Notes under the pieces: model-generated
The model's database searches: none
Seen by the model: the letters and a program-made list of their open reading frames with translations, nothing else
What the model was told of the DNA's origin: nothing
Translations under genes and position numbers: made by a program
Assembly (NCBI GenBank): GCA_020438105.1
Contig: JAGQVE010000002.1
Span: 1 to 64,000 of the forward strand
DNA length: 64,000 nt
Reading direction: 5' to 3'
From: Bacteroidales bacterium
Lineage (GTDB): Bacteria; Bacteroidota; Bacteroidia; Bacteroidales; JAADJA01
Part shown: piece after piece, positions 1 through 64,000 of the stretch
Layout of the letters: the number at the start of each line of letters is the position of its first letter
Numbering within the stretch: position 1 is the stretch's first letter

Positions 1-395
1 TTACATTGAAAACTGAGATTGAATCGTTGGATGCTGTCAGAAAGATTTACGAGGCGCGCTTTCCGGGAGCTATTTTCATTGAATCGGATATCGCGGAATT
101 GAGTAATGAAGCGAACCTGGTGCCTTGCACACTGAATATTTTATTGGAAAAAGCAGTGCTGACGAATATCATTTCTGAAAGTTTGCCCCTCCATTTTAAA
201 ACGCAGCTAAAAGGCAAAAAGCTAATTATTGGCTATAATGAAAACAAACGACTGCGCAGGCATGACCCTAAAAACACGAGGATGGAGTTTTTAGAAAAGG
301 CCTATAAGTTTTTCTCGAAAGACGGGATTCAAATAAGCCAAAAACAAGATTTTATAAGCTATCAAATACCATTGATCAAAATAGAAGAAGAATAA
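1..395 (+). CDS. C-terminal part of a LytS/YehU-type sensor protein, 5' truncated by window edge
   Basis: The frame is open to the left edge, so only about the last 130 residues are visible and the true start lies outside. The segment NLVPCTLNILLEKAV followed by SLPLHF aligns by eye with the N-box region of LytS-type histidine kinases (usual form P-x-x-LQxLVENAxKH), and the protein ends in a typical last strand, YQIPLI. The N-box Asn is replaced by Lys (LLEKAV) and no GxGLxN ATP-lid glycines are present. It ends 3 bases before a LytTR response regulator, the normal partner. Inference: a degenerate kinase or non-catalytic sensor that still pairs with this regulator. Confidence 0.6.
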   Translation, partial: TLKTEIESLDAVRKIYEARFPGAIFIESDIAELSNEANLVPCTLNILLEKAVLTNIISESLPLHFKTQLKGKKLIIGYNENKRLRRHDPKNTRMEFLEKAYKFFSKDGIQISQKQDFISYQIPLIKIEEE

Positions 396-398
396 TAA

Positions 399-1172
399 AT
401 GAAAGTTATAATCATAGAAGACGAAAAGCCGGCTGTAGAAAAGCTGGAAATGATGTTAAAAGAATACGATCCTGAAATTGAGGTGCTGGCTAAGTTTGGA
501 TCCGTTATTCAAACGGTGGACTGGATTAAAAATTCGGCCGAGGAAGCCGACCTTTTTTTTATGGATATTCTGCTCACCGATGGGCAAAGCTTCGATATTT
601 TTGAACAGGTAGAGATTAACAAGCCGGTTATTTTCATCACTGCTTATAACGAATACGCCATCAAAGCATTTAAGGTGAACAGCATCGATTATTTGCTTAA
701 GCCGCTCAATTATGAGGATCTTTACAAAAGCCTTGAAAAGATCAAGGTGCTTCGCGAAAACCTTCCGGCCAACAAAGAACGCATACGCTACGAAGAACTC
801 AGCCGCGCCTTAATGAACATGAACCGCAGTTATAAAAACCGCTTTATGGTGAAGGTAGGCGAACATATCCGATCAGTAAAAACTGAAAATATTTCACTCT
901 TTTATGCCGATGGTCGTACCGTGTATCTGATCACCCAGAAACAACACAAATATATCGTTGATTACACCCTCGAAGATTTGGTGAAAACCCTTGATCCCGA
1001 TATGTTTTTCAGGGTTAACCGAACCTATATCGTTAATATCAATGCCATTCAGGATGTGGTGGTGTATTCAAACAGCCGCTTGCTTATTGAACTGAATTTC
1101 GATTTTGAAAATGAAATTATTGTGAGTCGCGACCGGGTGGCCCAGCTAAAAACCTGGTTCGAGGGCGCCTGA
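399..1172 (+). CDS. LytTR-family response regulator
   Basis: A cytoplasmic two-component DNA-binding regulator of 257 aa, the usual length for the LytR/AlgR family. The receiver domain (about 1-120) has acidic pocket residues E7 and D8, phospho-acceptor D56 in FFMDILL, T81 and K101. The LytTR DNA-binding domain (about 147-250) shows the FFRVNRTYIVN signature. It directly follows the truncated LytS-like gene, so the two are probably one operon. Its last 27 bases overlap the 3' end of the convergent gene at 1146-1901. Target genes cannot be told from the sequence. Confidence 0.93.
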   Translation: MKVIIIEDEKPAVEKLEMMLKEYDPEIEVLAKFGSVIQTVDWIKNSAEEADLFFMDILLTDGQSFDIFEQVEINKPVIFITAYNEYAIKAFKVNSIDYLLKPLNYEDLYKSLEKIKVLRENLPANKERIRYEELSRALMNMNRSYKNRFMVKVGEHIRSVKTENISLFYADGRTVYLITQKQHKYIVDYTLEDLVKTLDPDMFFRVNRTYIVNINAIQDVVVYSNSRLLIELNFDFENEIIVSRDRVAQLKTWFEGA

Positions 1173-1901
1173 GCTTAGTAGTTCTTTTTGGTCGTGTCCT
1201 AAACTATCCTGTTCGTAGTATTTTTGATAATCCGTCGACCGGTCAACATCCAGCAATTCAATTTCCCAGTCGTGTTCAAGGGTATAAACGCCACCAATAA
1301 ATGGGTTGAGCATATAACCCCAGGAAGGGCTATCGCCGGCGCGGCATTCCCAGTATTTATCCTCGAAATAGAATTTGAATTTATCTTCATCATGGCGAAT
1401 AATGCAATGATACACTTCACCCGGTTGAACCGTATCAATTGTGATTTGCTGATCATCGGCTTCATTGGGGTGAACACCGTTAACATAACAATAGCCACCA
1501 ATTAAAAGTACAGTATCATTGATGCATTTGTAAACCAATCTTGCTGAACTGCCATCATGATGCATCCCTTTTGAAAATCCACGAAGTTTACTCCAGCCGT
1601 TGCGTTCAGGTTCCGGGTAATACCAGCTTGAGTCGGTCTTAAAGTAAAATTCAATCTCCTCTAAATTATAAACAAATTTCACGGAGGGATAATAACTATG
1701 CTTTCCTGCCGGGATAGTAATGGTTCGCCAGGTATTATTCAAGTTAATGAAAGTAGTGTAGGAAACAAAAAACACTTCAGTGATGGGTAGCAAAACGATA
1801 AGGATGGTAAGCGCCTTAATTATAAAACTGGTTTCTTTAAAGCGCTCAAGCAATACTTTAAACCATTGTTTAATTGTATATCGAATACCAAAAATGCTCA
1901 C
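1146..1901 (-). CDS. membrane-anchored protein of unknown function, cytochrome-linked
   Basis: I do not recognise this 251-aa protein. A short basic cytoplasmic N-terminus precedes one hydrophobic helix (about residues 28-48). The remainder looks like a beta-rich extracytoplasmic domain with many aromatic residues. Its start overlaps the stop of the upstream heptahaem cytochrome by 4 bases, which implies translational coupling and a shared process. Its 3' end overlaps the convergent LytTR gene by 27 bases. A jelly-roll or LamG-like fold is possible from the strand pattern but is a guess. Confidence 0.7.
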   Translation of the reverse strand: MSIFGIRYTIKQWFKVLLERFKETSFIIKALTILIVLLPITEVFFVSYTTFINLNNTWRTITIPAGKHSYYPSVKFVYNLEEIEFYFKTDSSWYYPEPERNGWSKLRGFSKGMHHDGSSARLVYKCINDTVLLIGGYCYVNGVHPNEADDQQITIDTVQPGEVYHCIIRHDEDKFKFYFEDKYWECRAGDSPSWGYMLNPFIGGVYTLEHDWEIELLDVDRSTDYQKYYEQDSLGHDQKELLSSGALEPGF

Positions 1902-3862
1902 TTCCCTATTAGTTTTTTCAATTGCAGGGCTTGCGGGTTGTCCGGGCTTATTTTCTCAATTCTGTAAATCAGTTTTATCACTTCCGCTTTATTCTGTTGT
2001 TCGAGCTTTACAGCAGCCTTATTGAGCAATGCCTGAAGATTGTCAGGGTCAAGTGCCAAAGCTTTGTTCAACATGTTTTCTGCGTCATTGATTTGGTTTT
2101 GATGCATTTTGATAAATCCCAGATTCACCCATGCGGCTGTATATTTCTCATCCTCATTGAGGATAAATTTGAATACAGCTTCAGCCTCAATAATTTTCCC
2201 TCTCTTTACGAACAAACTTCCCAATTTGTTCTGAAATTCAAGGTTATATTTCGCCAGATCAACGGCTTTTTCATAGAAATAAGAGGCTACCATCAGGTTG
2301 TTCCCGGCTTCAAAAGCCTGACCAATCCGGTAGGCGGTCCATGCATCACTGTTACTATAATCAATGGTTGTCAACTGCTTATTCAGAATTGTGGTAATTC
2401 CCTTTGATTCGGCCAATTGGTTTATTGCCGCGTAATTATTCTTTAAAAAGTAATAATTAATCAGAGCGTTGAAATGATAATCCGCACTGCTGTTGTTTTT
2501 TGCCTGCAAATAAACCCAGGCCGAATCGAGGTATTGTTCATCAGGATGATAGGTTTCGTATTCCAACAAATAACCACGCGCCATCGTCAGGCTGTCGGCA
2601 TTGGAATTGTTAACCGCGATCAGCCCCTTAAAAATCCGTTCTGATTTCAATGACTCGTCAGACGGTGGAATTGAAATTTTATGATCGTGCACCCTAACAT
2701 GAGGGATATCGCGGGAACCTGATTGTCGCATATGACATTCAATGCAGTTATCATCTGCTTTTGCCCGAATTTGCAAATTTTCTGTACAAGTGTTTTTCGA
2801 TTCTGAATGACAACCCATACACACGTTTAGGTACTTTTCAAATTTGGTCTCTTTGGCTGAAATATGCGGATTGTGACAACTGATACAATTGAAGCCGTGT
2901 TCTGAACCGATGTAACAATTACTTTGGCTCATACGCTCATAATGCGAAGCCATAATAAAATCCTCCTTCCCTCCTTCAAACAAAGGCATGAAAATATCCA
3001 TCACATCAATAAGCCGCATGCCCGGCCTGAAACTATAAAAGTCTTTTCCGGGCATTAAAACCATGGTACCCTGCAGGTGGCAGCGGGCACAAATATCGGT
3101 TTGCCGGTCGATGGGAAGGTCGGTTGGAGTTACAATACTGTAGTCGATATATTTGCTAGTGTCAACCGCAATTCCACTTTTGATGTTTTTTACATGAATT
3201 TCACCGGGGCCATGGCATCGCTCGCAGTCGATTCCGTCGGGTATGAAATTGTATTTGTTTTCGGAGCCCAGCACAAAATCAGGCAAAGCGTTGTGGCAAC
3301 TCATGCATTCGAGACCGATCTTTCGATCAAAACGGCTGTTGTTTCCATCTTCAAATCCGGGTGGAAAATCAAAGCGACCATCCTGTGTATAATAGGTAAA
3401 TGGTGCCTGAAATGCATAATCGCCCGAAAGAAAGATATGCGAATTTGTATGGTGCCCCGACCCAACAACATAATCTATTTTTTGAATTCTTTTATGAACG
3501 GTATCTCCGTTTATAAGCCGAAATTCCTTCAGGAAAAGTGTGTCATCAATCCAAAATGGTTGATAGGAAAGGTTTTTATACGGATCAAATAAAATGCTGT
3601 CAGGGCCAATTACCGCAGCACTTTTGTTCCGGTTTGCTGTATCAAATGAAAGCCCCATCCCGGTTCGGCTGTAACTGAGATAATTGATTATGTGACATGC
3701 TTTACAAGCCTCACGCCCGACATACTTAACTGTATCATTCAGGTTAAGGTACACCCCTTCATCATAGGGATTTTCAACATTTTGACGTGAACATGCAAAG
3801 AAAATTACAATAAACAACAACAGGAGATTTCTCCCCTTACAGATCATTTTTAAATGCAACAT
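1898..3862 (-). CDS. heptahaem c-type cytochrome with TPR domain, lipoprotein
   Basis: The N-terminus carries a lipoprotein signal (FIVIFFACS), so the protein should be lipid-anchored outside the inner membrane. Seven CxxCH haem-binding motifs follow: CKACH, CMSCH, CERCH, CARCH, CISCH, CMGCH and CIECH. The C-terminal third (about 500-650) is built of tetratricopeptide repeats, for example AWVNLGFIKMHQNQINDAENML. The layout resembles the cytochrome c554/doubled-CXXCH proteins with TPR tails found in anaerobes. The role is probably periplasmic electron transfer; the partner is unknown. Translation may begin at Met6 (MICKG). A minus-strand TATATTTG lies just upstream at 3871-3878. Confidence 0.88.
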   Translation of the reverse strand: MLHLKMICKGRNLLLLFIVIFFACSRQNVENPYDEGVYLNLNDTVKYVGREACKACHIINYLSYSRTGMGLSFDTANRNKSAAVIGPDSILFDPYKNLSYQPFWIDDTLFLKEFRLINGDTVHKRIQKIDYVVGSGHHTNSHIFLSGDYAFQAPFTYYTQDGRFDFPPGFEDGNNSRFDRKIGLECMSCHNALPDFVLGSENKYNFIPDGIDCERCHGPGEIHVKNIKSGIAVDTSKYIDYSIVTPTDLPIDRQTDICARCHLQGTMVLMPGKDFYSFRPGMRLIDVMDIFMPLFEGGKEDFIMASHYERMSQSNCYIGSEHGFNCISCHNPHISAKETKFEKYLNVCMGCHSESKNTCTENLQIRAKADDNCIECHMRQSGSRDIPHVRVHDHKISIPPSDESLKSERIFKGLIAVNNSNADSLTMARGYLLEYETYHPDEQYLDSAWVYLQAKNNSSADYHFNALINYYFLKNNYAAINQLAESKGITTILNKQLTTIDYSNSDAWTAYRIGQAFEAGNNLMVASYFYEKAVDLAKYNLEFQNKLGSLFVKRGKIIEAEAVFKFILNEDEKYTAAWVNLGFIKMHQNQINDAENMLNKALALDPDNLQALLNKAAVKLEQQNKAEVIKLIYRIEKISPDNPQALQLKKLIGK

Positions 3863-3870
3863 TTACATTA

Positions 3871-3878
3871 CAAATATA
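3871..3878 (-). promoter_or_regulatory. Bacteroidota -7 element (TAnnTTTG) for the cytochrome operon
   Basis: Reads TATATTTG on the minus strand, matching the Bacteroidota -7 consensus. It lies only 9 bases before the annotated start, which fits better if translation begins at the later Met (MICKG). No TTG stands at the expected -33 spacing. Confidence 0.3.
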
Positions 3879-3935
3879 GGTCTAATTTTAATGATAAAAA
3901 ATGCAGCAAATAGATGATCAGATATGCAGAAATCG

Positions 3936-3943
3936 TATATTTG
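3936..3943 (+). promoter_or_regulatory. Bacteroidota -7 element (TAnnTTTG) for the Asp-box protein
   Basis: TATATTTG sits 31 bases before the start at 3975. No clear TTG occurs 19 bases upstream, so this is half a promoter signature only. Confidence 0.35.
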
Positions 3944-3974
3944 TTGGGTAATACTTTAAATAAAAACATCCAAC

Positions 3975-6380
3975 ATGAAACATTTTACTTTACTTTTCGC
4001 AACGATATTTATTATTCAATTCTCAATTGGCCAGAAAAATCCGGTCACTTATGATGAATCCGGAAATACACCCAGAAATAGCTCGATAAAGTCCCTGCCT
4101 GAGAATCAGGTAAAGGCGATTTTGGCGAATGCCTGGACTGCCGCGGGTCCTTTTGGAGGAGATGTGATGGACATAGCCATGGATCCAACAAATCCTGATC
4201 GGGGTTTTGCAGCTGCCGGTTATCCTTATATCAGGGTTGGAGCCACAGAACAATGGACAGTGGTTCAAAGTTTGCTTCAGTTATCGCCCTCCGGGATTCA
4301 TTGCATTGAGATCAACAGCAATGGAACCATGTTCGCCGCGGGAAATTATACTTATGGTAAAATATTTATTTCAACTGACGGAGGTGATACATGGGCTCAA
4401 AAGACCCTTGGGATCAGTGCCGGTATACTCAGTATAACAGTTGACCCAACGAACCCGGACATCGTTTATGCGACTACTTCCGGGATTTTAGGATCAACGC
4501 AAAGTAAAGTAGTCGTAAAATCAATTGATGAAGGTGCAACCTGGCAACTTCTTGACCTTACTGCGGCCATGCCTGGTGGCTATGGCTGTGTTGGATTAGC
4601 TATTGATCCGGGAGCCCCGGCTACCCTTTTTGCCATCGGTTCAGGAGGCATTAGCGAGGCTACAATTGTCAGTAGCACGGATGGCGGTGAAACATGGCAA
4701 TCTGCCATGGGGAATCTTCCTGCAAGTAAGCCGCTTAATGCTGTTACCATTGCCAATGGCGCTGTGTATGTTTGTGGTGGCCAGCTTTTCGGTGGCAATG
4801 TAATGGGTGTTTACAAATCAGAAAATTACGGAACCACCTGGACATCCATTTCTAACAGCTTTCCTAATAAGGTTGCCAACGATCTGCTGATCAACCCTAC
4901 GGATGGAAATAAAATGTATGTAGCAACCGAAGGAGATGGGGTTTATTATACCAATGATGGAGGTGCAAACTGGGTGTTTAATACAGGCGGTGCGGGTGAT
5001 AATGGCTCGGCCCGCAAAGTTATTCTGCATCCTGAAGATGATGCCACCATTATTGCTGGATATCTCAGTTTAGGCGTTTGTTATAGCGGTGATGGAGGTG
5101 AAAACTGGGTTTCAGCTACCGAAGGAATTTCAGCCCTTGAGCTTAACGATATCGAAGTTGATCCAAATAATGCAGGAATTTTACTTGCCTCTTTTGAAGC
5201 AGAAAACTCAGGCGGATGTTATATGTTCAGTAACAATGAATGGAGTTTGGTTGAATCACTGCCGGCAACCCGTTTTTCCGCTGTAGATATAGGTTATGAT
5301 GGCACCTTATATGCCTGGTCAAACGGACCTACAACTGTTGCAGCTGAGGGCGTTTATAAATCCTCTGATGGCGGAGTAACCTGGGATAATATGGGGCCAA
5401 ACCTGGGCTCTGTATTTGAAACACAAATTTGGGATATTGAGGTTTCTGCACAGGATGATAATTTGCTTTTTATTGGCGGAAATAACTTTGGAGTGGCTGG
5501 TTGGGCTTCCATGTTGTACCGTTCAACGGATCAGGGTGAAAACTGGGACAACGTATTTATGGGACCTGAAAATGATGCCATTCGGTTTGTGCACATGGTT
5601 CAGGGGGCAAATGATATGGATGTTTATGCAGCTTATAAATCTGAAACTGGAGGAGGTTTCTTAAAAAGTATTGATGGAGGAACTAACTGGCTGCCCATAA
5701 ATGACGGGCTTCCCTCAGCTGTTAAATGGTGCGGAGCCATTGTTTCCGATCCTAATAATAGTGATGTGCTGTATGGAGGGGTAGGCGGATATGGCGGTGT
5801 TCCGGGTACGGTTTATAAATCGGAAGATGCCGGTAGTAGCTGGAATGCAATGAGTATAACATTTGGCAATTACAGTAAAGTAACTGATTTTGTCATCGGG
5901 ACGGATAACAGCATGGTAATTTATGCAGCTACCACCCTCGATGGTGTATATATGACCTGGGATGGTGAAAACTGGTCGGCAGCCAATGACGGACTTCCTG
6001 CAAGCAATATCACAGGATTTTCGAGGATTGCTGATTCAGGGTTTGATATTCAGTTATTTTATGCTTCCACAGCTACTAACAGCGCGTTTTACACGGAGGT
6101 TGATTATCCCACAGGGACAGGAATTAATGAAAAAGGGATTTCGGGTATCAGTATTTTCCCAAATCCGGCAAAAGAAATAATATCTATCCGTTCAGAGTTT
6201 ATCGAAGTTATTCAGTCCATTGAAATTCGTGATATTACGGGCAGACTGGTTTTTGAAAGTTCATCTTTAGAAAAGAATTCTGACTTGATAGTTATTAAGC
6301 CTGAGCTTAATTCGGGCTCATACATCGTTTCAGCCCGATCTGCCAGCAATGTTTGGGTAAGTAAATTGGTGATTGAGTAA
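3975..6380 (+). CDS. secreted Asp-box (BNR/sortilin-like) propeller protein with T9SS sorting domain
   Basis: 801 aa. An N-terminal signal peptide (hydrophobic to about residue 19, IIQFSIGQ) leads to about ten Asp-box repeats of type S-x-D-x-G-x-T-W, such as ISTDGGDTW, SSTDGGETW, YSGDGGENW, KSSDGGVTW and RSTDQGENW. This is the pattern of BNR or sortilin/VPS10-type beta-propellers. The last ~80 residues form a type A T9SS sorting domain (ISIFPNPAKEIISI, then DITGRLV, ending GSYIVSA and KLVIE). The protein is therefore exported by type IX secretion to the surface or medium. Glycan binding or structure are possible roles; no catalytic residues were recognised. Confidence 0.88.
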   Translation: MKHFTLLFATIFIIQFSIGQKNPVTYDESGNTPRNSSIKSLPENQVKAILANAWTAAGPFGGDVMDIAMDPTNPDRGFAAAGYPYIRVGATEQWTVVQSLLQLSPSGIHCIEINSNGTMFAAGNYTYGKIFISTDGGDTWAQKTLGISAGILSITVDPTNPDIVYATTSGILGSTQSKVVVKSIDEGATWQLLDLTAAMPGGYGCVGLAIDPGAPATLFAIGSGGISEATIVSSTDGGETWQSAMGNLPASKPLNAVTIANGAVYVCGGQLFGGNVMGVYKSENYGTTWTSISNSFPNKVANDLLINPTDGNKMYVATEGDGVYYTNDGGANWVFNTGGAGDNGSARKVILHPEDDATIIAGYLSLGVCYSGDGGENWVSATEGISALELNDIEVDPNNAGILLASFEAENSGGCYMFSNNEWSLVESLPATRFSAVDIGYDGTLYAWSNGPTTVAAEGVYKSSDGGVTWDNMGPNLGSVFETQIWDIEVSAQDDNLLFIGGNNFGVAGWASMLYRSTDQGENWDNVFMGPENDAIRFVHMVQGANDMDVYAAYKSETGGGFLKSIDGGTNWLPINDGLPSAVKWCGAIVSDPNNSDVLYGGVGGYGGVPGTVYKSEDAGSSWNAMSITFGNYSKVTDFVIGTDNSMVIYAATTLDGVYMTWDGENWSAANDGLPASNITGFSRIADSGFDIQLFYASTATNSAFYTEVDYPTGTGINEKGISGISIFPNPAKEIISIRSEFIEVIQSIEIRDITGRLVFESSSLEKNSDLIVIKPELNSGSYIVSARSASNVWVSKLVIE

Positions 6381-6382
6381 TT

Positions 6383-7087
6383 TTACAACCCCATCAAAAT
6401 TGCAATACCACTTAACAAAACAATCAAGCCAGCAAGCGCATGGGTGTGACGCTCAAGCTTACCAAGTTTAATGGTATTTAAGCCAAAAGTTACCATCAAT
6501 ACTATTCCGAGCATGGTAATTATGGTGACAAGTGAAAAAATCATTGCAATAAATATCATTCCTGAAGTACTGCTTTCGGCTGCTGGATACATTAATATTG
6601 GAATCAGTGGTTCGCAGGGACCAAGAACAAAAATGAGGAATAAAATCCAGGGGGTAATGTTTTTTTTATGGGTATGATCATGGGAATCCTTGTGGTGGTG
6701 CTCATGTACATGAATGGTGCCGTCATCATGGAAGTGTTTGTGCTTGTGTGGCTTATTACTAATCGACCGGTAAAGCCCCCAAATGAAATATCCCAATCCA
6801 AAAATGACAAATGCCCATGCGGCTAAATTACCTCTCACACCTTCGATAAGTTCAAGTTGTGCTAGTTCAATGCTTAAATAAAATCCAACTACTCCTAATA
6901 GCACCGAACTGCCGACATGCCCTATTCCACACAAAATTGTAATCCAGCTTGTTTTAAATACCGACCAGTTTCTGGCTTTCGCCAAAAAAATAAAAGGGAG
7001 GTAATGATCCGGTCCCAGTGCGGTGTGGACAATTCCAACAGTTGCAGCTGTACCGGCAAGTAAAATTATGTCCTGGGGAAAAAGCAT
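6383..7087 (-). CDS. NicO/UreH-like nickel-cobalt transporter with His-rich loop
   Basis: 234 aa with about six hydrophobic helices. Helix I carries H-x4-D (HTALGPDH), the metal-selectivity motif of the NiCoT/NicO/RcnA group. A cytoplasmic loop (about 110-142) is packed with His and Asp (HKHKHFHDD, HEHHHKDSHDHTHKK), typical of nickel or cobalt handling. A second motif, LGPCEPLIP, occurs after the loop as in UreH/HupE-like members. The gene begins 5 bases after nikR and is almost certainly co-transcribed with it. Direction of transport is uncertain: NikR operons may encode uptake, while RcnA-type members export. Confidence 0.82.
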   Translation of the reverse strand: MLFPQDIILLAGTAATVGIVHTALGPDHYLPFIFLAKARNWSVFKTSWITILCGIGHVGSSVLLGVVGFYLSIELAQLELIEGVRGNLAAWAFVIFGLGYFIWGLYRSISNKPHKHKHFHDDGTIHVHEHHHKDSHDHTHKKNITPWILFLIFVLGPCEPLIPILMYPAAESSTSGMIFIAMIFSLVTIITMLGIVLMVTFGLNTIKLGKLERHTHALAGLIVLLSGIAILMGL

Positions 7088-7092
7088 ATCGT

Positions 7093-7494
7093 TTAACTTT
7101 TTGATGTCATTACCAATTCACCGTGAACAACCCCTTTGATGGCAATGAGCTGGTTGGCCAAATCACGTAACTCATTGGCTTTTCCTTTCACGGCAATGGT
7201 CTCCAAACAATTGTGATGATCAAGGTGTACATGCTGTACCGATAAAATCAGATGATGAAAGTCGTGCTGAATGTTTGTTGATTTAGATTGAAGTTCCCTT
7301 TTATGATGATCATAAACCAAAATTACTGCACCGGCAACTTCAGCATTTTCGGTCCATTCATCTTCTACAGAGTACTTTTTTATTAAATACCTTATGGCCT
7401 GGGATCGGTTTGGGAACTGATATTTTATCACCAGCCTGTCGAGCTCCTGTTGAAGGTCTTCTTCCAGCGAAACTCCAAATCGTTTGACGTTCAT
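7093..7494 (-). CDS. nikR: nickel-responsive transcriptional regulator NikR
   Basis: 133 aa, the normal length. An N-terminal ribbon-helix-helix (MNVKRFGVSLEEDL, then NRSQAIRYLI) is followed by the ACT-like nickel-binding domain. The high-affinity square-planar Ni ligands are all present: H77, H88, H90 and C96, corresponding to H76, H87, H89 and C95 of the E. coli protein. It should repress in nickel-replete cells and most plausibly controls itself and the downstream transporter. The AT-rich leader at 7495-7560 has an ATATGA/TCAT half-site pair with 11 bases between, not the classical 16-base spacing. Confidence 0.95.
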   Translation of the reverse strand: MNVKRFGVSLEEDLQQELDRLVIKYQFPNRSQAIRYLIKKYSVEDEWTENAEVAGAVILVYDHHKRELQSKSTNIQHDFHHLILSVQHVHLDHHNCLETIAVKGKANELRDLANQLIAIKGVVHGELVMTSKS

Positions 7495-7634
7495 GATGTC
7501 ACTAAATTATTATTGGTGGCACAAATGTAAAAATATATGATTTTATATTACTCATTTTTATGAATTTTAATTAGCCAAATTTTCGATAAAAAGGATTATG
7601 TGATTTTTGAGAATCCAATGTCATTCCTCTTTTT

Positions 7635-7642
7635 TACCTTTG
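7635..7642 (+). promoter_or_regulatory. Bacteroidota -7 element (TAnnTTTG) for truA
   Basis: TACCTTTG lies 18 bases before the truA ATG. A TTTG occurs upstream at 7606-7609, but 25 bases away, longer than usual. Confidence 0.35.
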
Positions 7643-7660
7643 GAAACTAATTTATAGTTT

Positions 7661-8422
7661 ATGCACAGGTATTTTCTCCATTTGGCCTACGATGGAACCC
7701 CTTTTAATGGATGGCAAATTCAAAAGAATGCCCCGTCGGTGCAGGAAACATTAAATCGGGCACTATTCCATTTATGCAAAGAACCTATAAACGTTGTGGG
7801 ATGCGGCCGGACTGACACCGGAGTTCATGCACGCAACTTTTACGCTCATTTCGATACCATCACAGCCATCATTAACCCCACTTTACTTGTTGAAAATCTG
7901 AACAATTATCTTCCCAAAGGAATACTCATTTACGATCTAATAAATGTAAGTCAGGATGCGCATGCAAGATTTGACGCCATCAGCAGAACCTATAAATACT
8001 ACATTTTAAGGGAAAAGGATCCATTTAATCAGTTATATGCTCACTATTACCGCGGACCATTAAATATTGAATTGATGAATACAGCATGTGAAATTTTAAT
8101 TCAGCATCGCGATTTTACATCCTTCTCAAAAGTGAAAACAGATGTAAAAACCTTCATCTGTGAAATTTCAGAAGCAAAGTGGACAAGCGAAGGAAATCAA
8201 CTTATTTTTCAAATCTCAGCCGACCGGTTCCTTCGAAATATGGTCCGTGCTATAGTTGGAACCATGCTTGACATTGGAAAAGAAAAATTTTCAATTAGTG
8301 ACTTCAACAAAATTATCGAAAGTAAAAATCGGTCGAATGCCGGGTATTCAGTTCCGGCAAAGGGATTATTTCTCGAAAATATTTCCTATCCCTCCAGCCT
8401 GTTTCCCCCTGAAAAACAATAA
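7661..8422 (+). CDS. truA: tRNA pseudouridine(38-40) synthase TruA
   Basis: 253 aa, the family length. It isomerises uridines 38-40 of the tRNA anticodon arm to pseudouridine. The catalytic aspartate is D52 in GCGRTDTGVHA, and the second family block (SADRFLRNMVRAIVGTML) is intact near residue 190. The N-terminus HRYFLHLAYDGTPFNGWQ is canonical, supporting the ATG chosen. It is a single housekeeping gene between divergent nikR and downstream rex. Confidence 0.97.
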   Translation: MHRYFLHLAYDGTPFNGWQIQKNAPSVQETLNRALFHLCKEPINVVGCGRTDTGVHARNFYAHFDTITAIINPTLLVENLNNYLPKGILIYDLINVSQDAHARFDAISRTYKYYILREKDPFNQLYAHYYRGPLNIELMNTACEILIQHRDFTSFSKVKTDVKTFICEISEAKWTSEGNQLIFQISADRFLRNMVRAIVGTMLDIGKEKFSISDFNKIIESKNRSNAGYSVPAKGLFLENISYPSSLFPPEKQ

Positions 8423-8455
8423 TGTAGACACATATTGGAATTTAATTATTTAGAT

Positions 8456-8473
8456 TTGTTAAAAATTTAACAG
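8456..8473. promoter_or_regulatory. Rex operator (redox-sensing repressor site)
   Basis: The 18-base imperfect palindrome TTGTTAA-AAAT-TTAACAG fits the TTGTTAAnnnnTTAACAA form known for Rex, with one changed base in the right arm. It lies 60 bases before the rex start and 30 bases before a TAcaTTTG element at 8503-8510, a suitable position for repression. The match points to NADH-sensitive autoregulation of rex. Confidence 0.7.
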
Positions 8474-8502
8474 CTATTTAACTGTTCATTCAAAGAAATT
8501 TA

Positions 8503-8510
8503 TACATTTG
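8503..8510 (+). promoter_or_regulatory. Bacteroidota -7 element (TAnnTTTG) for rex
   Basis: TACATTTG sits 22 bases before the rex start and just downstream of the Rex-type palindrome. No good TTG is found at -33, as is common where a regulator site overlaps the promoter. Confidence 0.45.
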
Positions 8511-8532
8511 TCTGTTATTAGAATAACAAGGT

Positions 8533-9156
8533 ATGAATATGAAGAGACTTCCTGACAAAACAGTAGAACGTTTAAGTCAATACCGCCGAACACTCAACAA
8601 TCAACTGGCAAAAGGAAAAACCCATATTTTTTCGCATGAAATAGCTAACTTGCTTCACATTACACCTGTACAGGTTCGACGTGATATAATGTTGATCGGC
8701 TATTCCGGCACATTGCGCAAGGGCTACGACATAAGTGAAATGATCGAGTTAATCGGAACCATCATTGATACAGATCAAGGAGTAAGAATCGCGGTTATCG
8801 GAATGGGGAACCTCGGAAAAGCTTTCATCCACTATATGTATGAAAAAAGAACCAAACTCAAGATAGTTGCCGCATTTGATGTAAATCCCGATAAAATTGA
8901 CAAATCATACGAAGATGTGTATTGTTATCATCTTGACAAGCTTGAGGAGATCATGATAGAGAAAGAGATTTCGGTGGCAATTATTGCAACTCCTCCTGAA
9001 GTAGCCTCGCCGCTGGCTGATCGGTTGAAAGAAGCTGGTATTCGGGGTATTTTGAATTATACACCTCGACCTTTAAGTCCGCGTGAGGGTGTTTACCTCG
9101 AGGAGCACGACATGATTACTTCCCTGGAAAAAGTAGCTTATTTTGTCAAGAATTAA
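8533..9156 (+). CDS. rex: redox-sensing transcriptional repressor Rex
   Basis: 207 aa. An N-terminal winged helix (about 5-75; YRRTLNNQLAKG and HITPVQVRRDI) is followed by a Rossmann NAD(H)-binding domain with GMGNLG (G90-x-G92-x-x-G95). Rex senses the NADH/NAD+ ratio: NADH releases it from DNA, derepressing fermentative and respiratory genes. A matching operator lies in its own leader at 8456-8473. The gene converges on the VWA protein with a 6-base gap. Presence of Rex fits an anaerobic or facultative lifestyle. Confidence 0.96.
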   Translation: MNMKRLPDKTVERLSQYRRTLNNQLAKGKTHIFSHEIANLLHITPVQVRRDIMLIGYSGTLRKGYDISEMIELIGTIIDTDQGVRIAVIGMGNLGKAFIHYMYEKRTKLKIVAAFDVNPDKIDKSYEDVYCYHLDKLEEIMIEKEISVAIIATPPEVASPLADRLKEAGIRGILNYTPRPLSPREGVYLEEHDMITSLEKVAYFVKN

Positions 9157-9162
9157 TTTGTT

Positions 9163-11244
9163 TTAGTAAGCGCCCATCCTTTTTCTTACAAGCCATTCTA
9201 TACTCAAGAGTAAAATCACCAACCCGAGTAACCACGGTATGTTCAGCAATTCGCTGAAACGACTTTCGCGGTAGCTGATCGTTTTTATTTTATTGCTGTC
9301 AATAATTGTTTTCTCAAGTTCATCAAGCTGGTTGGGGTAAAACATTTCACCTCCCCTGTTATGGGCCATATTGAAAAGTAAATTATGATCAGCAATTGTA
9401 TTGATGAGTTCAATATTTAAAGGATTCACTGTAAATTCACCGTTTTCTGTGAGCAATTTATCTCCCAATTGAACAGTGGCTTTGTATTTATAATTCCCTG
9501 CTGGCAATCTGCCGGTATTTAAATGGTAAGCATTAATGGTTTTATTAAAAACAAATGGGAAATCATTGCCCATTTCATCGGTAAAAATGATTTTAACCTC
9601 AGGTTCATTTATAAGCTCATAAATTTCGTTGTAAACCTGGGCATCCATTTCAATATCCTGGTTTTCATTAAAATTATTGTCGTGGATAACTTTAAAAAAC
9701 CGTTTATCAACCTTTAAGGATAAAAATTGTACAATTTTATTAATGAGCTGATCAAAGGGCTCATGTGTTCCTTTCTGGGCCCATGACTTCAATCTCCATC
9801 GCCATAATCCTTCGGCCAGCACAACGCCTGTTTTTTGGTTCGTTGATTCACTTAAAACCAGCAATGGTTCTTCGGTTTCTATGGAGCCGATGGTTTGAAA
9901 TAGTAATGGTGTTGCTGAAGCTTGAATATTTATTGATCCATAAGGACTCACCACGGGAGGGGTGCTTTTAAGCATTTCCCGGGTTTGATCGCCGATGGTA
10001 AATAAACTGAATTTTTCATTAACCGAAGGCATCACCTCATTAAAAATCAGGTTTTCACCTCGTACAGAAACGCCTGCTAATTGATCATTAAACAATCGGT
10101 AATAAGTGTTTTTAGTAAGAAAATACAACACCGGGATCTGCTTTTCTCTTATTTGGTTTAAAAGACCTGTAATATTGCTCTTTAATGAGGGCAGCCCATG
10201 TAATATCACCAGGTTATAGGCCTCCACCGATTGATCAAACTTATCAATCATAAAATCTTGAACCTCATAGTTTTTATTACTTAAAATTGCCTGTTTAATT
10301 GCCGAAACATCAGGATGAGGAACCCCCGAAAGGATCAGTATTTTCTGTTTTCCTTCAAGAATATCGATGAATACATCCTGCTTATTATTGGCCTTACTTA
10401 TTTCATCATTAACAGGAGTTAGTTCAATGGTATATCGCTGCAAACCTTTGGTATTGGCTTCCAGCAAAAGCTTTTCAGTTTGAAGAAAGTTATTTGAATT
10501 TATATGAATTGTTTTGCTGAATAAGTCATTCCCATCATTAACCACGGTGAGCCTGGTTTGCTGATCCTTGCATTTTCCGGCTTGAATGGTTATCTCCATC
10601 GGGAACTCATTTCCGAGGTATGCAATCCTGTTAAAATTCACTTTTTTAAGGATTATATCGCGTTGAATGTTGGTATCACCAAGTGCAATGGTGTAAATGG
10701 GGAAATTAAATTTATCAATGTCGTAAACAGGATTTGAACCCCGGTTATAAATGCCATCCGAAGCGATGATCATAGCCCCGATGTTGCGGTATGCAAATCT
10801 GTTTTTAACATCCTTCAAAACGGATGAAAAATCAGTAATTGCACCTTTAAAATCAATATTTAAGTCATCATGTAATTGATCATCAAAAACAAAAGATGCA
10901 ACATCGTATTTCTTTTCCAGGTCATTTGAAAAACGTTTTATCTGCTGCACATAATCAGTGAGGTAATAGGTTGAGTCTTTGCTGGTTTTTACGGAGGATG
11001 AATTATCCTGTAAAAAAAGAATAACCGGTTTTTCCGTAAATCGTTTTTGACTTTCAATAAGCGGGTTCAGGAGTAAAAATGCAATAAATGATATGATTAT
11101 AGCACGAATTACGCCAAGGGTTATATTGGTGGGAAAGCTAAGTTCAAACCGTTTATTTTTGTAATAAAGTAACAAGGATATTAAAATCCCTGCAACAATA
11201 CAAAGAAGGATTAACCATGAAGGATATGTTGTTGTGAGATCCAA
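9163..11244 (-). CDS. von Willebrand factor A-like membrane protein
   Basis: 693 aa. Two N-terminal transmembrane helices (about 10-28 and 42-63) precede a VWA-like segment starting VILFLQDNSSSV, where DNSSS matches the MIDAS D-x-S-x-S. A central region (about 300-500) contains ILILSGVPHPDVSAIKQAI, resembling the glutamine-amidotransferase-like fold of similar Bacteroidota proteins. A last helix (about 668-685) precedes a basic end, VRKRMGAY. The arrangement resembles large membrane proteins annotated near BatA/MoxR loci, but no moxR or bat gene is here. Function unknown; a structural or signalling role at the inner membrane is likely. Confidence 0.8.
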   Translation of the reverse strand: MDLTTTYPSWLILLCIVAGILISLLLYYKNKRFELSFPTNITLGVIRAIIISFIAFLLLNPLIESQKRFTEKPVILFLQDNSSSVKTSKDSTYYLTDYVQQIKRFSNDLEKKYDVASFVFDDQLHDDLNIDFKGAITDFSSVLKDVKNRFAYRNIGAMIIASDGIYNRGSNPVYDIDKFNFPIYTIALGDTNIQRDIILKKVNFNRIAYLGNEFPMEITIQAGKCKDQQTRLTVVNDGNDLFSKTIHINSNNFLQTEKLLLEANTKGLQRYTIELTPVNDEISKANNKQDVFIDILEGKQKILILSGVPHPDVSAIKQAILSNKNYEVQDFMIDKFDQSVEAYNLVILHGLPSLKSNITGLLNQIREKQIPVLYFLTKNTYYRLFNDQLAGVSVRGENLIFNEVMPSVNEKFSLFTIGDQTREMLKSTPPVVSPYGSINIQASATPLLFQTIGSIETEEPLLVLSESTNQKTGVVLAEGLWRWRLKSWAQKGTHEPFDQLINKIVQFLSLKVDKRFFKVIHDNNFNENQDIEMDAQVYNEIYELINEPEVKIIFTDEMGNDFPFVFNKTINAYHLNTGRLPAGNYKYKATVQLGDKLLTENGEFTVNPLNIELINTIADHNLLFNMAHNRGGEMFYPNQLDELEKTIIDSNKIKTISYRESRFSELLNIPWLLGLVILLLSIEWLVRKRMGAY

Positions 11245-11304
11245 TCTGTTATCAATATCAATTTCCCTGGTTTATAATCTTCATGGTCATATAAGGCTTG
11301 CTCA

Positions 11305-11991
11305 TTACTGGTTTAAGGCCGTTAGTAAGGAATACCCCTGAAGTTTACCGTTTTTGTTGTAACTTTCACTTTTAACTACTCCCACATCTTCAGCAATCCA
11401 TTCAACGGCTTTTGCCTGAACTTTTACCAGCATTTTCGTTTCAATGTCGTAAGTGATCTTCAGGCAATTAAAAGTACCCGCAGGGGTGGATATTTCTTCG
11501 AGACCTGTTACTTCTCTGTTAGTGATCATAACAGTCATGGTAAACATATTTACACCCGATGAACTTGCCTTGATGGTAATAGACGCATCCGGAAGTTTAT
11601 CACCCACTTCCACATCCGAATTAAACGACATATTGGAAGCATCCACAGCAATCTCCATGTTTTCATACGCTGCAAGCGCTTCATCATCGATATAATTTCG
11701 CATATCCATGTAAAAAACGCCGTCTTCGCAGGTTACCGTAAATTCTCCATCAGCTACCTTTTCATCTTTTTTATCAAAGCTTTCATGATTTACAGTAACT
11801 GATAACTTATCCCCTTCTTCCTCACGTTTAAGGATGTGCTGTACCGTTTTCCCTGTAACTTTATCATTTTTATCGTAATTGGTTATTTCCATTTGAGTGC
11901 CTTCCTCGCTTGGAAAAAACATTTTGCAATCCTGCGCAAGTACTACGGTTATGGATGCAAAAAAAACTAATAAGAACAATACCTTTTTCAT
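11305..11991 (-). CDS. secreted TapB-like protein
   Basis: The best start is the ATG at 11991 (MKKVLFLLVFFASITVVLAQ), which gives a clean signal peptide; an in-frame ATG further up at 12024 would add 11 unlikely residues. The mature ~210-aa protein is beta-rich, begins CKMFFPSEEGTQMEITNYD, and contains the late segment STPAGTFNCLKITYDIE. This matches the TapB/DUF3108-like periplasmic family of Bacteroidota, named from their layout; biochemical role is not established. It lies 66 bases after fabG on the same strand, probably in a separate unit. Confidence 0.75.
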   Translation of the reverse strand: MKKVLFLLVFFASITVVLAQDCKMFFPSEEGTQMEITNYDKNDKVTGKTVQHILKREEEGDKLSVTVNHESFDKKDEKVADGEFTVTCEDGVFYMDMRNYIDDEALAAYENMEIAVDASNMSFNSDVEVGDKLPDASITIKASSSGVNMFTMTVMITNREVTGLEEISTPAGTFNCLKITYDIETKMLVKVQAKAVEWIAEDVGVVKSESYNKNGKLQGYSLLTALNQ

Positions 11992-12057
11992 TTTATAGAA
12001 TTTGAAAGGTTGAACGATATTCAAATTGAAATATTTTGAAAGCCGGAATATTGAGTT

Positions 12058-12804
12058 CTAAGTGCTCATGCCGCCACAAACGCTGATCACCTGTCCCGAA
12101 ACATAGGAAGATAATTCAGATCCTAGAAAGACGCAGACATTGGCTACATCTTCGGGAGTGCCACCGCGTTTCAAAGGAATTTTTTCAGCCCAGCTGTTTC
12201 TAACATCTTCAGGCAGTTTTTCAGTCATTTCGGTAATAATAAAGCCCGGTGCAATGGCATTACAGCGAATATTTCGTGACCCCAGCTCCTGGGCAATTGA
12301 TTTTGTAAATCCAATTAATCCGGCCTTGGAGGCACTGTAGTTAGCCTGGCCTGCATTTCCGTTAACACCTACCACCGAACTCATATTAATGATCGACCCA
12401 GAACGCTGTTTCATCATGGTGCGCAAAACTCCTTTGGTAAGGTTAAATGCTGATTTAAGATTGATCTTCATAATCAAATCCCAGTCAGCTTCCCCCATGC
12501 GCATTAAAAGGTTATCACGGGTGATACCAGCGTTATTTACCAAAATATCCACTTGCCCGAAGTCGGTTAAAACATCATTTATAAATTGCTCACTTCCCTC
12601 AAAAGAGCTGGCATCAGAGGCATATCCTTTTCCTTTTACACCCATGGCTTCGAGTTCTTTTTCAAGTGATTCACAGTTTTCATCATATCGGATGTCGCTG
12701 AAAGCAACATTAGCACCTTCAGCACCAAATTTAAGTGCGATAGCTCTTCCGATTCCGCGCGCTGCGCCAGTGATTACAGCCGTTTTACCTTCTAATAATT
12801 TCAT
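12058..12804 (-). CDS. fabG: 3-oxoacyl-[acyl-carrier-protein] reductase FabG
   Basis: 248 aa classical short-chain dehydrogenase. The NADPH-binding motif TGAARGIG lies at 12-19 and NNAG at 90-93. Catalytic residues are S142/S143, Y156 and K160 in the YSASKAG block. The C-terminus SYVSGQVISVCGGM is typical of FabG. It reduces 3-oxoacyl-ACP in the fatty-acid elongation cycle. No other fab genes are adjacent, so a specialised reductase of the same family cannot be excluded. Confidence 0.92.
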   Translation of the reverse strand: MKLLEGKTAVITGAARGIGRAIALKFGAEGANVAFSDIRYDENCESLEKELEAMGVKGKGYASDASSFEGSEQFINDVLTDFGQVDILVNNAGITRDNLLMRMGEADWDLIMKINLKSAFNLTKGVLRTMMKQRSGSIINMSSVVGVNGNAGQANYSASKAGLIGFTKSIAQELGSRNIRCNAIAPGFIITEMTEKLPEDVRNSWAEKIPLKRGGTPEDVANVCVFLGSELSSYVSGQVISVCGGMST

Positions 12805-12829
12805 ATTTACATTATTTGGTTAGCAGCGC

Positions 12830-12837
12830 CAAAGATA
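12830..12837 (-). promoter_or_regulatory. Bacteroidota -7 element (TAnnTTTG) for fabG
   Basis: TATCTTTG on the minus strand, 25 bases before the fabG ATG. No TTG at the expected -33 spacing. Confidence 0.35.
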
Positions 12838-12927
12838 CAACTTTTCGTTATTTGTGTTGATTATAAATAGAAAGATAAGGCTTGAATAATAAAGGGTTTC
12901 GGAGAGGTTAACCAGATTTAAAGATGT

Positions 12928-13587
12928 TTAAATCTCATTCGACTGTGTGAATTTATCAGCCAGCTTATAAATGGTTTCCTTTTCTGAAATTTCAATGGCA
13001 ATGATATCCAGCGCTAAAAAATTGACAAGAATCTTTTCTGCCTCATGAGGCGAAATATGGGCCAATTTCCTGAATTCTGTAAAGGTAATTGATGGATTTT
13101 TCTCGAGGTACGTCAGTAAACATTTTTCATTTTCGCTGTAGCTGATGTAAGTTCCATCAGGACTGTTTTTGCGAAGAAGCGCCTTAACAAGTATTTTATT
13201 AGCCAGGATATTCTGATCCCCCACCCTAACATAGGTTTTCCAAGAATCATCCGGCATCTGAGCCCTGTATGGCTGCTGCTCACCCCTGGGTATTTTAATT
13301 TCCAAAACAACCTTTTTATTGATCACCCACTCCTTACTGGTAAATTCAACCTCCGGATTGCAATACATTTTAGCAGCAGATTCAGCCATAAATTTCTCTT
13401 CTTCGCTGCGAACACCGGCTATAGCTCCGTTATCTTTTACTCCGATCAGAAGCGTACCTCCATCCGTATTGGCAAAAGCAACAAAGGTTTTGGCAATCTT
13501 TTTAGCATCTGATATCTCGAATTTAAAATCGAGTTGCTGGTGTTCGCCTTGAGCTATTAAATGCTGAATATGTAGTTTTTTAGCCAT
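12928..13587 (-). CDS. AlbA_2 (Schlafen-like) domain putative DNA-binding protein
   Basis: 219 aa. The N-terminal ~125 residues are an AlbA_2 domain, with the signature E/D-x-K-FEIS, then KTFVAFANTDGGTLLIGVKDNG and a C-terminal strand TYVRVGDQNILANK. The C-terminal part (about 145-210) looks like a winged helix (FTEFRKLAHISPHEAEKILVNFLALDII). Such proteins are usually transcription regulators. It is a single gene; the 195-base leader (13588-13783), shared with divergent doxX, is AT-rich and holds nothing I recognise. Confidence 0.85.
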   Translation of the reverse strand: MAKKLHIQHLIAQGEHQQLDFKFEISDAKKIAKTFVAFANTDGGTLLIGVKDNGAIAGVRSEEEKFMAESAAKMYCNPEVEFTSKEWVINKKVVLEIKIPRGEQQPYRAQMPDDSWKTYVRVGDQNILANKILVKALLRKNSPDGTYISYSENEKCLLTYLEKNPSITFTEFRKLAHISPHEAEKILVNFLALDIIAIEISEKETIYKLADKFTQSNEI

Positions 13588-13783
13588 TCTTCAAGCTGAC
13601 AAAAATAGTTAAAAACGAGCATGACTCATTTTTGCCTGGTACAAATGCAAGCCGGATAGCTTGGCTGTTGCATAAGCCCCCATGACTAATCGGTTTTATG
13701 ATATTTTTTAAAAAATTGTAAGGTATCAAATCGTTGTTCGACTGAGTACGAAATAATAATTAATTTAATTTAAACTTTAAGTA

Positions 13784-14227
13784 ATGAATAGTATATTTTT
13801 AAAATACAGTAACTTGACTATTAATCTTGAAAAATTAAATGATTTCCCCCTTTTATTTTTTCGATTGGTATTGGCTTACGGCTTTTGGATTACCGGCAGT
13901 ACCAAGTGGCAAAACATCGAAGGAGTTGCCCAATGGTTTGAAAGTCTTGGATACCCATTGCCAACTCTCAATGCTTACATGGCAGCATCAACGGAAATTG
14001 CAGGTGTAATTCTGCTCACGCTCGGACTTGGCACCCGCCTGATTTCCATTCCGCTGATAATTGTGATGATTGTAGCTATAACAACCGTTCATTTGGGCAA
14101 CGGTTTTAATGCCGGGGATAATGGTTTTGAAATCCCATTGTACTACCTGCTGATGTTGTTTGCACTTTTGGTTTATGGACCAGGTCGAATTAGTATTGAT
14201 CACTTGATTGGTAAAAGCAGGAATTGA
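13784..14227 (+). CDS. DoxX family membrane protein
   Basis: 147 aa with four hydrophobic helices. The first block LFFRLVLAYGFWITGSTKWQNI and the loop WFESLGYPLPTLNAYMAASTEIAGVILLTLGLGTRL are the DoxX family hallmarks. These small inner-membrane proteins are linked to quinone/thiol redox or detoxification, but no precise reaction is assigned. A stand-alone gene 51 bases upstream of the ECF sigma gene; whether it is co-transcribed is unclear. Confidence 0.88.
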   Translation: MNSIFLKYSNLTINLEKLNDFPLLFFRLVLAYGFWITGSTKWQNIEGVAQWFESLGYPLPTLNAYMAASTEIAGVILLTLGLGTRLISIPLIIVMIVAITTVHLGNGFNAGDNGFEIPLYYLLMLFALLVYGPGRISIDHLIGKSRN

Positions 14228-14278
14228 ATCTCTGTTTAATGTTAATGATTATTTTTACGGAGAATTCGGGCAAAATCA

Positions 14279-14824
14279 ATGGCGGCTGAACCTCACAAAA
14301 ATGATCATCTGAAATACGACGAGGAATTCAAAAAAATATTCCTGGAGAATTATAATCCCCTGTGTAATTATGCACGGGGTTTTCTAAATGATTCAGAAGC
14401 AGCCGAAGACGTGGTTCAAAACCTTTTCATCCAACTATGGGAAAGAAATGCCTTGATATCTGTTCAAAACAAGGAGCATTATTTACTGCGAAGTACTAAA
14501 CTCAAATGTATCGATTACCTCCGACACCGCAGTTCGAAGCGTGAGATTATATTGCCTGAATTTCCTGAAAAAGTAATTGAGTCGAAAAGTGAAATCTCTG
14601 AAGAAGATATTGAGCCAATGCTCCTGTATTTTGCTTCGAAACTCCCACCCAAAACCTGTGAAGTTTTCCTCCTGAGCCGACAATCAAAACTAACTTACGC
14701 AGAAATAGCCAATGAACTGGGTATTTCAGTTAAGACAGTTGAAAACCAAATGGGCCGGGCTTTAAAGCAAATGCGGCAACTTTTAAAAGCGCATCATTTC
14801 ATATCACTGATCCCTTTTCTTTAA
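14279..14824 (+). CDS. ECF RNA polymerase sigma factor (FecI-like)
   Basis: 181 aa. Region 2 (about 15-80) shows FKKIFLENYNPLCNYARGFLNDSEAAEDVVQNLFIQLWE; region 4 (about 115-170) shows LPPKTCEVFLLSRQSKLTYAEIANELGISVKTVENQM. It lies directly before a FecR-type anti-sigma factor and a TonB receptor carrying an STN domain, the standard cell-surface signalling cassette of Bacteroidota. Inference: it transcribes this receptor operon when the receptor binds its substrate. Confidence 0.95.
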   Translation: MAAEPHKNDHLKYDEEFKKIFLENYNPLCNYARGFLNDSEAAEDVVQNLFIQLWERNALISVQNKEHYLLRSTKLKCIDYLRHRSSKREIILPEFPEKVIESKSEISEEDIEPMLLYFASKLPPKTCEVFLLSRQSKLTYAEIANELGISVKTVENQMGRALKQMRQLLKAHHFISLIPFL

Positions 14825-14895
14825 TTTTTTCCTGTATCAAATAGGGGTATCCCGAATTTTATCCGACATCAATATAAAACATCAAAAATTTACTG

Positions 14896-15864
14896 ATGAA
14901 AGATATCTACGAAATATTAGCAAAACATTTTCAAAATGATACAACAGCTGACGAAGAAAAATTGATTGAAAATTTTAAAGTTGATAATCCCGGGGAGTAT
15001 AGTGCCCTGAAACTTCTTTGGTTTGAGGAGCGTGTTGATGTGAGGGAGTTTGATCCTGAAAATGGGTGGCGCATGATGTTGGCTAAATTTGAGTTGCAAA
15101 AACAAACAAAGGTTATTCCAATTCGCCGCAATTACACCCGGATAGCTTCAGTGGCAGCCATTCTTATAATTGGTTTAGTACTCACCATCTATCTTTTAAT
15201 GCTTAATCAGGAAACCACTTACATAATTGAAGCCGGACCCCAGGAACGAAATAAAATGGTTCTTCTTTCAGATGGGTCCACTTTATGGCTTAACGCATCT
15301 TCATCTATTGCTTATACCAGTAGTTTTCAAAAAAGGAAAAGGGAGGTAAAGCTAAGAGGTGAAGCTTTTTTTGAGGTCGTACCCGATCCTGAAAGTCCCT
15401 TTACCGTTGAAACAACCTATTCCGATATTACAGTTTTGGGAACTTCCTTTGATGTAAATGCCGGTGAATTGCAAACAGAAGTGGTAGTAAAAACTGGCAA
15501 GGTTCAGGTTTCAAGTTTGCATTCCTCTGATAAAACACTACTTCTTCCAAACCAAATGGCTGTTGTGAGCAAAACTAAATTTCTAAGCCATTTAAACACC
15601 GATCCCAATTATCTCTCCTGGCAAACCGGTGTGTTTAAATTTGAAAACACACCAATCATAAGGGTTCTTGAAGATTTAAACAGCTATTACAGCGAACAAT
15701 TTTCCTTAGTTACGGCATTCGGTTCAGATTGTAAGTTAACAGCTGAGTTCAACCAGCTAACCATCGGGCAGGTAATTGAAATACTTGAAATTACATGCGA
15801 TATCAAAATTACCAATGAAGGAAATAAATACTTTTTAAAGAATAATAACGCTACAAATTTATGA
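14896..15864 (+). CDS. FecR-family anti-sigma factor
   Basis: 322 aa. A cytoplasmic N-terminal segment (about 1-85) should bind the sigma factor. One transmembrane helix (about 90-108, VAAILIIGLVLTIYLLML) leads to a periplasmic FecR domain with QERNKMVLLSDGSTLWLNASSSIAY and GEAFFEVVPDPESPFTV. The C-terminal ~75 residues resemble an STN-like fold (IIRVLEDLNSYY). Its stop overlaps the start of the TonB receptor by 4 bases, so the two are translationally coupled. Confidence 0.95.
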   Translation: MKDIYEILAKHFQNDTTADEEKLIENFKVDNPGEYSALKLLWFEERVDVREFDPENGWRMMLAKFELQKQTKVIPIRRNYTRIASVAAILIIGLVLTIYLLMLNQETTYIIEAGPQERNKMVLLSDGSTLWLNASSSIAYTSSFQKRKREVKLRGEAFFEVVPDPESPFTVETTYSDITVLGTSFDVNAGELQTEVVVKTGKVQVSSLHSSDKTLLLPNQMAVVSKTKFLSHLNTDPNYLSWQTGVFKFENTPIIRVLEDLNSYYSEQFSLVTAFGSDCKLTAEFNQLTIGQVIEILEITCDIKITNEGNKYFLKNNNATNL

Positions 15865-18515
15865 GCAAAACATTGAAACTATCCGGTCTTCTTATTCTAT
15901 TTGGATTTTTGTTTTTGCAAGGAAAGACACAAAACACCGATTTAAGCAAAAAGATAAGCATTTCATTTGAAAATGTCACGATCAGGCAGGCTATTCAAAC
16001 ACTTCACGACTCCACAAAAATCAGTTTTTCATACAATTCTGAGTTGGCTGAATTTGACCGGCGAATAACCCACGATTTTAAATTCACTGCAATTAATGAT
16101 ATTCTTGATAAAATCCTTGAAAATTCAGGGCTTGCATACAGAGTCATCGGGAATCAGGTAACTCTTTACAAAAAACCTCAAACAGGCAGCATAAATCTTA
16201 ATGAAGCGGCAGGAGAAATAAGAGGCCGGGTACTTGATCAAAACACCGGTTCGCCGCTCCCTTTTGTGAATGTGGCGCTCGAGGGAACAACCCTGGGCGC
16301 TGTAACCGATGCCAGTGGTAATTTTCAGATAAAAGAACTCAACCCTGATTATTACACCCTGGTAACTTCGTTTATAGGATATACCCCGGCCATCGTTCAG
16401 GATATTCTGGTAAAAGAAAGCGCTGTTTACGACGTAGGTACGCTTCAGCTAAAAGAATCAGCCGTGTCATTGAATGAGGTTGTAATTACACCCGGTAGTT
16501 TCTCGGTAATGGGTTCCATTCCATTATCACAGCAAACCATCACCGAAAAAGATATCAAATACATGTCGTACTCCGAAGATGTGAGCCGTGCGGTAAGCAG
16601 GCTTCCGGGCGTGGCTTCCAACGACTATTCATCGAAGTTTACCGTAAGGGGTGGCGAAACAGATGAAGTGCTTATCACTTTGGATGGTATGGAACTTTAC
16701 GAGCCCTTTCATCAGCGTGATTTTGTGGGTGGACTTTTCAGTGTTGTCGACATTGAGGCAGTTAGTGGTCTTGAATTGTTAACGGGAGGATTTTCAGCAG
16801 ATTACGGCTATAAGCAAAGTGCGATTTTTAATATGACTACCAAAGAGGCAAGGGAATCACGCCCGCACGGAATTATCGGTTTAAGTGTGGTAAATGCGGG
16901 TATTTTTTTAAATGGGAAAACAAAAAATGAAAAGACCAGCTACCTGATTTCAGCTCGCCGGGGTATGTTGGATCAATCACTCAAAATTTTAGGTGAAACC
17001 GAAAATGTACCTGTTTATTATGATGGTTTGGCCAGGATAACCCACAAGTTTAATAACAAACACAGCTTGTCATTTCATTTATTAACAGCCGGCGATAAAA
17101 CACAAGTACGTGATATAACCGAAGAAGCCTATGATATTCACGACACGAAGTATTTCAGCGGATATTCATGGATTACACTAAGCTCCATTTATAACTCTAA
17201 ATTATCGTCAAGGTCGATAGTATACGCAGCCAACATTAACCAGGAAAGAAATGGAAATACTAAAAAATATGAGTATTCCGATAAAATGGAATTTAAACTG
17301 ACAGATAACCGTGATTATACTTATTACGGAATAAAACAGGACTGGAAATGGATAACCGGCAATTGGATAATTTTGAAATCCGGGTTTGATTTCAGGGCGT
17401 CGGAAGCCACTTATGATTATTCGCTAAACCTGAATGATATCCGTGTGAATGCTGAGGGTGAAGTTGGGCCTTACTCAATTAGCAGAACATATGAGGGCAA
17501 GCCGACCGGAACACAGATTGGAATTTACGTGTCAACCAAATTAATGCCTTTAAAAGGATTTTTCCTGGAACCGGGTTTGCGATATGACCAGGTAAGCTGG
17601 ACCGGTGATAAAAACTGGAGCCCTCGTTTAAGTGCCGCATATTCGTTAAGTAAAAAAACAACCCTGCGGGCCGCCTGGGGTTATTACTACCAAAGTCAGT
17701 ATATCAATAATCTGGAAGTCAACTTTGGTGTGAATTCATTTTATGAGGCTGAATTGGCAAAACATTATGTATTGGGAATTGAACATCAAACCAATTCAGG
17801 ATTGAACATTCGTATCGAAGGCTATTATAAGGATATTTCATTACCTACGGTAAGTTACCAGAATGTTCGTGATGCCTTCGAAGTTTTTCCTGAAGTTCGG
17901 AGCGACCTTGCAAAACTTTATTTAAGCGGAGCACGTGCAAAAGGTATTGAGTTGTTTGTTAAATATGATATGGGTAAAAAATTCTCGTATTGGTTTAGCT
18001 ATTCCCTGGCTAAAGCAGAGGAAAACGTTGACAGTATTCAGTTTGATGGATTACTTGAGCACCGGACCGGATGGCTACGTCGCATCAGTAATCAAAACCA
18101 TACCATTAATGCAGATGTGATTTACAGGCCAAAGAAAAGCTGGGTAATTAACCTGAGTTGGCAATTCTGGAATGATTGGCCATTAACTACATATCATTAT
18201 GAGTTTACCTATCTTGAAAATGGCGACCTTCATTTTTATCCAAATCATCATGGTTTCCGCGATGATAGTTACACACCATATCACAGAATGGATCTACGGG
18301 TGAATAAACGTTTCCAATTGCGAAAGGGATTTTTGAATGCTTATATACATATTATTAACCTTTACAACCGCGAAAACCTCCGAAAATTTGATGTGGACGT
18401 AAGAAATGATCAGGAACAGTTGATTCCTGATGGAAATGGTGGATACGAGACTTTCCAATCAAATACTTACTGGTTTGGAATAACGCCGGTTTTTGGAGTT
18501 AATTGGGAGTTTTAG
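15861..18515 (+). CDS. TonB-dependent receptor with STN signalling domain
   Basis: 884 aa. A signal peptide (to about residue 23) precedes an STN/secretin N-terminal domain (about 30-105, ISISFENVTIRQAIQTLHD) that contacts FecR. A carboxypeptidase-D regulatory-like beta-sandwich follows (about 113-200, GRVLDQNTGSPLPFVNVALEGTT), then the plug (about 215-330, with SRLPGVASNDYSSKFTVRGG) and a 22-strand barrel. It is the outer-membrane transducer of the sigma/anti-sigma pair just upstream. No SusD partner follows, so glycan import of the SusCD type is unlikely; the ligand is unknown. A strong terminator lies at 18537-18578. Confidence 0.93.
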   Translation: MSKTLKLSGLLILFGFLFLQGKTQNTDLSKKISISFENVTIRQAIQTLHDSTKISFSYNSELAEFDRRITHDFKFTAINDILDKILENSGLAYRVIGNQVTLYKKPQTGSINLNEAAGEIRGRVLDQNTGSPLPFVNVALEGTTLGAVTDASGNFQIKELNPDYYTLVTSFIGYTPAIVQDILVKESAVYDVGTLQLKESAVSLNEVVITPGSFSVMGSIPLSQQTITEKDIKYMSYSEDVSRAVSRLPGVASNDYSSKFTVRGGETDEVLITLDGMELYEPFHQRDFVGGLFSVVDIEAVSGLELLTGGFSADYGYKQSAIFNMTTKEARESRPHGIIGLSVVNAGIFLNGKTKNEKTSYLISARRGMLDQSLKILGETENVPVYYDGLARITHKFNNKHSLSFHLLTAGDKTQVRDITEEAYDIHDTKYFSGYSWITLSSIYNSKLSSRSIVYAANINQERNGNTKKYEYSDKMEFKLTDNRDYTYYGIKQDWKWITGNWIILKSGFDFRASEATYDYSLNLNDIRVNAEGEVGPYSISRTYEGKPTGTQIGIYVSTKLMPLKGFFLEPGLRYDQVSWTGDKNWSPRLSAAYSLSKKTTLRAAWGYYYQSQYINNLEVNFGVNSFYEAELAKHYVLGIEHQTNSGLNIRIEGYYKDISLPTVSYQNVRDAFEVFPEVRSDLAKLYLSGARAKGIELFVKYDMGKKFSYWFSYSLAKAEENVDSIQFDGLLEHRTGWLRRISNQNHTINADVIYRPKKSWVINLSWQFWNDWPLTTYHYEFTYLENGDLHFYPNHHGFRDDSYTPYHRMDLRVNKRFQLRKGFLNAYIHIINLYNRENLRKFDVDVRNDQEQLIPDGNGGYETFQSNTYWFGITPVFGVNWEF

Positions 18516-18536
18516 TTAATGGATTAGTTTTAGTTG

Positions 18537-18578
18537 AAGATGGTTGGAACTACTGCTTTTGTTCCAATCATCTTTTTT
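18537..18578 (+). terminator. intrinsic terminator after the TonB receptor operon
   Basis: A 14-base stem with one G-U pair (arms 18537-18550 and 18561-18574), a 10-base loop and a following T tract. It ends the sigma/FecR/receptor operon 22 bases after the stop. Confidence 0.85.
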
Positions 18579-18645
18579 ATTTTATCTTTAGAATGTCAAC
18601 AGATTTACGAGGTATCTTTAAACGCTGAGATTCGACTTAATAAAC

Positions 18646-21015
18646 ATGAAGAAATTTCTGCTTTTGCTGAATATTACAATAATTACTTTTGCACTGAATG
18701 CCCAGGATCTTGTTATTTCAGGGAAAATAGTAGAGCAAAGCAGTGATGAGCCACTCCAGTATGCAACTATTGGAATTTACAATAGTTCCGATTCCTTATC
18801 GCCCATCGCCAATGCAGTTTCCGATTTAGAAGGTGACTTTTCTTTTGTCAGCCTTTTCCCTGGAAATTATCACATTGAAATTTCGTTTATCGGATTTGAA
18901 ACAAAAAGGATCGATTCAATTTATTTAAATAAATCGGTTGACCTCGGCAATATTCCAATCAAAGCTTCTAATTATCTCCTTGACGACGTTGAAATTACAG
19001 GAAACAAAAGTACTTTGGTACAAATGATTGACAAGAAGGTTTATAATGTTGGAAACGATGTATCAAGCGAATCCGTTTCGGCTAGTGAAATTTTGCAGAA
19101 CATTCCTTCAGTTACTGTTGATATAAATGGAAATGTTTCCCTTCGCGGAACATCCAATATCTTATACCTTATTAATGGGCGTCCATCTTCCCTGCTTCGT
19201 CGTGATGCCGCCAATGCATTGCAGCAAATTCCGGCTGCTACCATTGATCGCATCGAAGTAATTACCAATCCTTCCGCCAAATACAAACCCGACGGAACTG
19301 GTGGTATCATCAATATTGTTTTAAAAAAGGAGACAAAACCAGGATTTAACGGCCAAGTTTCGGCCAATGTTGGAAATGAAGAAAGATATAATGCAAATGT
19401 GATGGCCAATTATGGTGGCGAAGACTGGAATATTCATGGAAACTATAGCCTTCGTCATTCAGCCAGAACTTATTATTATTCTGACGACCGAATCATCAAC
19501 GACTCAACTGGAGAGACAATTATTAATAAATATTTCGAATCCGGTCACACTGTCAATGATGGATTGGCCCATATTTTTTCAGGTGGGATGTCTTATGAAA
19601 TAAACGATAATAACAGCTTTGAACTTTCTGGTTCCTATTTTACACAAAACACGAATCATAAAGGTGTTTCTGACATTACAAATGAAGATGGATTTAGTAA
19701 TCCTGAAACACATTTTACGTCCAATGAAACCAATGATGAATTTGAACACGAAGGAGAAGGCGTATTTGCCTGGGAGCATGTTTTCGGCGATAATGAGGAT
19801 CATGCATTATCAACAGAAATTGCATTTGCATCCTACAACGAAGAAGAGGATTTAACTTTTATGGAAGATTATTTCTTTCCGGAGATCAGCAGCAATGTGG
19901 AAAAAATCTTAATTCAGAAGGTCGGTTATCAAACAGAAGTAAGTCTTGAATACAATTTGCCGGTTGGCGAAGATGCAGAAATAGAATCAGGTTATGCAGG
20001 AGAGTTTGTTCAGGAAGATATCCGGTATTCAAACAATGATAATCCCAACCGTTTTCTGCTCAACCAAAATGTTCATGCAATTTACGGTATCTATGCAATG
20101 GATATAGAAGATTTTAGTTTTAAGGCCGGCATTCGGGTTGAACAAACAAATATCCGTTCGCACTTAAAAGAACCCATTGATTCATTGATTCCGAATGATT
20201 ATTTCAAACCATATCCGACCCTTCATCTGGCATATTCCTTAAATGAAAATCAAACTCTTTTTTTTAGTTATAGCAAGCGAGTCAATCGCCCGGATGCCGA
20301 TGAAATGAATCCCTTTCCTGAGTTTTCTGATCCCAGGAATGCATATGCTGGAAACCCATATTTAAAACCTCAGCAAATCCACTCACTCGAATTGGGCTAT
20401 CAACTTCAGGGCAAAAAACTGAGTTTTAACCCCACCTTGTATTATCGATATATGTATGATGCTTTTACATCGATCAGACAAACCATAGGTGACACGCTGG
20501 TATTAAGTACTATTGAAAATCTGGATAACCGGCAGTCGGCAGGACTTGAGTTAGTTTTATCAGGAGAATTATCAAAAAAATGGGAGTTCGACCTCAGTGC
20601 AAATGTATTTTATGACCAGATAAATGCAACTGGTTTGGGTTTTTCTGATAAAAAATCAGTTTTTTCATCAGATATAAAGTTTTATTCAATTTACAAGCTA
20701 ACCAAAAAGACCCTTTTTCAATTCAATGCTTATTATTATTCTCCGAGAATAACCCCACAAGGACAACGAAGTGACTATTATTACCTGAATGCCGGAATAA
20801 AACAACAGATATTCAGAAAACGGGCAACCCTAACTTTTACTGTTACCGATATGTTGCATACCTATCGGATAACGAGGGAAATTGATACACCTGAACTGTT
20901 TCAAACGACCAAATATCAGCGCAAAAATCCAATTGTTTATTTTGGATTTACCTGGTTCTTTAAGCCGCAGAAAGAAACACAAAAGGAAATCAAATTTGAC
21001 TCGGAAGGGCTTTAA
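18646..21015 (+). CDS. outer-membrane beta-barrel protein, TonB-receptor-like (OMP_b-brl_3 type)
   Basis: 789 aa. A signal peptide (MKKFLLLLNITIITFALNAQ) precedes a carboxypeptidase-regulatory-like domain (about 22-105), a plug-like domain (SEILQNIPSVTVDINGNVSLRG, then PSAKYKPDGTGGIINIVLKK) and a long barrel ending YFGFTWFF. This order is that of the outer-membrane beta-barrel family 3 proteins common in Bacteroidota. It has its own leader after the upstream terminator, where a TATCTTTA resembles a -7 element at 18583-18590. Substrate unknown. Its stop lies 2 bases before a palindromic repeat array. Confidence 0.88.
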   Translation: MKKFLLLLNITIITFALNAQDLVISGKIVEQSSDEPLQYATIGIYNSSDSLSPIANAVSDLEGDFSFVSLFPGNYHIEISFIGFETKRIDSIYLNKSVDLGNIPIKASNYLLDDVEITGNKSTLVQMIDKKVYNVGNDVSSESVSASEILQNIPSVTVDINGNVSLRGTSNILYLINGRPSSLLRRDAANALQQIPAATIDRIEVITNPSAKYKPDGTGGIINIVLKKETKPGFNGQVSANVGNEERYNANVMANYGGEDWNIHGNYSLRHSARTYYYSDDRIINDSTGETIINKYFESGHTVNDGLAHIFSGGMSYEINDNNSFELSGSYFTQNTNHKGVSDITNEDGFSNPETHFTSNETNDEFEHEGEGVFAWEHVFGDNEDHALSTEIAFASYNEEEDLTFMEDYFFPEISSNVEKILIQKVGYQTEVSLEYNLPVGEDAEIESGYAGEFVQEDIRYSNNDNPNRFLLNQNVHAIYGIYAMDIEDFSFKAGIRVEQTNIRSHLKEPIDSLIPNDYFKPYPTLHLAYSLNENQTLFFSYSKRVNRPDADEMNPFPEFSDPRNAYAGNPYLKPQQIHSLELGYQLQGKKLSFNPTLYYRYMYDAFTSIRQTIGDTLVLSTIENLDNRQSAGLELVLSGELSKKWEFDLSANVFYDQINATGLGFSDKKSVFSSDIKFYSIYKLTKKTLFQFNAYYYSPRITPQGQRSDYYYLNAGIKQQIFRKRATLTFTVTDMLHTYRITREIDTPELFQTTKYQRKNPIVYFGFTWFFKPQKETQKEIKFDSEGL

Positions 21016-21016
21016 C

Positions 21017-21162
21017 TAACCTGATAGGTTAGCCCAGACTCGTGCTGACGCAAACCCAACCTGATAGGTTAGCAAGGGCTCGTGCTAACGCAAACCCAAC
21101 CTCGCAAACCCAACCTGATAGGTTAGCAAGGGCTCGTGCTAACGCAAACCTATCAGGTTGGG
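21017..21162. repeat. REP-like palindromic repeat array 1, 40-bp period
   Basis: Three 40-bp units at 21021, 21061 and 21115, with a 14-base partial unit between the second and third. Each unit has AACCTGATAGGTT, itself an imperfect palindrome, followed by a hairpin: units 2 and 3 pair GTTAGCA with TGCTAAC around an 8-base loop. The array closes with an inverted copy, giving a perfect 16-bp inverted repeat (21109-21124 with 21147-21162). Units abut without unique spacers, so this is not CRISPR. It supplies the last codons and stop of the transposase gene and follows the barrel gene by 2 bases. Confidence 0.93.
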
Positions 21163-21737
21163 CTCTGATTCTCACGATGATACTTAACAAATTCATTTAA
21201 TTCCCCAAAAAAAGAAATTCCTAAATCCTTGTTAACTATTGTGGTTTTATTTGACAAATAAGCGTTAAAAGAAGAATACAACCATTGATCATAATGCTTT
21301 ACTAATCCATGATGAACAGGATTTCTATGGATATAATTAATAATATTCAGAAAATAGTCTGGATCTTCCACAAGAATCCTTTTATATGGCAGCATAAAAA
21401 GTTTACCCATTCTTCGATGTTTCAAATTGATTGCTTTTGCATACGCATTGAAGAAATTACTGAAGGCTCGTTTTAGATGGTAATCAATGAGCTCTTGTTT
21501 TTCAAGCTTTAAGTTTTGTTGAATTGTTTTATCGTCGAAGGTTCGAATGAAGAAGTGAAAATGATTTGGAATAAGGCAATAAGCAATTAAGTCACATATA
21601 GGTAGGATGAATTTTTCCAATTTACGAAAGAACAAGGCATAATCAGTTTCATCAATAAATAGAAGTTCATTTCCAACAGCTCTGTTGTATATGTGGTAAT
21701 ATCTTTCGGGTTCTAATATTTCGGTTTGGTTTGGCAT
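21153..21737 (-). CDS. REP-associated tyrosine transposase (RAYT, Y1/IS200-like)
   Basis: 194 aa, a usual RAYT length. Visible family features are the N-terminal RYYHIYNRAVGNELLF block, the HUH motif in IPNHFHFF (H59 and H61), and catalytic-helix tyrosine Y135 in NIINYIHRNPVHHGL. RAYTs are single-copy domesticated IS200/IS605-type nucleases thought to mobilise REP palindromes. Here the gene stands between two arrays of the same 40-bp palindromic unit. The last codons and stop lie inside the inverted end of array 1. Catalytic residues look intact. Confidence 0.93.
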   Translation of the reverse strand: MPNQTEILEPERYYHIYNRAVGNELLFIDETDYALFFRKLEKFILPICDLIAYCLIPNHFHFFIRTFDDKTIQQNLKLEKQELIDYHLKRAFSNFFNAYAKAINLKHRRMGKLFMLPYKRILVEDPDYFLNIINYIHRNPVHHGLVKHYDQWLYSSFNAYLSNKTTIVNKDLGISFFGELNEFVKYHRENQSPT

Positions 21738-21825
21738 TAATTTTCAGCTAAAGATGTAATCAATTGTATTAAGTTAACGGTTTTAGTTGCGACTGAATAA
21801 TAACAAAGATAGCAATTCTACGCAA

Positions 21826-21998
21826 CCCAACTTATAGGTTAGCGCGGGCACGGGCTGTCGCAAACCCAACCTGATAGGTTAACCCGGGCACGGGCTGACG
21901 CAAACCCAACCTGATAGGTTAGCCTGGGCTCGTGCTGACGCAAACCCAACCTGATAGGTTAGCCTGGGCTCGTGCTGACGCAAACCTATCAGGTTGGG
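21826..21998. repeat. REP-like palindromic repeat array 2, 40-bp period
   Basis: Four contiguous 40-bp units starting at 21831, 21871, 21911 and 21951, in the same orientation as array 1 and sharing its consensus. Units 3 and 4 are identical; units 1 and 2 are diverged (for example CTTATAGG, and GGGCACGGGC in place of GGGCTCGTGC). The array ends in the same inverted copy, forming a perfect 16-bp inverted repeat (21945-21960 with 21983-21998). The base after it begins the stop codon of the polymerase gene at 21999. The remaining intergenic part, 21738-21825, shows nothing else. Confidence 0.93.
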
Positions 21999-24938
21999 TT
22001 AGGCCTCCCGCGGATCTCCCTTTAGCGGCAGCTTAGCCAACTTCTCTACCGTCAGGCTCGGGAACTCAAACTCCTCAGTTACTTCTCCTAAAATTAGATA
22101 TACACCTTTCCCTTTAAAAGGATAATTCTGCAGCGATTTCGGAAAATGAACCGAATCAAAAAACTCACCTGTGGCATCGAGGAAGGTACCGAAATGCATC
22201 CACTCCTTCTTCACGGTTTTTACATATTTGATGGTAACCAGATTGCCAACCATGCGCACCTTTTTCCCAACAAACTGGATCATGTCTTTAGCCAGGATCT
22301 CCCCCCGAAACGAAGTTTTCAGCATATCAAAATGAGTCATCGTCACCGGGAAGCCGATCAATTCAATCTCGTCGTAAGCATTTTCGATCAGGCTGGTTTC
22401 GAGTTGGGGCAAGGTGAAAGTTTTCGGTTTGGAATAAAACAGGGCATTCTGCACCGACTTCTTTTCTTTGCTCACTAACATATGCGATTCCCACAACAGT
22501 TCCTGTTTGGTGCTCACTGTAAATCGGAAAGCGTCGATCTTGATCAAAATAATCAACTGCTCAATTCCGATAGGAACCCGCCGGATGAAATCTTCCAAAT
22601 CAACAAAATCGCCGTTGTGGTTGCGTTCTTCTTCAATTCGGATAGCTACTTTGTTTTCGAGGTTTGCAATATGGACAAACCCAACATAAATATCTTTGCC
22701 GATGATTCGGGTAGCATAAGTGCTGTTGTTGATACAAGGCAGTTTGATATTAGCACCCTGCCGCCGGGCTTCATTAAAATAGACCCAGGTATGGTAAAAC
22801 CCCCCGAAGTTGTTGATCACTGCCGTCATGAACTCCAGCGGGAAATAGGCTTTCAGGAAGAGGCTCTGGAAGCTTTCAACCGCATACGAAGCCGAGTGCG
22901 CTTTGGAAAAGGAATATCCTGCAAAGGAGTCGATCTGCCGCCAGATCTCGTTCGTGAGTTCATCAGGATAACCACGTTCTTTGCAATTCGAAAAAAACTT
23001 ATCGACGATCCGTTTCATCTCCTCATGTCCGCGAAACTTGCCGCTCATGGCGCGTCGCAACACATCGGCATCGGCCAGATCGAGGCCGGCAAAATGATGG
23101 CACACTTTAATCACGTCTTCCTGGTAAACCATCACACCATAAGTCTCTTCCAACTGATCTCTCATAATCGGATGGAGGTATTCGAAATCATCAGGATGAT
23201 GAAACCGATGGATATACTGACGCATCATCCCCGACTTGGCCACCCCCGGCCGGATGATGGAGCTTGCCGCCACCAGGCTCAGGTAGTTGTCGCAGTGCAG
23301 CTTTTTCAGCAATCCACGCATAGCAGGACTCTCAATATAAAAACAGCCGATGGTCTCCCCTTTTTTGAGTTGGCCTTTTACCTTTTTATCATTCTTGAAT
23401 TTATCCACCTCATGCACATCCACCTTTATTCCACGATTTTGCAGGATGATGTCGGCTGCATCGCGGATATGACCGATTCCCCGCTGACTCAGAATATCTA
23501 GTTTCTCAAAACCGATATCCTCAGCGACATACATATCCCATTGCGTGGTGGGAAATCCTTTTGGTGGAAGGTCAAGGGCGGTGTAATACGAAAGCGGTTC
23601 TTCAGAGATCAGGATCCCGCCTGCGTGAATGCTCCGCAGGTTGGGAAAATCAAGCACTTCCTGTGAAATTTCATAGATTTTTCGGGTGATTTCATTTTTA
23701 TCCACTTCCGTTTCGGGATTGTCGACCAGCGCATCAATCTCCTGCTTGGGAAGTCCGTATACCTTCCCCAATTCCCTGAAAATTGACTTGCCTTTAAAGG
23801 TAGAAGTCGCGCCTAACAGGGCAGTATGTTTTTCGCCATATCTTTTAAAAATGTAATCCTGCACATCTTCGCGTTCGCGCCAGGAGTAATCGATGTCAAA
23901 ATCGGGCGGACTGGTTCGTTTTGGATTGATGAATCGCTCAAAGTAAAGATCAAGGTCGATGGGATCAACGTCTGTTATTTTAAGACAATAAGCCACCACG
24001 CTGTTGGCGCCACTCCCCCGCCCCACATGGTAAAAACCACGCGACATCGAATAATGAATGATGTCCCAGGTGATCAGAAAATAAGAAGCAAAACCGAGAT
24101 TAAAAATAATGTTCAATTCGTTCTCCACCCTGCGACCCGCTTCCTTATTGTTTTTGCCATAGCGATATTCCAGGCCTTCATATGCCAGCTTGGTCAACAA
24201 TTTCTGATCGTCGGCCTTATTGCCGGTAAAGGTCTTTTTGTTTTTAAAAGTCCTGTAATCGTAATCGATACCGCAATCTCCCAGAATTCGCTCCGTATTT
24301 TTGATAATTTGTGGAAAATCCCGAAAAGGTTTGAGCAATTGATCCGTTTCCATCATCCACTCCGATTCGTGTGCCAGCATTTCCGGTTTAAGTTTTGAAA
24401 GCAAAATGTTGTTATCAATTGCCCTCAAATTTTGATGGATATCATATCCTTTCTCATCACCAAAAGTGACCGGGTGATGGATCAGCAGCCGCGAATGATC
24501 TTTTGAAAAATCGGAAGAATACAATTTCATCAGATCACTTTTCCGAACCCCGATAAATTCATGGTCATCCGGCAGGATGGTTTGTTTTCCCCGAAACGGA
24601 TAAACCAGATACGCATGCTCAAATGGTTTCGGCCGAGCCGGGTAATCTGATTTATTGAGATTATGCCAGGTAACGAACTCGTTCAGTTCGCGCATGCCCT
24701 CATTGTTTTTGGCAATTCCTGTATAAAGAAATTCATTGCCATTCCGAAACTCGATCCCTCCGATAGGTTTTATCTCGTTTTCTTTACAGATCCTTACAAA
24801 ATCGATCATACCGGTGGAATTGTTGATATCGGTCAGCGCTAAAGCCCGGATATTCCTTTCCTGGGCCAGCTTTACCAACTTATCAATGGCGAGGGTGCCG
24901 TAACGAAGGCTGTAATATGAGTGTGTGTTGAGGTACAA
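21999..24938 (-). CDS. DnaE2-like error-prone DNA polymerase III alpha subunit
   Basis: 979 aa C-family polymerase, shorter than the ~1,160-aa replicative DnaE. Order: PHP domain (about 1-210), palm (RGSGANSVVAYC and the acidic PPDFDIDYS near residue 345), thumb and fingers, helix-hairpin region, and a C-terminal OB fold (about 885-965). PHP metal ligands look degraded: LHxHS has become LNTHS and TDHGN is TDINN, so no PHP exonuclease is expected. With dinB upstream on the same strand and a LexA-like gene nearby, it is best read as a translesion polymerase of an SOS mutasome. Confidence 0.88.
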   Translation of the reverse strand: MYLNTHSYYSLRYGTLAIDKLVKLAQERNIRALALTDINNSTGMIDFVRICKENEIKPIGGIEFRNGNEFLYTGIAKNNEGMRELNEFVTWHNLNKSDYPARPKPFEHAYLVYPFRGKQTILPDDHEFIGVRKSDLMKLYSSDFSKDHSRLLIHHPVTFGDEKGYDIHQNLRAIDNNILLSKLKPEMLAHESEWMMETDQLLKPFRDFPQIIKNTERILGDCGIDYDYRTFKNKKTFTGNKADDQKLLTKLAYEGLEYRYGKNNKEAGRRVENELNIIFNLGFASYFLITWDIIHYSMSRGFYHVGRGSGANSVVAYCLKITDVDPIDLDLYFERFINPKRTSPPDFDIDYSWREREDVQDYIFKRYGEKHTALLGATSTFKGKSIFRELGKVYGLPKQEIDALVDNPETEVDKNEITRKIYEISQEVLDFPNLRSIHAGGILISEEPLSYYTALDLPPKGFPTTQWDMYVAEDIGFEKLDILSQRGIGHIRDAADIILQNRGIKVDVHEVDKFKNDKKVKGQLKKGETIGCFYIESPAMRGLLKKLHCDNYLSLVAASSIIRPGVAKSGMMRQYIHRFHHPDDFEYLHPIMRDQLEETYGVMVYQEDVIKVCHHFAGLDLADADVLRRAMSGKFRGHEEMKRIVDKFFSNCKERGYPDELTNEIWRQIDSFAGYSFSKAHSASYAVESFQSLFLKAYFPLEFMTAVINNFGGFYHTWVYFNEARRQGANIKLPCINNSTYATRIIGKDIYVGFVHIANLENKVAIRIEEERNHNGDFVDLEDFIRRVPIGIEQLIILIKIDAFRFTVSTKQELLWESHMLVSKEKKSVQNALFYSKPKTFTLPQLETSLIENAYDEIELIGFPVTMTHFDMLKTSFRGEILAKDMIQFVGKKVRMVGNLVTIKYVKTVKKEWMHFGTFLDATGEFFDSVHFPKSLQNYPFKGKGVYLILGEVTEEFEFPSLTVEKLAKLPLKGDPREA

Positions 24939-24942
24939 TTTT

Positions 24943-25003
24943 GAGTGAGCTAAAGTTAAAAGTGACTAAAGTTTTAAGTGAGCTAAGTTATAAGTGCATA
25001 AAG
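24943..25003. repeat. degenerate AGTGA(G/C)TAAAGT-type short repeats
   Basis: Several imperfect copies of a 10-13 base unit (agtgagctaaagtt, agtgactaaagttt, agtgagctaagtta). The same units recur at 26346-26397 on the other side of dinB. They fill much of the 207-base gap between dinB and the polymerase gene. Confidence 0.75.
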
Positions 25004-25072
25004 TAATTTGGCTTTCGTAAAAACAGTTTTCATATCATAATTCCTGAATCCCTCAACTGGCGAAGGAGGGCA

Positions 25073-25147
25073 GAACCCCCGTCCGAACGGATGTTCATCC
25101 GGGCGGGCTGAACTCCGAACTAACTTCGAACCTCAAACATCGAACTC
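25073..25147. repeat. GC-rich palindrome plus CTTCGAAC-type repeats, downstream of dinB
   Basis: 25073-25108 is identical over 36 bases to 26408-26443. It folds on CGGATG/CATCCG with outer CCCGTC/GGCGGG arms and a 4-base bulge. It is followed by diverged copies of CTTCGAAC/CTCAAACATCGAAC (25111-25147), which run into the dinB stop. High GC contrasts with the surrounding DNA. Confidence 0.85.
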
Positions 25148-26333
25148 ATACCTGATACTTCAAATGGTGAACCTCCTTCACTACATTCATCCCTGCCGCC
25201 CTTCGCACCGCCTTGTTTCCAAACCGCAACCTGATCCGGTCCATCGCCTGGTAAAGGCTTGTCATTTCAGGTGTATCTTCAAACAGGTTCAATTGTTGGG
25301 CACCCTGCACCAGTCCACTGAATTTGACCCCTATCAACCGCACCAGCATCCTTCTCGAATAAACCTTTTCGAATAATTCCAGTGCTGTTTTTAGCAAAAT
25401 GTGATCGAATGAGGTATATGGAATATGATGTTGCAAGGTATGCGTATCAAAATTCGAATAACGGATCTTCACAGTTATACAAGAGGTGAGTTTATCTTCT
25501 TTACGCAGTTGAAACGCGATTTTTTCCACCATCCCGATCAAAATATCTTTAAGCATCTTAACATCGATCGTATCAGTTTCAAAAGTCCGTTCCGTCCCGA
25601 TCGACTTACGCTCCGAGTATTGCTGCACGGGAGTCGGGTCAATACCATTGGCCTTTTTCCAGATCACTGTTCCGTTTTTGCCCATCACCCGTTCGATCAT
25701 ATCGGGTGGAACATCGCGAAGCGTCCTCACTGTAGAGATCCCCATCGACCTTAAAAGTTGATAGGTCTTCCCTCCCACCATCGGGATCTTTTTGATCGAT
25801 AGCGGATCGAGGAATGGAATGACACCTTGCTGCGGAATCTGTAAAAGGCCGTTGGGTTTAGCCTCTCCGGTCGCAATCTTTGATACCGTTTTATTAATAG
25901 AAACCCCGAATGAAATTGGCAGGTGTGTCTCTTTGATGATTTTTTCGCGTAGTTCCTGCGACCATTTCAGGTTTCCGAAAAAGCGGTCCATCCCGGTGAT
26001 ATCAAGATAATGTTCATCGATAGAAGCCTTTTCGTACACCGGCGCCCTTTCGGCGATGATTTCCGTGACCATCTTCGAAAACTTGCTGTACTGATCCTGG
26101 TCACCTCTAACAACGATCGCATGATCGCAGAGTATCCGTGCCATCTTCATCGGCATGGCAGAATGAACACCGAACTGCCGGGCTTCATAACTACAGGAAG
26201 CAACTACCCCTCTGTCGGAAGTACCCCCAATGATCACCGGCTTGCCGATCAGCTTGGGATTCAGCAATCGCTCCACCGAAACAAAAAAGGTGTCGAGATC
26301 GAGATGTACTATGCAGCGGTTTGTGAGTGACAT
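25146..26333 (-). CDS. dinB: DNA polymerase IV (DinB, Y family)
   Basis: The start is placed at the ATG at 26333 (MSLTNRCIVHLDLDTFFVSVE); an upstream in-frame ATG at 26351 would add six residues. It is 395 aa. Catalytic acids are D12 in HLDLD and D106-E107 in ASIDEHYLD; the VVASCSYEARQFGVHSAMP block is canonical. A C-terminal QLNLF is a sliding-clamp binding motif. It performs translesion synthesis, presumably with the DnaE2-like protein 207 bases downstream. Short repeats flank the gene on both sides. Confidence 0.94.
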   Translation of the reverse strand: MSLTNRCIVHLDLDTFFVSVERLLNPKLIGKPVIIGGTSDRGVVASCSYEARQFGVHSAMPMKMARILCDHAIVVRGDQDQYSKFSKMVTEIIAERAPVYEKASIDEHYLDITGMDRFFGNLKWSQELREKIIKETHLPISFGVSINKTVSKIATGEAKPNGLLQIPQQGVIPFLDPLSIKKIPMVGGKTYQLLRSMGISTVRTLRDVPPDMIERVMGKNGTVIWKKANGIDPTPVQQYSERKSIGTERTFETDTIDVKMLKDILIGMVEKIAFQLRKEDKLTSCITVKIRYSNFDTHTLQHHIPYTSFDHILLKTALELFEKVYSRRMLVRLIGVKFSGLVQGAQQLNLFEDTPEMTSLYQAMDRIRLRFGNKAVRRAAGMNVVKEVHHLKYQV

Positions 26334-26345
26334 TGTTGATTGACC

Positions 26346-26534
26346 ATGCAAAAAGTGACTAAAGTGGTTTAAGTGAGCTAAAATGCCTAAAGTTAACCCT
26401 GAACTCTGAACCCCCGTCCGAACGGATGTTCATCCGGGCGGGCCCGTCCGAATCCGCCAACCGACGGAGGCGGGCTGAAACCAGAACCTTTTAAACAACT
26501 TCGAACATCGAACTTCAAACATCGAACTTCAAAC
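26346..26534. repeat. mosaic of short intergenic repeats upstream of dinB
   Basis: Contains AGTGACTAAAGT-type units (26346-26397), the 36-base GC-rich palindrome identical to the copy at 25073 (26408-26443), a second related palindrome (26443-26477, CCCGTCCGAATCCGCC then GACGGAGGCGGG), and three tandem AACTTC(G/A)AACATCG-type units (26497-26534). The same three repeat types are met on the other side of dinB. Confidence 0.85.
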
Positions 26535-26559
26535 TATTTCCATTTTTTTCATTTTTTAC

Positions 26560-26589
26560 TTGACATTTTAATTTTTCATTGTATCTTTG
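26560..26589 (+). promoter_or_regulatory. Bacteroidota-type promoter for the four-helix/S24 operon
   Basis: TTGACA at 26560-26565 (-33) and TATCTTTG at 26582-26589 (-7) with exactly 19 bases between TTG and TA, an excellent match to the Bacteroidota consensus. The start of transcription would fall just before a palindrome at 26600-26615. Confidence 0.7.
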
Positions 26590-26599
26590 ATCAGATTTT

Positions 26600-26615
26600 A
26601 ATCATTTAAACGATT
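26600..26615. promoter_or_regulatory. candidate repressor operator (AATCaTTTAAAcGATT)
   Basis: A 16-base near-perfect palindrome with one mismatched pair, sited about 10 bases after the -7 element. A TTTAATCATTT half recurs at about 26619-26630. The position suits repression by the HTH-S24 protein encoded in this operon. Assignment to that protein is inference. Confidence 0.45.
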
Positions 26616-26693
26616 ACAATTTAATCATTTTTTCGAAACTATAAATAGCTAAACGAAAATATTTTTTTAAAGAACCATTTAAATCGTAGTAAA

Positions 26694-27101
26694 ATGAGTG
26701 CATACAAGAATCTTGAAATATACCAGTCGGCCTTTAACCTGGCCATTAAAGTTTACCGGATGAACATCATGTTGCCGGTAAATGCATTACTAAACCAGGG
26801 AAACCGGCTGCGGTGGGCATCGCTACTAATTAAAGATCTGATCGCAGAAGCATACACCGGAATAAAAAGCGAAAAGGAAGTAGTAAGAAATCTTACACTT
26901 GCTGAAACTTCAACTGAAGAAGTCATCAAGCTTTTAAAAAAGATCAGGGCAAATAACGAAAACCTGAAACAGTTACCCGAGTTGATCAAAAGTTATAAAA
27001 GTCTGAAAAGGAACATCAGTGCACATATTCATAAAATACAGGATGATAAAAATACCTACGTGCTCCCTTTTCCGGATAGCATGGTGATGGAAGTGGCATA
27101 A
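26694..27101 (+). CDS. four-helix bundle protein (23S rRNA IVS-protein/bAvd-like family)
   Basis: 135 aa, wholly alpha-helical by composition. The start YKNLEIYQSAFNLAIKVYRM fits the four-helix family (PF05635-like: L-x-v-W/Y-Q-x-A...VY). The usual RRAA.SI..NIAEG block is replaced by WASLLIKDLIAEAYTG. In other contexts the fold serves in rRNA intervening sequences or as the Avd factor of retroelements; no reverse transcriptase is here. It precedes the S24 repressor by 38 bases and probably shares its promoter. Function here unknown, perhaps tied to the mutasome. Confidence 0.75.
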   Translation: MSAYKNLEIYQSAFNLAIKVYRMNIMLPVNALLNQGNRLRWASLLIKDLIAEAYTGIKSEKEVVRNLTLAETSTEEVIKLLKKIRANNENLKQLPELIKSYKSLKRNISAHIHKIQDDKNTYVLPFPDSMVMEVA

Positions 27102-27139
27102 TCTGAATTTTTAATTACAATCTTTATACTATATAAATA

Positions 27140-27940
27140 ATGTATTTCAACAGCAATATAAAATTTATGAGAAAGCGCCGGGGCCGCACACAGGATGATG
27201 TGGCCTTTGCCCTGGAGATGAAACGCTCCACCCTCAGCGGTTACGAAAACGAAGTAGCCAAACCCAGTGTGGAAGTGCTGCTCGCTTTTTCCGACTACTA
27301 TAAAATATCGGTAGATACTTTAATCAAAATCGACCTCTCTTCACTTCCTGAAAGTCAGCTACGCCAGTTGGAACTCGGCTATGATGTTTTTATAAAAGGA
27401 AGCAATTTGCGTATTCTTGCAACCACGGTTGACAGCGAGGATAATGAAAACATTGAACTGGTTTCTGAAAAAGCCAGTGCCGGTTACACCAGCGGTTTTG
27501 CTGACCCGGAATACATCAAAGTACTGCCAACATTCAAACTGCCATTCCTTTCAAGAGAACGTAAGTACCGCACTTTTCAGATCAATGGTGACTCCATGCT
27601 GCCGATACCCGATAAATCGTTTGTTACGGGTGAGTTTATCGAAAACTGGCAACATATCAAAGACGGGCAGCCCTGCATTATCCTCACACTGGATGATGGG
27701 ATTGTTTTTAAGGTAGTGGAAAACAAAATCGATAGCAGCGGCACCTTTCGGCTGCACTCACTGAACACCCTTTACGATCCCTATGAAATACCGGTGAACG
27801 ACATTCGTGAAGTATGGAAATTCGTGAATTATATCAGCTCTGAAATGCCCGACCGCAATGTGGAAAAAGATGAACTGGTGAGCGAAGTACGGGCTTTAAG
27901 GCAGGAAGTGAGGGCTATACAGATGAAGTTGAATTTATAA
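27140..27940 (+). CDS. LexA/CI-like repressor: XRE HTH plus S24 peptidase
   Basis: 266 aa. An N-terminal helix-turn-helix (about 5-65, RKRRGRTQDDVAFALEMKRSTLSGYE) is joined to a C-terminal S24 domain. Catalytic serine S152 (INGDSMLP) and lysine K191 (IVFKVV) are present. A scissile Ala-Gly (A114-G115 in KASAGYTSGF) lies at the expected place, so RecA-triggered self-cleavage is likely. A short coiled coil ends the protein (EVRALRQEVRAIQMKL). By context it should be the SOS-type regulator of this operon and of the dinB and dnaE2-like genes. Confidence 0.92.
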   Translation: MYFNSNIKFMRKRRGRTQDDVAFALEMKRSTLSGYENEVAKPSVEVLLAFSDYYKISVDTLIKIDLSSLPESQLRQLELGYDVFIKGSNLRILATTVDSEDNENIELVSEKASAGYTSGFADPEYIKVLPTFKLPFLSRERKYRTFQINGDSMLPIPDKSFVTGEFIENWQHIKDGQPCIILTLDDGIVFKVVENKIDSSGTFRLHSLNTLYDPYEIPVNDIREVWKFVNYISSEMPDRNVEKDELVSEVRALRQEVRAIQMKLNL

Positions 27941-27984
27941 GTAAGTTTGCCTTTGGAAAAACTGATAGCAAGGAAACAGCGAAT

Positions 27985-28043
27985 AACTTCAAACATCGAA
28001 CTTCCCCGCCTGCATAACGCAGTCGGGCAGGAAACTTCGAACT
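27985..28043. repeat. CTTCAAAC repeats flanking a GC-rich palindrome
   Basis: AACTTCAAACATCGAACTT (27985-28003) and AAACTTCGAACT (28032-28043) bracket a palindrome (28004-28027) in which CCCG, CTGC pair with GCAG, CGGG around ATAAC. It is the same repeat family as around dinB. It ends 4 bases before the start codon of the next gene. Confidence 0.8.
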
Positions 28044-28047
28044 GGCA

Positions 28048-29397
28048 GTGTTCTCCATCATCGACATAGAAACCACCGGACTCAGCCCCAAACGGGAGAA
28101 AATCACCGAGATCGCCATTTTTGTGCATGATGGCGAAAAGGTGGTGGATGAGTTTTCTACCTTAATTAATCCCGAGGTCGATATCCCCTACCGCATCACA
28201 CAGATCACAGGCATCAATAATAAAATGGTAAAGGATTCTCCGAAATTTTATGAGGTGGCCAAACATATTGTGGAGATGACAGAAGGAACCACTTTTGTTG
28301 GGCACAACGTTCATTTCGATTATAATTTTGTACGAAAAGAATTCCGGGAGTTGGGATATGATTACCAGCGGAAGGTTATTTGTACTGCAAAACTTAGTCG
28401 CAAACTACTGCCGGGACGACGTTCCTACTCGTTAGGAAAATTATGCCCGGAGTTGGGAATTGAAAATCCTCACAGGCATCGGGCATTTGGAGATGCAGCT
28501 GCAACTACACGACTATTTGAAATCTTAATGAAAGTGGAGAAAAATATCGAATCGATTTCGCTTCGGGATTTAAATACCAGTCTTAACAGGGATTTAATCC
28601 GCAGCCTTCCCCACGAACCAGGAGTTTATTATTTCTATGATATCGACGAAAACCTTATTTATGTAGGCAAAAGCAAAAATATCCACGATCGGGTGATGTC
28701 GCACCTCACGAATAATGGTTCCAAAAGAGCTATCGAAATGCGTAATCAGATTGCCGATATTGACTTTAAAAAGACCGGTAATGAACTTGTAGCACTTTTG
28801 CTTGAATCGGATGAGATCAAAAAGCACCTGCCCCGCTTTAACCGAGCTCAACGCCGAACATCATCGCAATGGGGCCTTTTTTATCATAAAGATGAAAACG
28901 GCTATATCAGGTTGAAAATTGATCATAATGATCGTGAAGAATTACCCTTAACTACTTTTAATTCGCTTCAAAGTGCTAAAAATCACCTTTTCACACTTGT
29001 GGAGGCCTTTACTCTTTGCCAAAAACTTTGCGGATTGTTTGATACGAAAGGCGCTTGTTTTCATTACAATTTAAAGCAATGCAAGGGCGCTTGTATCGGG
29101 CAGGAATCTGCAGGAAAATATAATGCCCGGGTTTTGCAGGCCATTGAGCCTTATCGCTTTGAAGAACGCAATTTTATGGTGATTGGAAAAGGAAGACGCG
29201 ACACGGAAAAATCGGTGGTTTTGGTCGAAAACGGCACATACCGCGGATTTGGGTTTATTGACTCAGAATTTGATCAAAACCTTAAAACAGATGATTTGAA
29301 AAATGCAGTTAGAGTCTACCCTGATAACAGGGATATCCAGCAGATACTAAGAAGTTACCTCAAACAAAATGGATCTTCACAAATAATTACCTTTTAA
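28048..29397 (+). CDS. DEDD exonuclease and GIY-YIG endonuclease fusion (DnaQ-Cho/UvrC-like)
   Basis: 449 aa. An N-terminal DnaQ-type 3'-5' exonuclease (about 1-170) has D6-x-E8 in IIDIETTG and the HxAxxD block HRAFGDAAAT. A GIY-YIG nuclease follows (about 190-280, PGVYYFYDIDENLIYVGKSKNIHDRV) with catalytic-type E near ALLLESDEIKK, then a Cys-containing UvrC-like segment (CFHYNLKQCKGACIG). Such fusions act in DNA damage incision. The GTG at 28048 gives the canonical start FSIIDIETTG, but the leader is made of intergenic repeat, with a possible GGA-type ribosome site inside it. It continues the repair island. Confidence 0.9.
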   Translation: MFSIIDIETTGLSPKREKITEIAIFVHDGEKVVDEFSTLINPEVDIPYRITQITGINNKMVKDSPKFYEVAKHIVEMTEGTTFVGHNVHFDYNFVRKEFRELGYDYQRKVICTAKLSRKLLPGRRSYSLGKLCPELGIENPHRHRAFGDAAATTRLFEILMKVEKNIESISLRDLNTSLNRDLIRSLPHEPGVYYFYDIDENLIYVGKSKNIHDRVMSHLTNNGSKRAIEMRNQIADIDFKKTGNELVALLLESDEIKKHLPRFNRAQRRTSSQWGLFYHKDENGYIRLKIDHNDREELPLTTFNSLQSAKNHLFTLVEAFTLCQKLCGLFDTKGACFHYNLKQCKGACIGQESAGKYNARVLQAIEPYRFEERNFMVIGKGRRDTEKSVVLVENGTYRGFGFIDSEFDQNLKTDDLKNAVRVYPDNRDIQQILRSYLKQNGSSQIITF

Positions 29398-29424
29398 CTT
29401 TATTTTTTGCTGGGTTAAGAAACT

Positions 29425-29432
29425 TATCTTTG
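29425..29432 (+). promoter_or_regulatory. Bacteroidota -7 element (TAnnTTTG) before the nadE-like gene
   Basis: TATCTTTG 33 bases before the start at 29466. A TTTG at 29406-29409 gives a spacing of 15 rather than 19. Confidence 0.4.
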
Positions 29433-29465
29433 TGTTAAACGTTTTTTAGCTCAAACAAAACGAAC

Positions 29466-30464
29466 ATGACACTGAAGAAACCATTTTCCAAAGATATTTT
29501 ACACATTGAAAACATTGAAAAATTAACCAAAGGCCTTTGTGAAAGACTGGTAGAGGATGTTTTCAGAAAATATAAAAGACGTGGTGCTGTAATTGGAATT
29601 AGTGGTGGCATCGACTCTTCTGTTACCATGGCTTTAGCTGTAAAAGCCTTCGGAGCAAACAGGGTTTATGGTGTGATGATGCCCGAAAAGGATTCCAGTC
29701 CTGACAGTAAGAATCTTGCCCAGGTTTTGGCCGATAAATTTGGCGTAGAAGCGGTAGTTGAAAATATTCGTCCGGCTTTGGAAGGGTTACGTTGTTATGA
29801 GCGCCGTGATGAAGCCATCCAAAGGGTTTTCCCTGATTTTAATCCAAAAACTGATAAATCAAAAATAGGTGTAAACCAAACTGGTCTGGATCAAAACCTC
29901 CCGCCTGTTTTTCATCTGACGGTAATCGACTCAAAGAACATTGTGCGGAGCAAAATATTACCTGTAAATGAATACCTTCAAATTGTTGCGGCTTCCAATT
30001 TTAAACAGCGAACACGCATGGAAATGGTTTATTATCATGCCGAGCAAAAGCATTATGTTGTTCTGGGTACTGCCAACAAACATGAAATTGATCAGGGATT
30101 TTTCGTGAAATTCGGTGACGGTGGTTCTGATATGTATCCCCTTGCCGGATTATACAAAACACAGGTTTACCAATTGGCCGCTCACCTTGGGGTTCCGCAG
30201 GAAATTATCGACAGGACACCAACAACCGATACCTATAGCGCGGAACAAACACAGGAAGAATTTTTCTATCAGTTACCCTTCGATGTGATGGATCTGATGT
30301 GGTATGGAATGGAAAATGGGTATTCACCTGTAGAGGTTGCTGATGTTATGGGAAAATCAGAAGGTGAAGTTAAAAGTATCTTCAAAAACTTCGAACGTAA
30401 AATAAAAACCACTGATTACCTGCGAGCCAACCCAATGATGTATCCCGGTTTTGAAAGTTTTTAA
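29466..30464 (+). CDS. NadE-family ATP-pyrophosphatase (NAD+ synthase-like), cluster-associated
   Basis: 332 aa, no glutaminase domain. P-loop SGGIDSS lies at 46-52; later NadE blocks are intact (RTRMEMVYYHAEQKHYVVLGTANKHE, then GDGGSDMYPLAGLYKTQVY). It is longer than ammonia-dependent NadE (~275 aa) because of an insertion of about 50-60 residues near 100-160. NAD+ synthase amidates the deamido-NAD carboxylate through an acyl-adenylate. The stop is 2 bases before an adenylate-forming ligase, and the cluster also has a carrier protein and AsnB-like enzyme, so it may amidate a pathway intermediate instead. A plain nadE role remains possible. Confidence 0.82.
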   Translation: MTLKKPFSKDILHIENIEKLTKGLCERLVEDVFRKYKRRGAVIGISGGIDSSVTMALAVKAFGANRVYGVMMPEKDSSPDSKNLAQVLADKFGVEAVVENIRPALEGLRCYERRDEAIQRVFPDFNPKTDKSKIGVNQTGLDQNLPPVFHLTVIDSKNIVRSKILPVNEYLQIVAASNFKQRTRMEMVYYHAEQKHYVVLGTANKHEIDQGFFVKFGDGGSDMYPLAGLYKTQVYQLAAHLGVPQEIIDRTPTTDTYSAEQTQEEFFYQLPFDVMDLMWYGMENGYSPVEVADVMGKSEGEVKSIFKNFERKIKTTDYLRANPMMYPGFESF

Positions 30465-30466
30465 TC

Positions 30467-31951
30467 ATGAATGTTTTTGATTATCTCTTCGAAAACACTT
30501 CTTCGCTTAATAAAAACCTTGTTCTTGGCAATAAGGAAAAAATCTCTTACCAGCAGATTTACGATAATACCTTAAGTGTAACGCAGCAAATTATTGACAG
30601 CTTCGGAACTGAAAATAACATCATACTTTTAAGTGAAAACTCTGTATTTTTCATAACGGCCTACCTGGCTATCATGAAATCGGGAAATGTTTGTGTCCCG
30701 CTCAATCCTGCTCTCGAAGATGGCAGTTTAAAAGAGATTATTGAAAAAACAGAATCAAAAATAGCTTTTGTAAGCAAGCGTTTTTTTAAAAAACTTGAAA
30801 ACTATGATTTGAATTTGATAGATAATGAGTTGGTTGAAAAATGGACTCATCTAAATCCGGGTAGTAATTCACAAAGTTTCGCCTCCGATTTCGAACCGGA
30901 AAAACTGGCTCAGATCATATTTACTTCCGGTTCCACCGGAGAACAAAAAGGTGTAATGCTTAGTCATAAAAATTTGATAGCAAACACCGGTTCAATACTC
31001 GATTACCTGCATCTTACTTCTGAGGATACCATTCTTATAGTTATGCCCTTTTATTACTGTTATGGGCTGTCATTATTGCACACACATCTTCGGATTGGCG
31101 GATCTGTAGTTTTAAATAATTCTTTTGTGTTTATTGGTACAGTGATCAATGACCTCAATAAATATGCTTGTACAGGTTTTTCAGGAGTCCCTAGCCATTT
31201 TCAAATCCTCTTACGAAAAACCAAAGATTTTAAAACTACTCAATTCGAAACGCTCAGGTATGTTACCCAGGCAGGAGGTAAATTGCACAATGCCTTTATA
31301 CAGGAATTTCTGGATGCATTTCCACAAATCAGCTTTTTTGTTATGTATGGTCAAACAGAGGCCACTGCAAGACTTTCTTATCTCCCCCCCGAACAATTAC
31401 CTGCTAAGCTTGGCTCCATGGGAAAAGGAATACCAAACGTGGAGTTACAGGTTGTAAATAATGATGGATTGAAGGTTAAAGCGGGTGAAGTTGGCGAAAT
31501 CATAGCCAGGGGCGATAACATTATGCAAGGTTATTTTAAAGACCCCGAAACAACTGCAAAAACGCTCAAAAACGGATGGTTATATACCGGGGACATGGCC
31601 ACTGTTGACGAAGAAGGATATATCTTCATTCAAAGCAGGGCCAAGGAAATAATCAAAGTGCGCGGAATCCGTATCAGTCCCAAAGAAATCGAAGAGGTAA
31701 TTGTTGAATATCCGGGGGTTGTGGATTGCACGATTGTAGCAATGGAGGATGAAATTGCTGGCGAAGCTTTAAAAGCAATTGTATATATAAATGATGCTGA
31801 TAAGGATTCTTTTCTGGAGGATGATATTCGAAAACATTGTGCTGAGCAGCTTGCTTCACACAAAGTTCCCCAGTTTGTTGAGTTTCAAACAAAATTGATA
31901 TTCAATGCCGCCGGTAAAAAAACAAAAGCGGCTATTAATCCGAGAATTTAA
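30467..31951 (+). CDS. class I adenylate-forming enzyme (acyl/aminoacyl-AMP ligase)
   Basis: 494 aa ANL-superfamily ligase, close in size to DltA and carrier-loading acyl-ACP ligases. Motifs: P-loop IIFTSGSTGEQKGVMLSHKNL (near 150), VMYGQTEAT (near 290), YTGDMATVDEEGYIFIQSR (near 375), and the C-terminal catalytic lysine in NAAGKKTKAAI. It activates a carboxylate as AMP-ester and passes it to a thiol, plausibly the carrier protein at 35381. It follows the NadE-like gene by 2 bases. Its last 4 bases overlap the end of the convergent SGNH gene. Confidence 0.88.
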   Translation: MNVFDYLFENTSSLNKNLVLGNKEKISYQQIYDNTLSVTQQIIDSFGTENNIILLSENSVFFITAYLAIMKSGNVCVPLNPALEDGSLKEIIEKTESKIAFVSKRFFKKLENYDLNLIDNELVEKWTHLNPGSNSQSFASDFEPEKLAQIIFTSGSTGEQKGVMLSHKNLIANTGSILDYLHLTSEDTILIVMPFYYCYGLSLLHTHLRIGGSVVLNNSFVFIGTVINDLNKYACTGFSGVPSHFQILLRKTKDFKTTQFETLRYVTQAGGKLHNAFIQEFLDAFPQISFFVMYGQTEATARLSYLPPEQLPAKLGSMGKGIPNVELQVVNNDGLKVKAGEVGEIIARGDNIMQGYFKDPETTAKTLKNGWLYTGDMATVDEEGYIFIQSRAKEIIKVRGIRISPKEIEEVIVEYPGVVDCTIVAMEDEIAGEALKAIVYINDADKDSFLEDDIRKHCAEQLASHKVPQFVEFQTKLIFNAAGKKTKAAINPRI

Positions 31952-32904
31952 AAGCCATGTGTTTTCACACCCTCCCGAAGTGGTTTTTCGCCCCAGATCT
32001 CATCTGTAATTTCATCAAGTAGATATTTTCTTGGATGGAAAAAGTCTGTAAAATTCTGACGTTCTTCACTTATGGTTAGTCCCGAATCATAATCGATGAG
32101 TTTGCCCAATGAAGCAATATCCCTCTTAAATCTCATGTAAGGTTCCCAAAGTCCTATCTCGCGCAAATGCGTCCCAAGTGCTTTGTATGTAGGCATGATA
32201 ATAAAAACCAGTTCAATATTATTGTGATCACAGTAGTTCGCAATTTCAGTTAAACCGGCGAATATGGAATCAGGATATTCATAACTTTCAAAAAATAAAT
32301 CCATCCGTTCGTTTGCCAAAATATCCATTTCATATGCAGGTGCCAGTTCATGCGAATTAATAACCAGATACTGGTTACCTGAAATGGCGTAGCGCATATT
32401 TATCCACGAATCAAATAGTATCTCTTTACGAGCAAAATATAAGTATGGTTTATCCATATAATCAGTCCCTAAGTTGGAGATATTATATGACCGAAATCCG
32501 TTATAATTCATGAACGATACCTCCATGTATACCTTTTTTAATTTGACTTTTTCGGCACAAAACCAAAAATTATCAAAAATGGTTTCATAGCTTGCTCCCG
32601 GAATACAGAAATTAAACCAGTCCTCTCCTGTCAATGAATCAAGCTGGGACTCTTCTATTGCGCGACATTGTGAATCGCCAAATAATACATTCTCAACCGG
32701 ATTTCTTTTATAATGTACAAGTTTCCATAACAAATTACCCCGCGGACCGGATTCATCATTTCTGTTAAGAACCTTAAGCTTTTTATCCGCAGAAATTATG
32801 TGCACCAAATTTATGAACTCATAAGGATCGACAATGGTAATGTAACTTATAAATAAGAAAATCGGAATGCTGAATAATAGGCTCTTATATATTTGTTTCT
32901 TCAT
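31948..32904 (-). CDS. SGNH-type membrane-anchored protein, DltD/AlgJ-like partner of MBOAT
   Basis: 318 aa. One N-terminal signal-anchor helix (about 7-25) places the rest outside the inner membrane. It shows SGNH-type residues: Ser78 in FGDSQCR and a C-terminal D287-x-x-H290 (TDFFHP). It follows the MBOAT gene by 7 bases. Pairing of an MBOAT with an anchored SGNH protein is the design of DltB/DltD, AlgI/AlgJ and PatA/PatB systems, where the SGNH member completes acyl transfer to a cell-surface polymer. Assignment rests on motifs and context. Confidence 0.75.
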   Translation of the reverse strand: MKKQIYKSLLFSIPIFLFISYITIVDPYEFINLVHIISADKKLKVLNRNDESGPRGNLLWKLVHYKRNPVENVLFGDSQCRAIEESQLDSLTGEDWFNFCIPGASYETIFDNFWFCAEKVKLKKVYMEVSFMNYNGFRSYNISNLGTDYMDKPYLYFARKEILFDSWINMRYAISGNQYLVINSHELAPAYEMDILANERMDLFFESYEYPDSIFAGLTEIANYCDHNNIELVFIIMPTYKALGTHLREIGLWEPYMRFKRDIASLGKLIDYDSGLTISEERQNFTDFFHPRKYLLDEITDEIWGEKPLREGVKTHGF

Positions 32905-32911
32905 GCGTTAC

Positions 32912-34351
32912 CTAAAATTTCAAATAAACAAAAGTGCTATCGGAACTACTGAAATAGTATATCATGATGATCAGTAAATAATAGCCGGACCACCTGATGA
33001 TCCTGGAACGGTTCAAAAACCATTTTACCAAATCAACTCCTTTTTCCTGGTAGTACTCAATAATAAACAAGACTAAAAACGCTGCAAGGGCAATTCCAAA
33101 ATTGAGTTTTTCATAAACAAGCCCATGACCAGTCATTTTAAGTTCAAAATTTGAAAAAAGATGAGTGATGAAATAAGCTGCGTCGCTTATATTTTGGGAG
33201 TTGAAAAATACCAGTGTAAAACAAAAAAACACAAACGTGATTAACCTGCTGGTGAATGTAACAAACTTAGCAGGCAACTTTGATGCAATTTGAATCCGTT
33301 TGCGTTTGGTATAAAATTCATAACTGATAGCAATTCCCTGCAGAATCCCCAACACCACAAATGTCCAGTTTGCACCGTGCCAGATACCAATAACAAAAAA
33401 AGTCAGGAATATTCCAATAATGGCAGCCTTCTGCCCCATCTTGCGGTATTTGACGATAAAAGGTGAAAATATAAAATCGTTGCACCAGCTTGATAGTGAC
33501 AAATGCCATCTACGCCAAAACTCTCCTACGTTTTTGGCAAAAAATGGCCGGTTAAAATTGTCAGCCAGTTTAATCCCAAATAATCTGGCAGAGCCAAGGG
33601 CCATATCCGTATATCCAGAAAAATCGCAATACAAATGAATTACCTGAACAAAGAGTACCATCAATAGTGGAAATCCCGAGTAATCATGCACATCGCCATA
33701 AACAGTCATTACAGGTGCTGCAAGATTATTCCCGATTACCACTTTTTTAAAAAGTCCCCACAAAAAAAGCCTTCCACCAGCACTTACGTTTTCACTATTA
33801 AAAAGTATGGGCTTTTGTAATTGCGGAAAAAAATGGTTGGAGCGCTCTACCGGACCAGCCAAAAACTTTGGGAAAAATGTTAAATAAAGAGCAAACTTGA
33901 TAAAGTTCTTTTCGGGTTGTTCCGAGCCCCTATTTATTCTGATTATATAACCCAGTGCCTGAAAGGTATAATATGAAATTCCTACAGGTATGATGATCGA
34001 CAGGTAAGGAATTTCAGGTTGTGATGGGAATAACCCGAGTACAACATTAATATTTTCGGATATGAAATTGATATACTTGTAAAAAGCCAATATTCCAATA
34101 TCAAGATAAACCGCAAACCAGAATAATCTTTTTCGTTTTTGTTTTGTTTTAATAGCAACTAAGCCAAGTCCAGTAAAATAATTTAGGACTGAAAATAATA
34201 GTGTAAAAATGATTAATTGAGGGGCAATATATCCGATGAAAAATAAGGAGGCTAACAGTAAAATTAAATTCCTAAACCGGTATTGAACGGCATAGTAAAT
34301 CACCAATAACATCCCCAAAAACAGAAAATAATAAAATGAATTAAAAAGCAT
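32912..34351 (-). CDS. MBOAT family O-acyltransferase (DltB/AlgI-like)
   Basis: 479 aa with about 11 hydrophobic helices. The MBOAT signatures are FPKFLAGPVERS (near 165), FWRRWHLSLSSW (H283) and the catalytic H325 in IGIWHGANWTF. MBOATs of this class move acyl groups from a cytoplasmic donor across the inner membrane to an extracytoplasmic acceptor. The likely donor is the carrier protein at 35381, loaded by the ligase at 30467. It forms an operon with the SGNH gene that follows, divergent from the lipoprotein gene at 34454. Confidence 0.93.
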   Translation of the reverse strand: MLFNSFYYFLFLGMLLVIYYAVQYRFRNLILLLASLFFIGYIAPQLIIFTLLFSVLNYFTGLGLVAIKTKQKRKRLFWFAVYLDIGILAFYKYINFISENINVVLGLFPSQPEIPYLSIIIPVGISYYTFQALGYIIRINRGSEQPEKNFIKFALYLTFFPKFLAGPVERSNHFFPQLQKPILFNSENVSAGGRLFLWGLFKKVVIGNNLAAPVMTVYGDVHDYSGFPLLMVLFVQVIHLYCDFSGYTDMALGSARLFGIKLADNFNRPFFAKNVGEFWRRWHLSLSSWCNDFIFSPFIVKYRKMGQKAAIIGIFLTFFVIGIWHGANWTFVVLGILQGIAISYEFYTKRKRIQIASKLPAKFVTFTSRLITFVFFCFTLVFFNSQNISDAAYFITHLFSNFELKMTGHGLVYEKLNFGIALAAFLVLFIIEYYQEKGVDLVKWFLNRSRIIRWSGYYLLIIMIYYFSSSDSTFVYLKF

Positions 34352-34453
34352 TATTGATTATCCTTGTGAGGTACAAAACTATCAGCACTTTAGGTGCATT
34401 TCGTACGTAATAAAACAAAATTAGTTAGTTTTAGATTTCTAAATCAGACACAA

Positions 34454-35311
34454 ATGTGCAAACAAATTTTAAAATATTTCGGATCACTTTTCACAATAAT
34501 TTTGATGGTCCAATGTTCAAGTCCGGAAATGCCTGCTCCTGATAGAGATACAACCAAAATATTATTTCTTCACCACAGCACAGGGCAGTTAATTTGGGAC
34601 GGCAAACCCAGGGGTATTGATATTGTTCGGAATTGGTTTACGAAAGTACATGCTGTTCCTGAATGGTTTATAGATTACAATAGTAAAAACGGCACAAAAT
34701 ATTATATTGAGGAGCGTGCCTTCCCGACCGACAAACCATACGGCTGGAAGAACTATCCTTTTGATTACTATAATATTTGGGTTAAAAATGCAGGCCCGGA
34801 ACCTTACCTCGAACAACCAACTTTGGAAATGCTAACGCCGGATTTTAATGTGATTATTTTTAAACATTGCTTTCCCGTTGGTCAAATAGAGGAAGATACC
34901 GGAAACGCGGACATAAACTCCGAGGTTCGCAGTATTGAAAATTACAAGTTGCAATATTTAGCACTTCGTGATAAATTACATGAATTTCCCAATACCAAAT
35001 TTATTGTATGGACAGGTGCAGCATTGGTGGAGAACAAAACGACACCTGAAAAAGCAAAACGAACAAAATTATTTTTTGATTGGGTTGTGAACGAGTGGGA
35101 TCAGGATAACGATAACATTTATATTTGGGATTTTTATCAACTGGAAACAGAAGGCGGATATTACCTTAAAAATGAATATGCGCGTAACAAAGGAAACTCA
35201 CACCCAAATAAAAGTTTTTCAGGCAGTGTTTCCCCGTTATTTTGTAATCGTATAGTTGATGTAATTGAAAATGAAGGCACTGAAACAACCCTTTCAGGTA
35301 GGATCAAATAA
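34454..35311 (+). CDS. lipoprotein with SGNH-like HHSTG motif
   Basis: The ATG at 34454 gives a proper lipoprotein signal (MCKQILKYFGSLFTIILMVQCSS); a longer frame from 34394 would bury it. Mature protein ~265 aa. ILFLHHSTGQLIW near the start and GNSHPNKSF near the end place Ser, then His, as in SGNH esterases lacking the GDS form. A conserved VIIFKHCFP lies between. I do not recognise a named family. It sits between the MBOAT pair and the carrier gene, so it may act on the same product outside the cell. The role is inference. Confidence 0.68.
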   Translation: MCKQILKYFGSLFTIILMVQCSSPEMPAPDRDTTKILFLHHSTGQLIWDGKPRGIDIVRNWFTKVHAVPEWFIDYNSKNGTKYYIEERAFPTDKPYGWKNYPFDYYNIWVKNAGPEPYLEQPTLEMLTPDFNVIIFKHCFPVGQIEEDTGNADINSEVRSIENYKLQYLALRDKLHEFPNTKFIVWTGAALVENKTTPEKAKRTKLFFDWVVNEWDQDNDNIYIWDFYQLETEGGYYLKNEYARNKGNSHPNKSFSGSVSPLFCNRIVDVIENEGTETTLSGRIK

Positions 35312-35380
35312 TTTTTGCATGCGATGAAACTTAAAATTACAAGGCAAATATAACAACTGAATTTTATACCTCTAACTAAT

Positions 35381-35638
35381 ATGGAAATGATCGAAACGAT
35401 TGAAATTAAAGAAAAGATCCGGAAATTTATTGCAGAAACAGCTTTTGTTCCGGAGGAGAAAATACAGGATGGAACAATGATCTTCACCGAAGGAATTTTT
35501 GATTCAATGGGATTTTTATCCCTGATCAATTTTATTGAAGATAATTTCGATGTAAAAGCTGAGGACGCCGAACTCCTTGAGGAGAATTTCGAATCGTTGG
35601 AAGCCATTTCTGCTTTCGTTGTTCGCAAAACCAATTAA
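35381..35638 (+). CDS. acyl carrier protein (stand-alone carrier)
   Basis: 85 aa. The phosphopantetheine attachment serine is S42 in GIFDSMGFL, and the four-helix acidic pattern is complete (EDNFDVKAEDAELLEENFESLEAISAFV). Size and the second-helix motif fit DltC or natural-product carriers as well as AcpP; the sequence is not the standard AcpP (which has ADSLD). It precedes the AsnB-like gene by 5 bases, so the two should be co-translated. Loading by the ligase at 30467 is inferred. Confidence 0.92.
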   Translation: MEMIETIEIKEKIRKFIAETAFVPEEKIQDGTMIFTEGIFDSMGFLSLINFIEDNFDVKAEDAELLEENFESLEAISAFVVRKTN

Positions 35639-35643
35639 TAATC

Positions 35644-37638
35644 ATGTGCGGCATTGCCGGAATTTTTCATTTCCAGTATCCCGATAAACCGGTAAGTGAA
35701 AACAAAATAGCCAATATGCTTCGGGTAATCCGTCATCGGGGACCCGATGAAAGCGGGATTTACCTTGGTGAAAATATTGGTCTGGGGAATGTAAGGCTTA
35801 GTATTATTGACCTTTCTTCAGGAAGCCAACCCATCGGTGTTCAGGATAACAGGTATTGGATTGTATATAATGGTGAACTTTTCAATTACCCTGAATTAAA
35901 GCATGAACTGGAAACCATGGGGTACCAATTTATAACCAGTTCCGACACTGAAGTGGTAGCACAAGCTTATGCATGTTGGGGTGCCGATTGTTTAAAGAAA
36001 TTTAACGGTCAGTTTGCCATCAGCATTTGGGATCGAAAAGAAAAACAACTTTTTCTTGCCCGCGACAGAGCTGGTATCAGGCCTGTGTTTTACACGGTGC
36101 AAAATGGTGGTATTTATTTCTGTTCAGAGATTAAAGGAATATTTGAAAATCTGGAAATTCAACGGATTTTATCAAAAGATGGCTTGAATCAGGTATTCCG
36201 TTATTGGACCACACTTTCACCCAATACACCCTGGGAAAGAATAGAAGAGCTGCCTCCCGCTCATTTTATGATCGTAAACCAAAACGGTTTACATATTGAA
36301 AAGTACTGGCAGCTTGAATTTCCGGCCAAAGAAGCGTTAACAAATGAAAAGCCGATAAGCGAGTATATTGATGAACTCAGCGGACTATTCAGTGATGCTG
36401 TAAAAATCAGGCTTCGGGCTGATGTAGAAGTTGCGGCATATTTAAGTGGAGGGATCGACTCTACAATAACCACATCCTTTATTCATGAAATTGATCCTAA
36501 TATTCTGAATACATTTTCCATTGGTTTTACCGATCGCGACTTCGATGAGTCAGTTTATCAGCAGGAGGCAGCTCATTATTTTGGCACCAATCACACGGCA
36601 TTTACCTGCACATCCGGCGAAATTGGTGAAAACTTTATGGATACCGTCTATTTTTCAGAATTCCCGATTTTAAGAACGGCTCCCACACCCATGTATTTAT
36701 TATCAAAGAAAGTTCGTGAGCGCGGAATTAAGGTGGTAATAACCGGTGAGGGGGCTGATGAAGTTTTTGCAGGGTACAATATTTTCAAAGAAGCCAAGAT
36801 ACGGAGATTTTGGGCCAGTCAACCTAAATCGGAAGCAAGGGCCTTACTCCTCAAAAAATTATATCCGTACTTGCCCATTATGAAGGATGCCAGAAGCAAC
36901 ACCTTAAAAATGTTTTTTGGCTATGCACTTGAAGATGTTAAAAACCCATTTTATTCGCATTTGCTCAGATGGCACAATACCAGCCGCATCAGTAACTATC
37001 TTCAAAACGACTGGCAGGTTGGTAATGATTCTGAAAGTTGGGATCGGCACTTATTAAATACGATTCATCCCGATTTTGGTGATTTTGGTGATCTTGCGAA
37101 ATCGCAATACCTGGAGTTTTCTATTTTTATGTCGAATTATTTGCTATCGTCGCAAGGCGACCGAATGGCGATGGGAAATTCTGTGGAAGGCAGGTACCCT
37201 TTTCTTGACTATCGTATTATTGAGTTTGCAGCAAAACTTCCAGAGCGATATAAGCTGAATGCTTTAAATGAAAAATTTATTCTTAAAAAAATGATGGCAG
37301 GTAAAATACCTGACAGCATCCTGAAACGAAGCAAACAAGCATACAGAGCGCCAATTGGTTCGAGTTTGTATGGGAAAAACCCCCCGGAATATGCTCAAAT
37401 TTTATTATCTGAAAAAAGCATTACCTCTTTTGGATATTTTAATCCTGAAATGGTAAATAAGTTAAAAGAAAAACTGCTTACTGGCAAAATGATCTCAGAA
37501 ATTGATCATATGGCACTTTCGGGAATTCTGTCCACCCAGCTTCTTCACCATTTATTCATCGACAGAAAAAACATTGATTTCAAAAAAGATGACCTCCGTA
37601 ATCTGAAGGTCATCCACGAACACAATCTAAAATCTTAA
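35644..37638 (+). CDS. asparagine synthase (glutamine-hydrolysing)-like amidotransferase
   Basis: 664 aa. The N-terminal class II glutaminase uses C2 (MCGIAGIF) and holds the usual RHRGPDESG block. The C-terminal synthetase domain carries the ATP-pyrophosphatase loop YLSGGIDST (near 265), then VVITGEGADEVFAGY (near 365) and RMAMGNSVEGRYPFLD (near 510). AsnB makes asparagine, but relatives in surface-polysaccharide and natural-product loci amidate other carboxylates. The neighbouring carrier protein and the presence of an adenylating ligase resemble the amidotransferase-ligase-ACP trio of exosortase-A loci. The true substrate is unknown. Confidence 0.85.
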   Translation: MCGIAGIFHFQYPDKPVSENKIANMLRVIRHRGPDESGIYLGENIGLGNVRLSIIDLSSGSQPIGVQDNRYWIVYNGELFNYPELKHELETMGYQFITSSDTEVVAQAYACWGADCLKKFNGQFAISIWDRKEKQLFLARDRAGIRPVFYTVQNGGIYFCSEIKGIFENLEIQRILSKDGLNQVFRYWTTLSPNTPWERIEELPPAHFMIVNQNGLHIEKYWQLEFPAKEALTNEKPISEYIDELSGLFSDAVKIRLRADVEVAAYLSGGIDSTITTSFIHEIDPNILNTFSIGFTDRDFDESVYQQEAAHYFGTNHTAFTCTSGEIGENFMDTVYFSEFPILRTAPTPMYLLSKKVRERGIKVVITGEGADEVFAGYNIFKEAKIRRFWASQPKSEARALLLKKLYPYLPIMKDARSNTLKMFFGYALEDVKNPFYSHLLRWHNTSRISNYLQNDWQVGNDSESWDRHLLNTIHPDFGDFGDLAKSQYLEFSIFMSNYLLSSQGDRMAMGNSVEGRYPFLDYRIIEFAAKLPERYKLNALNEKFILKKMMAGKIPDSILKRSKQAYRAPIGSSLYGKNPPEYAQILLSEKSITSFGYFNPEMVNKLKEKLLTGKMISEIDHMALSGILSTQLLHHLFIDRKNIDFKKDDLRNLKVIHEHNLKS

Positions 37639-37640
37639 CT

Positions 37641-38234
37641 CTATTTTATAGAACATCCAATTGCTTTGGTAAATTCCGGATTGGGCACACCTCCTTCAAT
37701 CAAGGCATTTACAGCATCCTGAACGTATCTTTTGTCGGCGGCCTCTGCATCGGTATGGTTATTATCAATAGCCCCGATATAACGGATGATGTACTCACCA
37801 TGCTCTTTATTAACAATAAATACGTGAGGAGTACGTGACGCACCATAAACCGGAAATACCTTTTGTCCATCATCAAAAAGGTACGGAAAGGTAAAACCCT
37901 TTTCTTTAGCCCTTATTTTCATTTCTTCAAATGAATCTTCAGGCTGAATTGCCGGATCATTCGGATTAATTGCAATTACCGGATATCCTTTTGATTTAAA
38001 TGTATTATCAAGTTCAATGATCCGGTCTTCATAGGCTTTTGAATAAGGGCAGTGATTGCAGGTGAAAATTAAAATGAATCCTTTCGCATCCGGGTAATCT
38101 GCCATGGAAACCATTTTGCCATCTACATTTTTAAGCTCAAAGTCACTTGCTTTATCACCAACTTTATAACCGGTTTGAGCAAAAGTCAATCCTGCTAAAA
38201 GGATGACTGTCGTGAGTAAGGTGAGTTTCTTCAT
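37641..38234 (-). CDS. thioredoxin-fold AhpC/TSA-like secreted protein
   Basis: 197 aa. A signal peptide (MKKLTLLTTVILLAGLTFAQ) leads into a peroxiredoxin/TlpA-like fold (GDKASDFELKNVDGKMVSM, then FTCNHCPYSKAY). The CNHC pair with Pro is the redox-active site. The later cis-Pro region is SRTPHVFIV. A periplasmic thiol-disulphide or peroxide role is likely. It begins 3 bases after the TlpA-like gene at 38238 and is in its operon. Its 3' end meets the asnB-like gene head-on with a 2-base gap. Confidence 0.88.
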   Translation of the reverse strand: MKKLTLLTTVILLAGLTFAQTGYKVGDKASDFELKNVDGKMVSMADYPDAKGFILIFTCNHCPYSKAYEDRIIELDNTFKSKGYPVIAINPNDPAIQPEDSFEEMKIRAKEKGFTFPYLFDDGQKVFPVYGASRTPHVFIVNKEHGEYIIRYIGAIDNNHTDAEAADKRYVQDAVNALIEGGVPNPEFTKAIGCSIK

Positions 38235-38237
38235 TTT

Positions 38238-38735
38238 TTAAAGTTTAGTTTTAACAATTGATTTTAGTTTTTCGAAGTTCATTTGGGATTCGTAAAATCC
38301 CCTGTCGTTGCCTTTGTAAATCAAGGTTGCTGGGATGGCACCCGACCATTCCGGGCTTACTTTATCAATCCAGGCATTGGCATCTACATCCGTTAAATGA
38401 ATAATTTGTGATTGCAAGTTTTTCTCCTTTACAAAAGGCAAAAGCAACTGCTCATATTTATTGGGGAAATCGAGGCTAACCAGGATCACACTAACCTTCT
38501 GATCTTCATATTCAGTGTTAAGTTGCTCAAAAGCCGGCAATTCTTCAATGCATGGTTTGCACCAGGTAGCCCAAAAATTGATCACATAAACGGTATCGTT
38601 TTGCTGATGTAAAAGCGTTTCAAATTCCTGAAAATTCATTTGCGGAATCTGTCGGCTCTTTTCCCCTGAACACGCAGAAATCATACATGCAGAAAGTAAA
38701 ACAATCAAGATTAATATACAAGATTTATGAAACAT
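38238..38735 (-). CDS. TlpA/ResA-like thioredoxin lipoprotein
   Basis: The ATG at 38735 (MFHKSCILILIVLLSACMISACSG) gives a lipoprotein signal with lipobox ISAC; an upstream ATG at 38759 adds eight residues without sense. About 165 aa. The thioredoxin active site is W-C-K-P-C in FWATWCKPCIEELP, and the cis-Pro loop is AIPATLIY. TlpA/ResA proteins reduce disulphides outside the inner membrane, for instance in cytochrome c maturation. It is followed immediately by a second thioredoxin-fold gene. Confidence 0.9.
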   Translation of the reverse strand: MFHKSCILILIVLLSACMISACSGEKSRQIPQMNFQEFETLLHQQNDTVYVINFWATWCKPCIEELPAFEQLNTEYEDQKVSVILVSLDFPNKYEQLLLPFVKEKNLQSQIIHLTDVDANAWIDKVSPEWSGAIPATLIYKGNDRGFYESQMNFEKLKSIVKTKL

Positions 38736-38791
38736 TATGTAGCCTTTTGACAGAGGCATAACAAAAAAGTGATGAGAAAGGTTTATAAAGA

Positions 38792-39289
38792 TTAAGTGGA
38801 AAGAAAGTTTAAAACAGCTGGCAGTTCGATGGTTTTTTCGCCATCAATAATCAAAATATCGGATTCATTTTTGGGCTGACCATACTTGAGGAAACTCTCC
38901 CATATATGTTCGATGTACCATTCAGGTTCTTTTCCCCAGCGTAAATCATTCCTTTTCCTTTTTACAAATTCGCTTTTCGAAATGGTAACATAGATTTTTT
39001 TATCGTAAATATCAAAAAGTTCAGATGAATGAAATGCCATCAAACCCTCAGCAATAACAACTTCATAACGACTGGATGCTTCCTTTAAGGTTTCCTGGTA
39101 CCTTTTAAAATCGACGGACTGCGGGCTTTCCCAATCAATATGATCACCTGTTTTTCGGATTTTATCTATCGGCAGCGTAAAATCATCCTGACAAATAACA
39201 ACTGCCTTTCCGGAATCAAATGAATCCATAATAAGCTTTGCCAGAGCTGACTTACCTGAATTGCTAACGCCACCAATACCGATAATCAT
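38792..39289 (-). CDS. small P-loop kinase, uridine/nicotinamide-riboside kinase-like
   Basis: 165 aa. Walker A GGVSNSGKSALAK lies at 6-18, followed by VVICQDDFTLP and VVIAEGLMAF, the pattern of the uridine kinase/NRK group. The DDF and GDHIDWESPQSVD blocks resemble nicotinamide riboside kinase 1 (NRK), which would suit NAD salvage. Substrate is not certain. A consensus promoter (39319-39348) lies just before it, inside the 3' end of the upstream methyltransferase gene, so it may be separately transcribed. Confidence 0.8.
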   Translation of the reverse strand: MIIGIGGVSNSGKSALAKLIMDSFDSGKAVVICQDDFTLPIDKIRKTGDHIDWESPQSVDFKRYQETLKEASSRYEVVIAEGLMAFHSSELFDIYDKKIYVTISKSEFVKRKRNDLRWGKEPEWYIEHIWESFLKYGQPKNESDILIIDGEKTIELPAVLNFLST

Positions 39290-39318
39290 GTATAAAGTTT
39301 GAAAGGTTTGATTGGCAA

Positions 39319-39348
39319 CAAAGATACAATTTACTTGGTTCCGTACAA
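39319..39348 (-). promoter_or_regulatory. Bacteroidota-type promoter for the small kinase gene
   Basis: On the minus strand, TTG at 39348-39346 and TATCTTTG at 39326-39319 are 19 bases apart, matching the consensus. The -33 part lies within the 3' end of the methyltransferase gene. Confidence 0.6.
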
Positions 39349-39924
39349 CTGTATAACAGAGGCCATGCCTTTGTGATGGGAGCCCTCATTGAGTACCCGG
39401 GTTTTTTCTTCAATTTCCAAATCAGAAAGGGCAGCAAAATCACCTTGTAATTCCGCTTTTGAAAATAACATGCTTAATTCTTTCGGACCTCCTGAGTTAA
39501 ATTCAATCTGGTTTTTAGCAAACCCTTCCAATATCAACTTCCCTCCCGGTTTGAGGTACCGGAAAAGTTTCCTGTGCCACTCCGATCGGTATTGAGCAGG
39601 CATATGTGCAAATACAAGCACCAAAATATCAAACTGGTTTTCGGGGTAAACAACTTCCTGATATTTGGCTGTTTTATAATTGATTTTCAGGCCCAGACTC
39701 GCTGCAAAATCGAGCGCTTTGGTTTTAGCAACTTCACTGGCATCAAATGCAAATACTTCAAACCCCAGTCCGGCAGCAAACACTGCATTCCGTCCTTCTC
39801 CTTCAGCGGCAAAGAGGGCTTTTCCGGGTGTTAAACTTGATAATTTCTCTTTGATAAAATCATTGGGGGTTTTGCCATAGATATATTCCGTAGTAGCGTA
39901 GCGGCTGTCCCAAAATTCTGCCAT
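39331..39924 (-). CDS. class I SAM-dependent methyltransferase
   Basis: 197 aa. Motif I is LFAAEGEGRNAVFAAGLG, where EGEGRN resembles the thiopurine/tellurite methyltransferase-like branch. Motif II is VFAFDAS, motif post-I LVLVFAHMPAQYR, and LKPGGKLILEGF is the usual fourth strand. The N-terminus FWDSRYATTEYIYGKTPNDFI is typical of that branch. Substrate unknown. Confidence 0.88.
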   Translation of the reverse strand: MAEFWDSRYATTEYIYGKTPNDFIKEKLSSLTPGKALFAAEGEGRNAVFAAGLGFEVFAFDASEVAKTKALDFAASLGLKINYKTAKYQEVVYPENQFDILVLVFAHMPAQYRSEWHRKLFRYLKPGGKLILEGFAKNQIEFNSGGPKELSMLFSKAELQGDFAALSDLEIEEKTRVLNEGSHHKGMASVIQLYGTK

Positions 39925-39971
39925 AAATCTGATTTAGGCTCTTATAACAATTCAAATTGTTCTATGTTCAG

Positions 39972-39998
39972 AAAAAAAAAGCCCCGAATTACCGGGGC
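39972..39998 (-). terminator. intrinsic terminator of the acidic T9SS protein gene
   Basis: On the minus strand the arms GCCCCG/CGGGGC (39981-39986, 39993-39998) enclose a 6-base loop and are followed by nine T (39980-39972). It lies 29 bases past the stop of the gene at 40027. Confidence 0.92.
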
Positions 39999-40026
39999 CA
40001 ATGATTTAAATCGGTTTGTTTGGTAG

Positions 40027-41331
40027 CTATTCAAGAATGATCTTACGTGTACTTATTTTGTTGTCCTGCTGAATTTTCAGGAAATAAACACCATTCTTTT
40101 CGTTGCTGATATCAATTTCTTTTTCATACCTCCCATTAAAGTTTTTGATATTTTCAGCGTATACATTTTTGCCATTCATATCATAAATATCGATACTGGT
40201 ATTGCTCTGATCAGGGGTGGTAAAGGCAAGCGTAAATTTTCCATTGTTTGGATTTGGATTAAATGTGAGGTCATCAATTTCGAGGATTTCCTTTCCCTCA
40301 TCCATTTTCACACCGGACTTTTCAAGGGTTTCAGAATCTTTATCACTGAGTTCCCGGATGATTACATGGCTTTTAACGATTACTACCTTGTTTCCATCTT
40401 TTGCATCAAATTTTCGAACAAATACATTTTCATCCTCACCATTTGTATTTTCTTCAGTGGTAATGATTATCTGTTTCTCCATGTGTTCATTTTCCTCTCC
40501 GCCATTGTTTTCATCCATATGTTTTACAATTACTTTTGAATTTGTGCCCTCGTCCGAAACGGTTACCCAAACAAGATTATCGCCTTCTTTTTCGTTCCAA
40601 ATCATTTCGCCTTCACCTTCCACTTTAGTTATTTTTCCATCTTCATCTATCATATAGGTTCCGTTTTCACCAACAGTGTACTCCTGAATAGTTCCATCCT
40701 CACGGGTAACTTTAATCGTATTTCCTTCCGCTGTACTTTCCACTTCCACATGCGTACCTTCATCTCCGGTCCAAACCATTTCATCCGAAATAGTAAAAGT
40801 ATGTTCACCCGGTTCACCTTCTGAGTTAATTACAAATACCTTATTACCCGATTTATGCAATTTAGAAGTATCACCTTCATCCGAAATAAAATAAGTATAA
40901 TTTCCTTCTTCATCACTGCTCATGCTTATGGAATGAGATTGCATACCGGCACCATCCGCAGTGATCATCAATTCAATATTTGATTCCCCATCACCATCTG
41001 TTTCTATTTCTTTATTCACAATAAACATCTGGTTTTCTCCATCCTCTCCCGTATCAATGAAATAAACATTATCAAGGTCTTCCAGATCATCAAGATTGAT
41101 TCCGAGATTTTTAAAATCTTCACCGGCGAGTAATTCCTTTAATTTCTGAATCTCCTCATCGGAACTCAAATCAGAGATGTTGATTATAGTGTCAACAGTA
41201 GTAACGCTGCCATTTTCATCTTTTACAATTTTTAATTTTAGCTCTTTATTAGCCTTTTCCTGGGCTGAGGCAAACTGAGGCAAAAATGAGCCAAGGATAA
41301 GCGCAATCAGGATCATGTTCAGATTTTTCAT
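40027..41331 (-). CDS. acidic secreted protein with T9SS sorting domain
   Basis: I favour the ATG at 41331 (MKNLNMILIALILGSFLPQFASAQ), which opens a good signal peptide; in-frame ATGs upstream at 41349 and 41379 are less convincing. The central ~300 residues are very rich in Glu, Asp, Gly, Thr and Asn, with short beta-like repeats such as EGNTIKVTREDGT and DEGNYTYFISDEG. The last ~80 residues are a type A T9SS domain (LTFNPNPNNGKFTLAF, DMNGKNVYAE, NGVYFLKIQ). It should be exported to the surface. It diverges from a two-component system across a region with four GTTAA repeats. Confidence 0.8.
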   Translation of the reverse strand: MKNLNMILIALILGSFLPQFASAQEKANKELKLKIVKDENGSVTTVDTIINISDLSSDEEIQKLKELLAGEDFKNLGINLDDLEDLDNVYFIDTGEDGENQMFIVNKEIETDGDGESNIELMITADGAGMQSHSISMSSDEEGNYTYFISDEGDTSKLHKSGNKVFVINSEGEPGEHTFTISDEMVWTGDEGTHVEVESTAEGNTIKVTREDGTIQEYTVGENGTYMIDEDGKITKVEGEGEMIWNEKEGDNLVWVTVSDEGTNSKVIVKHMDENNGGEENEHMEKQIIITTEENTNGEDENVFVRKFDAKDGNKVVIVKSHVIIRELSDKDSETLEKSGVKMDEGKEILEIDDLTFNPNPNNGKFTLAFTTPDQSNTSIDIYDMNGKNVYAENIKNFNGRYEKEIDISNEKNGVYFLKIQQDNKISTRKIILE

Positions 41332-41406
41332 AATTTTAATAGTTTTCATGATTATAATTATTGATATTTTCTGAAGCAAAACTAATCACAGGTTGAATTG
41401 GAGATA

Positions 41407-41444
41407 GTTAAAGGCGGGTTAAAAAAGGTTAAGGAAAAGTTAAA
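41407..41444. promoter_or_regulatory. four helically phased GTTAA direct repeats, OmpR-type regulator site
   Basis: GTTAA(A/G) occurs at 41407, 41418, 41428 and 41439, spaced 11, 10 and 11 bases. Direct repeats at about one helical turn are the usual DNA target of OmpR/PhoB winged-helix regulators. It lies in the divergent region between the T9SS protein and the kinase/regulator pair, 65 bases before the kinase. Binding by that regulator is inference. Confidence 0.55.
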
Positions 41445-41508
41445 GTGATTTTTTTGACGAAGTAAACTGGCCATCTTTGCAACGTTATTCTAAATTAGTA
41501 AGAAACTA

Positions 41509-43143
41509 TTGAAAAAAAATACGGTTACCGGCATCATCATTCTAATGAGTATTTCTTTGGCAGGGATCATTCTTGTACAGGTTTTTTGGATGAAAAATGC
41601 CGTTGAAATAAAAGAAAAACAATTTGACCAGGCTGCTAATGAATCGCTTGTTGCTGCCGTGAAGGCACTTTCGAAACATCAGTCGGTTTCCTGGGTTTCC
41701 AGTCAGTTTTTTACGGATAATTCTCCTGGTAAAGAGGATACATTAGTTGTGGTTAACGATAAAGATGAAAATGTATTTGTTCAGTCGAAACCAGGCCAAA
41801 CCTATACTTATGTTATTAGTTCATCAGAAAGCACAGGAAGTGGCGATAAGACTTCACACAGTTCGGTTTCGGTGAATTTTAACAGTAACGATAAGCGCTT
41901 TTTAACTGAAAAGGAATTGGTAGACTCCCTGAAAGATGAAATTGAGGATGACCACATGATCGTACTTACCGAATTTACGGATTCAGTGAATGTGATCGTT
42001 AGAAAAAAATTATCGCAAATTACCAACCGTGGCAAAGCGATGGATGCAGCATTAAATGAGCTGGTTTATGAAATTAATACCATTGATGAAGCCACAGATG
42101 ATTTTTATAATGAAAGTAATATCACTGATTTACTCTCCGAAAATTTAGCAGACAATGGTATAGAAATACCCTTTGAATTTGGGGTATTAATTCCTGAAAA
42201 TGACTCACTCACTGATCTTCATTCTGAAGGCTTTAACGTTTCGGGCTCGACAAAGCTTTACAAAACGCGCCTTTTCCCCGAAAGGTTATTCAGCAAGTCG
42301 GACCTGCTGCTGCTATCATTTCCCGATCAGGGAATGCATATTTTCAGGTCACTTGGATTGTTATTTGGAGGTTCGGTACTTTTCACACTGGTTATAATAG
42401 TTACATTTATCATTACCATCAGGGTAATTTTAAGGCAGAAGAAACTCTCAGAGATCAAATCGGATTTTATCAACAACATGACCCATGAATTTAAAACACC
42501 GATAGCAACGATATCTCTTGCTGTAGACAGTATTAACAATGCCCGTGTGATCAGCGACCCTGAAAAAGTAAAATATTTCACGCGAATTATCGGCGAAGAA
42601 AATAAAAGAATGAATACCAGTGTGGAGAATGTTTTGCAAATGTCGTTGATCGATAAAAGAGATTTTGATTTTAAACCTGAAAGGTTTGATTTTCATGACT
42701 TAATTAGCCAGGTTGCCAGAAACATGCAGTTACAACTGGATCAGAAGGCTGGTGAAATTGAGTTGGATTTAAAAGCTGAAAATACAATTGTGCATTTGGA
42801 TCGATTGCATTTTACCAATGTGGTGACCAACCTGGTGGACAACGCCATAAAATATGCAGAAAAACCGCATATTGAACTTGGTACCACCAATACAGATCAG
42901 TTTTTCATATTTTCGGTGAAAGACAACGGCAGAGGCCTTTCCAGGGAAGAAAAAGAAAAGGTTTTTGAAAAATTTTACCGGGTTTCGAGCGGCAACATTC
43001 ACAATATAAAGGGCTTTGGGCTGGGCTTGAGTTATGTTAAGGCCATTGTGCTTGCTTCGGGCGGTCAAATTGAGGTGGAAAGCAAACAGGGTGAAGGGGC
43101 AACTTTTATCATTAAAATACCGCAAAACCCAAATAACGGATGA
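41509..43143 (+). CDS. two-component sensor histidine kinase
   Basis: 544 aa from a TTG start (no ATG or GTG in frame gives the N-terminal helix). TM1 (about 8-27) and TM2 (about 282-306) enclose a ~250-residue periplasmic sensor of unknown fold. The HisKA box is SDFINNMTHEFKTPIATISLAVD with H326. The ATPase domain has NLVDNAIKYAE (N box), DNGRGLSREE (G1), FEKFYRV and GFGLGLSYVKAIV (G2). Its stop overlaps the response regulator start by 4 bases. The pair probably controls itself and the divergent secreted acidic protein. Confidence 0.94.
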   Translation: MKKNTVTGIIILMSISLAGIILVQVFWMKNAVEIKEKQFDQAANESLVAAVKALSKHQSVSWVSSQFFTDNSPGKEDTLVVVNDKDENVFVQSKPGQTYTYVISSSESTGSGDKTSHSSVSVNFNSNDKRFLTEKELVDSLKDEIEDDHMIVLTEFTDSVNVIVRKKLSQITNRGKAMDAALNELVYEINTIDEATDDFYNESNITDLLSENLADNGIEIPFEFGVLIPENDSLTDLHSEGFNVSGSTKLYKTRLFPERLFSKSDLLLLSFPDQGMHIFRSLGLLFGGSVLFTLVIIVTFIITIRVILRQKKLSEIKSDFINNMTHEFKTPIATISLAVDSINNARVISDPEKVKYFTRIIGEENKRMNTSVENVLQMSLIDKRDFDFKPERFDFHDLISQVARNMQLQLDQKAGEIELDLKAENTIVHLDRLHFTNVVTNLVDNAIKYAEKPHIELGTTNTDQFFIFSVKDNGRGLSREEKEKVFEKFYRVSSGNIHNIKGFGLGLSYVKAIVLASGGQIEVESKQGEGATFIIKIPQNPNNG

Positions 43144-43835
43144 AAAACCAGGAAAAAATATTATTGGTAGAAGATGATCAAAATTTCGGGTCGGTTTTAA
43201 AAGCTTACCTTGAAATGTTTGATTACCTGGTAACCTGGGTAGATGATGGAAAAGATGCGGTAAAAACTTTTAATGAAACTGAATTTTCGATTTGTGTTTT
43301 AGATGTGATGCTTCCTAACGTGGATGGCTTTACCATTGCTGAAAATATTCGAAAACTAAACAAGCAAGTTCCTTTCATTTTTTTAACGGCAAAAACGCTC
43401 AAGGAGGATATACTTCGTGGTTATTCAACCGGCGCTGATGATTATCTCACTAAACCTTTTGATTCCGAAATTCTGTTGTGTAAAATTGATGCCATTTTAA
43501 AACGTAACGGAAACCAATCAAATTTGCCGGATTTGGAGGAATTTCTGATCGGAAAGCTGAGCTTTAATTATAAACTGAGAATCCTGGAATCAGGGGAAAA
43601 TAAAATTAACCTTTCGCCAAAAGAATCGGATTTGCTTAAGTTGTTATGCCAGCATAAAAATGAAATTCTTCCGCGTGATCTTGCGCTAAAAAGTATTTGG
43701 GGCGACGACAGCTATTTTACCACCCGCAGTATGGATGTGTATATCACAAAACTTCGAAAATATCTCAAAAGCGAACAAAAGGTTCAAATTGTAAATGTAC
43801 ACGGAAATGGTTACCGGCTTATTATTCCGGAATAA
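43140..43835 (+). CDS. OmpR/PhoB-family response regulator
   Basis: 231 aa. The receiver has E11-D12, phospho-acceptor D55 (CVLDVMLPN), T83 and K105. The C-terminal winged helix (about 135-230) shows LSPKESDLLKLLCQHKNEILPRDLAL and TTRSMDVYITKLRKYL. The cognate kinase is immediately upstream with a 4-base overlap. The GTTAA direct repeats ahead of the kinase fit its DNA-binding type. Confidence 0.95.
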   Translation: MKNQEKILLVEDDQNFGSVLKAYLEMFDYLVTWVDDGKDAVKTFNETEFSICVLDVMLPNVDGFTIAENIRKLNKQVPFIFLTAKTLKEDILRGYSTGADDYLTKPFDSEILLCKIDAILKRNGNQSNLPDLEEFLIGKLSFNYKLRILESGENKINLSPKESDLLKLLCQHKNEILPRDLALKSIWGDDSYFTTRSMDVYITKLRKYLKSEQKVQIVNVHGNGYRLIIPE

Positions 43836-43960
43836 ACCCGGCATCAAATAATCATATTCAAATTTCTTAAATATTTATTGTAATTTTTGTGAACAACTCA
43901 CCTGAGCCTTTGTTCTATTGCTGAAATAATTATTCACTTTTTACCTAAACAAACATTATT

Positions 43961-44760
43961 ATGAAGAGAATTTACAATTTACTTATTATCATCGCTGTCC
44001 CTGCATTATTCCTGCTTTTTACAAGTGAGGTGCTTTATCATACCGGTTCGCCCGGAGGTAAAACCGGTTCACCTGGCGATGGCGGTCACAATTGTACCGA
44101 TTGCCTGCAGGTACACCTGTTAACGAAGAATTCTGGATTTATTCACCCGAATTATTACTTCAGAATTATGAACCTGGTCAAACCTATAGTGTAGTTGTAA
44201 TTGGGGTGGATTCAGAAGCCAACAAAATTGGGTTTGAAGCTACTGCTGAGGATGATGCAGGTAACAAAGTAGGAACTTTTGTTGCTGGTTTTGGCGGATT
44301 TACACAAATCCTGAACGGAGGAACATCTATAACGCATACAGCACTTGGTTCCACTCCCATTGCTGATACCGGAACAGTTTTCTTTTTCTCATGGATCGCA
44401 CCGGCCACCAATGTTGGGGATGTTACTTTTTATACGGCCGTGAACACTGCCAATGGTAACGGAAACAACACCGGTGATCAAATTCACTTTTCACAATTTA
44501 AACCCGGAACCCTTGGTGTTGGAATTGCTCAAAATGAGGAAACTCAATTTAATATGTATCCAAATCCTTCGGATGGGATGATATCAATAAGCAATACTTT
44601 TAAATCTTCAACTACTGCACAAGTGATGAATATTAAAGGACAGGTGGTTAAAGAGGTGATTCTTTCAGATCAGGTGAACAGCGTTGATTTATCTGAATTG
44701 AAACAGGGAATATATTTTGTAAGGATTGGAAACAACACACAAAAACTGGTCATAAATTAA
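43961..44760 (+). pseudogene. T9SS-exported reelin-like (choice-of-anchor type) protein, frameshifted
   Basis: One reading frame runs from MKRIYNLLIIIAVPALFLLF (signal peptide) to CTDC at 44104, and a second from AGTPVNEEFWIYSPE to the end. Adding one base between 44105 and 44106 joins them as CTDC-H-AGTPVNEE, restoring a CxxCH and a full ~266-aa protein (the 800-nt span lacks one base for a whole frame). The middle (EPGQTYSVVVIGVDSEANKIGFEATAED, then FFFSWIAPATNVGDVTFYTAVN) is reelin-domain-like, and the end is a T9SS type A sorting domain (FNMYPNPSDGMISI). Either a recent single-base loss or an assembly error. Confidence 0.8.
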
Positions 44761-44767
44761 ACCCTTA

Positions 44768-45709
44768 CTATAAGGATAACAGCAGCCCTTTCAGTTCGAA
44801 AGGGCTTTTTTTATGACTAAGAATTAAACTCCCCCGATAAATATCATCAACCCTGCATTCAATCGTCTCTTTTTGTGCATCATGATTACCTAATATTGCT
44901 AATGGCAAAAGAATATTTTTACCATAATCATTTTGGAGTTCCAAGGCTGGTGTTTCTTTCTCAGGATATTTTTGAATACTGGTCCTGCATACTATGGTAA
45001 AAGCATATGTTTCCCCTATGGTATAAAAAGGATGATCCGGCTCAAAATAAAAACCTGATTCACCCCTGATCATTCGGCACCTCACCAACTGACCGGGCTT
45101 TAAAAAGTACTTTTGATAATATTTTGTTCTGAGGTGGTAAGTCCTGTCCAAATCATCTTTCAAAATATAATATTCGTATTTCTGACTAAGCGTTCGTAAA
45201 CCCGAAATACGGAAGCTGTGGTAGGCATTTTTTATAATTTCATCAAAACAAGAAGCTTGAGGTTCGGCATCCACATAAATTTGTCCTTTTTTAATTCGGA
45301 TCACCCTGGCTTCTAATTCATCTAAATCTTTTTCGCTCCAGTCAAATGAAGTTTTTATCTTATTCCCAAAATGATCTTTAAGGATTACAATTTTTTCCTG
45401 CTCTCCCAATTTATTGATGATCGTGTCATATCCCAAAACCTGAAATTTGTACAACTGACCTGGTTTATAGATGGGATGCTCAGGTTCGATGAAAATTTTA
45501 CCGGTGCAATTGATATGATCAACCCGGCAATTTATTTTTTGACCTTTTGTTAGATTATAAAAACGATACTCATCGGCATTCAGGAGATGTTTATAACCAT
45601 TCGGGTCGCTCAATTTGAAGTATTTATCACCGGAAGGTAAAACCAATTCACCCTCCAGGGTAAATTCATAAAAACACCCTTCGATTATCTTTATAAACTC
45701 ACCTTTCAT
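44768..45709 (-). CDS. uncharacterised four-repeat beta-rich protein, rel-linked
   Basis: I do not recognise this 313-aa soluble protein. It consists of four tandem ~75-80-residue units (about 3-82, 83-153, 154-233, 234-306). Each has Y-x-F-x-(V/I), a (K)-x-x-D/N-x-x-G turn, and ends I-x-CRV-x-x-I-x-x-G-x-(I/L). Units 1 and 3 are the most alike and carry IEPEHPIYKPG and FEPDHPFYTIG. The spacing suggests small OB-like barrels, perhaps binding nucleic acid or a ligand. It follows the Rel gene by 10 bases and is probably in its operon. No signal peptide is present. Function unknown. Confidence 0.75.
   Translation of the reverse strand: MKGEFIKIIEGCFYEFTLEGELVLPSGDKYFKLSDPNGYKHLLNADEYRFYNLTKGQKINCRVDHINCTGKIFIEPEHPIYKPGQLYKFQVLGYDTIINKLGEQEKIVILKDHFGNKIKTSFDWSEKDLDELEARVIRIKKGQIYVDAEPQASCFDEIIKNAYHSFRISGLRTLSQKYEYYILKDDLDRTYHLRTKYYQKYFLKPGQLVRCRMIRGESGFYFEPDHPFYTIGETYAFTIVCRTSIQKYPEKETPALELQNDYGKNILLPLAILGNHDAQKETIECRVDDIYRGSLILSHKKSPFELKGLLLSL
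44785..44812 (+). terminator. intrinsic terminator inside the 3' end of the convergent gene
   Basis: GCCCTTTC (44785-44792), loop AGTTC, GAAAGGGC (44798-44805), then T7. It ends the frameshifted T9SS gene 24 bases after its stop, but lies within the last codons (SPFELKGLL) of the convergent gene at 44768. Confidence 0.85.
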
Positions 45710-45719
45710 TTTGATTTTA

Positions 45720-47924
45720 CTAACTTAAATTGATGCGGGTGGCCTTTTTAACTCCTTTGATTTTTAGCAGCTTGTGAATGAGCATTTCGAGGTGTGAGGT
45801 ATCCTTAACACTCAGCTTGATCCTGGCTTCAAATCCATTTCCTTTGCCTGAATCAACATTAAGTGAAACCATATTTACCTTAAAGTCATTGGAAATAACC
45901 GTGGTGATATTATTCAAAATTCCAACATCATCATCTCCAACGATATTGATAGTGGTGAGCCAGGTTTTGTGTTCATCGGTTTTGCGCCATTTAACATCTA
46001 TAACCCGGTAATTGTATTTGGATAACATTTGACGTGCATTGGGGCAATTGATGCGATGAATGGTTATGCCTTTACCCACGGTTACAAAACCAAAAACAGC
46101 ATCACCGGAAATCGGATTGCAGCACCTGGCCAGCTCATAGTCAAGGTTATCGATATCATTATCAATAACCATATAATCACGCGACTCGTCGGTTTTTGTT
46201 TGTTTTACCGATTTTTCAGCATCTGCCGGCAAGTCCTTTGCTATTGTAGTTTTTTCCTGATCCTCGTCACTTATTGATTTTTTAATGTCGTTCAAATCAA
46301 TTTTTTCAATGGCGATGAGATAATATAAATCAACCGATGAGCTCAGTTTATACTGCTTAATCAGTTTGTCAACAATGGCATCATTAAACTGGATTTTTCT
46401 GTTCCTTAGTTTTCTGCGCAATATTTCCTTCCCGATCTCCGCTTCCTGGAAACGCTCCTCTTTCATGGCCCTTTTTATCTTCCCTTTGGCCTTGTTAGTT
46501 ACCACAAAGGAAAGCCAATCCATTTTGGGTTTCTGGTTTTTAGAGGTGATGATCTCAACCCTGTCGCCATTTTGCAAAACATAACGAATGGGCACAATGC
46601 GGTTGTTTACGCGGGCTCCATTGCACATATCCCCCACACTGGTGTGAATATCATAGGCAAAATCAAGCACCGTAGCACCGTGAGGAAGCGTTCTTAAATC
46701 ACCTTCAGGAGTAAAAACAAAGGTTTTATCGCTGTACAAGTCAATTTTTGATACACCAGCCTTATCCAGTATTTCTGCATCGGCATTTTCAATAACATCC
46801 CTTATGCGAAACATCCACTCCTCCTGCTCAGCTTTTTTACCCCCTTCTTTATATTTCCAGTGCGCTGCCAGTCCCTGCTCTGCAACACTGTCCATTCGTT
46901 TGGTTCTGATCTGAACCTCAACCCATTTCCCGTTAGGGCCAAAAACGGTGGTATGCAACGATTCATAACCACTCGCTTTGGGGGTTGTGATCCAGTCGCG
47001 CAGCCGGTTTGGATTGGGTTGATAAATATCCGTTACAATAGAATACACCTTCCAGCAATCTGCTTTTTCCTTGTTCCTGGGTGTATCCACAATCACACGA
47101 ATAGCGAACAGGTCATACACCTCATCGAATCCAACATTTTGCTTTTTCATTTTTTGCCAAATGCTGTGAATCGATTTTGGACGGCCTTTTATTTCAAATT
47201 CAAAACCTTGCTTAAAAAGCTCCTTTTCGATGGGGGAAACAAAATCAGCGATATAAGCATTTTGCTTTGCGCGCGAATCTTTTACCTTTTTACTGATACT
47301 TCGGTAAATTGCTGTATGAGCATGCTTCATCCACAGCTCCTCAAGCTCGGTTTTAACATTGTACAAGCCCAAACGATGCGCAATGGGAATATAAATATGA
47401 TTTACCTCGGCCAGGAATTTTTGGGATTTTTCCACGGGGATTTCATTGAATTTCCGCATATCATAAAGCCTGTGGGCAAGTTTGATCAGAATCACCCTGA
47501 TATCGGGTACCAATGAAAGGTATAGCTTTCTGAAACTATCGGAATGAATTGAAATTTTTTCTGTTTGAATGTCAGAGAGCTTATTATATCCTTCAACGAT
47601 AATAGCCACTTCTTCTCCAAACTCCTTTTTAATATCATTCAGCGTGGTGATTTCGCCATCCACCACATTATGAAGTAAAGCACAAATTACCGAAGTCATT
47701 CCAAGATTCACCTCTTTCAAAACGATACGTGCCACTTCTATGCTATGATAAACATAATCCTCGCCGTTCTTTTCCCAATTTGGGTAATGAAATTCAAGAA
47801 CTTTATCAAATGCTTTCCTTAGCCTGACCGACTCATCTTTATTAAGAATGGGTGCACAGTAAATAAGTAAAGATTTGTATATCTTTTTAATCCTTTGTGT
47901 ATTTTGAGTTGATTGGTTCATCAA
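45720..47924 (-). CDS. RelA/SpoT-family (p)ppGpp synthetase with degenerate hydrolase domain
   Basis: 734 aa with the long RSH order: HD (about 35-195), synthetase (about 240-360, GRPKSIHSIWQKM, YDLFAIRVIVD, GYESLHTTVFG, VEVQIRT), TGS (about 400-465) and C-terminal ACT (about 655-734). The synthetase motifs look intact. The hydrolase metal site does not: the HDVVED block reads HNVVDG (residues 85-90) and ADRLHNMR reads AHRLYDMR (150-157). The protein should make the alarmone but not degrade it. A second, bifunctional copy elsewhere is expected. A -7-like TACTTTTG lies upstream at 47951-47944. Confidence 0.93.
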   Translation of the reverse strand: MMNQSTQNTQRIKKIYKSLLIYCAPILNKDESVRLRKAFDKVLEFHYPNWEKNGEDYVYHSIEVARIVLKEVNLGMTSVICALLHNVVDGEITTLNDIKKEFGEEVAIIVEGYNKLSDIQTEKISIHSDSFRKLYLSLVPDIRVILIKLAHRLYDMRKFNEIPVEKSQKFLAEVNHIYIPIAHRLGLYNVKTELEELWMKHAHTAIYRSISKKVKDSRAKQNAYIADFVSPIEKELFKQGFEFEIKGRPKSIHSIWQKMKKQNVGFDEVYDLFAIRVIVDTPRNKEKADCWKVYSIVTDIYQPNPNRLRDWITTPKASGYESLHTTVFGPNGKWVEVQIRTKRMDSVAEQGLAAHWKYKEGGKKAEQEEWMFRIRDVIENADAEILDKAGVSKIDLYSDKTFVFTPEGDLRTLPHGATVLDFAYDIHTSVGDMCNGARVNNRIVPIRYVLQNGDRVEIITSKNQKPKMDWLSFVVTNKAKGKIKRAMKEERFQEAEIGKEILRRKLRNRKIQFNDAIVDKLIKQYKLSSSVDLYYLIAIEKIDLNDIKKSISDEDQEKTTIAKDLPADAEKSVKQTKTDESRDYMVIDNDIDNLDYELARCCNPISGDAVFGFVTVGKGITIHRINCPNARQMLSKYNYRVIDVKWRKTDEHKTWLTTINIVGDDDVGILNNITTVISNDFKVNMVSLNVDSGKGNGFEARIKLSVKDTSHLEMLIHKLLKIKGVKKATRINLS

Positions 47925-48019
47925 TTTAAAAAGAATATAGTTGCAAAAGTATAACAGCTAAATATGAAAACAGGTTGCGTTGATGTTTTATTTTGCCATT
48001 ATTGGAATTTATAAGTCAT

Positions 48020-48054
48020 AAAAAAACGGGCTGAAGATATCCTCCGGCCCGTTT
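48020..48054 (-). terminator. intrinsic terminator of the nfeD-floA operon
   Basis: On the minus strand AAACGGGC (48054-48047) pairs with GCCCGTTT (48031-48024), followed by a T run (48026-48020). It lies 22 bases past the floA stop. Confidence 0.85.
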
Positions 48055-48075
48055 AAATTTCATTTAAAATTTGAT

Positions 48076-49089
48076 TTAAATTTCGGAGGAATCATCCTTT
48101 TTGTCATTTTTCCTTTTCGACTGCTGTTGGGGTTCTCCAATGGCATCCCTCATTTTGGTATCAGCCATAATGTTTTTATAGCGGTAATAATCCATGATTC
48201 CTAAATTTCCATTTCTGAATGCTTCCGCAATAGCCAACGGAACCTCAACTTCCGCTTCAATTACTTTAGCTCTTGCTTCCTGTGCTTTGGCTTTCATTTC
48301 CTGTTCAAGAGCAACGGCCATTGCACGGCGTTCTTCGGCTTTAGCCTGGGCGATATTTTTATCGGCATTGGCTTGATCCATTTGCAAAACAGCACCAATA
48401 TTTTTTCCGATATCGATATCTGCAATATCAATGGAAAGTATCTCAAAGGCAGTTCCTGAGTCGAGGCCTTTTTCGAGCACAACGCGTGAAATAGAATCAG
48501 GGTTTTCAAGCACCGATTTATGTGAATCGGCTGAACCGATGGAAGAAACAACTCCCTCACCTACCCTGGCAAGCACGGTTTCTTCGCCGGCACCACCCAC
48601 CAGTTGTTTGATATTTGCCCGCACAGTTACCCTGGCTTTGGCAATTAACTGGATACCATCTTTGGCAACAGCTGTTACCGGCGGTGTATCTATCACCTTG
48701 GGATTTACTGACATTTGCACGGCTTCCAGCACATTTCTACCGGCGAGATCGATGGCTGTAGCCACTTTGAATTCAAGATTCATGTTGGCTTTGTCAGCCG
48801 ATATTAAAGCATTCACCACAGGTACCACATTTCCTCCGGCCAGGTAATGCGCTTCCAATTCGTCGCGATTTACCTTGAGTCCGGCTTTCGTTGCAGAGAT
48901 CATACTCCTTACGATAACCTGTGGTGGAACTTTACGCCAACGCATTAATACCAGCTGAATAAGCGATATCCTTACGCTTGAAAGTAATGCCGTGAACCAC
49001 AAGCCCACAGGAATAAAATAAAAGATTATCCAGAGCGCAAACAAGGATGCCACTCCAAAGGCAATGTAAATAAATGCGTTAGCTTCCAT
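48076..49089 (-). CDS. floA: flotillin-like membrane scaffold FloA
   Basis: 337 aa. Hydrophobic N-terminal segments (about 5-45) anchor an SPFH/flotillin domain ([43 protein letters not shown]) and a C-terminal Ala/Glu-rich coiled coil (about 230-300, [27 protein letters not shown]). FloA organises functional membrane microdomains and interacts with NfeD. The start lies immediately after the nfeD stop, and the pair ends at an intrinsic terminator. Confidence 0.95.
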
Positions 49090-49563
49090 TTATAAAGGTT
49101 TTTTAAGTTTAACAGTTATTTTATTGATGTCGATTTTTGTAACAACGATTTCAGAACCCTGGTCAATCATTTCGCCATTTGTTCTCACTTCAAAATAATT
49201 ACCATTAAAACTGGCTTTCCCCATGGGCACCAGCCGGGATATTGCTTTTCCGGAATCTCCTACTTTGATCTGCTCTTCATTGATCGTATTCACCCGCCCA
49301 TCAATGGAGGCTTTCAAGGAGGCTTTCTTCCAGGTATTGGACTTAAGGGCAAACCACAATGCAACAACGGAGACCACAATAGTGGCTCCCAGGGTTATGG
49401 TGCCGGCAATTTTACCGTACTCGGTATAGGCTTGATAAACGCCAATTGCGATCAATATAAATCCTACTACACCTGCCAGATTAGTCCCTGGTAATACAAG
49501 AATTTCGAGCAAGAGGAATAAAAACCCGATAATGATCAATACTGCAATAATGGTCCAGGACAT
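49090..49563 (-). CDS. NfeD-like membrane protein
   Basis: 157 aa. About three hydrophobic helices (about 5-75, LLLEILVLPGTNLAGVVGFILIAIGV) lead to a C-terminal OB-fold NfeD domain (about 90-157, GDSGKAISRLVPMGKASFNGNYFEVRTNGEMIDQGSEIVVTKI). This is the short form lacking the ClpP-like protease. NfeD anchors and stabilises FloA, whose gene begins at the next base. It starts 5 bases after the clpS stop. Confidence 0.93.
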   Translation of the reverse strand: MSWTIIAVLIIIGFLFLLLEILVLPGTNLAGVVGFILIAIGVYQAYTEYGKIAGTITLGATIVVSVVALWFALKSNTWKKASLKASIDGRVNTINEEQIKVGDSGKAISRLVPMGKASFNGNYFEVRTNGEMIDQGSEIVVTKIDINKITVKLKKPL

Positions 49564-49568
49564 AATTT

Positions 49569-49841
49569 TCAGGCTATGGTAACACTTAATTTACGGTTGA
49601 GCATTTCGTCGTGAGGGGGTTTTAATTCAGTAAATGATCCTGATTTCACCGTGCATTTCCCATTATAATGAGCAATCATGGCACATTGTTCAGCCTGGTA
49701 CGGATCATGTCCGCACACATCTATGAGTGTTTCAATTACGAAATCAAAAGTATTTACGTCGTCATTAAAAAGTATAAGATCATTTTCATTTGAACTTAAC
49801 TCCTCGGTGGCGTCGGCTGGCTGAAGTTTCTCGGGTATCAT
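49569..49841 (-). CDS. clpS: ATP-dependent Clp protease adaptor ClpS
   Basis: 90 aa. The core block LILFNDDVNTFDFVIETLIDVCGHDPYQAEQCAMIAHYNGKC is the ClpS fold, with the N-degron pocket Asn-Asp (NDD) and a conserved His in AHYNGK. It delivers N-end rule substrates to ClpAP/ClpCP. It appears to head a clpS-nfeD-floA operon. Confidence 0.95.
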   Translation of the reverse strand: MIPEKLQPADATEELSSNENDLILFNDDVNTFDFVIETLIDVCGHDPYQAEQCAMIAHYNGKCTVKSGSFTELKPPHDEMLNRKLSVTIA

Positions 49842-49908
49842 TTCCAGGTTCCCTTTATATTGCTTTAAAAATAAGCATAATTATAATTTCAAAGGCAATT
49901 ATATGAAA

Positions 49909-49916
49909 TATCTTTG
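49909..49916 (+). promoter_or_regulatory. Bacteroidota -7 element (TAnnTTTG) for the NUDIX gene
   Basis: TATCTTTG 70 bases before the start at 49987; no TTG at the expected -33. Confidence 0.35.
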
Positions 49917-49986
49917 CACGTTTGAACCGAATTTATAAAATGTGGAAAAATTCTGAACCCAGAAGCTATCTTTCTGTTATTGGAAT

Positions 49987-50634
49987 ATGAATATAAGTGG
50001 TGAAAATTTCAATAAATTTTGTGAGCAGCTCGGCGAAAGGTTAAAAGCCACTTTGCCCGGTACAGAGGCACATCTTAAAATGGCTTCAAGGCTTCGCCTT
50101 CAGGAAATGGTAAATGCCTATAATACTGAAAATGCAATTAAAAGTGCCGTGCTTATTTTATTTTATTTGGATAAAAACAAAGTTTCCATACCCTTTATTC
50201 TCAGACCCGATTATAATGGTGTTCATTCAGGACAGGTGGCGTTTCCCGGAGGCCGATACGAAAAGGATGACAAATCAATGATTGAAACAGCGCTGCGGGA
50301 AGCGCAGGAGGAGGTGAATATTGATCCAAATAAAGTATCCATATTAGGAACTCTCACCAACCTTTATATTCCTCCCTCAAATTACATTGTAACCCCGGTG
50401 GTGGCTTTCACTGAAACTAAACCTGATTTTGTGAGAGATCCGTCAGAAGTTGCCCAAATTATCGAGGCTGAAATTGATTTTCTTTTCAATCCTGATTTAC
50501 GCAAAGAGAAAATAATCAACGTCAGAGGTTATGAAATTGAGGCTCCTTACTTCGACATTGATAATTATGTCGTTTGGGGCGCTACCGCCATGATGTTAAG
50601 CGAGTTAACTGAAGTAATTGAAAGTATCAATTAA
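49987..50634 (+). CDS. NUDIX hydrolase, CoA pyrophosphatase-like (NudL)
   Basis: 215 aa. The NUDIX box G-x5-E-x7-REU-x-EE-x-G-like is GGRYEKDDKSMIETALREAQEEV (near 85-107), though the final Gly is Asn. The preceding HSGQVAFPGG is the hallmark of the NudL/CoAse branch that splits coenzyme A to phosphopantetheine and 3',5'-ADP. The start is the ATG at 49987. Confidence 0.88.
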   Translation: MNISGENFNKFCEQLGERLKATLPGTEAHLKMASRLRLQEMVNAYNTENAIKSAVLILFYLDKNKVSIPFILRPDYNGVHSGQVAFPGGRYEKDDKSMIETALREAQEEVNIDPNKVSILGTLTNLYIPPSNYIVTPVVAFTETKPDFVRDPSEVAQIIEAEIDFLFNPDLRKEKIINVRGYEIEAPYFDIDNYVVWGATAMMLSELTEVIESIN

Positions 50635-50641
50635 ATCAACT

Positions 50642-51067
50642 TTAATCCTCAACGATAATTTCATAATCGATCTCGGCTGCTTTACTCAGCATGGCTGTTA
50701 CCCCGCAATAACGGTCTTGTGACAATGTTACAGCCTTTTCCAGTTTATCCATTGGCAAGTCATTACCTTTAAATTTGTAAATGATCTTGATTTTGTGATA
50801 ATATTTAGGATGCTCTTCAGTAAGCTCAGCCTCCACATCGATATCCAGTTTTTCAAAATCAACCCGCATCTTCTTTAAGATTGAAACTACATCCATTCCG
50901 GTACATCCGCCCAGCGACACCAGTGTGAGCGCTTTCGGCCGGGGCCCGCGATCATTCCCCCCAACGGATTCATCAGCATCGATAATAATTTTATGGTTGT
51001 TAACGGTGGCCTCAAAAGCCATGTCCTCGGTATAGTTTATGGATACTTTATTTTTCATAATGTTCAA
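50642..51067 (-). CDS. OsmC/Ohr family protein
   Basis: 141 aa. The two reactive cysteines of the family are present in SLGGCTGMDVVSIL and in SQDRYCGVTAML. OsmC proteins reduce organic hydroperoxides. The order of elements (MAFEATVNNHKIIIDADESVGGNDRGPRPKAL at the start) matches the YhfA-like OsmC subgroup. Confidence 0.93.
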   Translation of the reverse strand: MNIMKNKVSINYTEDMAFEATVNNHKIIIDADESVGGNDRGPRPKALTLVSLGGCTGMDVVSILKKMRVDFEKLDIDVEAELTEEHPKYYHKIKIIYKFKGNDLPMDKLEKAVTLSQDRYCGVTAMLSKAAEIDYEIIVED

Positions 51068-51134
51068 ATTTTAAGTGTGCTGCAAAATTAGCTAATTCTA
51101 ATTAGACAGAATTCTAAATAGCTACTTGCCATCA

Positions 51135-52214
51135 TTAATTGCCAATACAAACATCAGTTGGGCCAACTCCGGCCTGCAAAGAATCAATCAGGGTTCCTGT
51201 AGTTTGAAATCTGTAAACCCAACCATCCTGCTGAAAATCCCCGGCGTCTGTGGCGTAAATCACATCATTTTTCGAATCAAAATCCAGTGAATAAAAGCCA
51301 TTAGCATGGTTCATTATTTTTGCCAATTCCAAATTTGCAGAAGCAATAGATTGTTTATAAATACCTCCCGGATAAATATAAAATAACTCATCACCCCCAG
51401 CATTGATTTCAAGTTTTTCGGGATGCTGATCTGTTTCAGGAAATTCAAGATCAACCAAAATTGAATAATCCGAAGGATCAATGCAAACAAGATGACCTCT
51501 TGAATCGCCGGATGCCGGCCATCCATTCCAACCATGCCCGGAACACATCACCCACACATTTCCGTTTTCATCCACTTGAATCCCGGTTGGTTTGGGGTAA
51601 ACCATTACAGTTTGAGATACCTGCCTGGCATTTATATCAATAATCGTGATGGTACTATCAATGCTGTATCCACCCTGGTTCAGCACCCACAGGGCTTCAC
51701 CAACCTTCATCATTTTTTCAGGGCCTGTACCGGTTGACACTTCTCCCTGAACGGTTAATGCTTCTGGATCAAATACAAATACTTTATTATCCCAGGAACT
51801 TACCCATGCATTTCCATCACCTGTGTTTACAATAAATCTTGGCAAATTAATTCCCTCGATAGCACCTTTCTGCTGGAATGTTTTTAACGATACTGCACGA
51901 ATGATATTGGCATTATTTACAACAATAAATCCATCATTGTTTATTATGGTCATCGACTGGGCCAAATTACCCAATGGCAAAAGATTGTTTGATTTTTCGA
52001 ATAATTTGGGTGTCCTGTCTGAACCATCCATTTTGAACCAGGTAACACTGCCCGAACCGCTCGGAAATAGTCCTTCGTTCACAATGAAAATACCCTCACT
52101 AAAATCAGTTGTGCTCACAGGAGGTGTATCTTCATCCTTTGCGCATGAATAAAGTAAAAACATCGAAAATGCTAAAAGCATCAATCTGGAAATGGTGTTA
52201 AGTGAATTTTTCAT
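51135..52214 (-). CDS. BtuG-like surface lipoprotein, YncE-type beta-propeller
   Basis: 359 aa. A lipoprotein signal (LMLLAFSMFLLYSCAKDED) is followed by a seven-bladed-type propeller (GNLAQSMTIINNDGFIVVNNANIIRAVSL, GDGNAWVSSWDNKVFVFDP, DENGNVWVMCSGHGW) like the YncE/DUF5074 family. It lies 4 bases after a TonB receptor controlled by a cobalamin riboswitch. In Bacteroides, BtuG is exactly such a propeller lipoprotein that captures vitamin B12 and hands it to BtuB. The family and context make this assignment likely, though direct homology could not be tested. Confidence 0.8.
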   Translation of the reverse strand: MKNSLNTISRLMLLAFSMFLLYSCAKDEDTPPVSTTDFSEGIFIVNEGLFPSGSGSVTWFKMDGSDRTPKLFEKSNNLLPLGNLAQSMTIINNDGFIVVNNANIIRAVSLKTFQQKGAIEGINLPRFIVNTGDGNAWVSSWDNKVFVFDPEALTVQGEVSTGTGPEKMMKVGEALWVLNQGGYSIDSTITIIDINARQVSQTVMVYPKPTGIQVDENGNVWVMCSGHGWNGWPASGDSRGHLVCIDPSDYSILVDLEFPETDQHPEKLEINAGGDELFYIYPGGIYKQSIASANLELAKIMNHANGFYSLDFDSKNDVIYATDAGDFQQDGWVYRFQTTGTLIDSLQAGVGPTDVCIGN

Positions 52215-52218
52215 TTGT

Positions 52219-54126
52219 TTATTGAATTATTAATTGAATTGATATACTGTATGACCGTCCGGGCATGGGATAATACAAAACCGCCTGGTATTCCTCATTT
52301 AACAAATTGAGGATTTCGGCTTTTAAAATCAACCGGTCATTGTTAAATATTAAGCTTTTCTGAACATACATATTTGTAAGTAAATACCCCTCCATTGATT
52401 CCGTATTATCTGCTGATACATACCTTTCGCCCGTATATGATTGATCAACCCCCACTACCCAGTATGCGAATACCAGGTTTAAACTGAGCTGAAACCGGTG
52501 TTTGGGGATATAAATCAACTGCTTTTGATAAACCGGATCATTGTCGTACAATTTTTTTTCATTGGTTGACCTTGTGTAAGTATAGTTAGCCATGATACCT
52601 GCTTTTACTTTACCGAAGGAGACATTGGATTTTGCCGTAGCTTCAATACCTCTTGCCCATACCCTGCGAATATTTAAAGGCGACCAAAGGGCACCATCCG
52701 GAATCCACATGATCCAATCATCTACCATTGAATTAAAAGCAGTTAACTCTGAATAAAAATCAATCCTGGAAGCGGTGTCTGTTTTGTAAAGTAATCCAAT
52801 ATCCTGATTCCAGCTGGTTTCTGGCTTAAGCTCCGAATTGCCTCCGGGAATCCAGTAAAGATCATTGAAGGTAGGAATCCGAAAGTTCTTTGAAACGGTG
52901 GCTTTTATTTTAAGATTGTTTATTACCGGTCCTTCCAGGCCTAAAGAGGGTGTAAATGGCATAGTAAAATCAGTGTTAAAATCCTGCCTCATTTTCAAAT
53001 TGGCAACCCATTTATTTTGCAGAAATCGTTGTGAAATCAATAAATAAATTCCTGCCTGCTGCTGATTTATTTGTTGAGCATAGTTTACACTTTTCCCAGT
53101 CAGGTGAATTAATTCAACGCCGGCATCGAACATGGTGGATTTAGAAATTTGTTTATTCATTGAAACTTCTCCCTGAATTCGGGTTGTTTCAATCTCCGAA
53201 TCGATCTCAAGGACCTGCAAACTATCCGGATCAATATAATGCTCGTAATCATTAAACACGGCCAACTTGGCCGAAATAAATCCTTTGGGAATAAATTGTT
53301 TGCTTGACAAAACGCCTCTCAATGACCTGTCTTTCTGATCAGCATCAGCAGGCTTACTTGTTAATGTGGCCGGAATTTCTTTATCGTTTTCCTGGTACCA
53401 AAGCGAAATTCCTGAAATATTCCGACCCTTAAAATTTCGGAAAACATCCTGCATGAATCCCTTTTGCCGGAGTGCGGCATTTGCAAAATTTTCATATTCA
53501 CCTTCCAGGGATTTATACCTGAAATCATTTTGGGCTTTTCGGCCCATAACCTGGGTTTTAAAATACCATTTTGGATTGGCGTAAATAGCTTTAATATTTC
53601 CTGAATATTCATGAAAGCTGGCAATTGAATTATAAAAACTCAAATATTGAAGTTTTTTAAAAACAGGTTTGTTATTTAAATGAATGCCAGCACCAATATT
53701 ACCACTTCCGTATAAACTGCTGCTGCCTCCATATAAAATGGAAATATCATTGAAATAATTGGCCGGGATAATTGAAAGGTCGATGAGGCTGTTGTTCGGT
53801 GGATTAAGCTGAAAGCCATTCCAATACACACTAGATTGCGACGAGGTAGTACCACGGACAGACAGCAGGTTTAACCCATTCAGGTTGTAACGGTTAATGT
53901 TTAAGGAGCTATTTCGGTACAACAACTCCCCCAGCCCCACATTTCCTGAACCGGAGATTAGTGTACTATCGATGGATTCTACCTTTTGCCCTGCTGAGTA
54001 AGTCACAATCTTACTTGCTGAGACCCGAACATCCGGAAGCATATATATACTGTCGGGATGGAGTTTTTGTGCAAAAGTCCAGCTTGCAGTCAGTGTAAGG
54101 TAAAATATGATCAATAATTGCCTCAT
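52219..54126 (-). CDS. btuB: TonB-dependent receptor, BtuB-like cobalamin transporter
   Basis: 635 aa, the BtuB size. A signal peptide (RQLLIIFYLTLTASWTFAQ) leads to a plug without a carboxypeptidase-like domain (YMLPDVRVSASKIVTYSAGQ, SSLNINRYNLNGLNLLSVRGTTSSQ) and a barrel ending YSISIQLIIQ with an aromatic-rich last strand. A cobalamin riboswitch (54238-54410) lies in its leader, so expression falls when cobalamin is present. The next gene is a BtuG-like lipoprotein. Import of vitamin B12 is well supported by regulation and neighbours. Confidence 0.9.
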   Translation of the reverse strand: MRQLLIIFYLTLTASWTFAQKLHPDSIYMLPDVRVSASKIVTYSAGQKVESIDSTLISGSGNVGLGELLYRNSSLNINRYNLNGLNLLSVRGTTSSQSSVYWNGFQLNPPNNSLIDLSIIPANYFNDISILYGGSSSLYGSGNIGAGIHLNNKPVFKKLQYLSFYNSIASFHEYSGNIKAIYANPKWYFKTQVMGRKAQNDFRYKSLEGEYENFANAALRQKGFMQDVFRNFKGRNISGISLWYQENDKEIPATLTSKPADADQKDRSLRGVLSSKQFIPKGFISAKLAVFNDYEHYIDPDSLQVLEIDSEIETTRIQGEVSMNKQISKSTMFDAGVELIHLTGKSVNYAQQINQQQAGIYLLISQRFLQNKWVANLKMRQDFNTDFTMPFTPSLGLEGPVINNLKIKATVSKNFRIPTFNDLYWIPGGNSELKPETSWNQDIGLLYKTDTASRIDFYSELTAFNSMVDDWIMWIPDGALWSPLNIRRVWARGIEATAKSNVSFGKVKAGIMANYTYTRSTNEKKLYDNDPVYQKQLIYIPKHRFQLSLNLVFAYWVVGVDQSYTGERYVSADNTESMEGYLLTNMYVQKSLIFNNDRLILKAEILNLLNEEYQAVLYYPMPGRSYSISIQLIIQ

Positions 54127-54237
54127 GTGATTTAATTGATCGCACTTTTAAAACCTACAGGAAAAAGAATGCCGAATAGTTGACGGATCAATTATCCACC
54201 GCTTTTTACCCGAAAGCTTTGAATGTTTTGCATAATT

Positions 54238-54410
54238 GGCAGGTCTTCTGACTTACACCCTTTTTGAAAGTCTTCCCATCGCACCAACCGGCGGACAGTG
54301 ACTATCAGGACTTCAAAAAGTTAAAAGGTGATCACAGCAGCGGGTACTGTTGCCGGTTCGCACGGCATTCCCTTTTCAGACTGTTCTTTTTTTAATGAAC
54401 AAGTGCACCA
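54238..54410 (-). promoter_or_regulatory. cobalamin (AdoCbl) riboswitch
   Basis: On the minus strand the ordered elements are GGTGC (54409 down), AAAAGGGAATGCCGTG, a long P-stem region with GTACCCGCTGC, CACTG, GGGAAGAC and the 3' closing AAGTCAGAAGACCTGCC (54254-54238). This matches the cobalamin riboswitch, including the B12-box-type core. About 110 bases separate it from the receptor start, enough for an expression platform. Other intergenic DNA at 54127-54237 shows no further feature. Confidence 0.92.
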
Positions 54411-54505
54411 ATAATGCGAAAGCAAAGTTATGTGATTATTTATAAACTTCGGAATTTTTGTACTTGGATAATCATAAGTTTTTAACAAATAATATTTTAA
54501 TAAAA

Positions 54506-55851
54506 TTAATGAGGTATTTGCTCAGTAAGCACTTTAATCTGCTCCTTTAACTCTTTGATTCGGAACTCACGACCAACAAATAACTTATTAAATCTTTCAA
54601 GTTCTTCATTTTTCGTTTCCAGTTCTTTAGTTCGTTCTTTTACTAAATTTTCAAGATTCTCACGATAAAGTTCCAATTCCTGAATTGTATTTTTACGTTC
54701 AGTAATATCCCGAATAATTCCATAGAAAAATATTTTACCCTCAATTTTAAATTTTTTAGTTGACACTTCCACCGGAATTTCTTTTCCATTTTTAGTGATG
54801 TGCACTGATTCAATAATAAATGTACTGTTAAATTTCTTATCCTTCCAAAATTCCCTGAATTTGTTTAAATCGAAATTTTTATCAATTTTATCAATTGACA
54901 ATCCAATTATTTCATCCTTCGAATATCCCATTGATTTACACGCTTCCATGTTTGATTCAACCACCAATCCCTCTTCATCCATCAAATAAATAGCATCTGA
55001 AGCTGTTTCAACCAGCTGTTTATATTTAGATTCACTTGATATCAATTTAAATTCGGTATTTACCCTTTCGGTAACATCCCTGATGTTTACAATCATACCA
55101 TTGAAATTCCCTTTGCTATCTATTCTCGGTGTCATCCAACCATTTTGCCAGGTATTGCGGCCCGCAGGTGTTTTAACCCTCACTTCATACCATACCGGTT
55201 TTAAAGTATTTCGAGCCTTTTGATAAAACTTCAGAAACTCTTCTGTTGTTTCTTTTGGGAAGTCGCGGGTAACTATATTTCCTGTTATCTTGTCTCGTGG
55301 TACGCCTGCAATTTTTTCCATTCCCGGATTTGCATAAAAAATCATATCATTTTTATCCGAAATCCAAATACCATCCTGGGCATTTTCCAAGATCGCTTCA
55401 TAAAATGACTTAATTCCATCAAAAATATTTTGTTGAAGTTGCTTTTCTCCAACATTTTCACTTGAACTCAATGTTCCAAAAATTTCATTTTTATCATTTT
55501 AAGTAAAGTGTTGTGCCAGGCGATAATCTTCGTAGAACCATCTTTAACAATAACAGGTGTTTCAGCGTAATGCGATGCTTTTATTTCTCCGCTGATCATT
55601 TTATTGAAAATGGCTTTTACTTTTTTTGTTGATTCGTCAGGCAGGAAACTTTCAAACCAATTTTGGCCGATCAATTCATCAGTAGTATAACCCAATACCT
55701 CGGCCGCTTTTGCATTTACCATACTTACATAGCCTAGCTTATTAAGTGCCAAAATGAGATTTCCAGAGTTATCAACGAAATGCCGGGATAATTGCTTCTC
55801 AGTGATGATAAATTGATCTGAACCGGGCTTTTGTTTGTAAGTATTTTTCAT
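54506..55851 (-). pseudogene. PAS-domain sensory protein, split by a one-base deletion
   Basis: Two frames, 55851-55468 and 55471-54506, overlap by 4 bases and read as one 448-aa protein if one A is added to the A-run (plus-strand T4 at 55497-55500). That gives LLK-NDKNEIFGTLSSSENVGEKQ, a normal PAS end; the second frame otherwise starts at a TTG. Three PAS units (about 15-125, 145-260, 265-380) are followed by a coiled coil and the tail FNKLFVGREFRIKELKEQI. No kinase or other output domain is present. Real decay or sequencing error. Confidence 0.82.
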
Positions 55852-55970
55852 AACAATTGTAATTTCTCTGCTGGGTTTTAAAATAATGAAATAGCCATTT
55901 TATCACGAAACCTTCCCAATCATAACTACGCTAATTTTCATGAAGTTAAACTGGAAATGTTATTAAAATT

Positions 55971-58259
55971 TTATTCGGATTCACCTTTTGGTTTCTCCAA
56001 TTTTGCAATTTTTTCTTTCAGTTCCTTAATCCTAAACTCACGTCCAATAAATAACTGGTTAAACCGCTCAAGTTCCTGATTTTTTTCTTCGAGTTCCATG
56101 GTGCGTTCTTTTACCAGATCCTCTAATTTTCCTTTGTAATTTTCAAGTTCCTTTTCTGCAATTTTTCTTCTTAGGAAGATAGAAACCTGTGAAACAAAAG
56201 CTTCTACCAACTCCAATTTAAAAGGCTTATTTCCCTGGAGTTTAACCAGGTTTACAAAACCCAAAATCTCACTATCCTGGGCAAAAATTATTTCATAAAT
56301 CTTATCGACTTTAAACAAAGTGAATCCCGCTCTCAATCCCAATTTCGGTATACCGTATACGCTATAGAAATCAGGATTTGAGCTAAGCTCGGTTATTTTA
56401 TTTATTACAATATTATTTCTATTCAAAAAATCTCTGGTTCCAGAAAATTTGATCAGTGGTGCTCCAAATAATTGATTTACTTTTTCGACATATCGGCCCA
56501 ACCCGCAATAAGCCTTGATCGACCAATGATTAGTTTCATTTTTATAATCACTCACAATTACCACTCCCTCGTTATTGGTGATCTCATAAATTTTATCTGC
56601 CGTATATTGCCAAATATCCTGCTCTTTTTCAAACTCGGCAAGTTCCAGTGCTGCGGTGGCCAAAAAGTGGACTTGTTTCTCTTTGTCGGTAAGTTCAGCA
56701 GAGGTTTTTTTACTTTTTGTAATATCAACAATAGCTGCAATTCCATACAGTACATTTCCGGAGGTATCTCGGATTACGTTTGCGTGTAAGTTTATCCAAA
56801 CTATCGATCCATTTTTATGAATATATCTTTTTTCAAGAATGAATGAATCAATTTTATTATCTACGATTTGATCCACCTTATCCTTATCCAATTTGAGGTC
56901 ATCAGGATGGGTTATCATTTCGTAAGTATGGTTTTTTAATTCCTCATTGGTATAGCCGGTAATTTCACAAAACTTTTCATTGATCATTACAAATTTTGAA
57001 TCCTTATCTGTAATTGAAATACCAATTGCAGCCTGGTTGAATACAGTTTTAAACCGGATCTCGGTTTCCTGTATTTTAGATTCCATTTTTTTTCTTTCTG
57101 AAATATCACGGCTTACTCCTGTAAAGGCAATTAATTTATTGTCATTATCCCTGAGCTCATTTATTGAAATTTCAAAAATGACAACATCTCCACTACTTTT
57201 TAATACTTTAAACTCATGTATCTGGGCGTTTTTATTTGTATTTTTATAGCCCTGTTCCATAATCAACTCCACCAGTCCCATATCATCCGGATGAATTAGC
57301 TGATTTACATTCAATCCTATAGCTTCATCGGGTCCATACCCCAGGATTTTTGTAACCGATGGACTTACGAAACTAAAAGTTCCGTCGAGCTCCATACGCC
57401 AAACTATATCATTTAGATTTCCGGTAATTATTCTTAAAAACTCCTCATTTTCTTTTAAAACTTTTTCAGCTTTTAGTTGCTCGGTAATATCTCGGGTAAT
57501 GCTGCCAATCATGTTACCCTGACCCGTGGTTATTGCAAAGGTAGTTTGGTTTATATGTCTTAATTCACCATTTTTTGTAAAGATACTTGCCTTAATATTT
57601 TTACCAATCCACTCTGATTTACCATTTTCAAAATAGCCTTCAAACACATTCTGGATTTCTGATTTCTTCAATGTTTTTTTATGCTCGGGCGGAATCATGT
57701 TCCATTGCACTTCCCATATTTTTTTCCCCAACACTTCATTTCTGGAAAACCCGGTTAATTTTTCGTGGGCATTGTTCCATTCCTGTACTTCGCAGTCACT
57801 ATTTACAATCACCATTGCTTCATGTGATTGCTGGATAAAACTTTGAAATTTATTTTCAAACTCCAGAAGTTTCATATCATCTGAACTGCCAATGGGTTTA
57901 ATAAGAAGATTAAATGGAGACCCTTTACCATTGTGAAAGGGATAATCAATCAATTTTAGTTTCTCATGCTCAAAGTCAATGTATTTTTTATTGGGAACGA
58001 CATAAATGAAGCCGGGCTTTATTTCCATTCCTTCTATTACATTTTGGATTGGATAATTTCCATTTTGCCGGTTTATCGGGCGGATTGATTGTTCAAAATC
58101 AGAGGATGAATCATGGGTGATAAATATAGATGTTTTGCCTCCAGCCATGAAATGCTTAAGAGCAGTGTCCATTAAACTTAAACCCCGCCCCCTGATATCG
58201 ATTCCAATCAATACAATATTGAGTTGTTTGTCATTTTCCTGTAGGCTGATATTACTCAT
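55971..58259 (-). CDS. multi-PAS/GAF sensory protein with degenerate CheB-like N-terminus
   Basis: 762 aa, cytoplasmic. Residues 1-125 look like a CheB methylesterase fold: VLIGIDIRGRGLSLMDTAL stands where CheB has GASAGG, and IEGMEIKPGFIYVVPNKKYI matches the GxxLxPGxxYxAP block. The Ser nucleophile is gone, so it is probably a binding domain. Then three PAS units (about 135-265, 270-395, 400-520), a GAF-like domain (about 535-690) and a coiled coil ending FNQLFIGREFRIKELKEKI. No histidine kinase, cyclase or HTH is found. It lies 119 bases before the frameshifted PAS gene. Role: signal input to a partner not visible here. Confidence 0.8.
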   Translation of the reverse strand: MSNISLQENDKQLNIVLIGIDIRGRGLSLMDTALKHFMAGGKTSIFITHDSSSDFEQSIRPINRQNGNYPIQNVIEGMEIKPGFIYVVPNKKYIDFEHEKLKLIDYPFHNGKGSPFNLLIKPIGSSDDMKLLEFENKFQSFIQQSHEAMVIVNSDCEVQEWNNAHEKLTGFSRNEVLGKKIWEVQWNMIPPEHKKTLKKSEIQNVFEGYFENGKSEWIGKNIKASIFTKNGELRHINQTTFAITTGQGNMIGSITRDITEQLKAEKVLKENEEFLRIITGNLNDIVWRMELDGTFSFVSPSVTKILGYGPDEAIGLNVNQLIHPDDMGLVELIMEQGYKNTNKNAQIHEFKVLKSSGDVVIFEISINELRDNDNKLIAFTGVSRDISERKKMESKIQETEIRFKTVFNQAAIGISITDKDSKFVMINEKFCEITGYTNEELKNHTYEMITHPDDLKLDKDKVDQIVDNKIDSFILEKRYIHKNGSIVWINLHANVIRDTSGNVLYGIAAIVDITKSKKTSAELTDKEKQVHFLATAALELAEFEKEQDIWQYTADKIYEITNNEGVVIVSDYKNETNHWSIKAYCGLGRYVEKVNQLFGAPLIKFSGTRDFLNRNNIVINKITELSSNPDFYSVYGIPKLGLRAGFTLFKVDKIYEIIFAQDSEILGFVNLVKLQGNKPFKLELVEAFVSQVSIFLRRKIAEKELENYKGKLEDLVKERTMELEEKNQELERFNQLFIGREFRIKELKEKIAKLEKPKGESE

Positions 58260-58497
58260 CTCCGCTATTTAATTTACAGAATTGAAGCTCTAAATTGAAT
58301 AAATCAATCTTCAATAAACGCTTTGCATTTAAAGAAGCTAAGTATAAAAAATCAAAGCTTTGCTTGGAATCCGCCCCCCAATCTGATAGTGAAAAGAGTT
58401 TTAAAGTGTTAAATCCGATCTGAGTTTTGCTTTAGGGTGTTAAAGTTAATTAATTTTTTTTAAACTCCAAACTTGGCTCCCCTGGTAAGGGATTATA

Positions 58498-59055
58498 TTA
58501 CTCCATTCGCATAAAAATAAACAATGCACTATCATCAGGGATCATCTGCATATAGGTTTGAAAATACAGAAGTTTAATTCCTGATGAGATATATTCCAAA
58601 ATTGTTCTTTCAGTGTAATATTCAAATTTCACCCCCCTGTGTTCAACGGTTTTATCGCCATACCAAAAGGAGTGGCACAATAAACCTCCGGGGTTCAGCA
58701 ATTCAACCTGTCGTGCGAAGGATCGCTTTAAATCGGAGCGCGAAAGCTGATGCAGTACTTTATTTGAATAAATACAATCAAATTTCCCGGAAGTTTCAAT
58801 GGAGGCTGCATCCAGTATCAATAAATCAGCCTGCGGATTTTTTGCGCGATACAAATCAAGAAAACCATTGGAAATGTCGGAACCGGTAACACGGTATTTT
58901 TCTTTTAAAATATCCAAATCCCGGCCAGGGCCCATGCCCAACTCCAAAATTGAAGATGCTGGTTTTAGGTACATTTCAAGTACTTCTATCAAATAACGAC
59001 CATCCTCCCCTGCGGAGAGCACTTTGTATTCAAATGCTTTAAAATGATCATTCAT
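58498..59055 (-). CDS. class I SAM-dependent methyltransferase
   Basis: 185 aa. Motif I is SILELGMGPGRDLDIL (near 38), with SDIS following and NPGGLLCHSFWYG as the fourth-strand block. The N-terminus is short and the substrate unknown. It follows the AlkC-like gene by 12 bases on the same strand, so the two likely share a transcript. The 237-base leader region 58260-58497 shows no feature. Confidence 0.85.
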   Translation of the reverse strand: MNDHFKAFEYKVLSAGEDGRYLIEVLEMYLKPASSILELGMGPGRDLDILKEKYRVTGSDISNGFLDLYRAKNPQADLLILDAASIETSGKFDCIYSNKVLHQLSRSDLKRSFARQVELLNPGGLLCHSFWYGDKTVEHRGVKFEYYTERTILEYISSGIKLLYFQTYMQMIPDDSALFIFMRME

Positions 59056-59067
59056 TAATTTTGCAAT

Positions 59068-60150
59068 TTACTTCAATGAAAAATTGTCATTGGTTTTGGG
59101 CTCCCCATTAACAACGATGGTGATTTTGTGAGCACCTGCATAGTGTTTACGCGTGGTTAAGTCGGCAAAGGAATGTTTACGATTAAAAGTGGTTTTACCA
59201 GGTGGCAATTCACGTTCGGCAATTTGAAATACTTTCTCCGAGGTTTTTCCTCTCGCCTTTGCAAACTGAATAATGTACTCCAGCCGTACCAATTGCCCCC
59301 CGGAACTTAGATTGTATAAGTCAAACGAAAACCGGATGGAATCACCTATTCTTAAACTTTTGGAACTTAACTTAAGGTTTTTCACTTCAAGATTATCCGC
59401 ACCAGACACCCCCATTAAATTTAGTGCCCTTTGATTGCCCTTTTTGAGGAGGGTTCGTAGCCCGTGTTTGACAATCCAATTGGTACGATCCGAATATCCA
59501 TACCACCGGCTTGCAATATCCATTACCAGGTCGGGATGGTCTTTAGAAATATCGTTTAAATTATTTGCAACACTTTTCCTAACAAAAACTGAATGATCAT
59601 CCTTTAACTTTTCAAGCACCTCAACAACGGGCTCCGGGTTGGCAATAAATTTGGGAAGCAGCATGGCCCAGGGCAAACGCGGCCGGCAGCCTTCACTGGC
59701 AAATCGACGCACATTTTCATTATCATTTTCAGCCCAAACCATCATATAATGCATTACCAAATCAGGTTTTTGATCAAGAAAAGGCCGAATGGCAAACTCT
59801 GATGATGAATATGTTGTAAAATGCCCCAAAGCATTCAGCGATTCTTCCCAATGACCCATGCCATATTGTTCTACAAAATCGGGCAACACCATGCCCTCGA
59901 AGCCTTTAATTTCCGGGGCTATTTTAATCAGCATAAGTAAGGCAGTTAAATAATCTGCCGGGAGGCATTGTTTAAGACTTCGGGTTACCTGCCGCATCCT
60001 TGCTTTAAGCTCTAATGTTTCCCAGGCGCTATTGTAAATAAGTTCGGTAAATTTAACTTTATCAAATTCAGGGAATTGGTTTTCAATGGCATAAATAAAC
60101 TTCCCAATGGAGGAGGATGTGAAAAATTGATCTTTTAGTTTTTCCGCCAT
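59068..60150 (-). CDS. DNA alkylation repair protein, AlkC-like with Ig-like domain
   Basis: 360 aa. Residues 1-245 are helical HEAT-like repeats (SAWETLELKARMRQVTRSL, ENVRRFASEGCRPRLPWAM, HSVFVRKSVANNLNDISKD), the glycosylase fold of AlkC/AlkD. The region RRFASEGCRPRLPW is the conserved AlkC block. Residues ~260-360 are a beta-sandwich (SKSLRIGDSIRFSFDLYNLSS, AHKITIVVNGE), agreeing with the extra Ig-like domain found in AlkC proteins. AlkC excises N3-alkylated bases. It forms a short operon with a methyltransferase. Confidence 0.9.
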   Translation of the reverse strand: MAEKLKDQFFTSSSIGKFIYAIENQFPEFDKVKFTELIYNSAWETLELKARMRQVTRSLKQCLPADYLTALLMLIKIAPEIKGFEGMVLPDFVEQYGMGHWEESLNALGHFTTYSSSEFAIRPFLDQKPDLVMHYMMVWAENDNENVRRFASEGCRPRLPWAMLLPKFIANPEPVVEVLEKLKDDHSVFVRKSVANNLNDISKDHPDLVMDIASRWYGYSDRTNWIVKHGLRTLLKKGNQRALNLMGVSGADNLEVKNLKLSSKSLRIGDSIRFSFDLYNLSSGGQLVRLEYIIQFAKARGKTSEKVFQIAERELPPGKTTFNRKHSFADLTTRKHYAGAHKITIVVNGEPKTNDNFSLK

Positions 60151-60220
60151 ATCATTTCTTTAAATATAAACCGTAAGATTATTAAGTCCTAAAAATAATG
60201 AAGTTTTGAAAAGAAGATTT

Positions 60221-62149
60221 TTAATCAATTTGTTTTTTAAGCTCCCTGATTTGATCCTTTAACTCCTTGATTCGAAATTCACGACCTACAAAGAGTTCAT
60301 TAAAGCGTTCAAGTTCTTTGTTTTTTGCTTCCAGTTCACTGGTTCTTGCTTTTACCAGTTCTTCTAACTTTTCACGATACATTGAGAGTTCTTCTTCTTC
60401 CTTTTTTCGTTTAGTAATATCACGAATGATTCCCGTAATATTTTTACTTTGTGTGTCATATGAAGTTGAAATCTCCAAATACGAACTATCATATTTAATC
60501 TCAAAAGGTTCGATTGAATGGCCTTTCAAGGCCAACCTAACCTTTTTCAAAATCGACGGGATCTGCGAAAATGATATAAGTTCTTTGACCAATAATATTG
60601 CATTGCGGCCTACAATTTTTTCCTTCTTTAATTTAGTTATATCCAGAAGTGCCTGGTTAATATTTAAAATCTTCCCATTTCTATCCACATAAACAACTCC
60701 ATCACTTACTGATTGAAATATATTGCGGAATTTGTCTTCACTTTCCTGTAGCTTTTGCTGAATGGCCTTAATACGTGTTACATCTCTTGCGCTGCCCACA
60801 ATGCCTATCATTTCACCATTTTCATTTAGCAGCGGTGCTTTGTGTACGTCGAGGAATAAAAACGCTCCCTTTACATTGCCATATTCATCAAATTGCCCCG
60901 GCTTTTTTGAGTCGATAATTACCTGATCCGAATCCTGGCAGACCTCTCCAAAGGTGTGCCATTGATTATTTTCAGGATGTTTCTGCCGCTCCCTTTCTGC
61001 AAAAAACATATCATTTTTTCCCAGTGGCTCATCTGTTGAAGCGGCATTTAACAGATTATCACATATCGCTTTATTTGAAAAGATATATTCTTTATTGAGA
61101 TCCTTGGCCCATAGCATATCAGTTAGGTTATCACTAATTGATCTTAACAAGTTGTAAAGCGTTTTGTAATTTCTCTGACTTTCAACGAGTCTTTGCACCG
61201 AAATGTAATGATCAATACTATTGGCTATTATCTGGGCCACTGTTTTAAGTAAAGTTACATCGGTATCTTCCCAATTCCGATGGTCATCACACTCATCAAA
61301 CCCCAGAAACCCATCAAAACGCTCTGCAACAAACATGGGGACAACCAATATTGATTTTATCTGTTGCTGCGAAAGCAATTCCCTTACAGTTGCATTTGTA
61401 ACAGAACTGATGTTTGAATAGTTGATTACCCTGTTTTCCTGCAATTCATCCATCCAGTCGCGATATATTTCACAATCAAGATTCTGAAGTGTCTCAATTT
61501 GAGATAATATACCCCCCTTAACCCACTCATGAGTATTGCTTATGGTATTATGCTCATAATCTTTCTTAAATACATAAACCCTGCTCACTTGCAGCCCTAT
61601 GCCAAGGATATTAAGGCATTGATTAATAAAAAGGTTCATTTCACCCGGATTGATTGCAAGCTGGTTAATCTTGGAAATTATCCTTTCGTAAACAAGTCTC
61701 TTCTCAATTTCCTGCTCTGCTCTTTTTCTATCTGTAATATCAATGGCAAATGCAGTTACTACTTTTTCACCTTTAAAAACACCCGGGTATAACTTTACAA
61801 TTTTTGGGAATATTTCACCATTTTTGCGAACTCCCCAGAAATCAATTTGCTGCGGAATTCCATTGATGGCGTCTTCCAATCGTTGGGATACATATTCAAG
61901 ATCGTTTTTCCCCTCTGCCGAAACATCAGCAGGTGTTTTGCCTATAAATTCCTCCAGCGAGTAACCATACATCTTTTCGGCTCCCTTGTTTACCATGATA
62001 AATTTACCCTCCTTATCCAGGATATAAATAGCATCATCTGCTGAATCGAAAAGGCTGCCGTACATTTCAAGTCTCAGGGATGTGGTGGATTTCGAATTGT
62101 TTATTTGAGATTTACCGAAACCACTCAGACCGATTGGATCACTTTCCAT
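60221..62149 (-). CDS. PAS-GAF-PAS-PAS sensory protein
   Basis: 642 aa, cytoplasmic, with no output domain. Order: PAS (about 25-150, SADDAIYILDKEGKFIMVN), GAF (about 155-310), PAS (about 325-470, NLTDMLWAKDLNKEYIFSN) and PAS (about 475-590, SVSDGVVYVDRNGKILNIN). It ends with a coiled coil and FNELFVGREFRIKELKDQI, the same tail as the two PAS proteins at 54506 and 55971. All three lie on the minus strand within 8 kb. A minus-strand TATATTTG (62190-62183) precedes it. Confidence 0.88.
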   Translation of the reverse strand: MESDPIGLSGFGKSQINNSKSTTSLRLEMYGSLFDSADDAIYILDKEGKFIMVNKGAEKMYGYSLEEFIGKTPADVSAEGKNDLEYVSQRLEDAINGIPQQIDFWGVRKNGEIFPKIVKLYPGVFKGEKVVTAFAIDITDRKRAEQEIEKRLVYERIISKINQLAINPGEMNLFINQCLNILGIGLQVSRVYVFKKDYEHNTISNTHEWVKGGILSQIETLQNLDCEIYRDWMDELQENRVINYSNISSVTNATVRELLSQQQIKSILVVPMFVAERFDGFLGFDECDDHRNWEDTDVTLLKTVAQIIANSIDHYISVQRLVESQRNYKTLYNLLRSISDNLTDMLWAKDLNKEYIFSNKAICDNLLNAASTDEPLGKNDMFFAERERQKHPENNQWHTFGEVCQDSDQVIIDSKKPGQFDEYGNVKGAFLFLDVHKAPLLNENGEMIGIVGSARDVTRIKAIQQKLQESEDKFRNIFQSVSDGVVYVDRNGKILNINQALLDITKLKKEKIVGRNAILLVKELISFSQIPSILKKVRLALKGHSIEPFEIKYDSSYLEISTSYDTQSKNITGIIRDITKRKKEEEELSMYREKLEELVKARTSELEAKNKELERFNELFVGREFRIKELKDQIRELKKQID

Positions 62150-62182
62150 AAAATGTCTTTTGGTACTTCAATATTTAAAAAA

Positions 62183-62190
62183 CAAATATA
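62183..62190 (-). promoter_or_regulatory. Bacteroidota -7 element (TAnnTTTG) before the PAS-GAF gene
   Basis: TATATTTG on the minus strand, 33 bases before the start at 62149. No TTG at the expected -33 position. Confidence 0.35.
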
Positions 62191-62250
62191 CTTTTTTTTA
62201 AAGTTTGATAACTAAATCTTATTAACAAGATATTCAGCATAATAAACAGA

Positions 62251-62280
62251 AAAAGCCGGAAATTAAATGCCCGGCTTTTT
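62251..62280 (-). terminator. intrinsic terminator after the dehydrogenase gene
   Basis: AAAAGCCGG (62251-62259) pairs with CCGGCTTTT (62271-62279) around an 11-base loop, flanked by A and T tracts, so it could act in both directions. It is 23 bases past the stop at 62303. Confidence 0.85.
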
Positions 62281-62302
62281 CACTTAAATTATTAAGGTTT
62301 AA

Positions 62303-63934
62303 CTATGCCTCATCCATAAACCGGTAACGATAATCGATGGGTGGAATAAAATTTTCCTTGATCGTTCGGGGTGATACCCACCGCAATAAATTAAGATATG
62401 ACCCTGATTTGTCATTGGTTCCGGAAGCCCTTGCACCCCCAAACGGTTGCTGGCCTACAACAGCTCCAGTTGGTTTATCATTGATGTAAAAGTTTCCGGC
62501 TGAATTAACAAGCTTGCTAAAAGCAGTTTCGATAGCCCAACGATCCTGTGCGAAAATAGCCCCGGTAAGAGCATAAGGAGAAGTTTTATCGAGCATCTCC
62601 AGCGTTTCTTCATATTGATCGGCAGGGTAAACATAGATGGTTAAAACCGGACCAAAAATTTCCTCTTGCATGGAGCGATATTGTGGATCGGTAGTAACAA
62701 TAACCGTGGGTTCAATAAAATAGCCAACCGATTTATCATAATCTCCACCGGCAATAATTTCGCAGGTAGCATCATTTTTTGCATGATCAATATAAGAGGT
62801 GATCTTTTCAAAAGCAGCCTCATCGATCACCGCATTGATGAAATTCCTGAAATCTTCAGGACCACCCATTTTAAATGAATTCACATCTGTTACCAGCTTT
62901 GCTTTAACTTGCGGCCAGATATTATCCGGGATGTAAGCCCTTGAAGCAGCAGAGCATTTTTGCCCCTGATATTCAAATGCCCCTCTTGCAAGGGCCGTGG
63001 CTACCTGTTCAGGTTTAGCAGATTTATGAACCATCACAAAATCTTTTCCTCCTGTTTCACCAACGATCTTTGGATAGGTATTATGCAGTGAAACGTTGTC
63101 GCCAATGGCTTTCCAGATTCGTTTAAATACTTCGGTGGAACCGGTAAAATGTACACCCACAAAATCAGGGTGCATGGCCATAACCTTTCCTCCAACAGGA
63201 CCATTAACAAATACCATGTTAATTACACCGTCAGGAAGGCCAGCCTCTCTGAAAATCTCCATTAAAACAGCAGCCGAATAAATTTGTGTTTCGGCAGGCT
63301 TCCATACAACAACATTGCCCATGAGTGCAGGGGCAGCAGGCAGGTTACCAGCTATGGATGTAAAATTAAAAGGAGTAATAGCATATACAAACCCTTCGAG
63401 TGGACGCTGTTCCACCCTGTTCCAAACGCCTTTGGATGAATTGGGTTGCTGATTATAAATATCAGACATAAACTCCACATTAAACCTGAAAAAATCTGCC
63501 ATTTCACATGCAGCATCAATCTCCGCCTGGAAGGCGTTTTTCGATTGGCCAAGCATTGTTGCAGCATTGATCTTTGCCCGATAAGGACCCGAAACCAGAT
63601 CAGCAGCTTTTAAAAATACAGCTGCCCGCTGATCCCATGGCAAATCCTGCCAACCCTTGCGGGCTTTGAGTGCAGCCTTAATGGCATCATGCACATGGTC
63701 GGCCGTTCCGTAATGATAGTGCCCCAGCAAATGCTGGTGATCATGTGGAGGATGAATGCTCCTGATATCGTTGGTACGAACCTCTTTGCCGCCAATAAAC
63801 ATAGGGATATCCACAACTTCCGAGCGCATTTTACTGATCATTGCTTTTAACTCTTTTCGTTCAGCAGACCCTGGTGCATATTCTTTAACAGCTTCATTAT
63901 AAGCTTTTGGTACGTGATAAAGTCCTCTTGACAT
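62303..63934 (-). CDS. pruA: L-glutamate gamma-semialdehyde dehydrogenase (delta-1-pyrroline-5-carboxylate dehydrogenase)
   Basis: 543 aa, the size of the single-function P5C dehydrogenase. It oxidises glutamate-5-semialdehyde to glutamate with NAD+, the last step of proline breakdown. The catalytic Cys is in EYQGQKCSAASRAYIP (near 315), the general-base Glu in VGETGGKDFVM (near 280), and YAITPFNFTSIAGNLPAAPALMGN is the NAD-binding region. It is the 3'-most gene on the right edge of the window; a proline dehydrogenase gene would be expected elsewhere. Confidence 0.93.
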   Translation of the reverse strand: MSRGLYHVPKAYNEAVKEYAPGSAERKELKAMISKMRSEVVDIPMFIGGKEVRTNDIRSIHPPHDHQHLLGHYHYGTADHVHDAIKAALKARKGWQDLPWDQRAAVFLKAADLVSGPYRAKINAATMLGQSKNAFQAEIDAACEMADFFRFNVEFMSDIYNQQPNSSKGVWNRVEQRPLEGFVYAITPFNFTSIAGNLPAAPALMGNVVVWKPAETQIYSAAVLMEIFREAGLPDGVINMVFVNGPVGGKVMAMHPDFVGVHFTGSTEVFKRIWKAIGDNVSLHNTYPKIVGETGGKDFVMVHKSAKPEQVATALARGAFEYQGQKCSAASRAYIPDNIWPQVKAKLVTDVNSFKMGGPEDFRNFINAVIDEAAFEKITSYIDHAKNDATCEIIAGGDYDKSVGYFIEPTVIVTTDPQYRSMQEEIFGPVLTIYVYPADQYEETLEMLDKTSPYALTGAIFAQDRWAIETAFSKLVNSAGNFYINDKPTGAVVGQQPFGGARASGTNDKSGSYLNLLRWVSPRTIKENFIPPIDYRYRFMDEA

Positions 63935-64000
63935 TTTTATATTCGTTTAATTTATTAATTTTCAAAGATCAACACCATAGTTGTGTTTTAGTTCAAAGTG

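Follow-up and report, generated by a model that had tools for sequence, protein, structure and literature searches.

Teichoic acid D-alanylation by the Dlt system (DltA, DltB, DltC, DltD and DltX) combines a ligase, a stand-alone carrier, an MBOAT acyltransferase and an SGNH protein with an FxYxxF shuttle, the tyrosine of which is located on DltX. This carrier-fed mechanism is best known with D-alanine. In PatA/PatB and AlgI-type O-acetylation, the FxYxxF motif is fused to the C-terminus of the MBOAT protein, which has a catalytic histidine and an SGNH partner. The motif carries an acyl-tyrosine intermediate. These systems draw on acyl-CoA, and a ligase, carrier or amidotransferase of their own is absent (PMC12148441).

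Amidotransferases are known from other settings. The XrtA/PEP-CTERM trio, found in polysaccharide loci, consists of a TIGR03098 ligase, an acyl carrier protein (ACP) and a TIGR03108 amidotransferase. WbpS, the uronamide synthase of the T9SS linking sugar, is an AsnB-like Bacteroidota amidotransferase acting on an envelope glycan precursor. Its substrate is a sugar, and no ACP, ligase or NadE partner is mentioned in the passages that describe it (PGN_1234 of Porphyromonas gingivalis; PMC7468200). In the AT-ACP-AsnB starter module of glutarimide polyketides, an AsnB homolog and a discrete ACP yield a carboxamide acyl thioester. The proposed malonamyl-ACP starter is a precedent for AsnB amidating an ACP-bound acid (PMC7756379), but the module is loaded by an acyltransferase and not a ligase, feeds a polyketide synthase and has no NadE.

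Layout of the seven-gene locus

Here we analysed a seven-gene set of an uncultured Bacteroidales bacterium, situated at 29466-37638 of the window, by which we mean the whole stretch of 64,000 nucleotides under analysis. With this gene set, the cell probably assembles an acyl group with an amide on a small carrier protein and then transfers it to a polymer of its surface. All seven open reading frames were found where the first-pass annotation had placed them. Their families were confirmed with Pfam and NCBIfam profiles, while both SGNH proteins had no Pfam match:

29466..30464, + strand: NadE-like N-type ATP pyrophosphatase (PRK00876/NF002048), core gene; NF002048 421 bits
30467..31951, + strand: adenylate-forming ligase, YCYG class, core gene; PF00501 and PF13193
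31948..32904, - strand: SGNH1, membrane-anchored DltD-like SGNH protein (AlphaFold model); GDS Ser78, Asp287/His290
32912..34351, - strand: MBOAT acyltransferase; PF03062, His325, C-terminal FVYLKF (FxYxxF)
34394..35311 (probable true start 34454), + strand: exported SGNH-fold lipoprotein (AlphaFold model); lipobox Cys41
35381..35638, + strand: stand-alone ACP, core gene; PF00550 24.9 bits
35644..37638, + strand: AsnB-like glutamine-dependent amidotransferase, core gene; TIGR01536 490 bits

The set is made up of two layers, a core (ACP, AsnB-like, NadE-like and ligase genes) and a transfer layer (MBOAT, SGNH1 and the SGNH lipoprotein). The reported spacings were all correct, with 2 bases between NadE and ligase, 7 between MBOAT and SGNH1 and 5 between ACP and AsnB. 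However, the genes form three units of alternating orientation, namely NadE-ligase (+), MBOAT-SGNH1 (-), which overlaps the ligase stop by 4 bases, and lipoprotein-ACP-AsnB (+). Therefore, the spacing that had been taken as support for a single system is by itself no proof of one operon. We take the seven genes as a unit because the set recurs in relatives. They are conserved across the genus and are absent together: the same-genus genomes G010 and G014 have neither the core nor SGNH1, the lipoprotein or a close MBOAT.

A DnaQ/GIY-YIG gene upstream was rejected as part of the locus, since it is constant only within the genus and absent elsewhere; in the genus it is accompanied by a LexA-like/DnaE2/Y-polymerase region. 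The promoter motif TTTG-N17-23-TAnnTTTG had two matches in the window, which is below chance, and none near the locus.

The transfer layer and its relation to Dlt and Pat

Judged from its sequence, the MBOAT keeps the catalytic histidine and the acyl-tyrosine shuttle, as H325, F474, Y476 and F479 are invariant (n=14 sequences). In SGNH1, S78, D287 and H290 are invariant (n=12). Its AlphaFold model (pLDDT 82) is DltD-like in predicted fold: the eight best PDB matches are all DltD (E 1e-5 to 1.6e-4), at a sequence identity of only about 11%. The lipoprotein has an HHSTG Ser62, His270 and the lipobox Cys41, with C41, S62 and H270 invariant (n=15), and its model resembles carbohydrate esterases and PatB. 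Profile comparison detected no relationship between SGNH1 and the lipoprotein (0.2% probability).

The first-pass annotation had recognised the four parts of Dlt in this locus. The set does share with Dlt a ligase, a stand-alone carrier, an MBOAT, a DltD-like SGNH protein and the FxYxxF shuttle, and the catalytic features of MBOAT and SGNH1 are those of the Dlt/Pat acyl relay. On the other hand, the MBOAT and the carrier fall below the DltB and DltC cut-offs by a wide margin: the MBOAT scores 185.9 bits on TIGR04091 (cut-off 375; two other MBOATs of the genome reach 138 and 149), and the ACP 20.6 bits on TIGR01688 (cut-off 52.35). The ligase is nearer to acyl-CoA ligases than to DltA. Its nearest solved structure is 4-coumarate-CoA ligase, no DltA was present among its best 60 matches, and its A4 motif (MPFYYCYGLS) has a Cys where amino-acid-activating domains, including DltA, carry the Asp that recognises the amino acid. 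Moreover, the shuttle tyrosine is fused to the MBOAT in Pat style, and AsnB, NadE and the lipoprotein are added. To our knowledge, teichoic acids are not expected in a Bacteroidales. We thus find support for an analogy with Dlt in mode of action, but not for membership of the set in Dlt, to which it does not belong.

With its fused FxYxxF motif, catalytic histidine and SGNH partner, the MBOAT also resembles PatA/PatB and AlgI-type systems, whereas the presence of a ligase and an ACP suggests a donor other than acyl-CoA. It is rather unlikely that the three genes of the transfer layer form a common O-acetylation module of Pat/Alg type, which would use acetyl-CoA and be placed near the core by local synteny only. 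Such a module would fit the fusion seen in CoA-using systems and the fact that most core-bearing genomes have no MBOAT module. It fits less well with the finding that, in other Bacteroidota (L058, L059, L070, L080, L082 and L089), the core is again accompanied by MBOATs 48-78% identical to that of the window, compared to only 31-34% for the other MBOATs of the window's own genome. In addition, G010 and G014 retain other MBOATs but miss this one along with the core. The lipoprotein family accompanies the core into Acidobacteriota (L103, L104 and L110), and remote homologs adjoin it in other phyla.

The transfer layer is joined to the core in the window genus and a few other Bacteroidota; among 39 loci, MBOAT is found in 5 and SGNH1 in 3. 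G006, which likewise lacks the MBOAT module, has the core and the lipoprotein, while both MBOAT and SGNH1 are absent. The transfer layer is therefore optional, and its use of the ACP is something we infer. Speaking against such use, the other MBOAT/SGNH pairs of Gram-negative bacteria take acyl-CoA as their donor.

The four-gene core across bacteria

What is actually conserved as a unit are the four core genes (ACP, AsnB, NadE and ligase), mostly found without MBOAT. The gene-neighbourhood check proposed in the first-pass annotation showed this: of 39 well-flanked loci, which came from several phyla, 34 have ACP, AsnB and ligase all at a distance of no more than 9 kb from the NadE-like gene, whereas none of these partners adjoins canonical NadE genes (n=7). 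In a phylum-wide draw of other Bacteroidota, the NadE-like gene was present in 11 of 296, nearly always flanked by the partners. Distances of the AsnB and NadE proteins were correlated (r = 0.84; shuffled maximum 0.25). A search of open-licence papers gave no description of this gene combination.

The NadE-like protein scores 421 bits on NF002048 (cut-off 313) and 172 on TIGR00552 (cut-off 63.65); Methanosarcina acetivorans, a control genome, is likewise above the cut-off of the NadE-like family. It has no glutaminase domain and keeps SGGIDSS, GTxNKxE and GDG. Where NAD synthetases of solved structure have the active-site motif PSA(G/D)L(W/F), this protein has PTTDTY, and PT(T/S)DT(Y/F) stands there in 111 of 115 cassette members. 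That it otherwise retains a large part of the active site of NAD synthetases counts against a role in a donor pathway, as does the score of M. acetivorans. The AsnB-like protein has an intact and conserved glutaminase Cys2 and SGGxDS synthetase loop and reaches 489.6 bits on TIGR01536 (cut-off 267.1), a family that also includes amidotransferases with other substrates.

From the scores above the TIGR00552 and TIGR01536 cut-offs, both enzymes could be housekeeping NAD and asparagine synthetases that are placed there by chance. This is extremely improbable given the exchanged active-site motif and the conservation of the partner genes across phyla. Furthermore, the NadE and AsnB of the locus are extra copies: a canonical NadE of 553 aa is encoded on another contig of the same genome, which also has a second AsnB-like protein, making plain NAD or asparagine synthesis unlikely.

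The ACP has a GxFDS phosphopantetheine site with Ser42, and FDSMGF is invariant (n=7 sequences). Ligase class differs between cassette loci, which speaks against the pathway proposed below: either different acids are used, or the ligase may work independently of the other genes. In distant cassettes, ligases of the FDYG class score 444-472 bits on TIGR03098 and, judging by sequence, look amino-acid-activating. The window ligase reaches only 305.7 bits on this model (cut-off 592.35) and AsnB 395.1 on TIGR03108 (cut-off 816.9). Although the three families and the polysaccharide setting are shared with the XrtA/PEP-CTERM trio, the NadE-like gene is added and the tie once drawn to exosortase-A loci (306/592 and 395/817 bits) is reduced to similarity. 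An exosortase link is weak, with none in 8 of 12 cassette genomes tested; the own genome has a 212-aa exosortase-family ORF on another contig.

FabD was rejected as a partner for loading. In L058 and L059, AsnB is followed by an Acyl_transf_1 gene, but L048, where the cassette is built differently, also has this gene close to a GTP-cyclohydrolase-like one (identified by eye), which points to background synteny. PrmC, a housekeeping gene, adjoins cassettes in some Bacteroidota.

Outside the window genus, the core often lies in capsule or EPS loci, and many core loci adjoin Wza, Wzc, bacterial sugar transferases and glycosyltransferases. Some carry a UDP-GlcNAc 2-epimerase, a UDP-sugar dehydrogenase or FemAB/GNAT proteins. 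This setting is compatible with a core that builds a modified nucleotide sugar: AsnB (and NadE) would amidate a uronic acid as WbpS does, ligase and ACP with GNAT/FemAB would attach an acyl group or an amino acid to a cytoplasmic amino sugar, and MBOAT/SGNH would acylate the glycan separately. The uronamide in P. gingivalis is the product of PGN_1234, and the same sugar receives Ser or Gly from VimA, which resembles GNAT/FemAB proteins (PMC7468200); amino-acid activation by FDYG-class ligases would fit as well. Still, we consider this unlikely. In the window genus, genes for sugar nucleotides or glycosyltransferases are missing from the seven-gene locus, yet core and MBOAT/SGNH are present together and absent together, and AsnB is below the TIGR03108 cut-off.

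It is very unlikely that the core is unconnected with polymer modification and that its product is a diffusible amide, either a small molecule or a lipid. Polyketides are also started by ligase- or AT-loaded ACP and AsnB sets (PMC7756379), and the core has a ketosynthase III beside it in one locus (L130) and a class III aminotransferase in another (L118). However, chain-extension or release genes do not recur, and the core is repeatedly sited beside Wza/Wzc and an exported SGNH protein. Neighbours in loci without MBOAT include an AT3 acyltransferase (L119) and FemAB/GNAT-type proteins (L106 and L124), as would be expected if the core makes an acyl donor.

Proposed pathway and its meaning

We see about an even chance that the locus encodes a system for acylating the cell surface that depends on a carrier protein. 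Its ligase would activate a carboxylic acid and load it onto the ACP of the locus. AsnB would convert the free carboxylate of the loaded acid to a carboxamide with nitrogen from glutamine, and the NadE-like enzyme would follow with another ATP-dependent reaction of amide type, possibly forming an amidine, on the same ACP-bound molecule. The MBOAT would then take the finished acyl group from the ACP across the inner membrane onto its own C-terminal tyrosine, from which SGNH1 would pass it on as an ester to an exported glycan, the presumed acceptor. Further out, the lipoprotein may trim, move or re-attach that ester. More tentatively, and at somewhat less than even probability, ACP, AsnB, PRK00876 and ligase may make up a pathway that spans phyla and has not been described before, in which an (amino)acyl group with an amide or amidine is assembled on a carrier protein for surface glycans, with PRK00876 misnamed and the window genus feeding a Dlt-like MBOAT/SGNH relay in a Gram-negative bacterium.

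Direct testing is possible in bacteria that are in culture and have the cassette (Marinilabilia salmonicolor, Ancylomarina, Labilibacter marinus, Geothrix limicola and Ensifer/Sinorhizobium). If the proposed pathway is correct, the database name NAD(+) synthase (NF002048) conceals a surface-glycan enzyme, and from the wide spread of the four-gene cassette one would expect capsules and exopolysaccharides of bacteria to carry a new substituent with an amide. The carrier-fed mechanism of Dlt would then extend to another acyl group in Gram-negative bacteria.

Layout of the locus and its conservation in the genus

All seven open reading frames that the first-pass annotation had placed at 29466-37638 were present in the window with the spacings it reported, and five of the seven gave clear family matches. 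They are arranged in three units:

plus strand: NadE-like protein and adenylate-forming ligase
minus strand: MBOAT and SGNH1, with a four-base overlap at the ligase stop
plus strand, divergent from the MBOAT: SGNH-like lipoprotein, carrier protein (ACP) and AsnB-like protein

The region just upstream (21999-29397) encodes a 23S-intervening/four-helix protein as well as a DnaE2-like polymerase, a Y-family polymerase, a LexA-like regulator and a DnaQ + GIY-YIG (Cho-like) nuclease; all five keep their position beside the cassette within the genus only.

The window belongs to the genome of an uncultured Bacteroidales bacterium. The NadE-like gene was found in 14 of the 16 other genomes of the genus and, where contigs permit, it is flanked by the same seven genes. 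Gene order is identical in G005, G008, G009, G012 and G016, the units are permuted in G015, which keeps all seven genes, and the parts are spread over at least two contigs in G003, G011 and G013. In G006 the core is accompanied by the lipoprotein, without SGNH1 or a close MBOAT. In the two genomes that lack the core, G010 and G014 (84% and 95% complete), neither SGNH1 nor the lipoprotein was found, and no MBOAT exceeded 37% identity; for G010, an incomplete assembly could conceivably account for these absences. Between NadE and SGNH1, G003 carries two unlike ligases in tandem (L037:2797-6022), one of 487 aa and 66% identical to that of the window, the other of 526 aa and 33% identical.

A four-gene core across phyla

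The core of NadE-like protein, ligase, ACP and AsnB-like protein is a real unit. With the NadE-like alignment as query, a search in which each GTDB species was represented by one genome yielded 80 loci. Of these, 39 have 5 kb or more of sequence on either side; in this subset ACP was present beside the NadE-like gene in 38, AsnB in 36 and the ligase in 36, with all three in 34. The hosts include Bacteroidota, Chloroflexota, Acidobacteriota, Ignavibacteria, Zixibacteria, Cyanobacteria and Alphaproteobacteria, among others, and some of the MAG names are probably due to misbinning. Since such a search may favour close relatives, 296 other Bacteroidota were drawn; 11 carried the gene above a strict threshold, accompanied (BLAST) by ACP in 11, AsnB in 10 and ligase in 10. 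As a control, seven canonical NadE genes of genomes that carry the cassette were inspected, and none has an ACP, AsnB or ligase gene within 10-15 kb. Pairwise distances over 70 loci correlated for NadE and AsnB (r = 0.84; shuffled maximum 0.25) and less so for the ligase (0.60), values that count as support only, because shared host ancestry inflates them. Upstream of an intact cassette in a Flavobacterium MAG (L069:5695-7544) lie several AsnB fragments, apparently a decayed second copy.

NCBIfam NF002048 (PRK00876), named NAD(+) synthase, occurs nearly always within this cassette in the genomes sampled, and these members appear to be misnamed; the cut-off is exceeded in Methanosarcina acetivorans too.

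Beyond the genus of the window, frequent neighbours are Wza, Wzc, a bacterial sugar transferase, glycosyltransferases, NusG-like antiterminators, UDP-GlcNAc 2-epimerase and hexapeptide transferases. Under the main rival reading, the product of the core would be a modified sugar, with the MBOAT pair acting independently. Several cassettes without an MBOAT adjoin another transferase, namely AT3 (L119) or FemAB/GNAT (L106); the neighbour in L124 gave a weak GNAT match (18.9 bits, below cut-off), those in L099 and L129 are GNAT-like by eye only, and L130 has a ketosynthase III. An exported protein carrying the pattern HxSxG...GHLN is a second frequent neighbour across diverse phyla; its profile matches the lipoprotein of the window (hhalign probability 89.6%, E 1.9e-6), and lipoprotein orthologues (37-38%) follow NadE in three Acidobacteriota loci (L103, L104 and L110).

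In four non-Bacteroidota cassettes (L096, L099, L102 and L107) a DUF362 protein follows NadE, with a GNAT-like neighbour in three. A small glyoxalase/VOC-like protein (by eye) lies near the capsule-linked cassettes L066, L067 and L078 (cluster c31). Elsewhere in the window's own genome, a small exosortase-family ORF (212 aa; G000:C62:16526-16984) was observed, which also occurs in two genomes of the same genus.

Enzymes of the core

In the NadE-like proteins the elements SGGxDS, GTxNKxE and GDG are retained. Because 111 of 115 of these proteins have PT(T/S)DT(Y/F) where solved NAD synthetases have the segment PSA(G/D)L(W/F), and an insertion is present around residues 108-170, we read them as putative amide-type ligases with another acceptor. 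The AsnB-like protein has Cys2 and the SGGxDS loop, and the genome of the window also encodes a canonical NadE of 553 aa and another AsnB-like protein. AsnB homologues have been proposed to amidate an ACP-bound acid in the formation of a glutarimide starter (PMC7756379), and deletion showed that the homologue WbpS is needed for uronamide (PMC7468200). The AsnB of the locus may amidate an ACP-bound acid or form a uronamide.

At least two classes can be distinguished among the cassette ligases. The A4 motif FDYG (24 loci, many from other phyla and some from Bacteroidota) aligns with FDxS of NRPS adenylation domains, including the amino-acid-recognising Asp. In the YCYG class (55 loci, including the window) Cys replaces this Asp, so that the substrate of the window's ligase is probably an acid that is not an ordinary alpha-amino acid; judged by the motif, an amino acid may be the substrate in distant cassettes. 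In an Ignavibacteriaceae cassette (L118:8664-9932) a class III aminotransferase lies between ligase and NadE, a hint that the substrate may bear an amino group. The retention of NadE and AsnB while the ligase class changes suggests that both act on a feature common to the products of the two classes, or on something else.

The transfer layer and the proposed relay

The catalytic His325 is invariant among 14 MBOATs taken from core loci, as is a C-terminal F474-x-Y476-x-x-F479 motif. The same F-x-Y-x-x-F acyl shuttle motif has been shown in DltX and PatA, where Tyr bears the acyl group (PMC12148441). The two SGNH proteins had no Pfam match even at relaxed thresholds, save one below cut-off; in each of them the catalytic residues are present and the predicted fold is suitable. 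In SGNH1, Ser78 (GDS) and Asp287/His290 are invariant, and the eight best PDB matches of its AlphaFold model (pLDDT 82) were all DltD (best E 1e-5, about 11% identity). The lipoprotein model (pLDDT 82) had high-probability matches to PatB and to SGNH carbohydrate esterases, at E just above 0.001. The GTG start of the lipoprotein gene is probably too early: starting instead from an ATG at 34454 yields a signal peptide that ends at lipobox Cys41, which is invariant.

From families, motifs, fold and linkage we infer the reactions. In the best-supported reading, the core would make a carrier-bound, amidated acyl donor, which in the genus of the window would be passed to a Dlt/Pat-type MBOAT-SGNH relay. 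The Dlt-like interpretation of the first-pass annotation is partly supported: the locus would work like Dlt, yet by the tests made it is not a member of Dlt. A few Gram-negatives are reported to carry dlt-like loci (Bordetella dra). The most interesting point, absent from that annotation, is a widespread core cassette that the names NAD synthase and asparagine synthase conceal. A carrier-fed MBOAT/SGNH pair with a fused shuttle would be a new variant.
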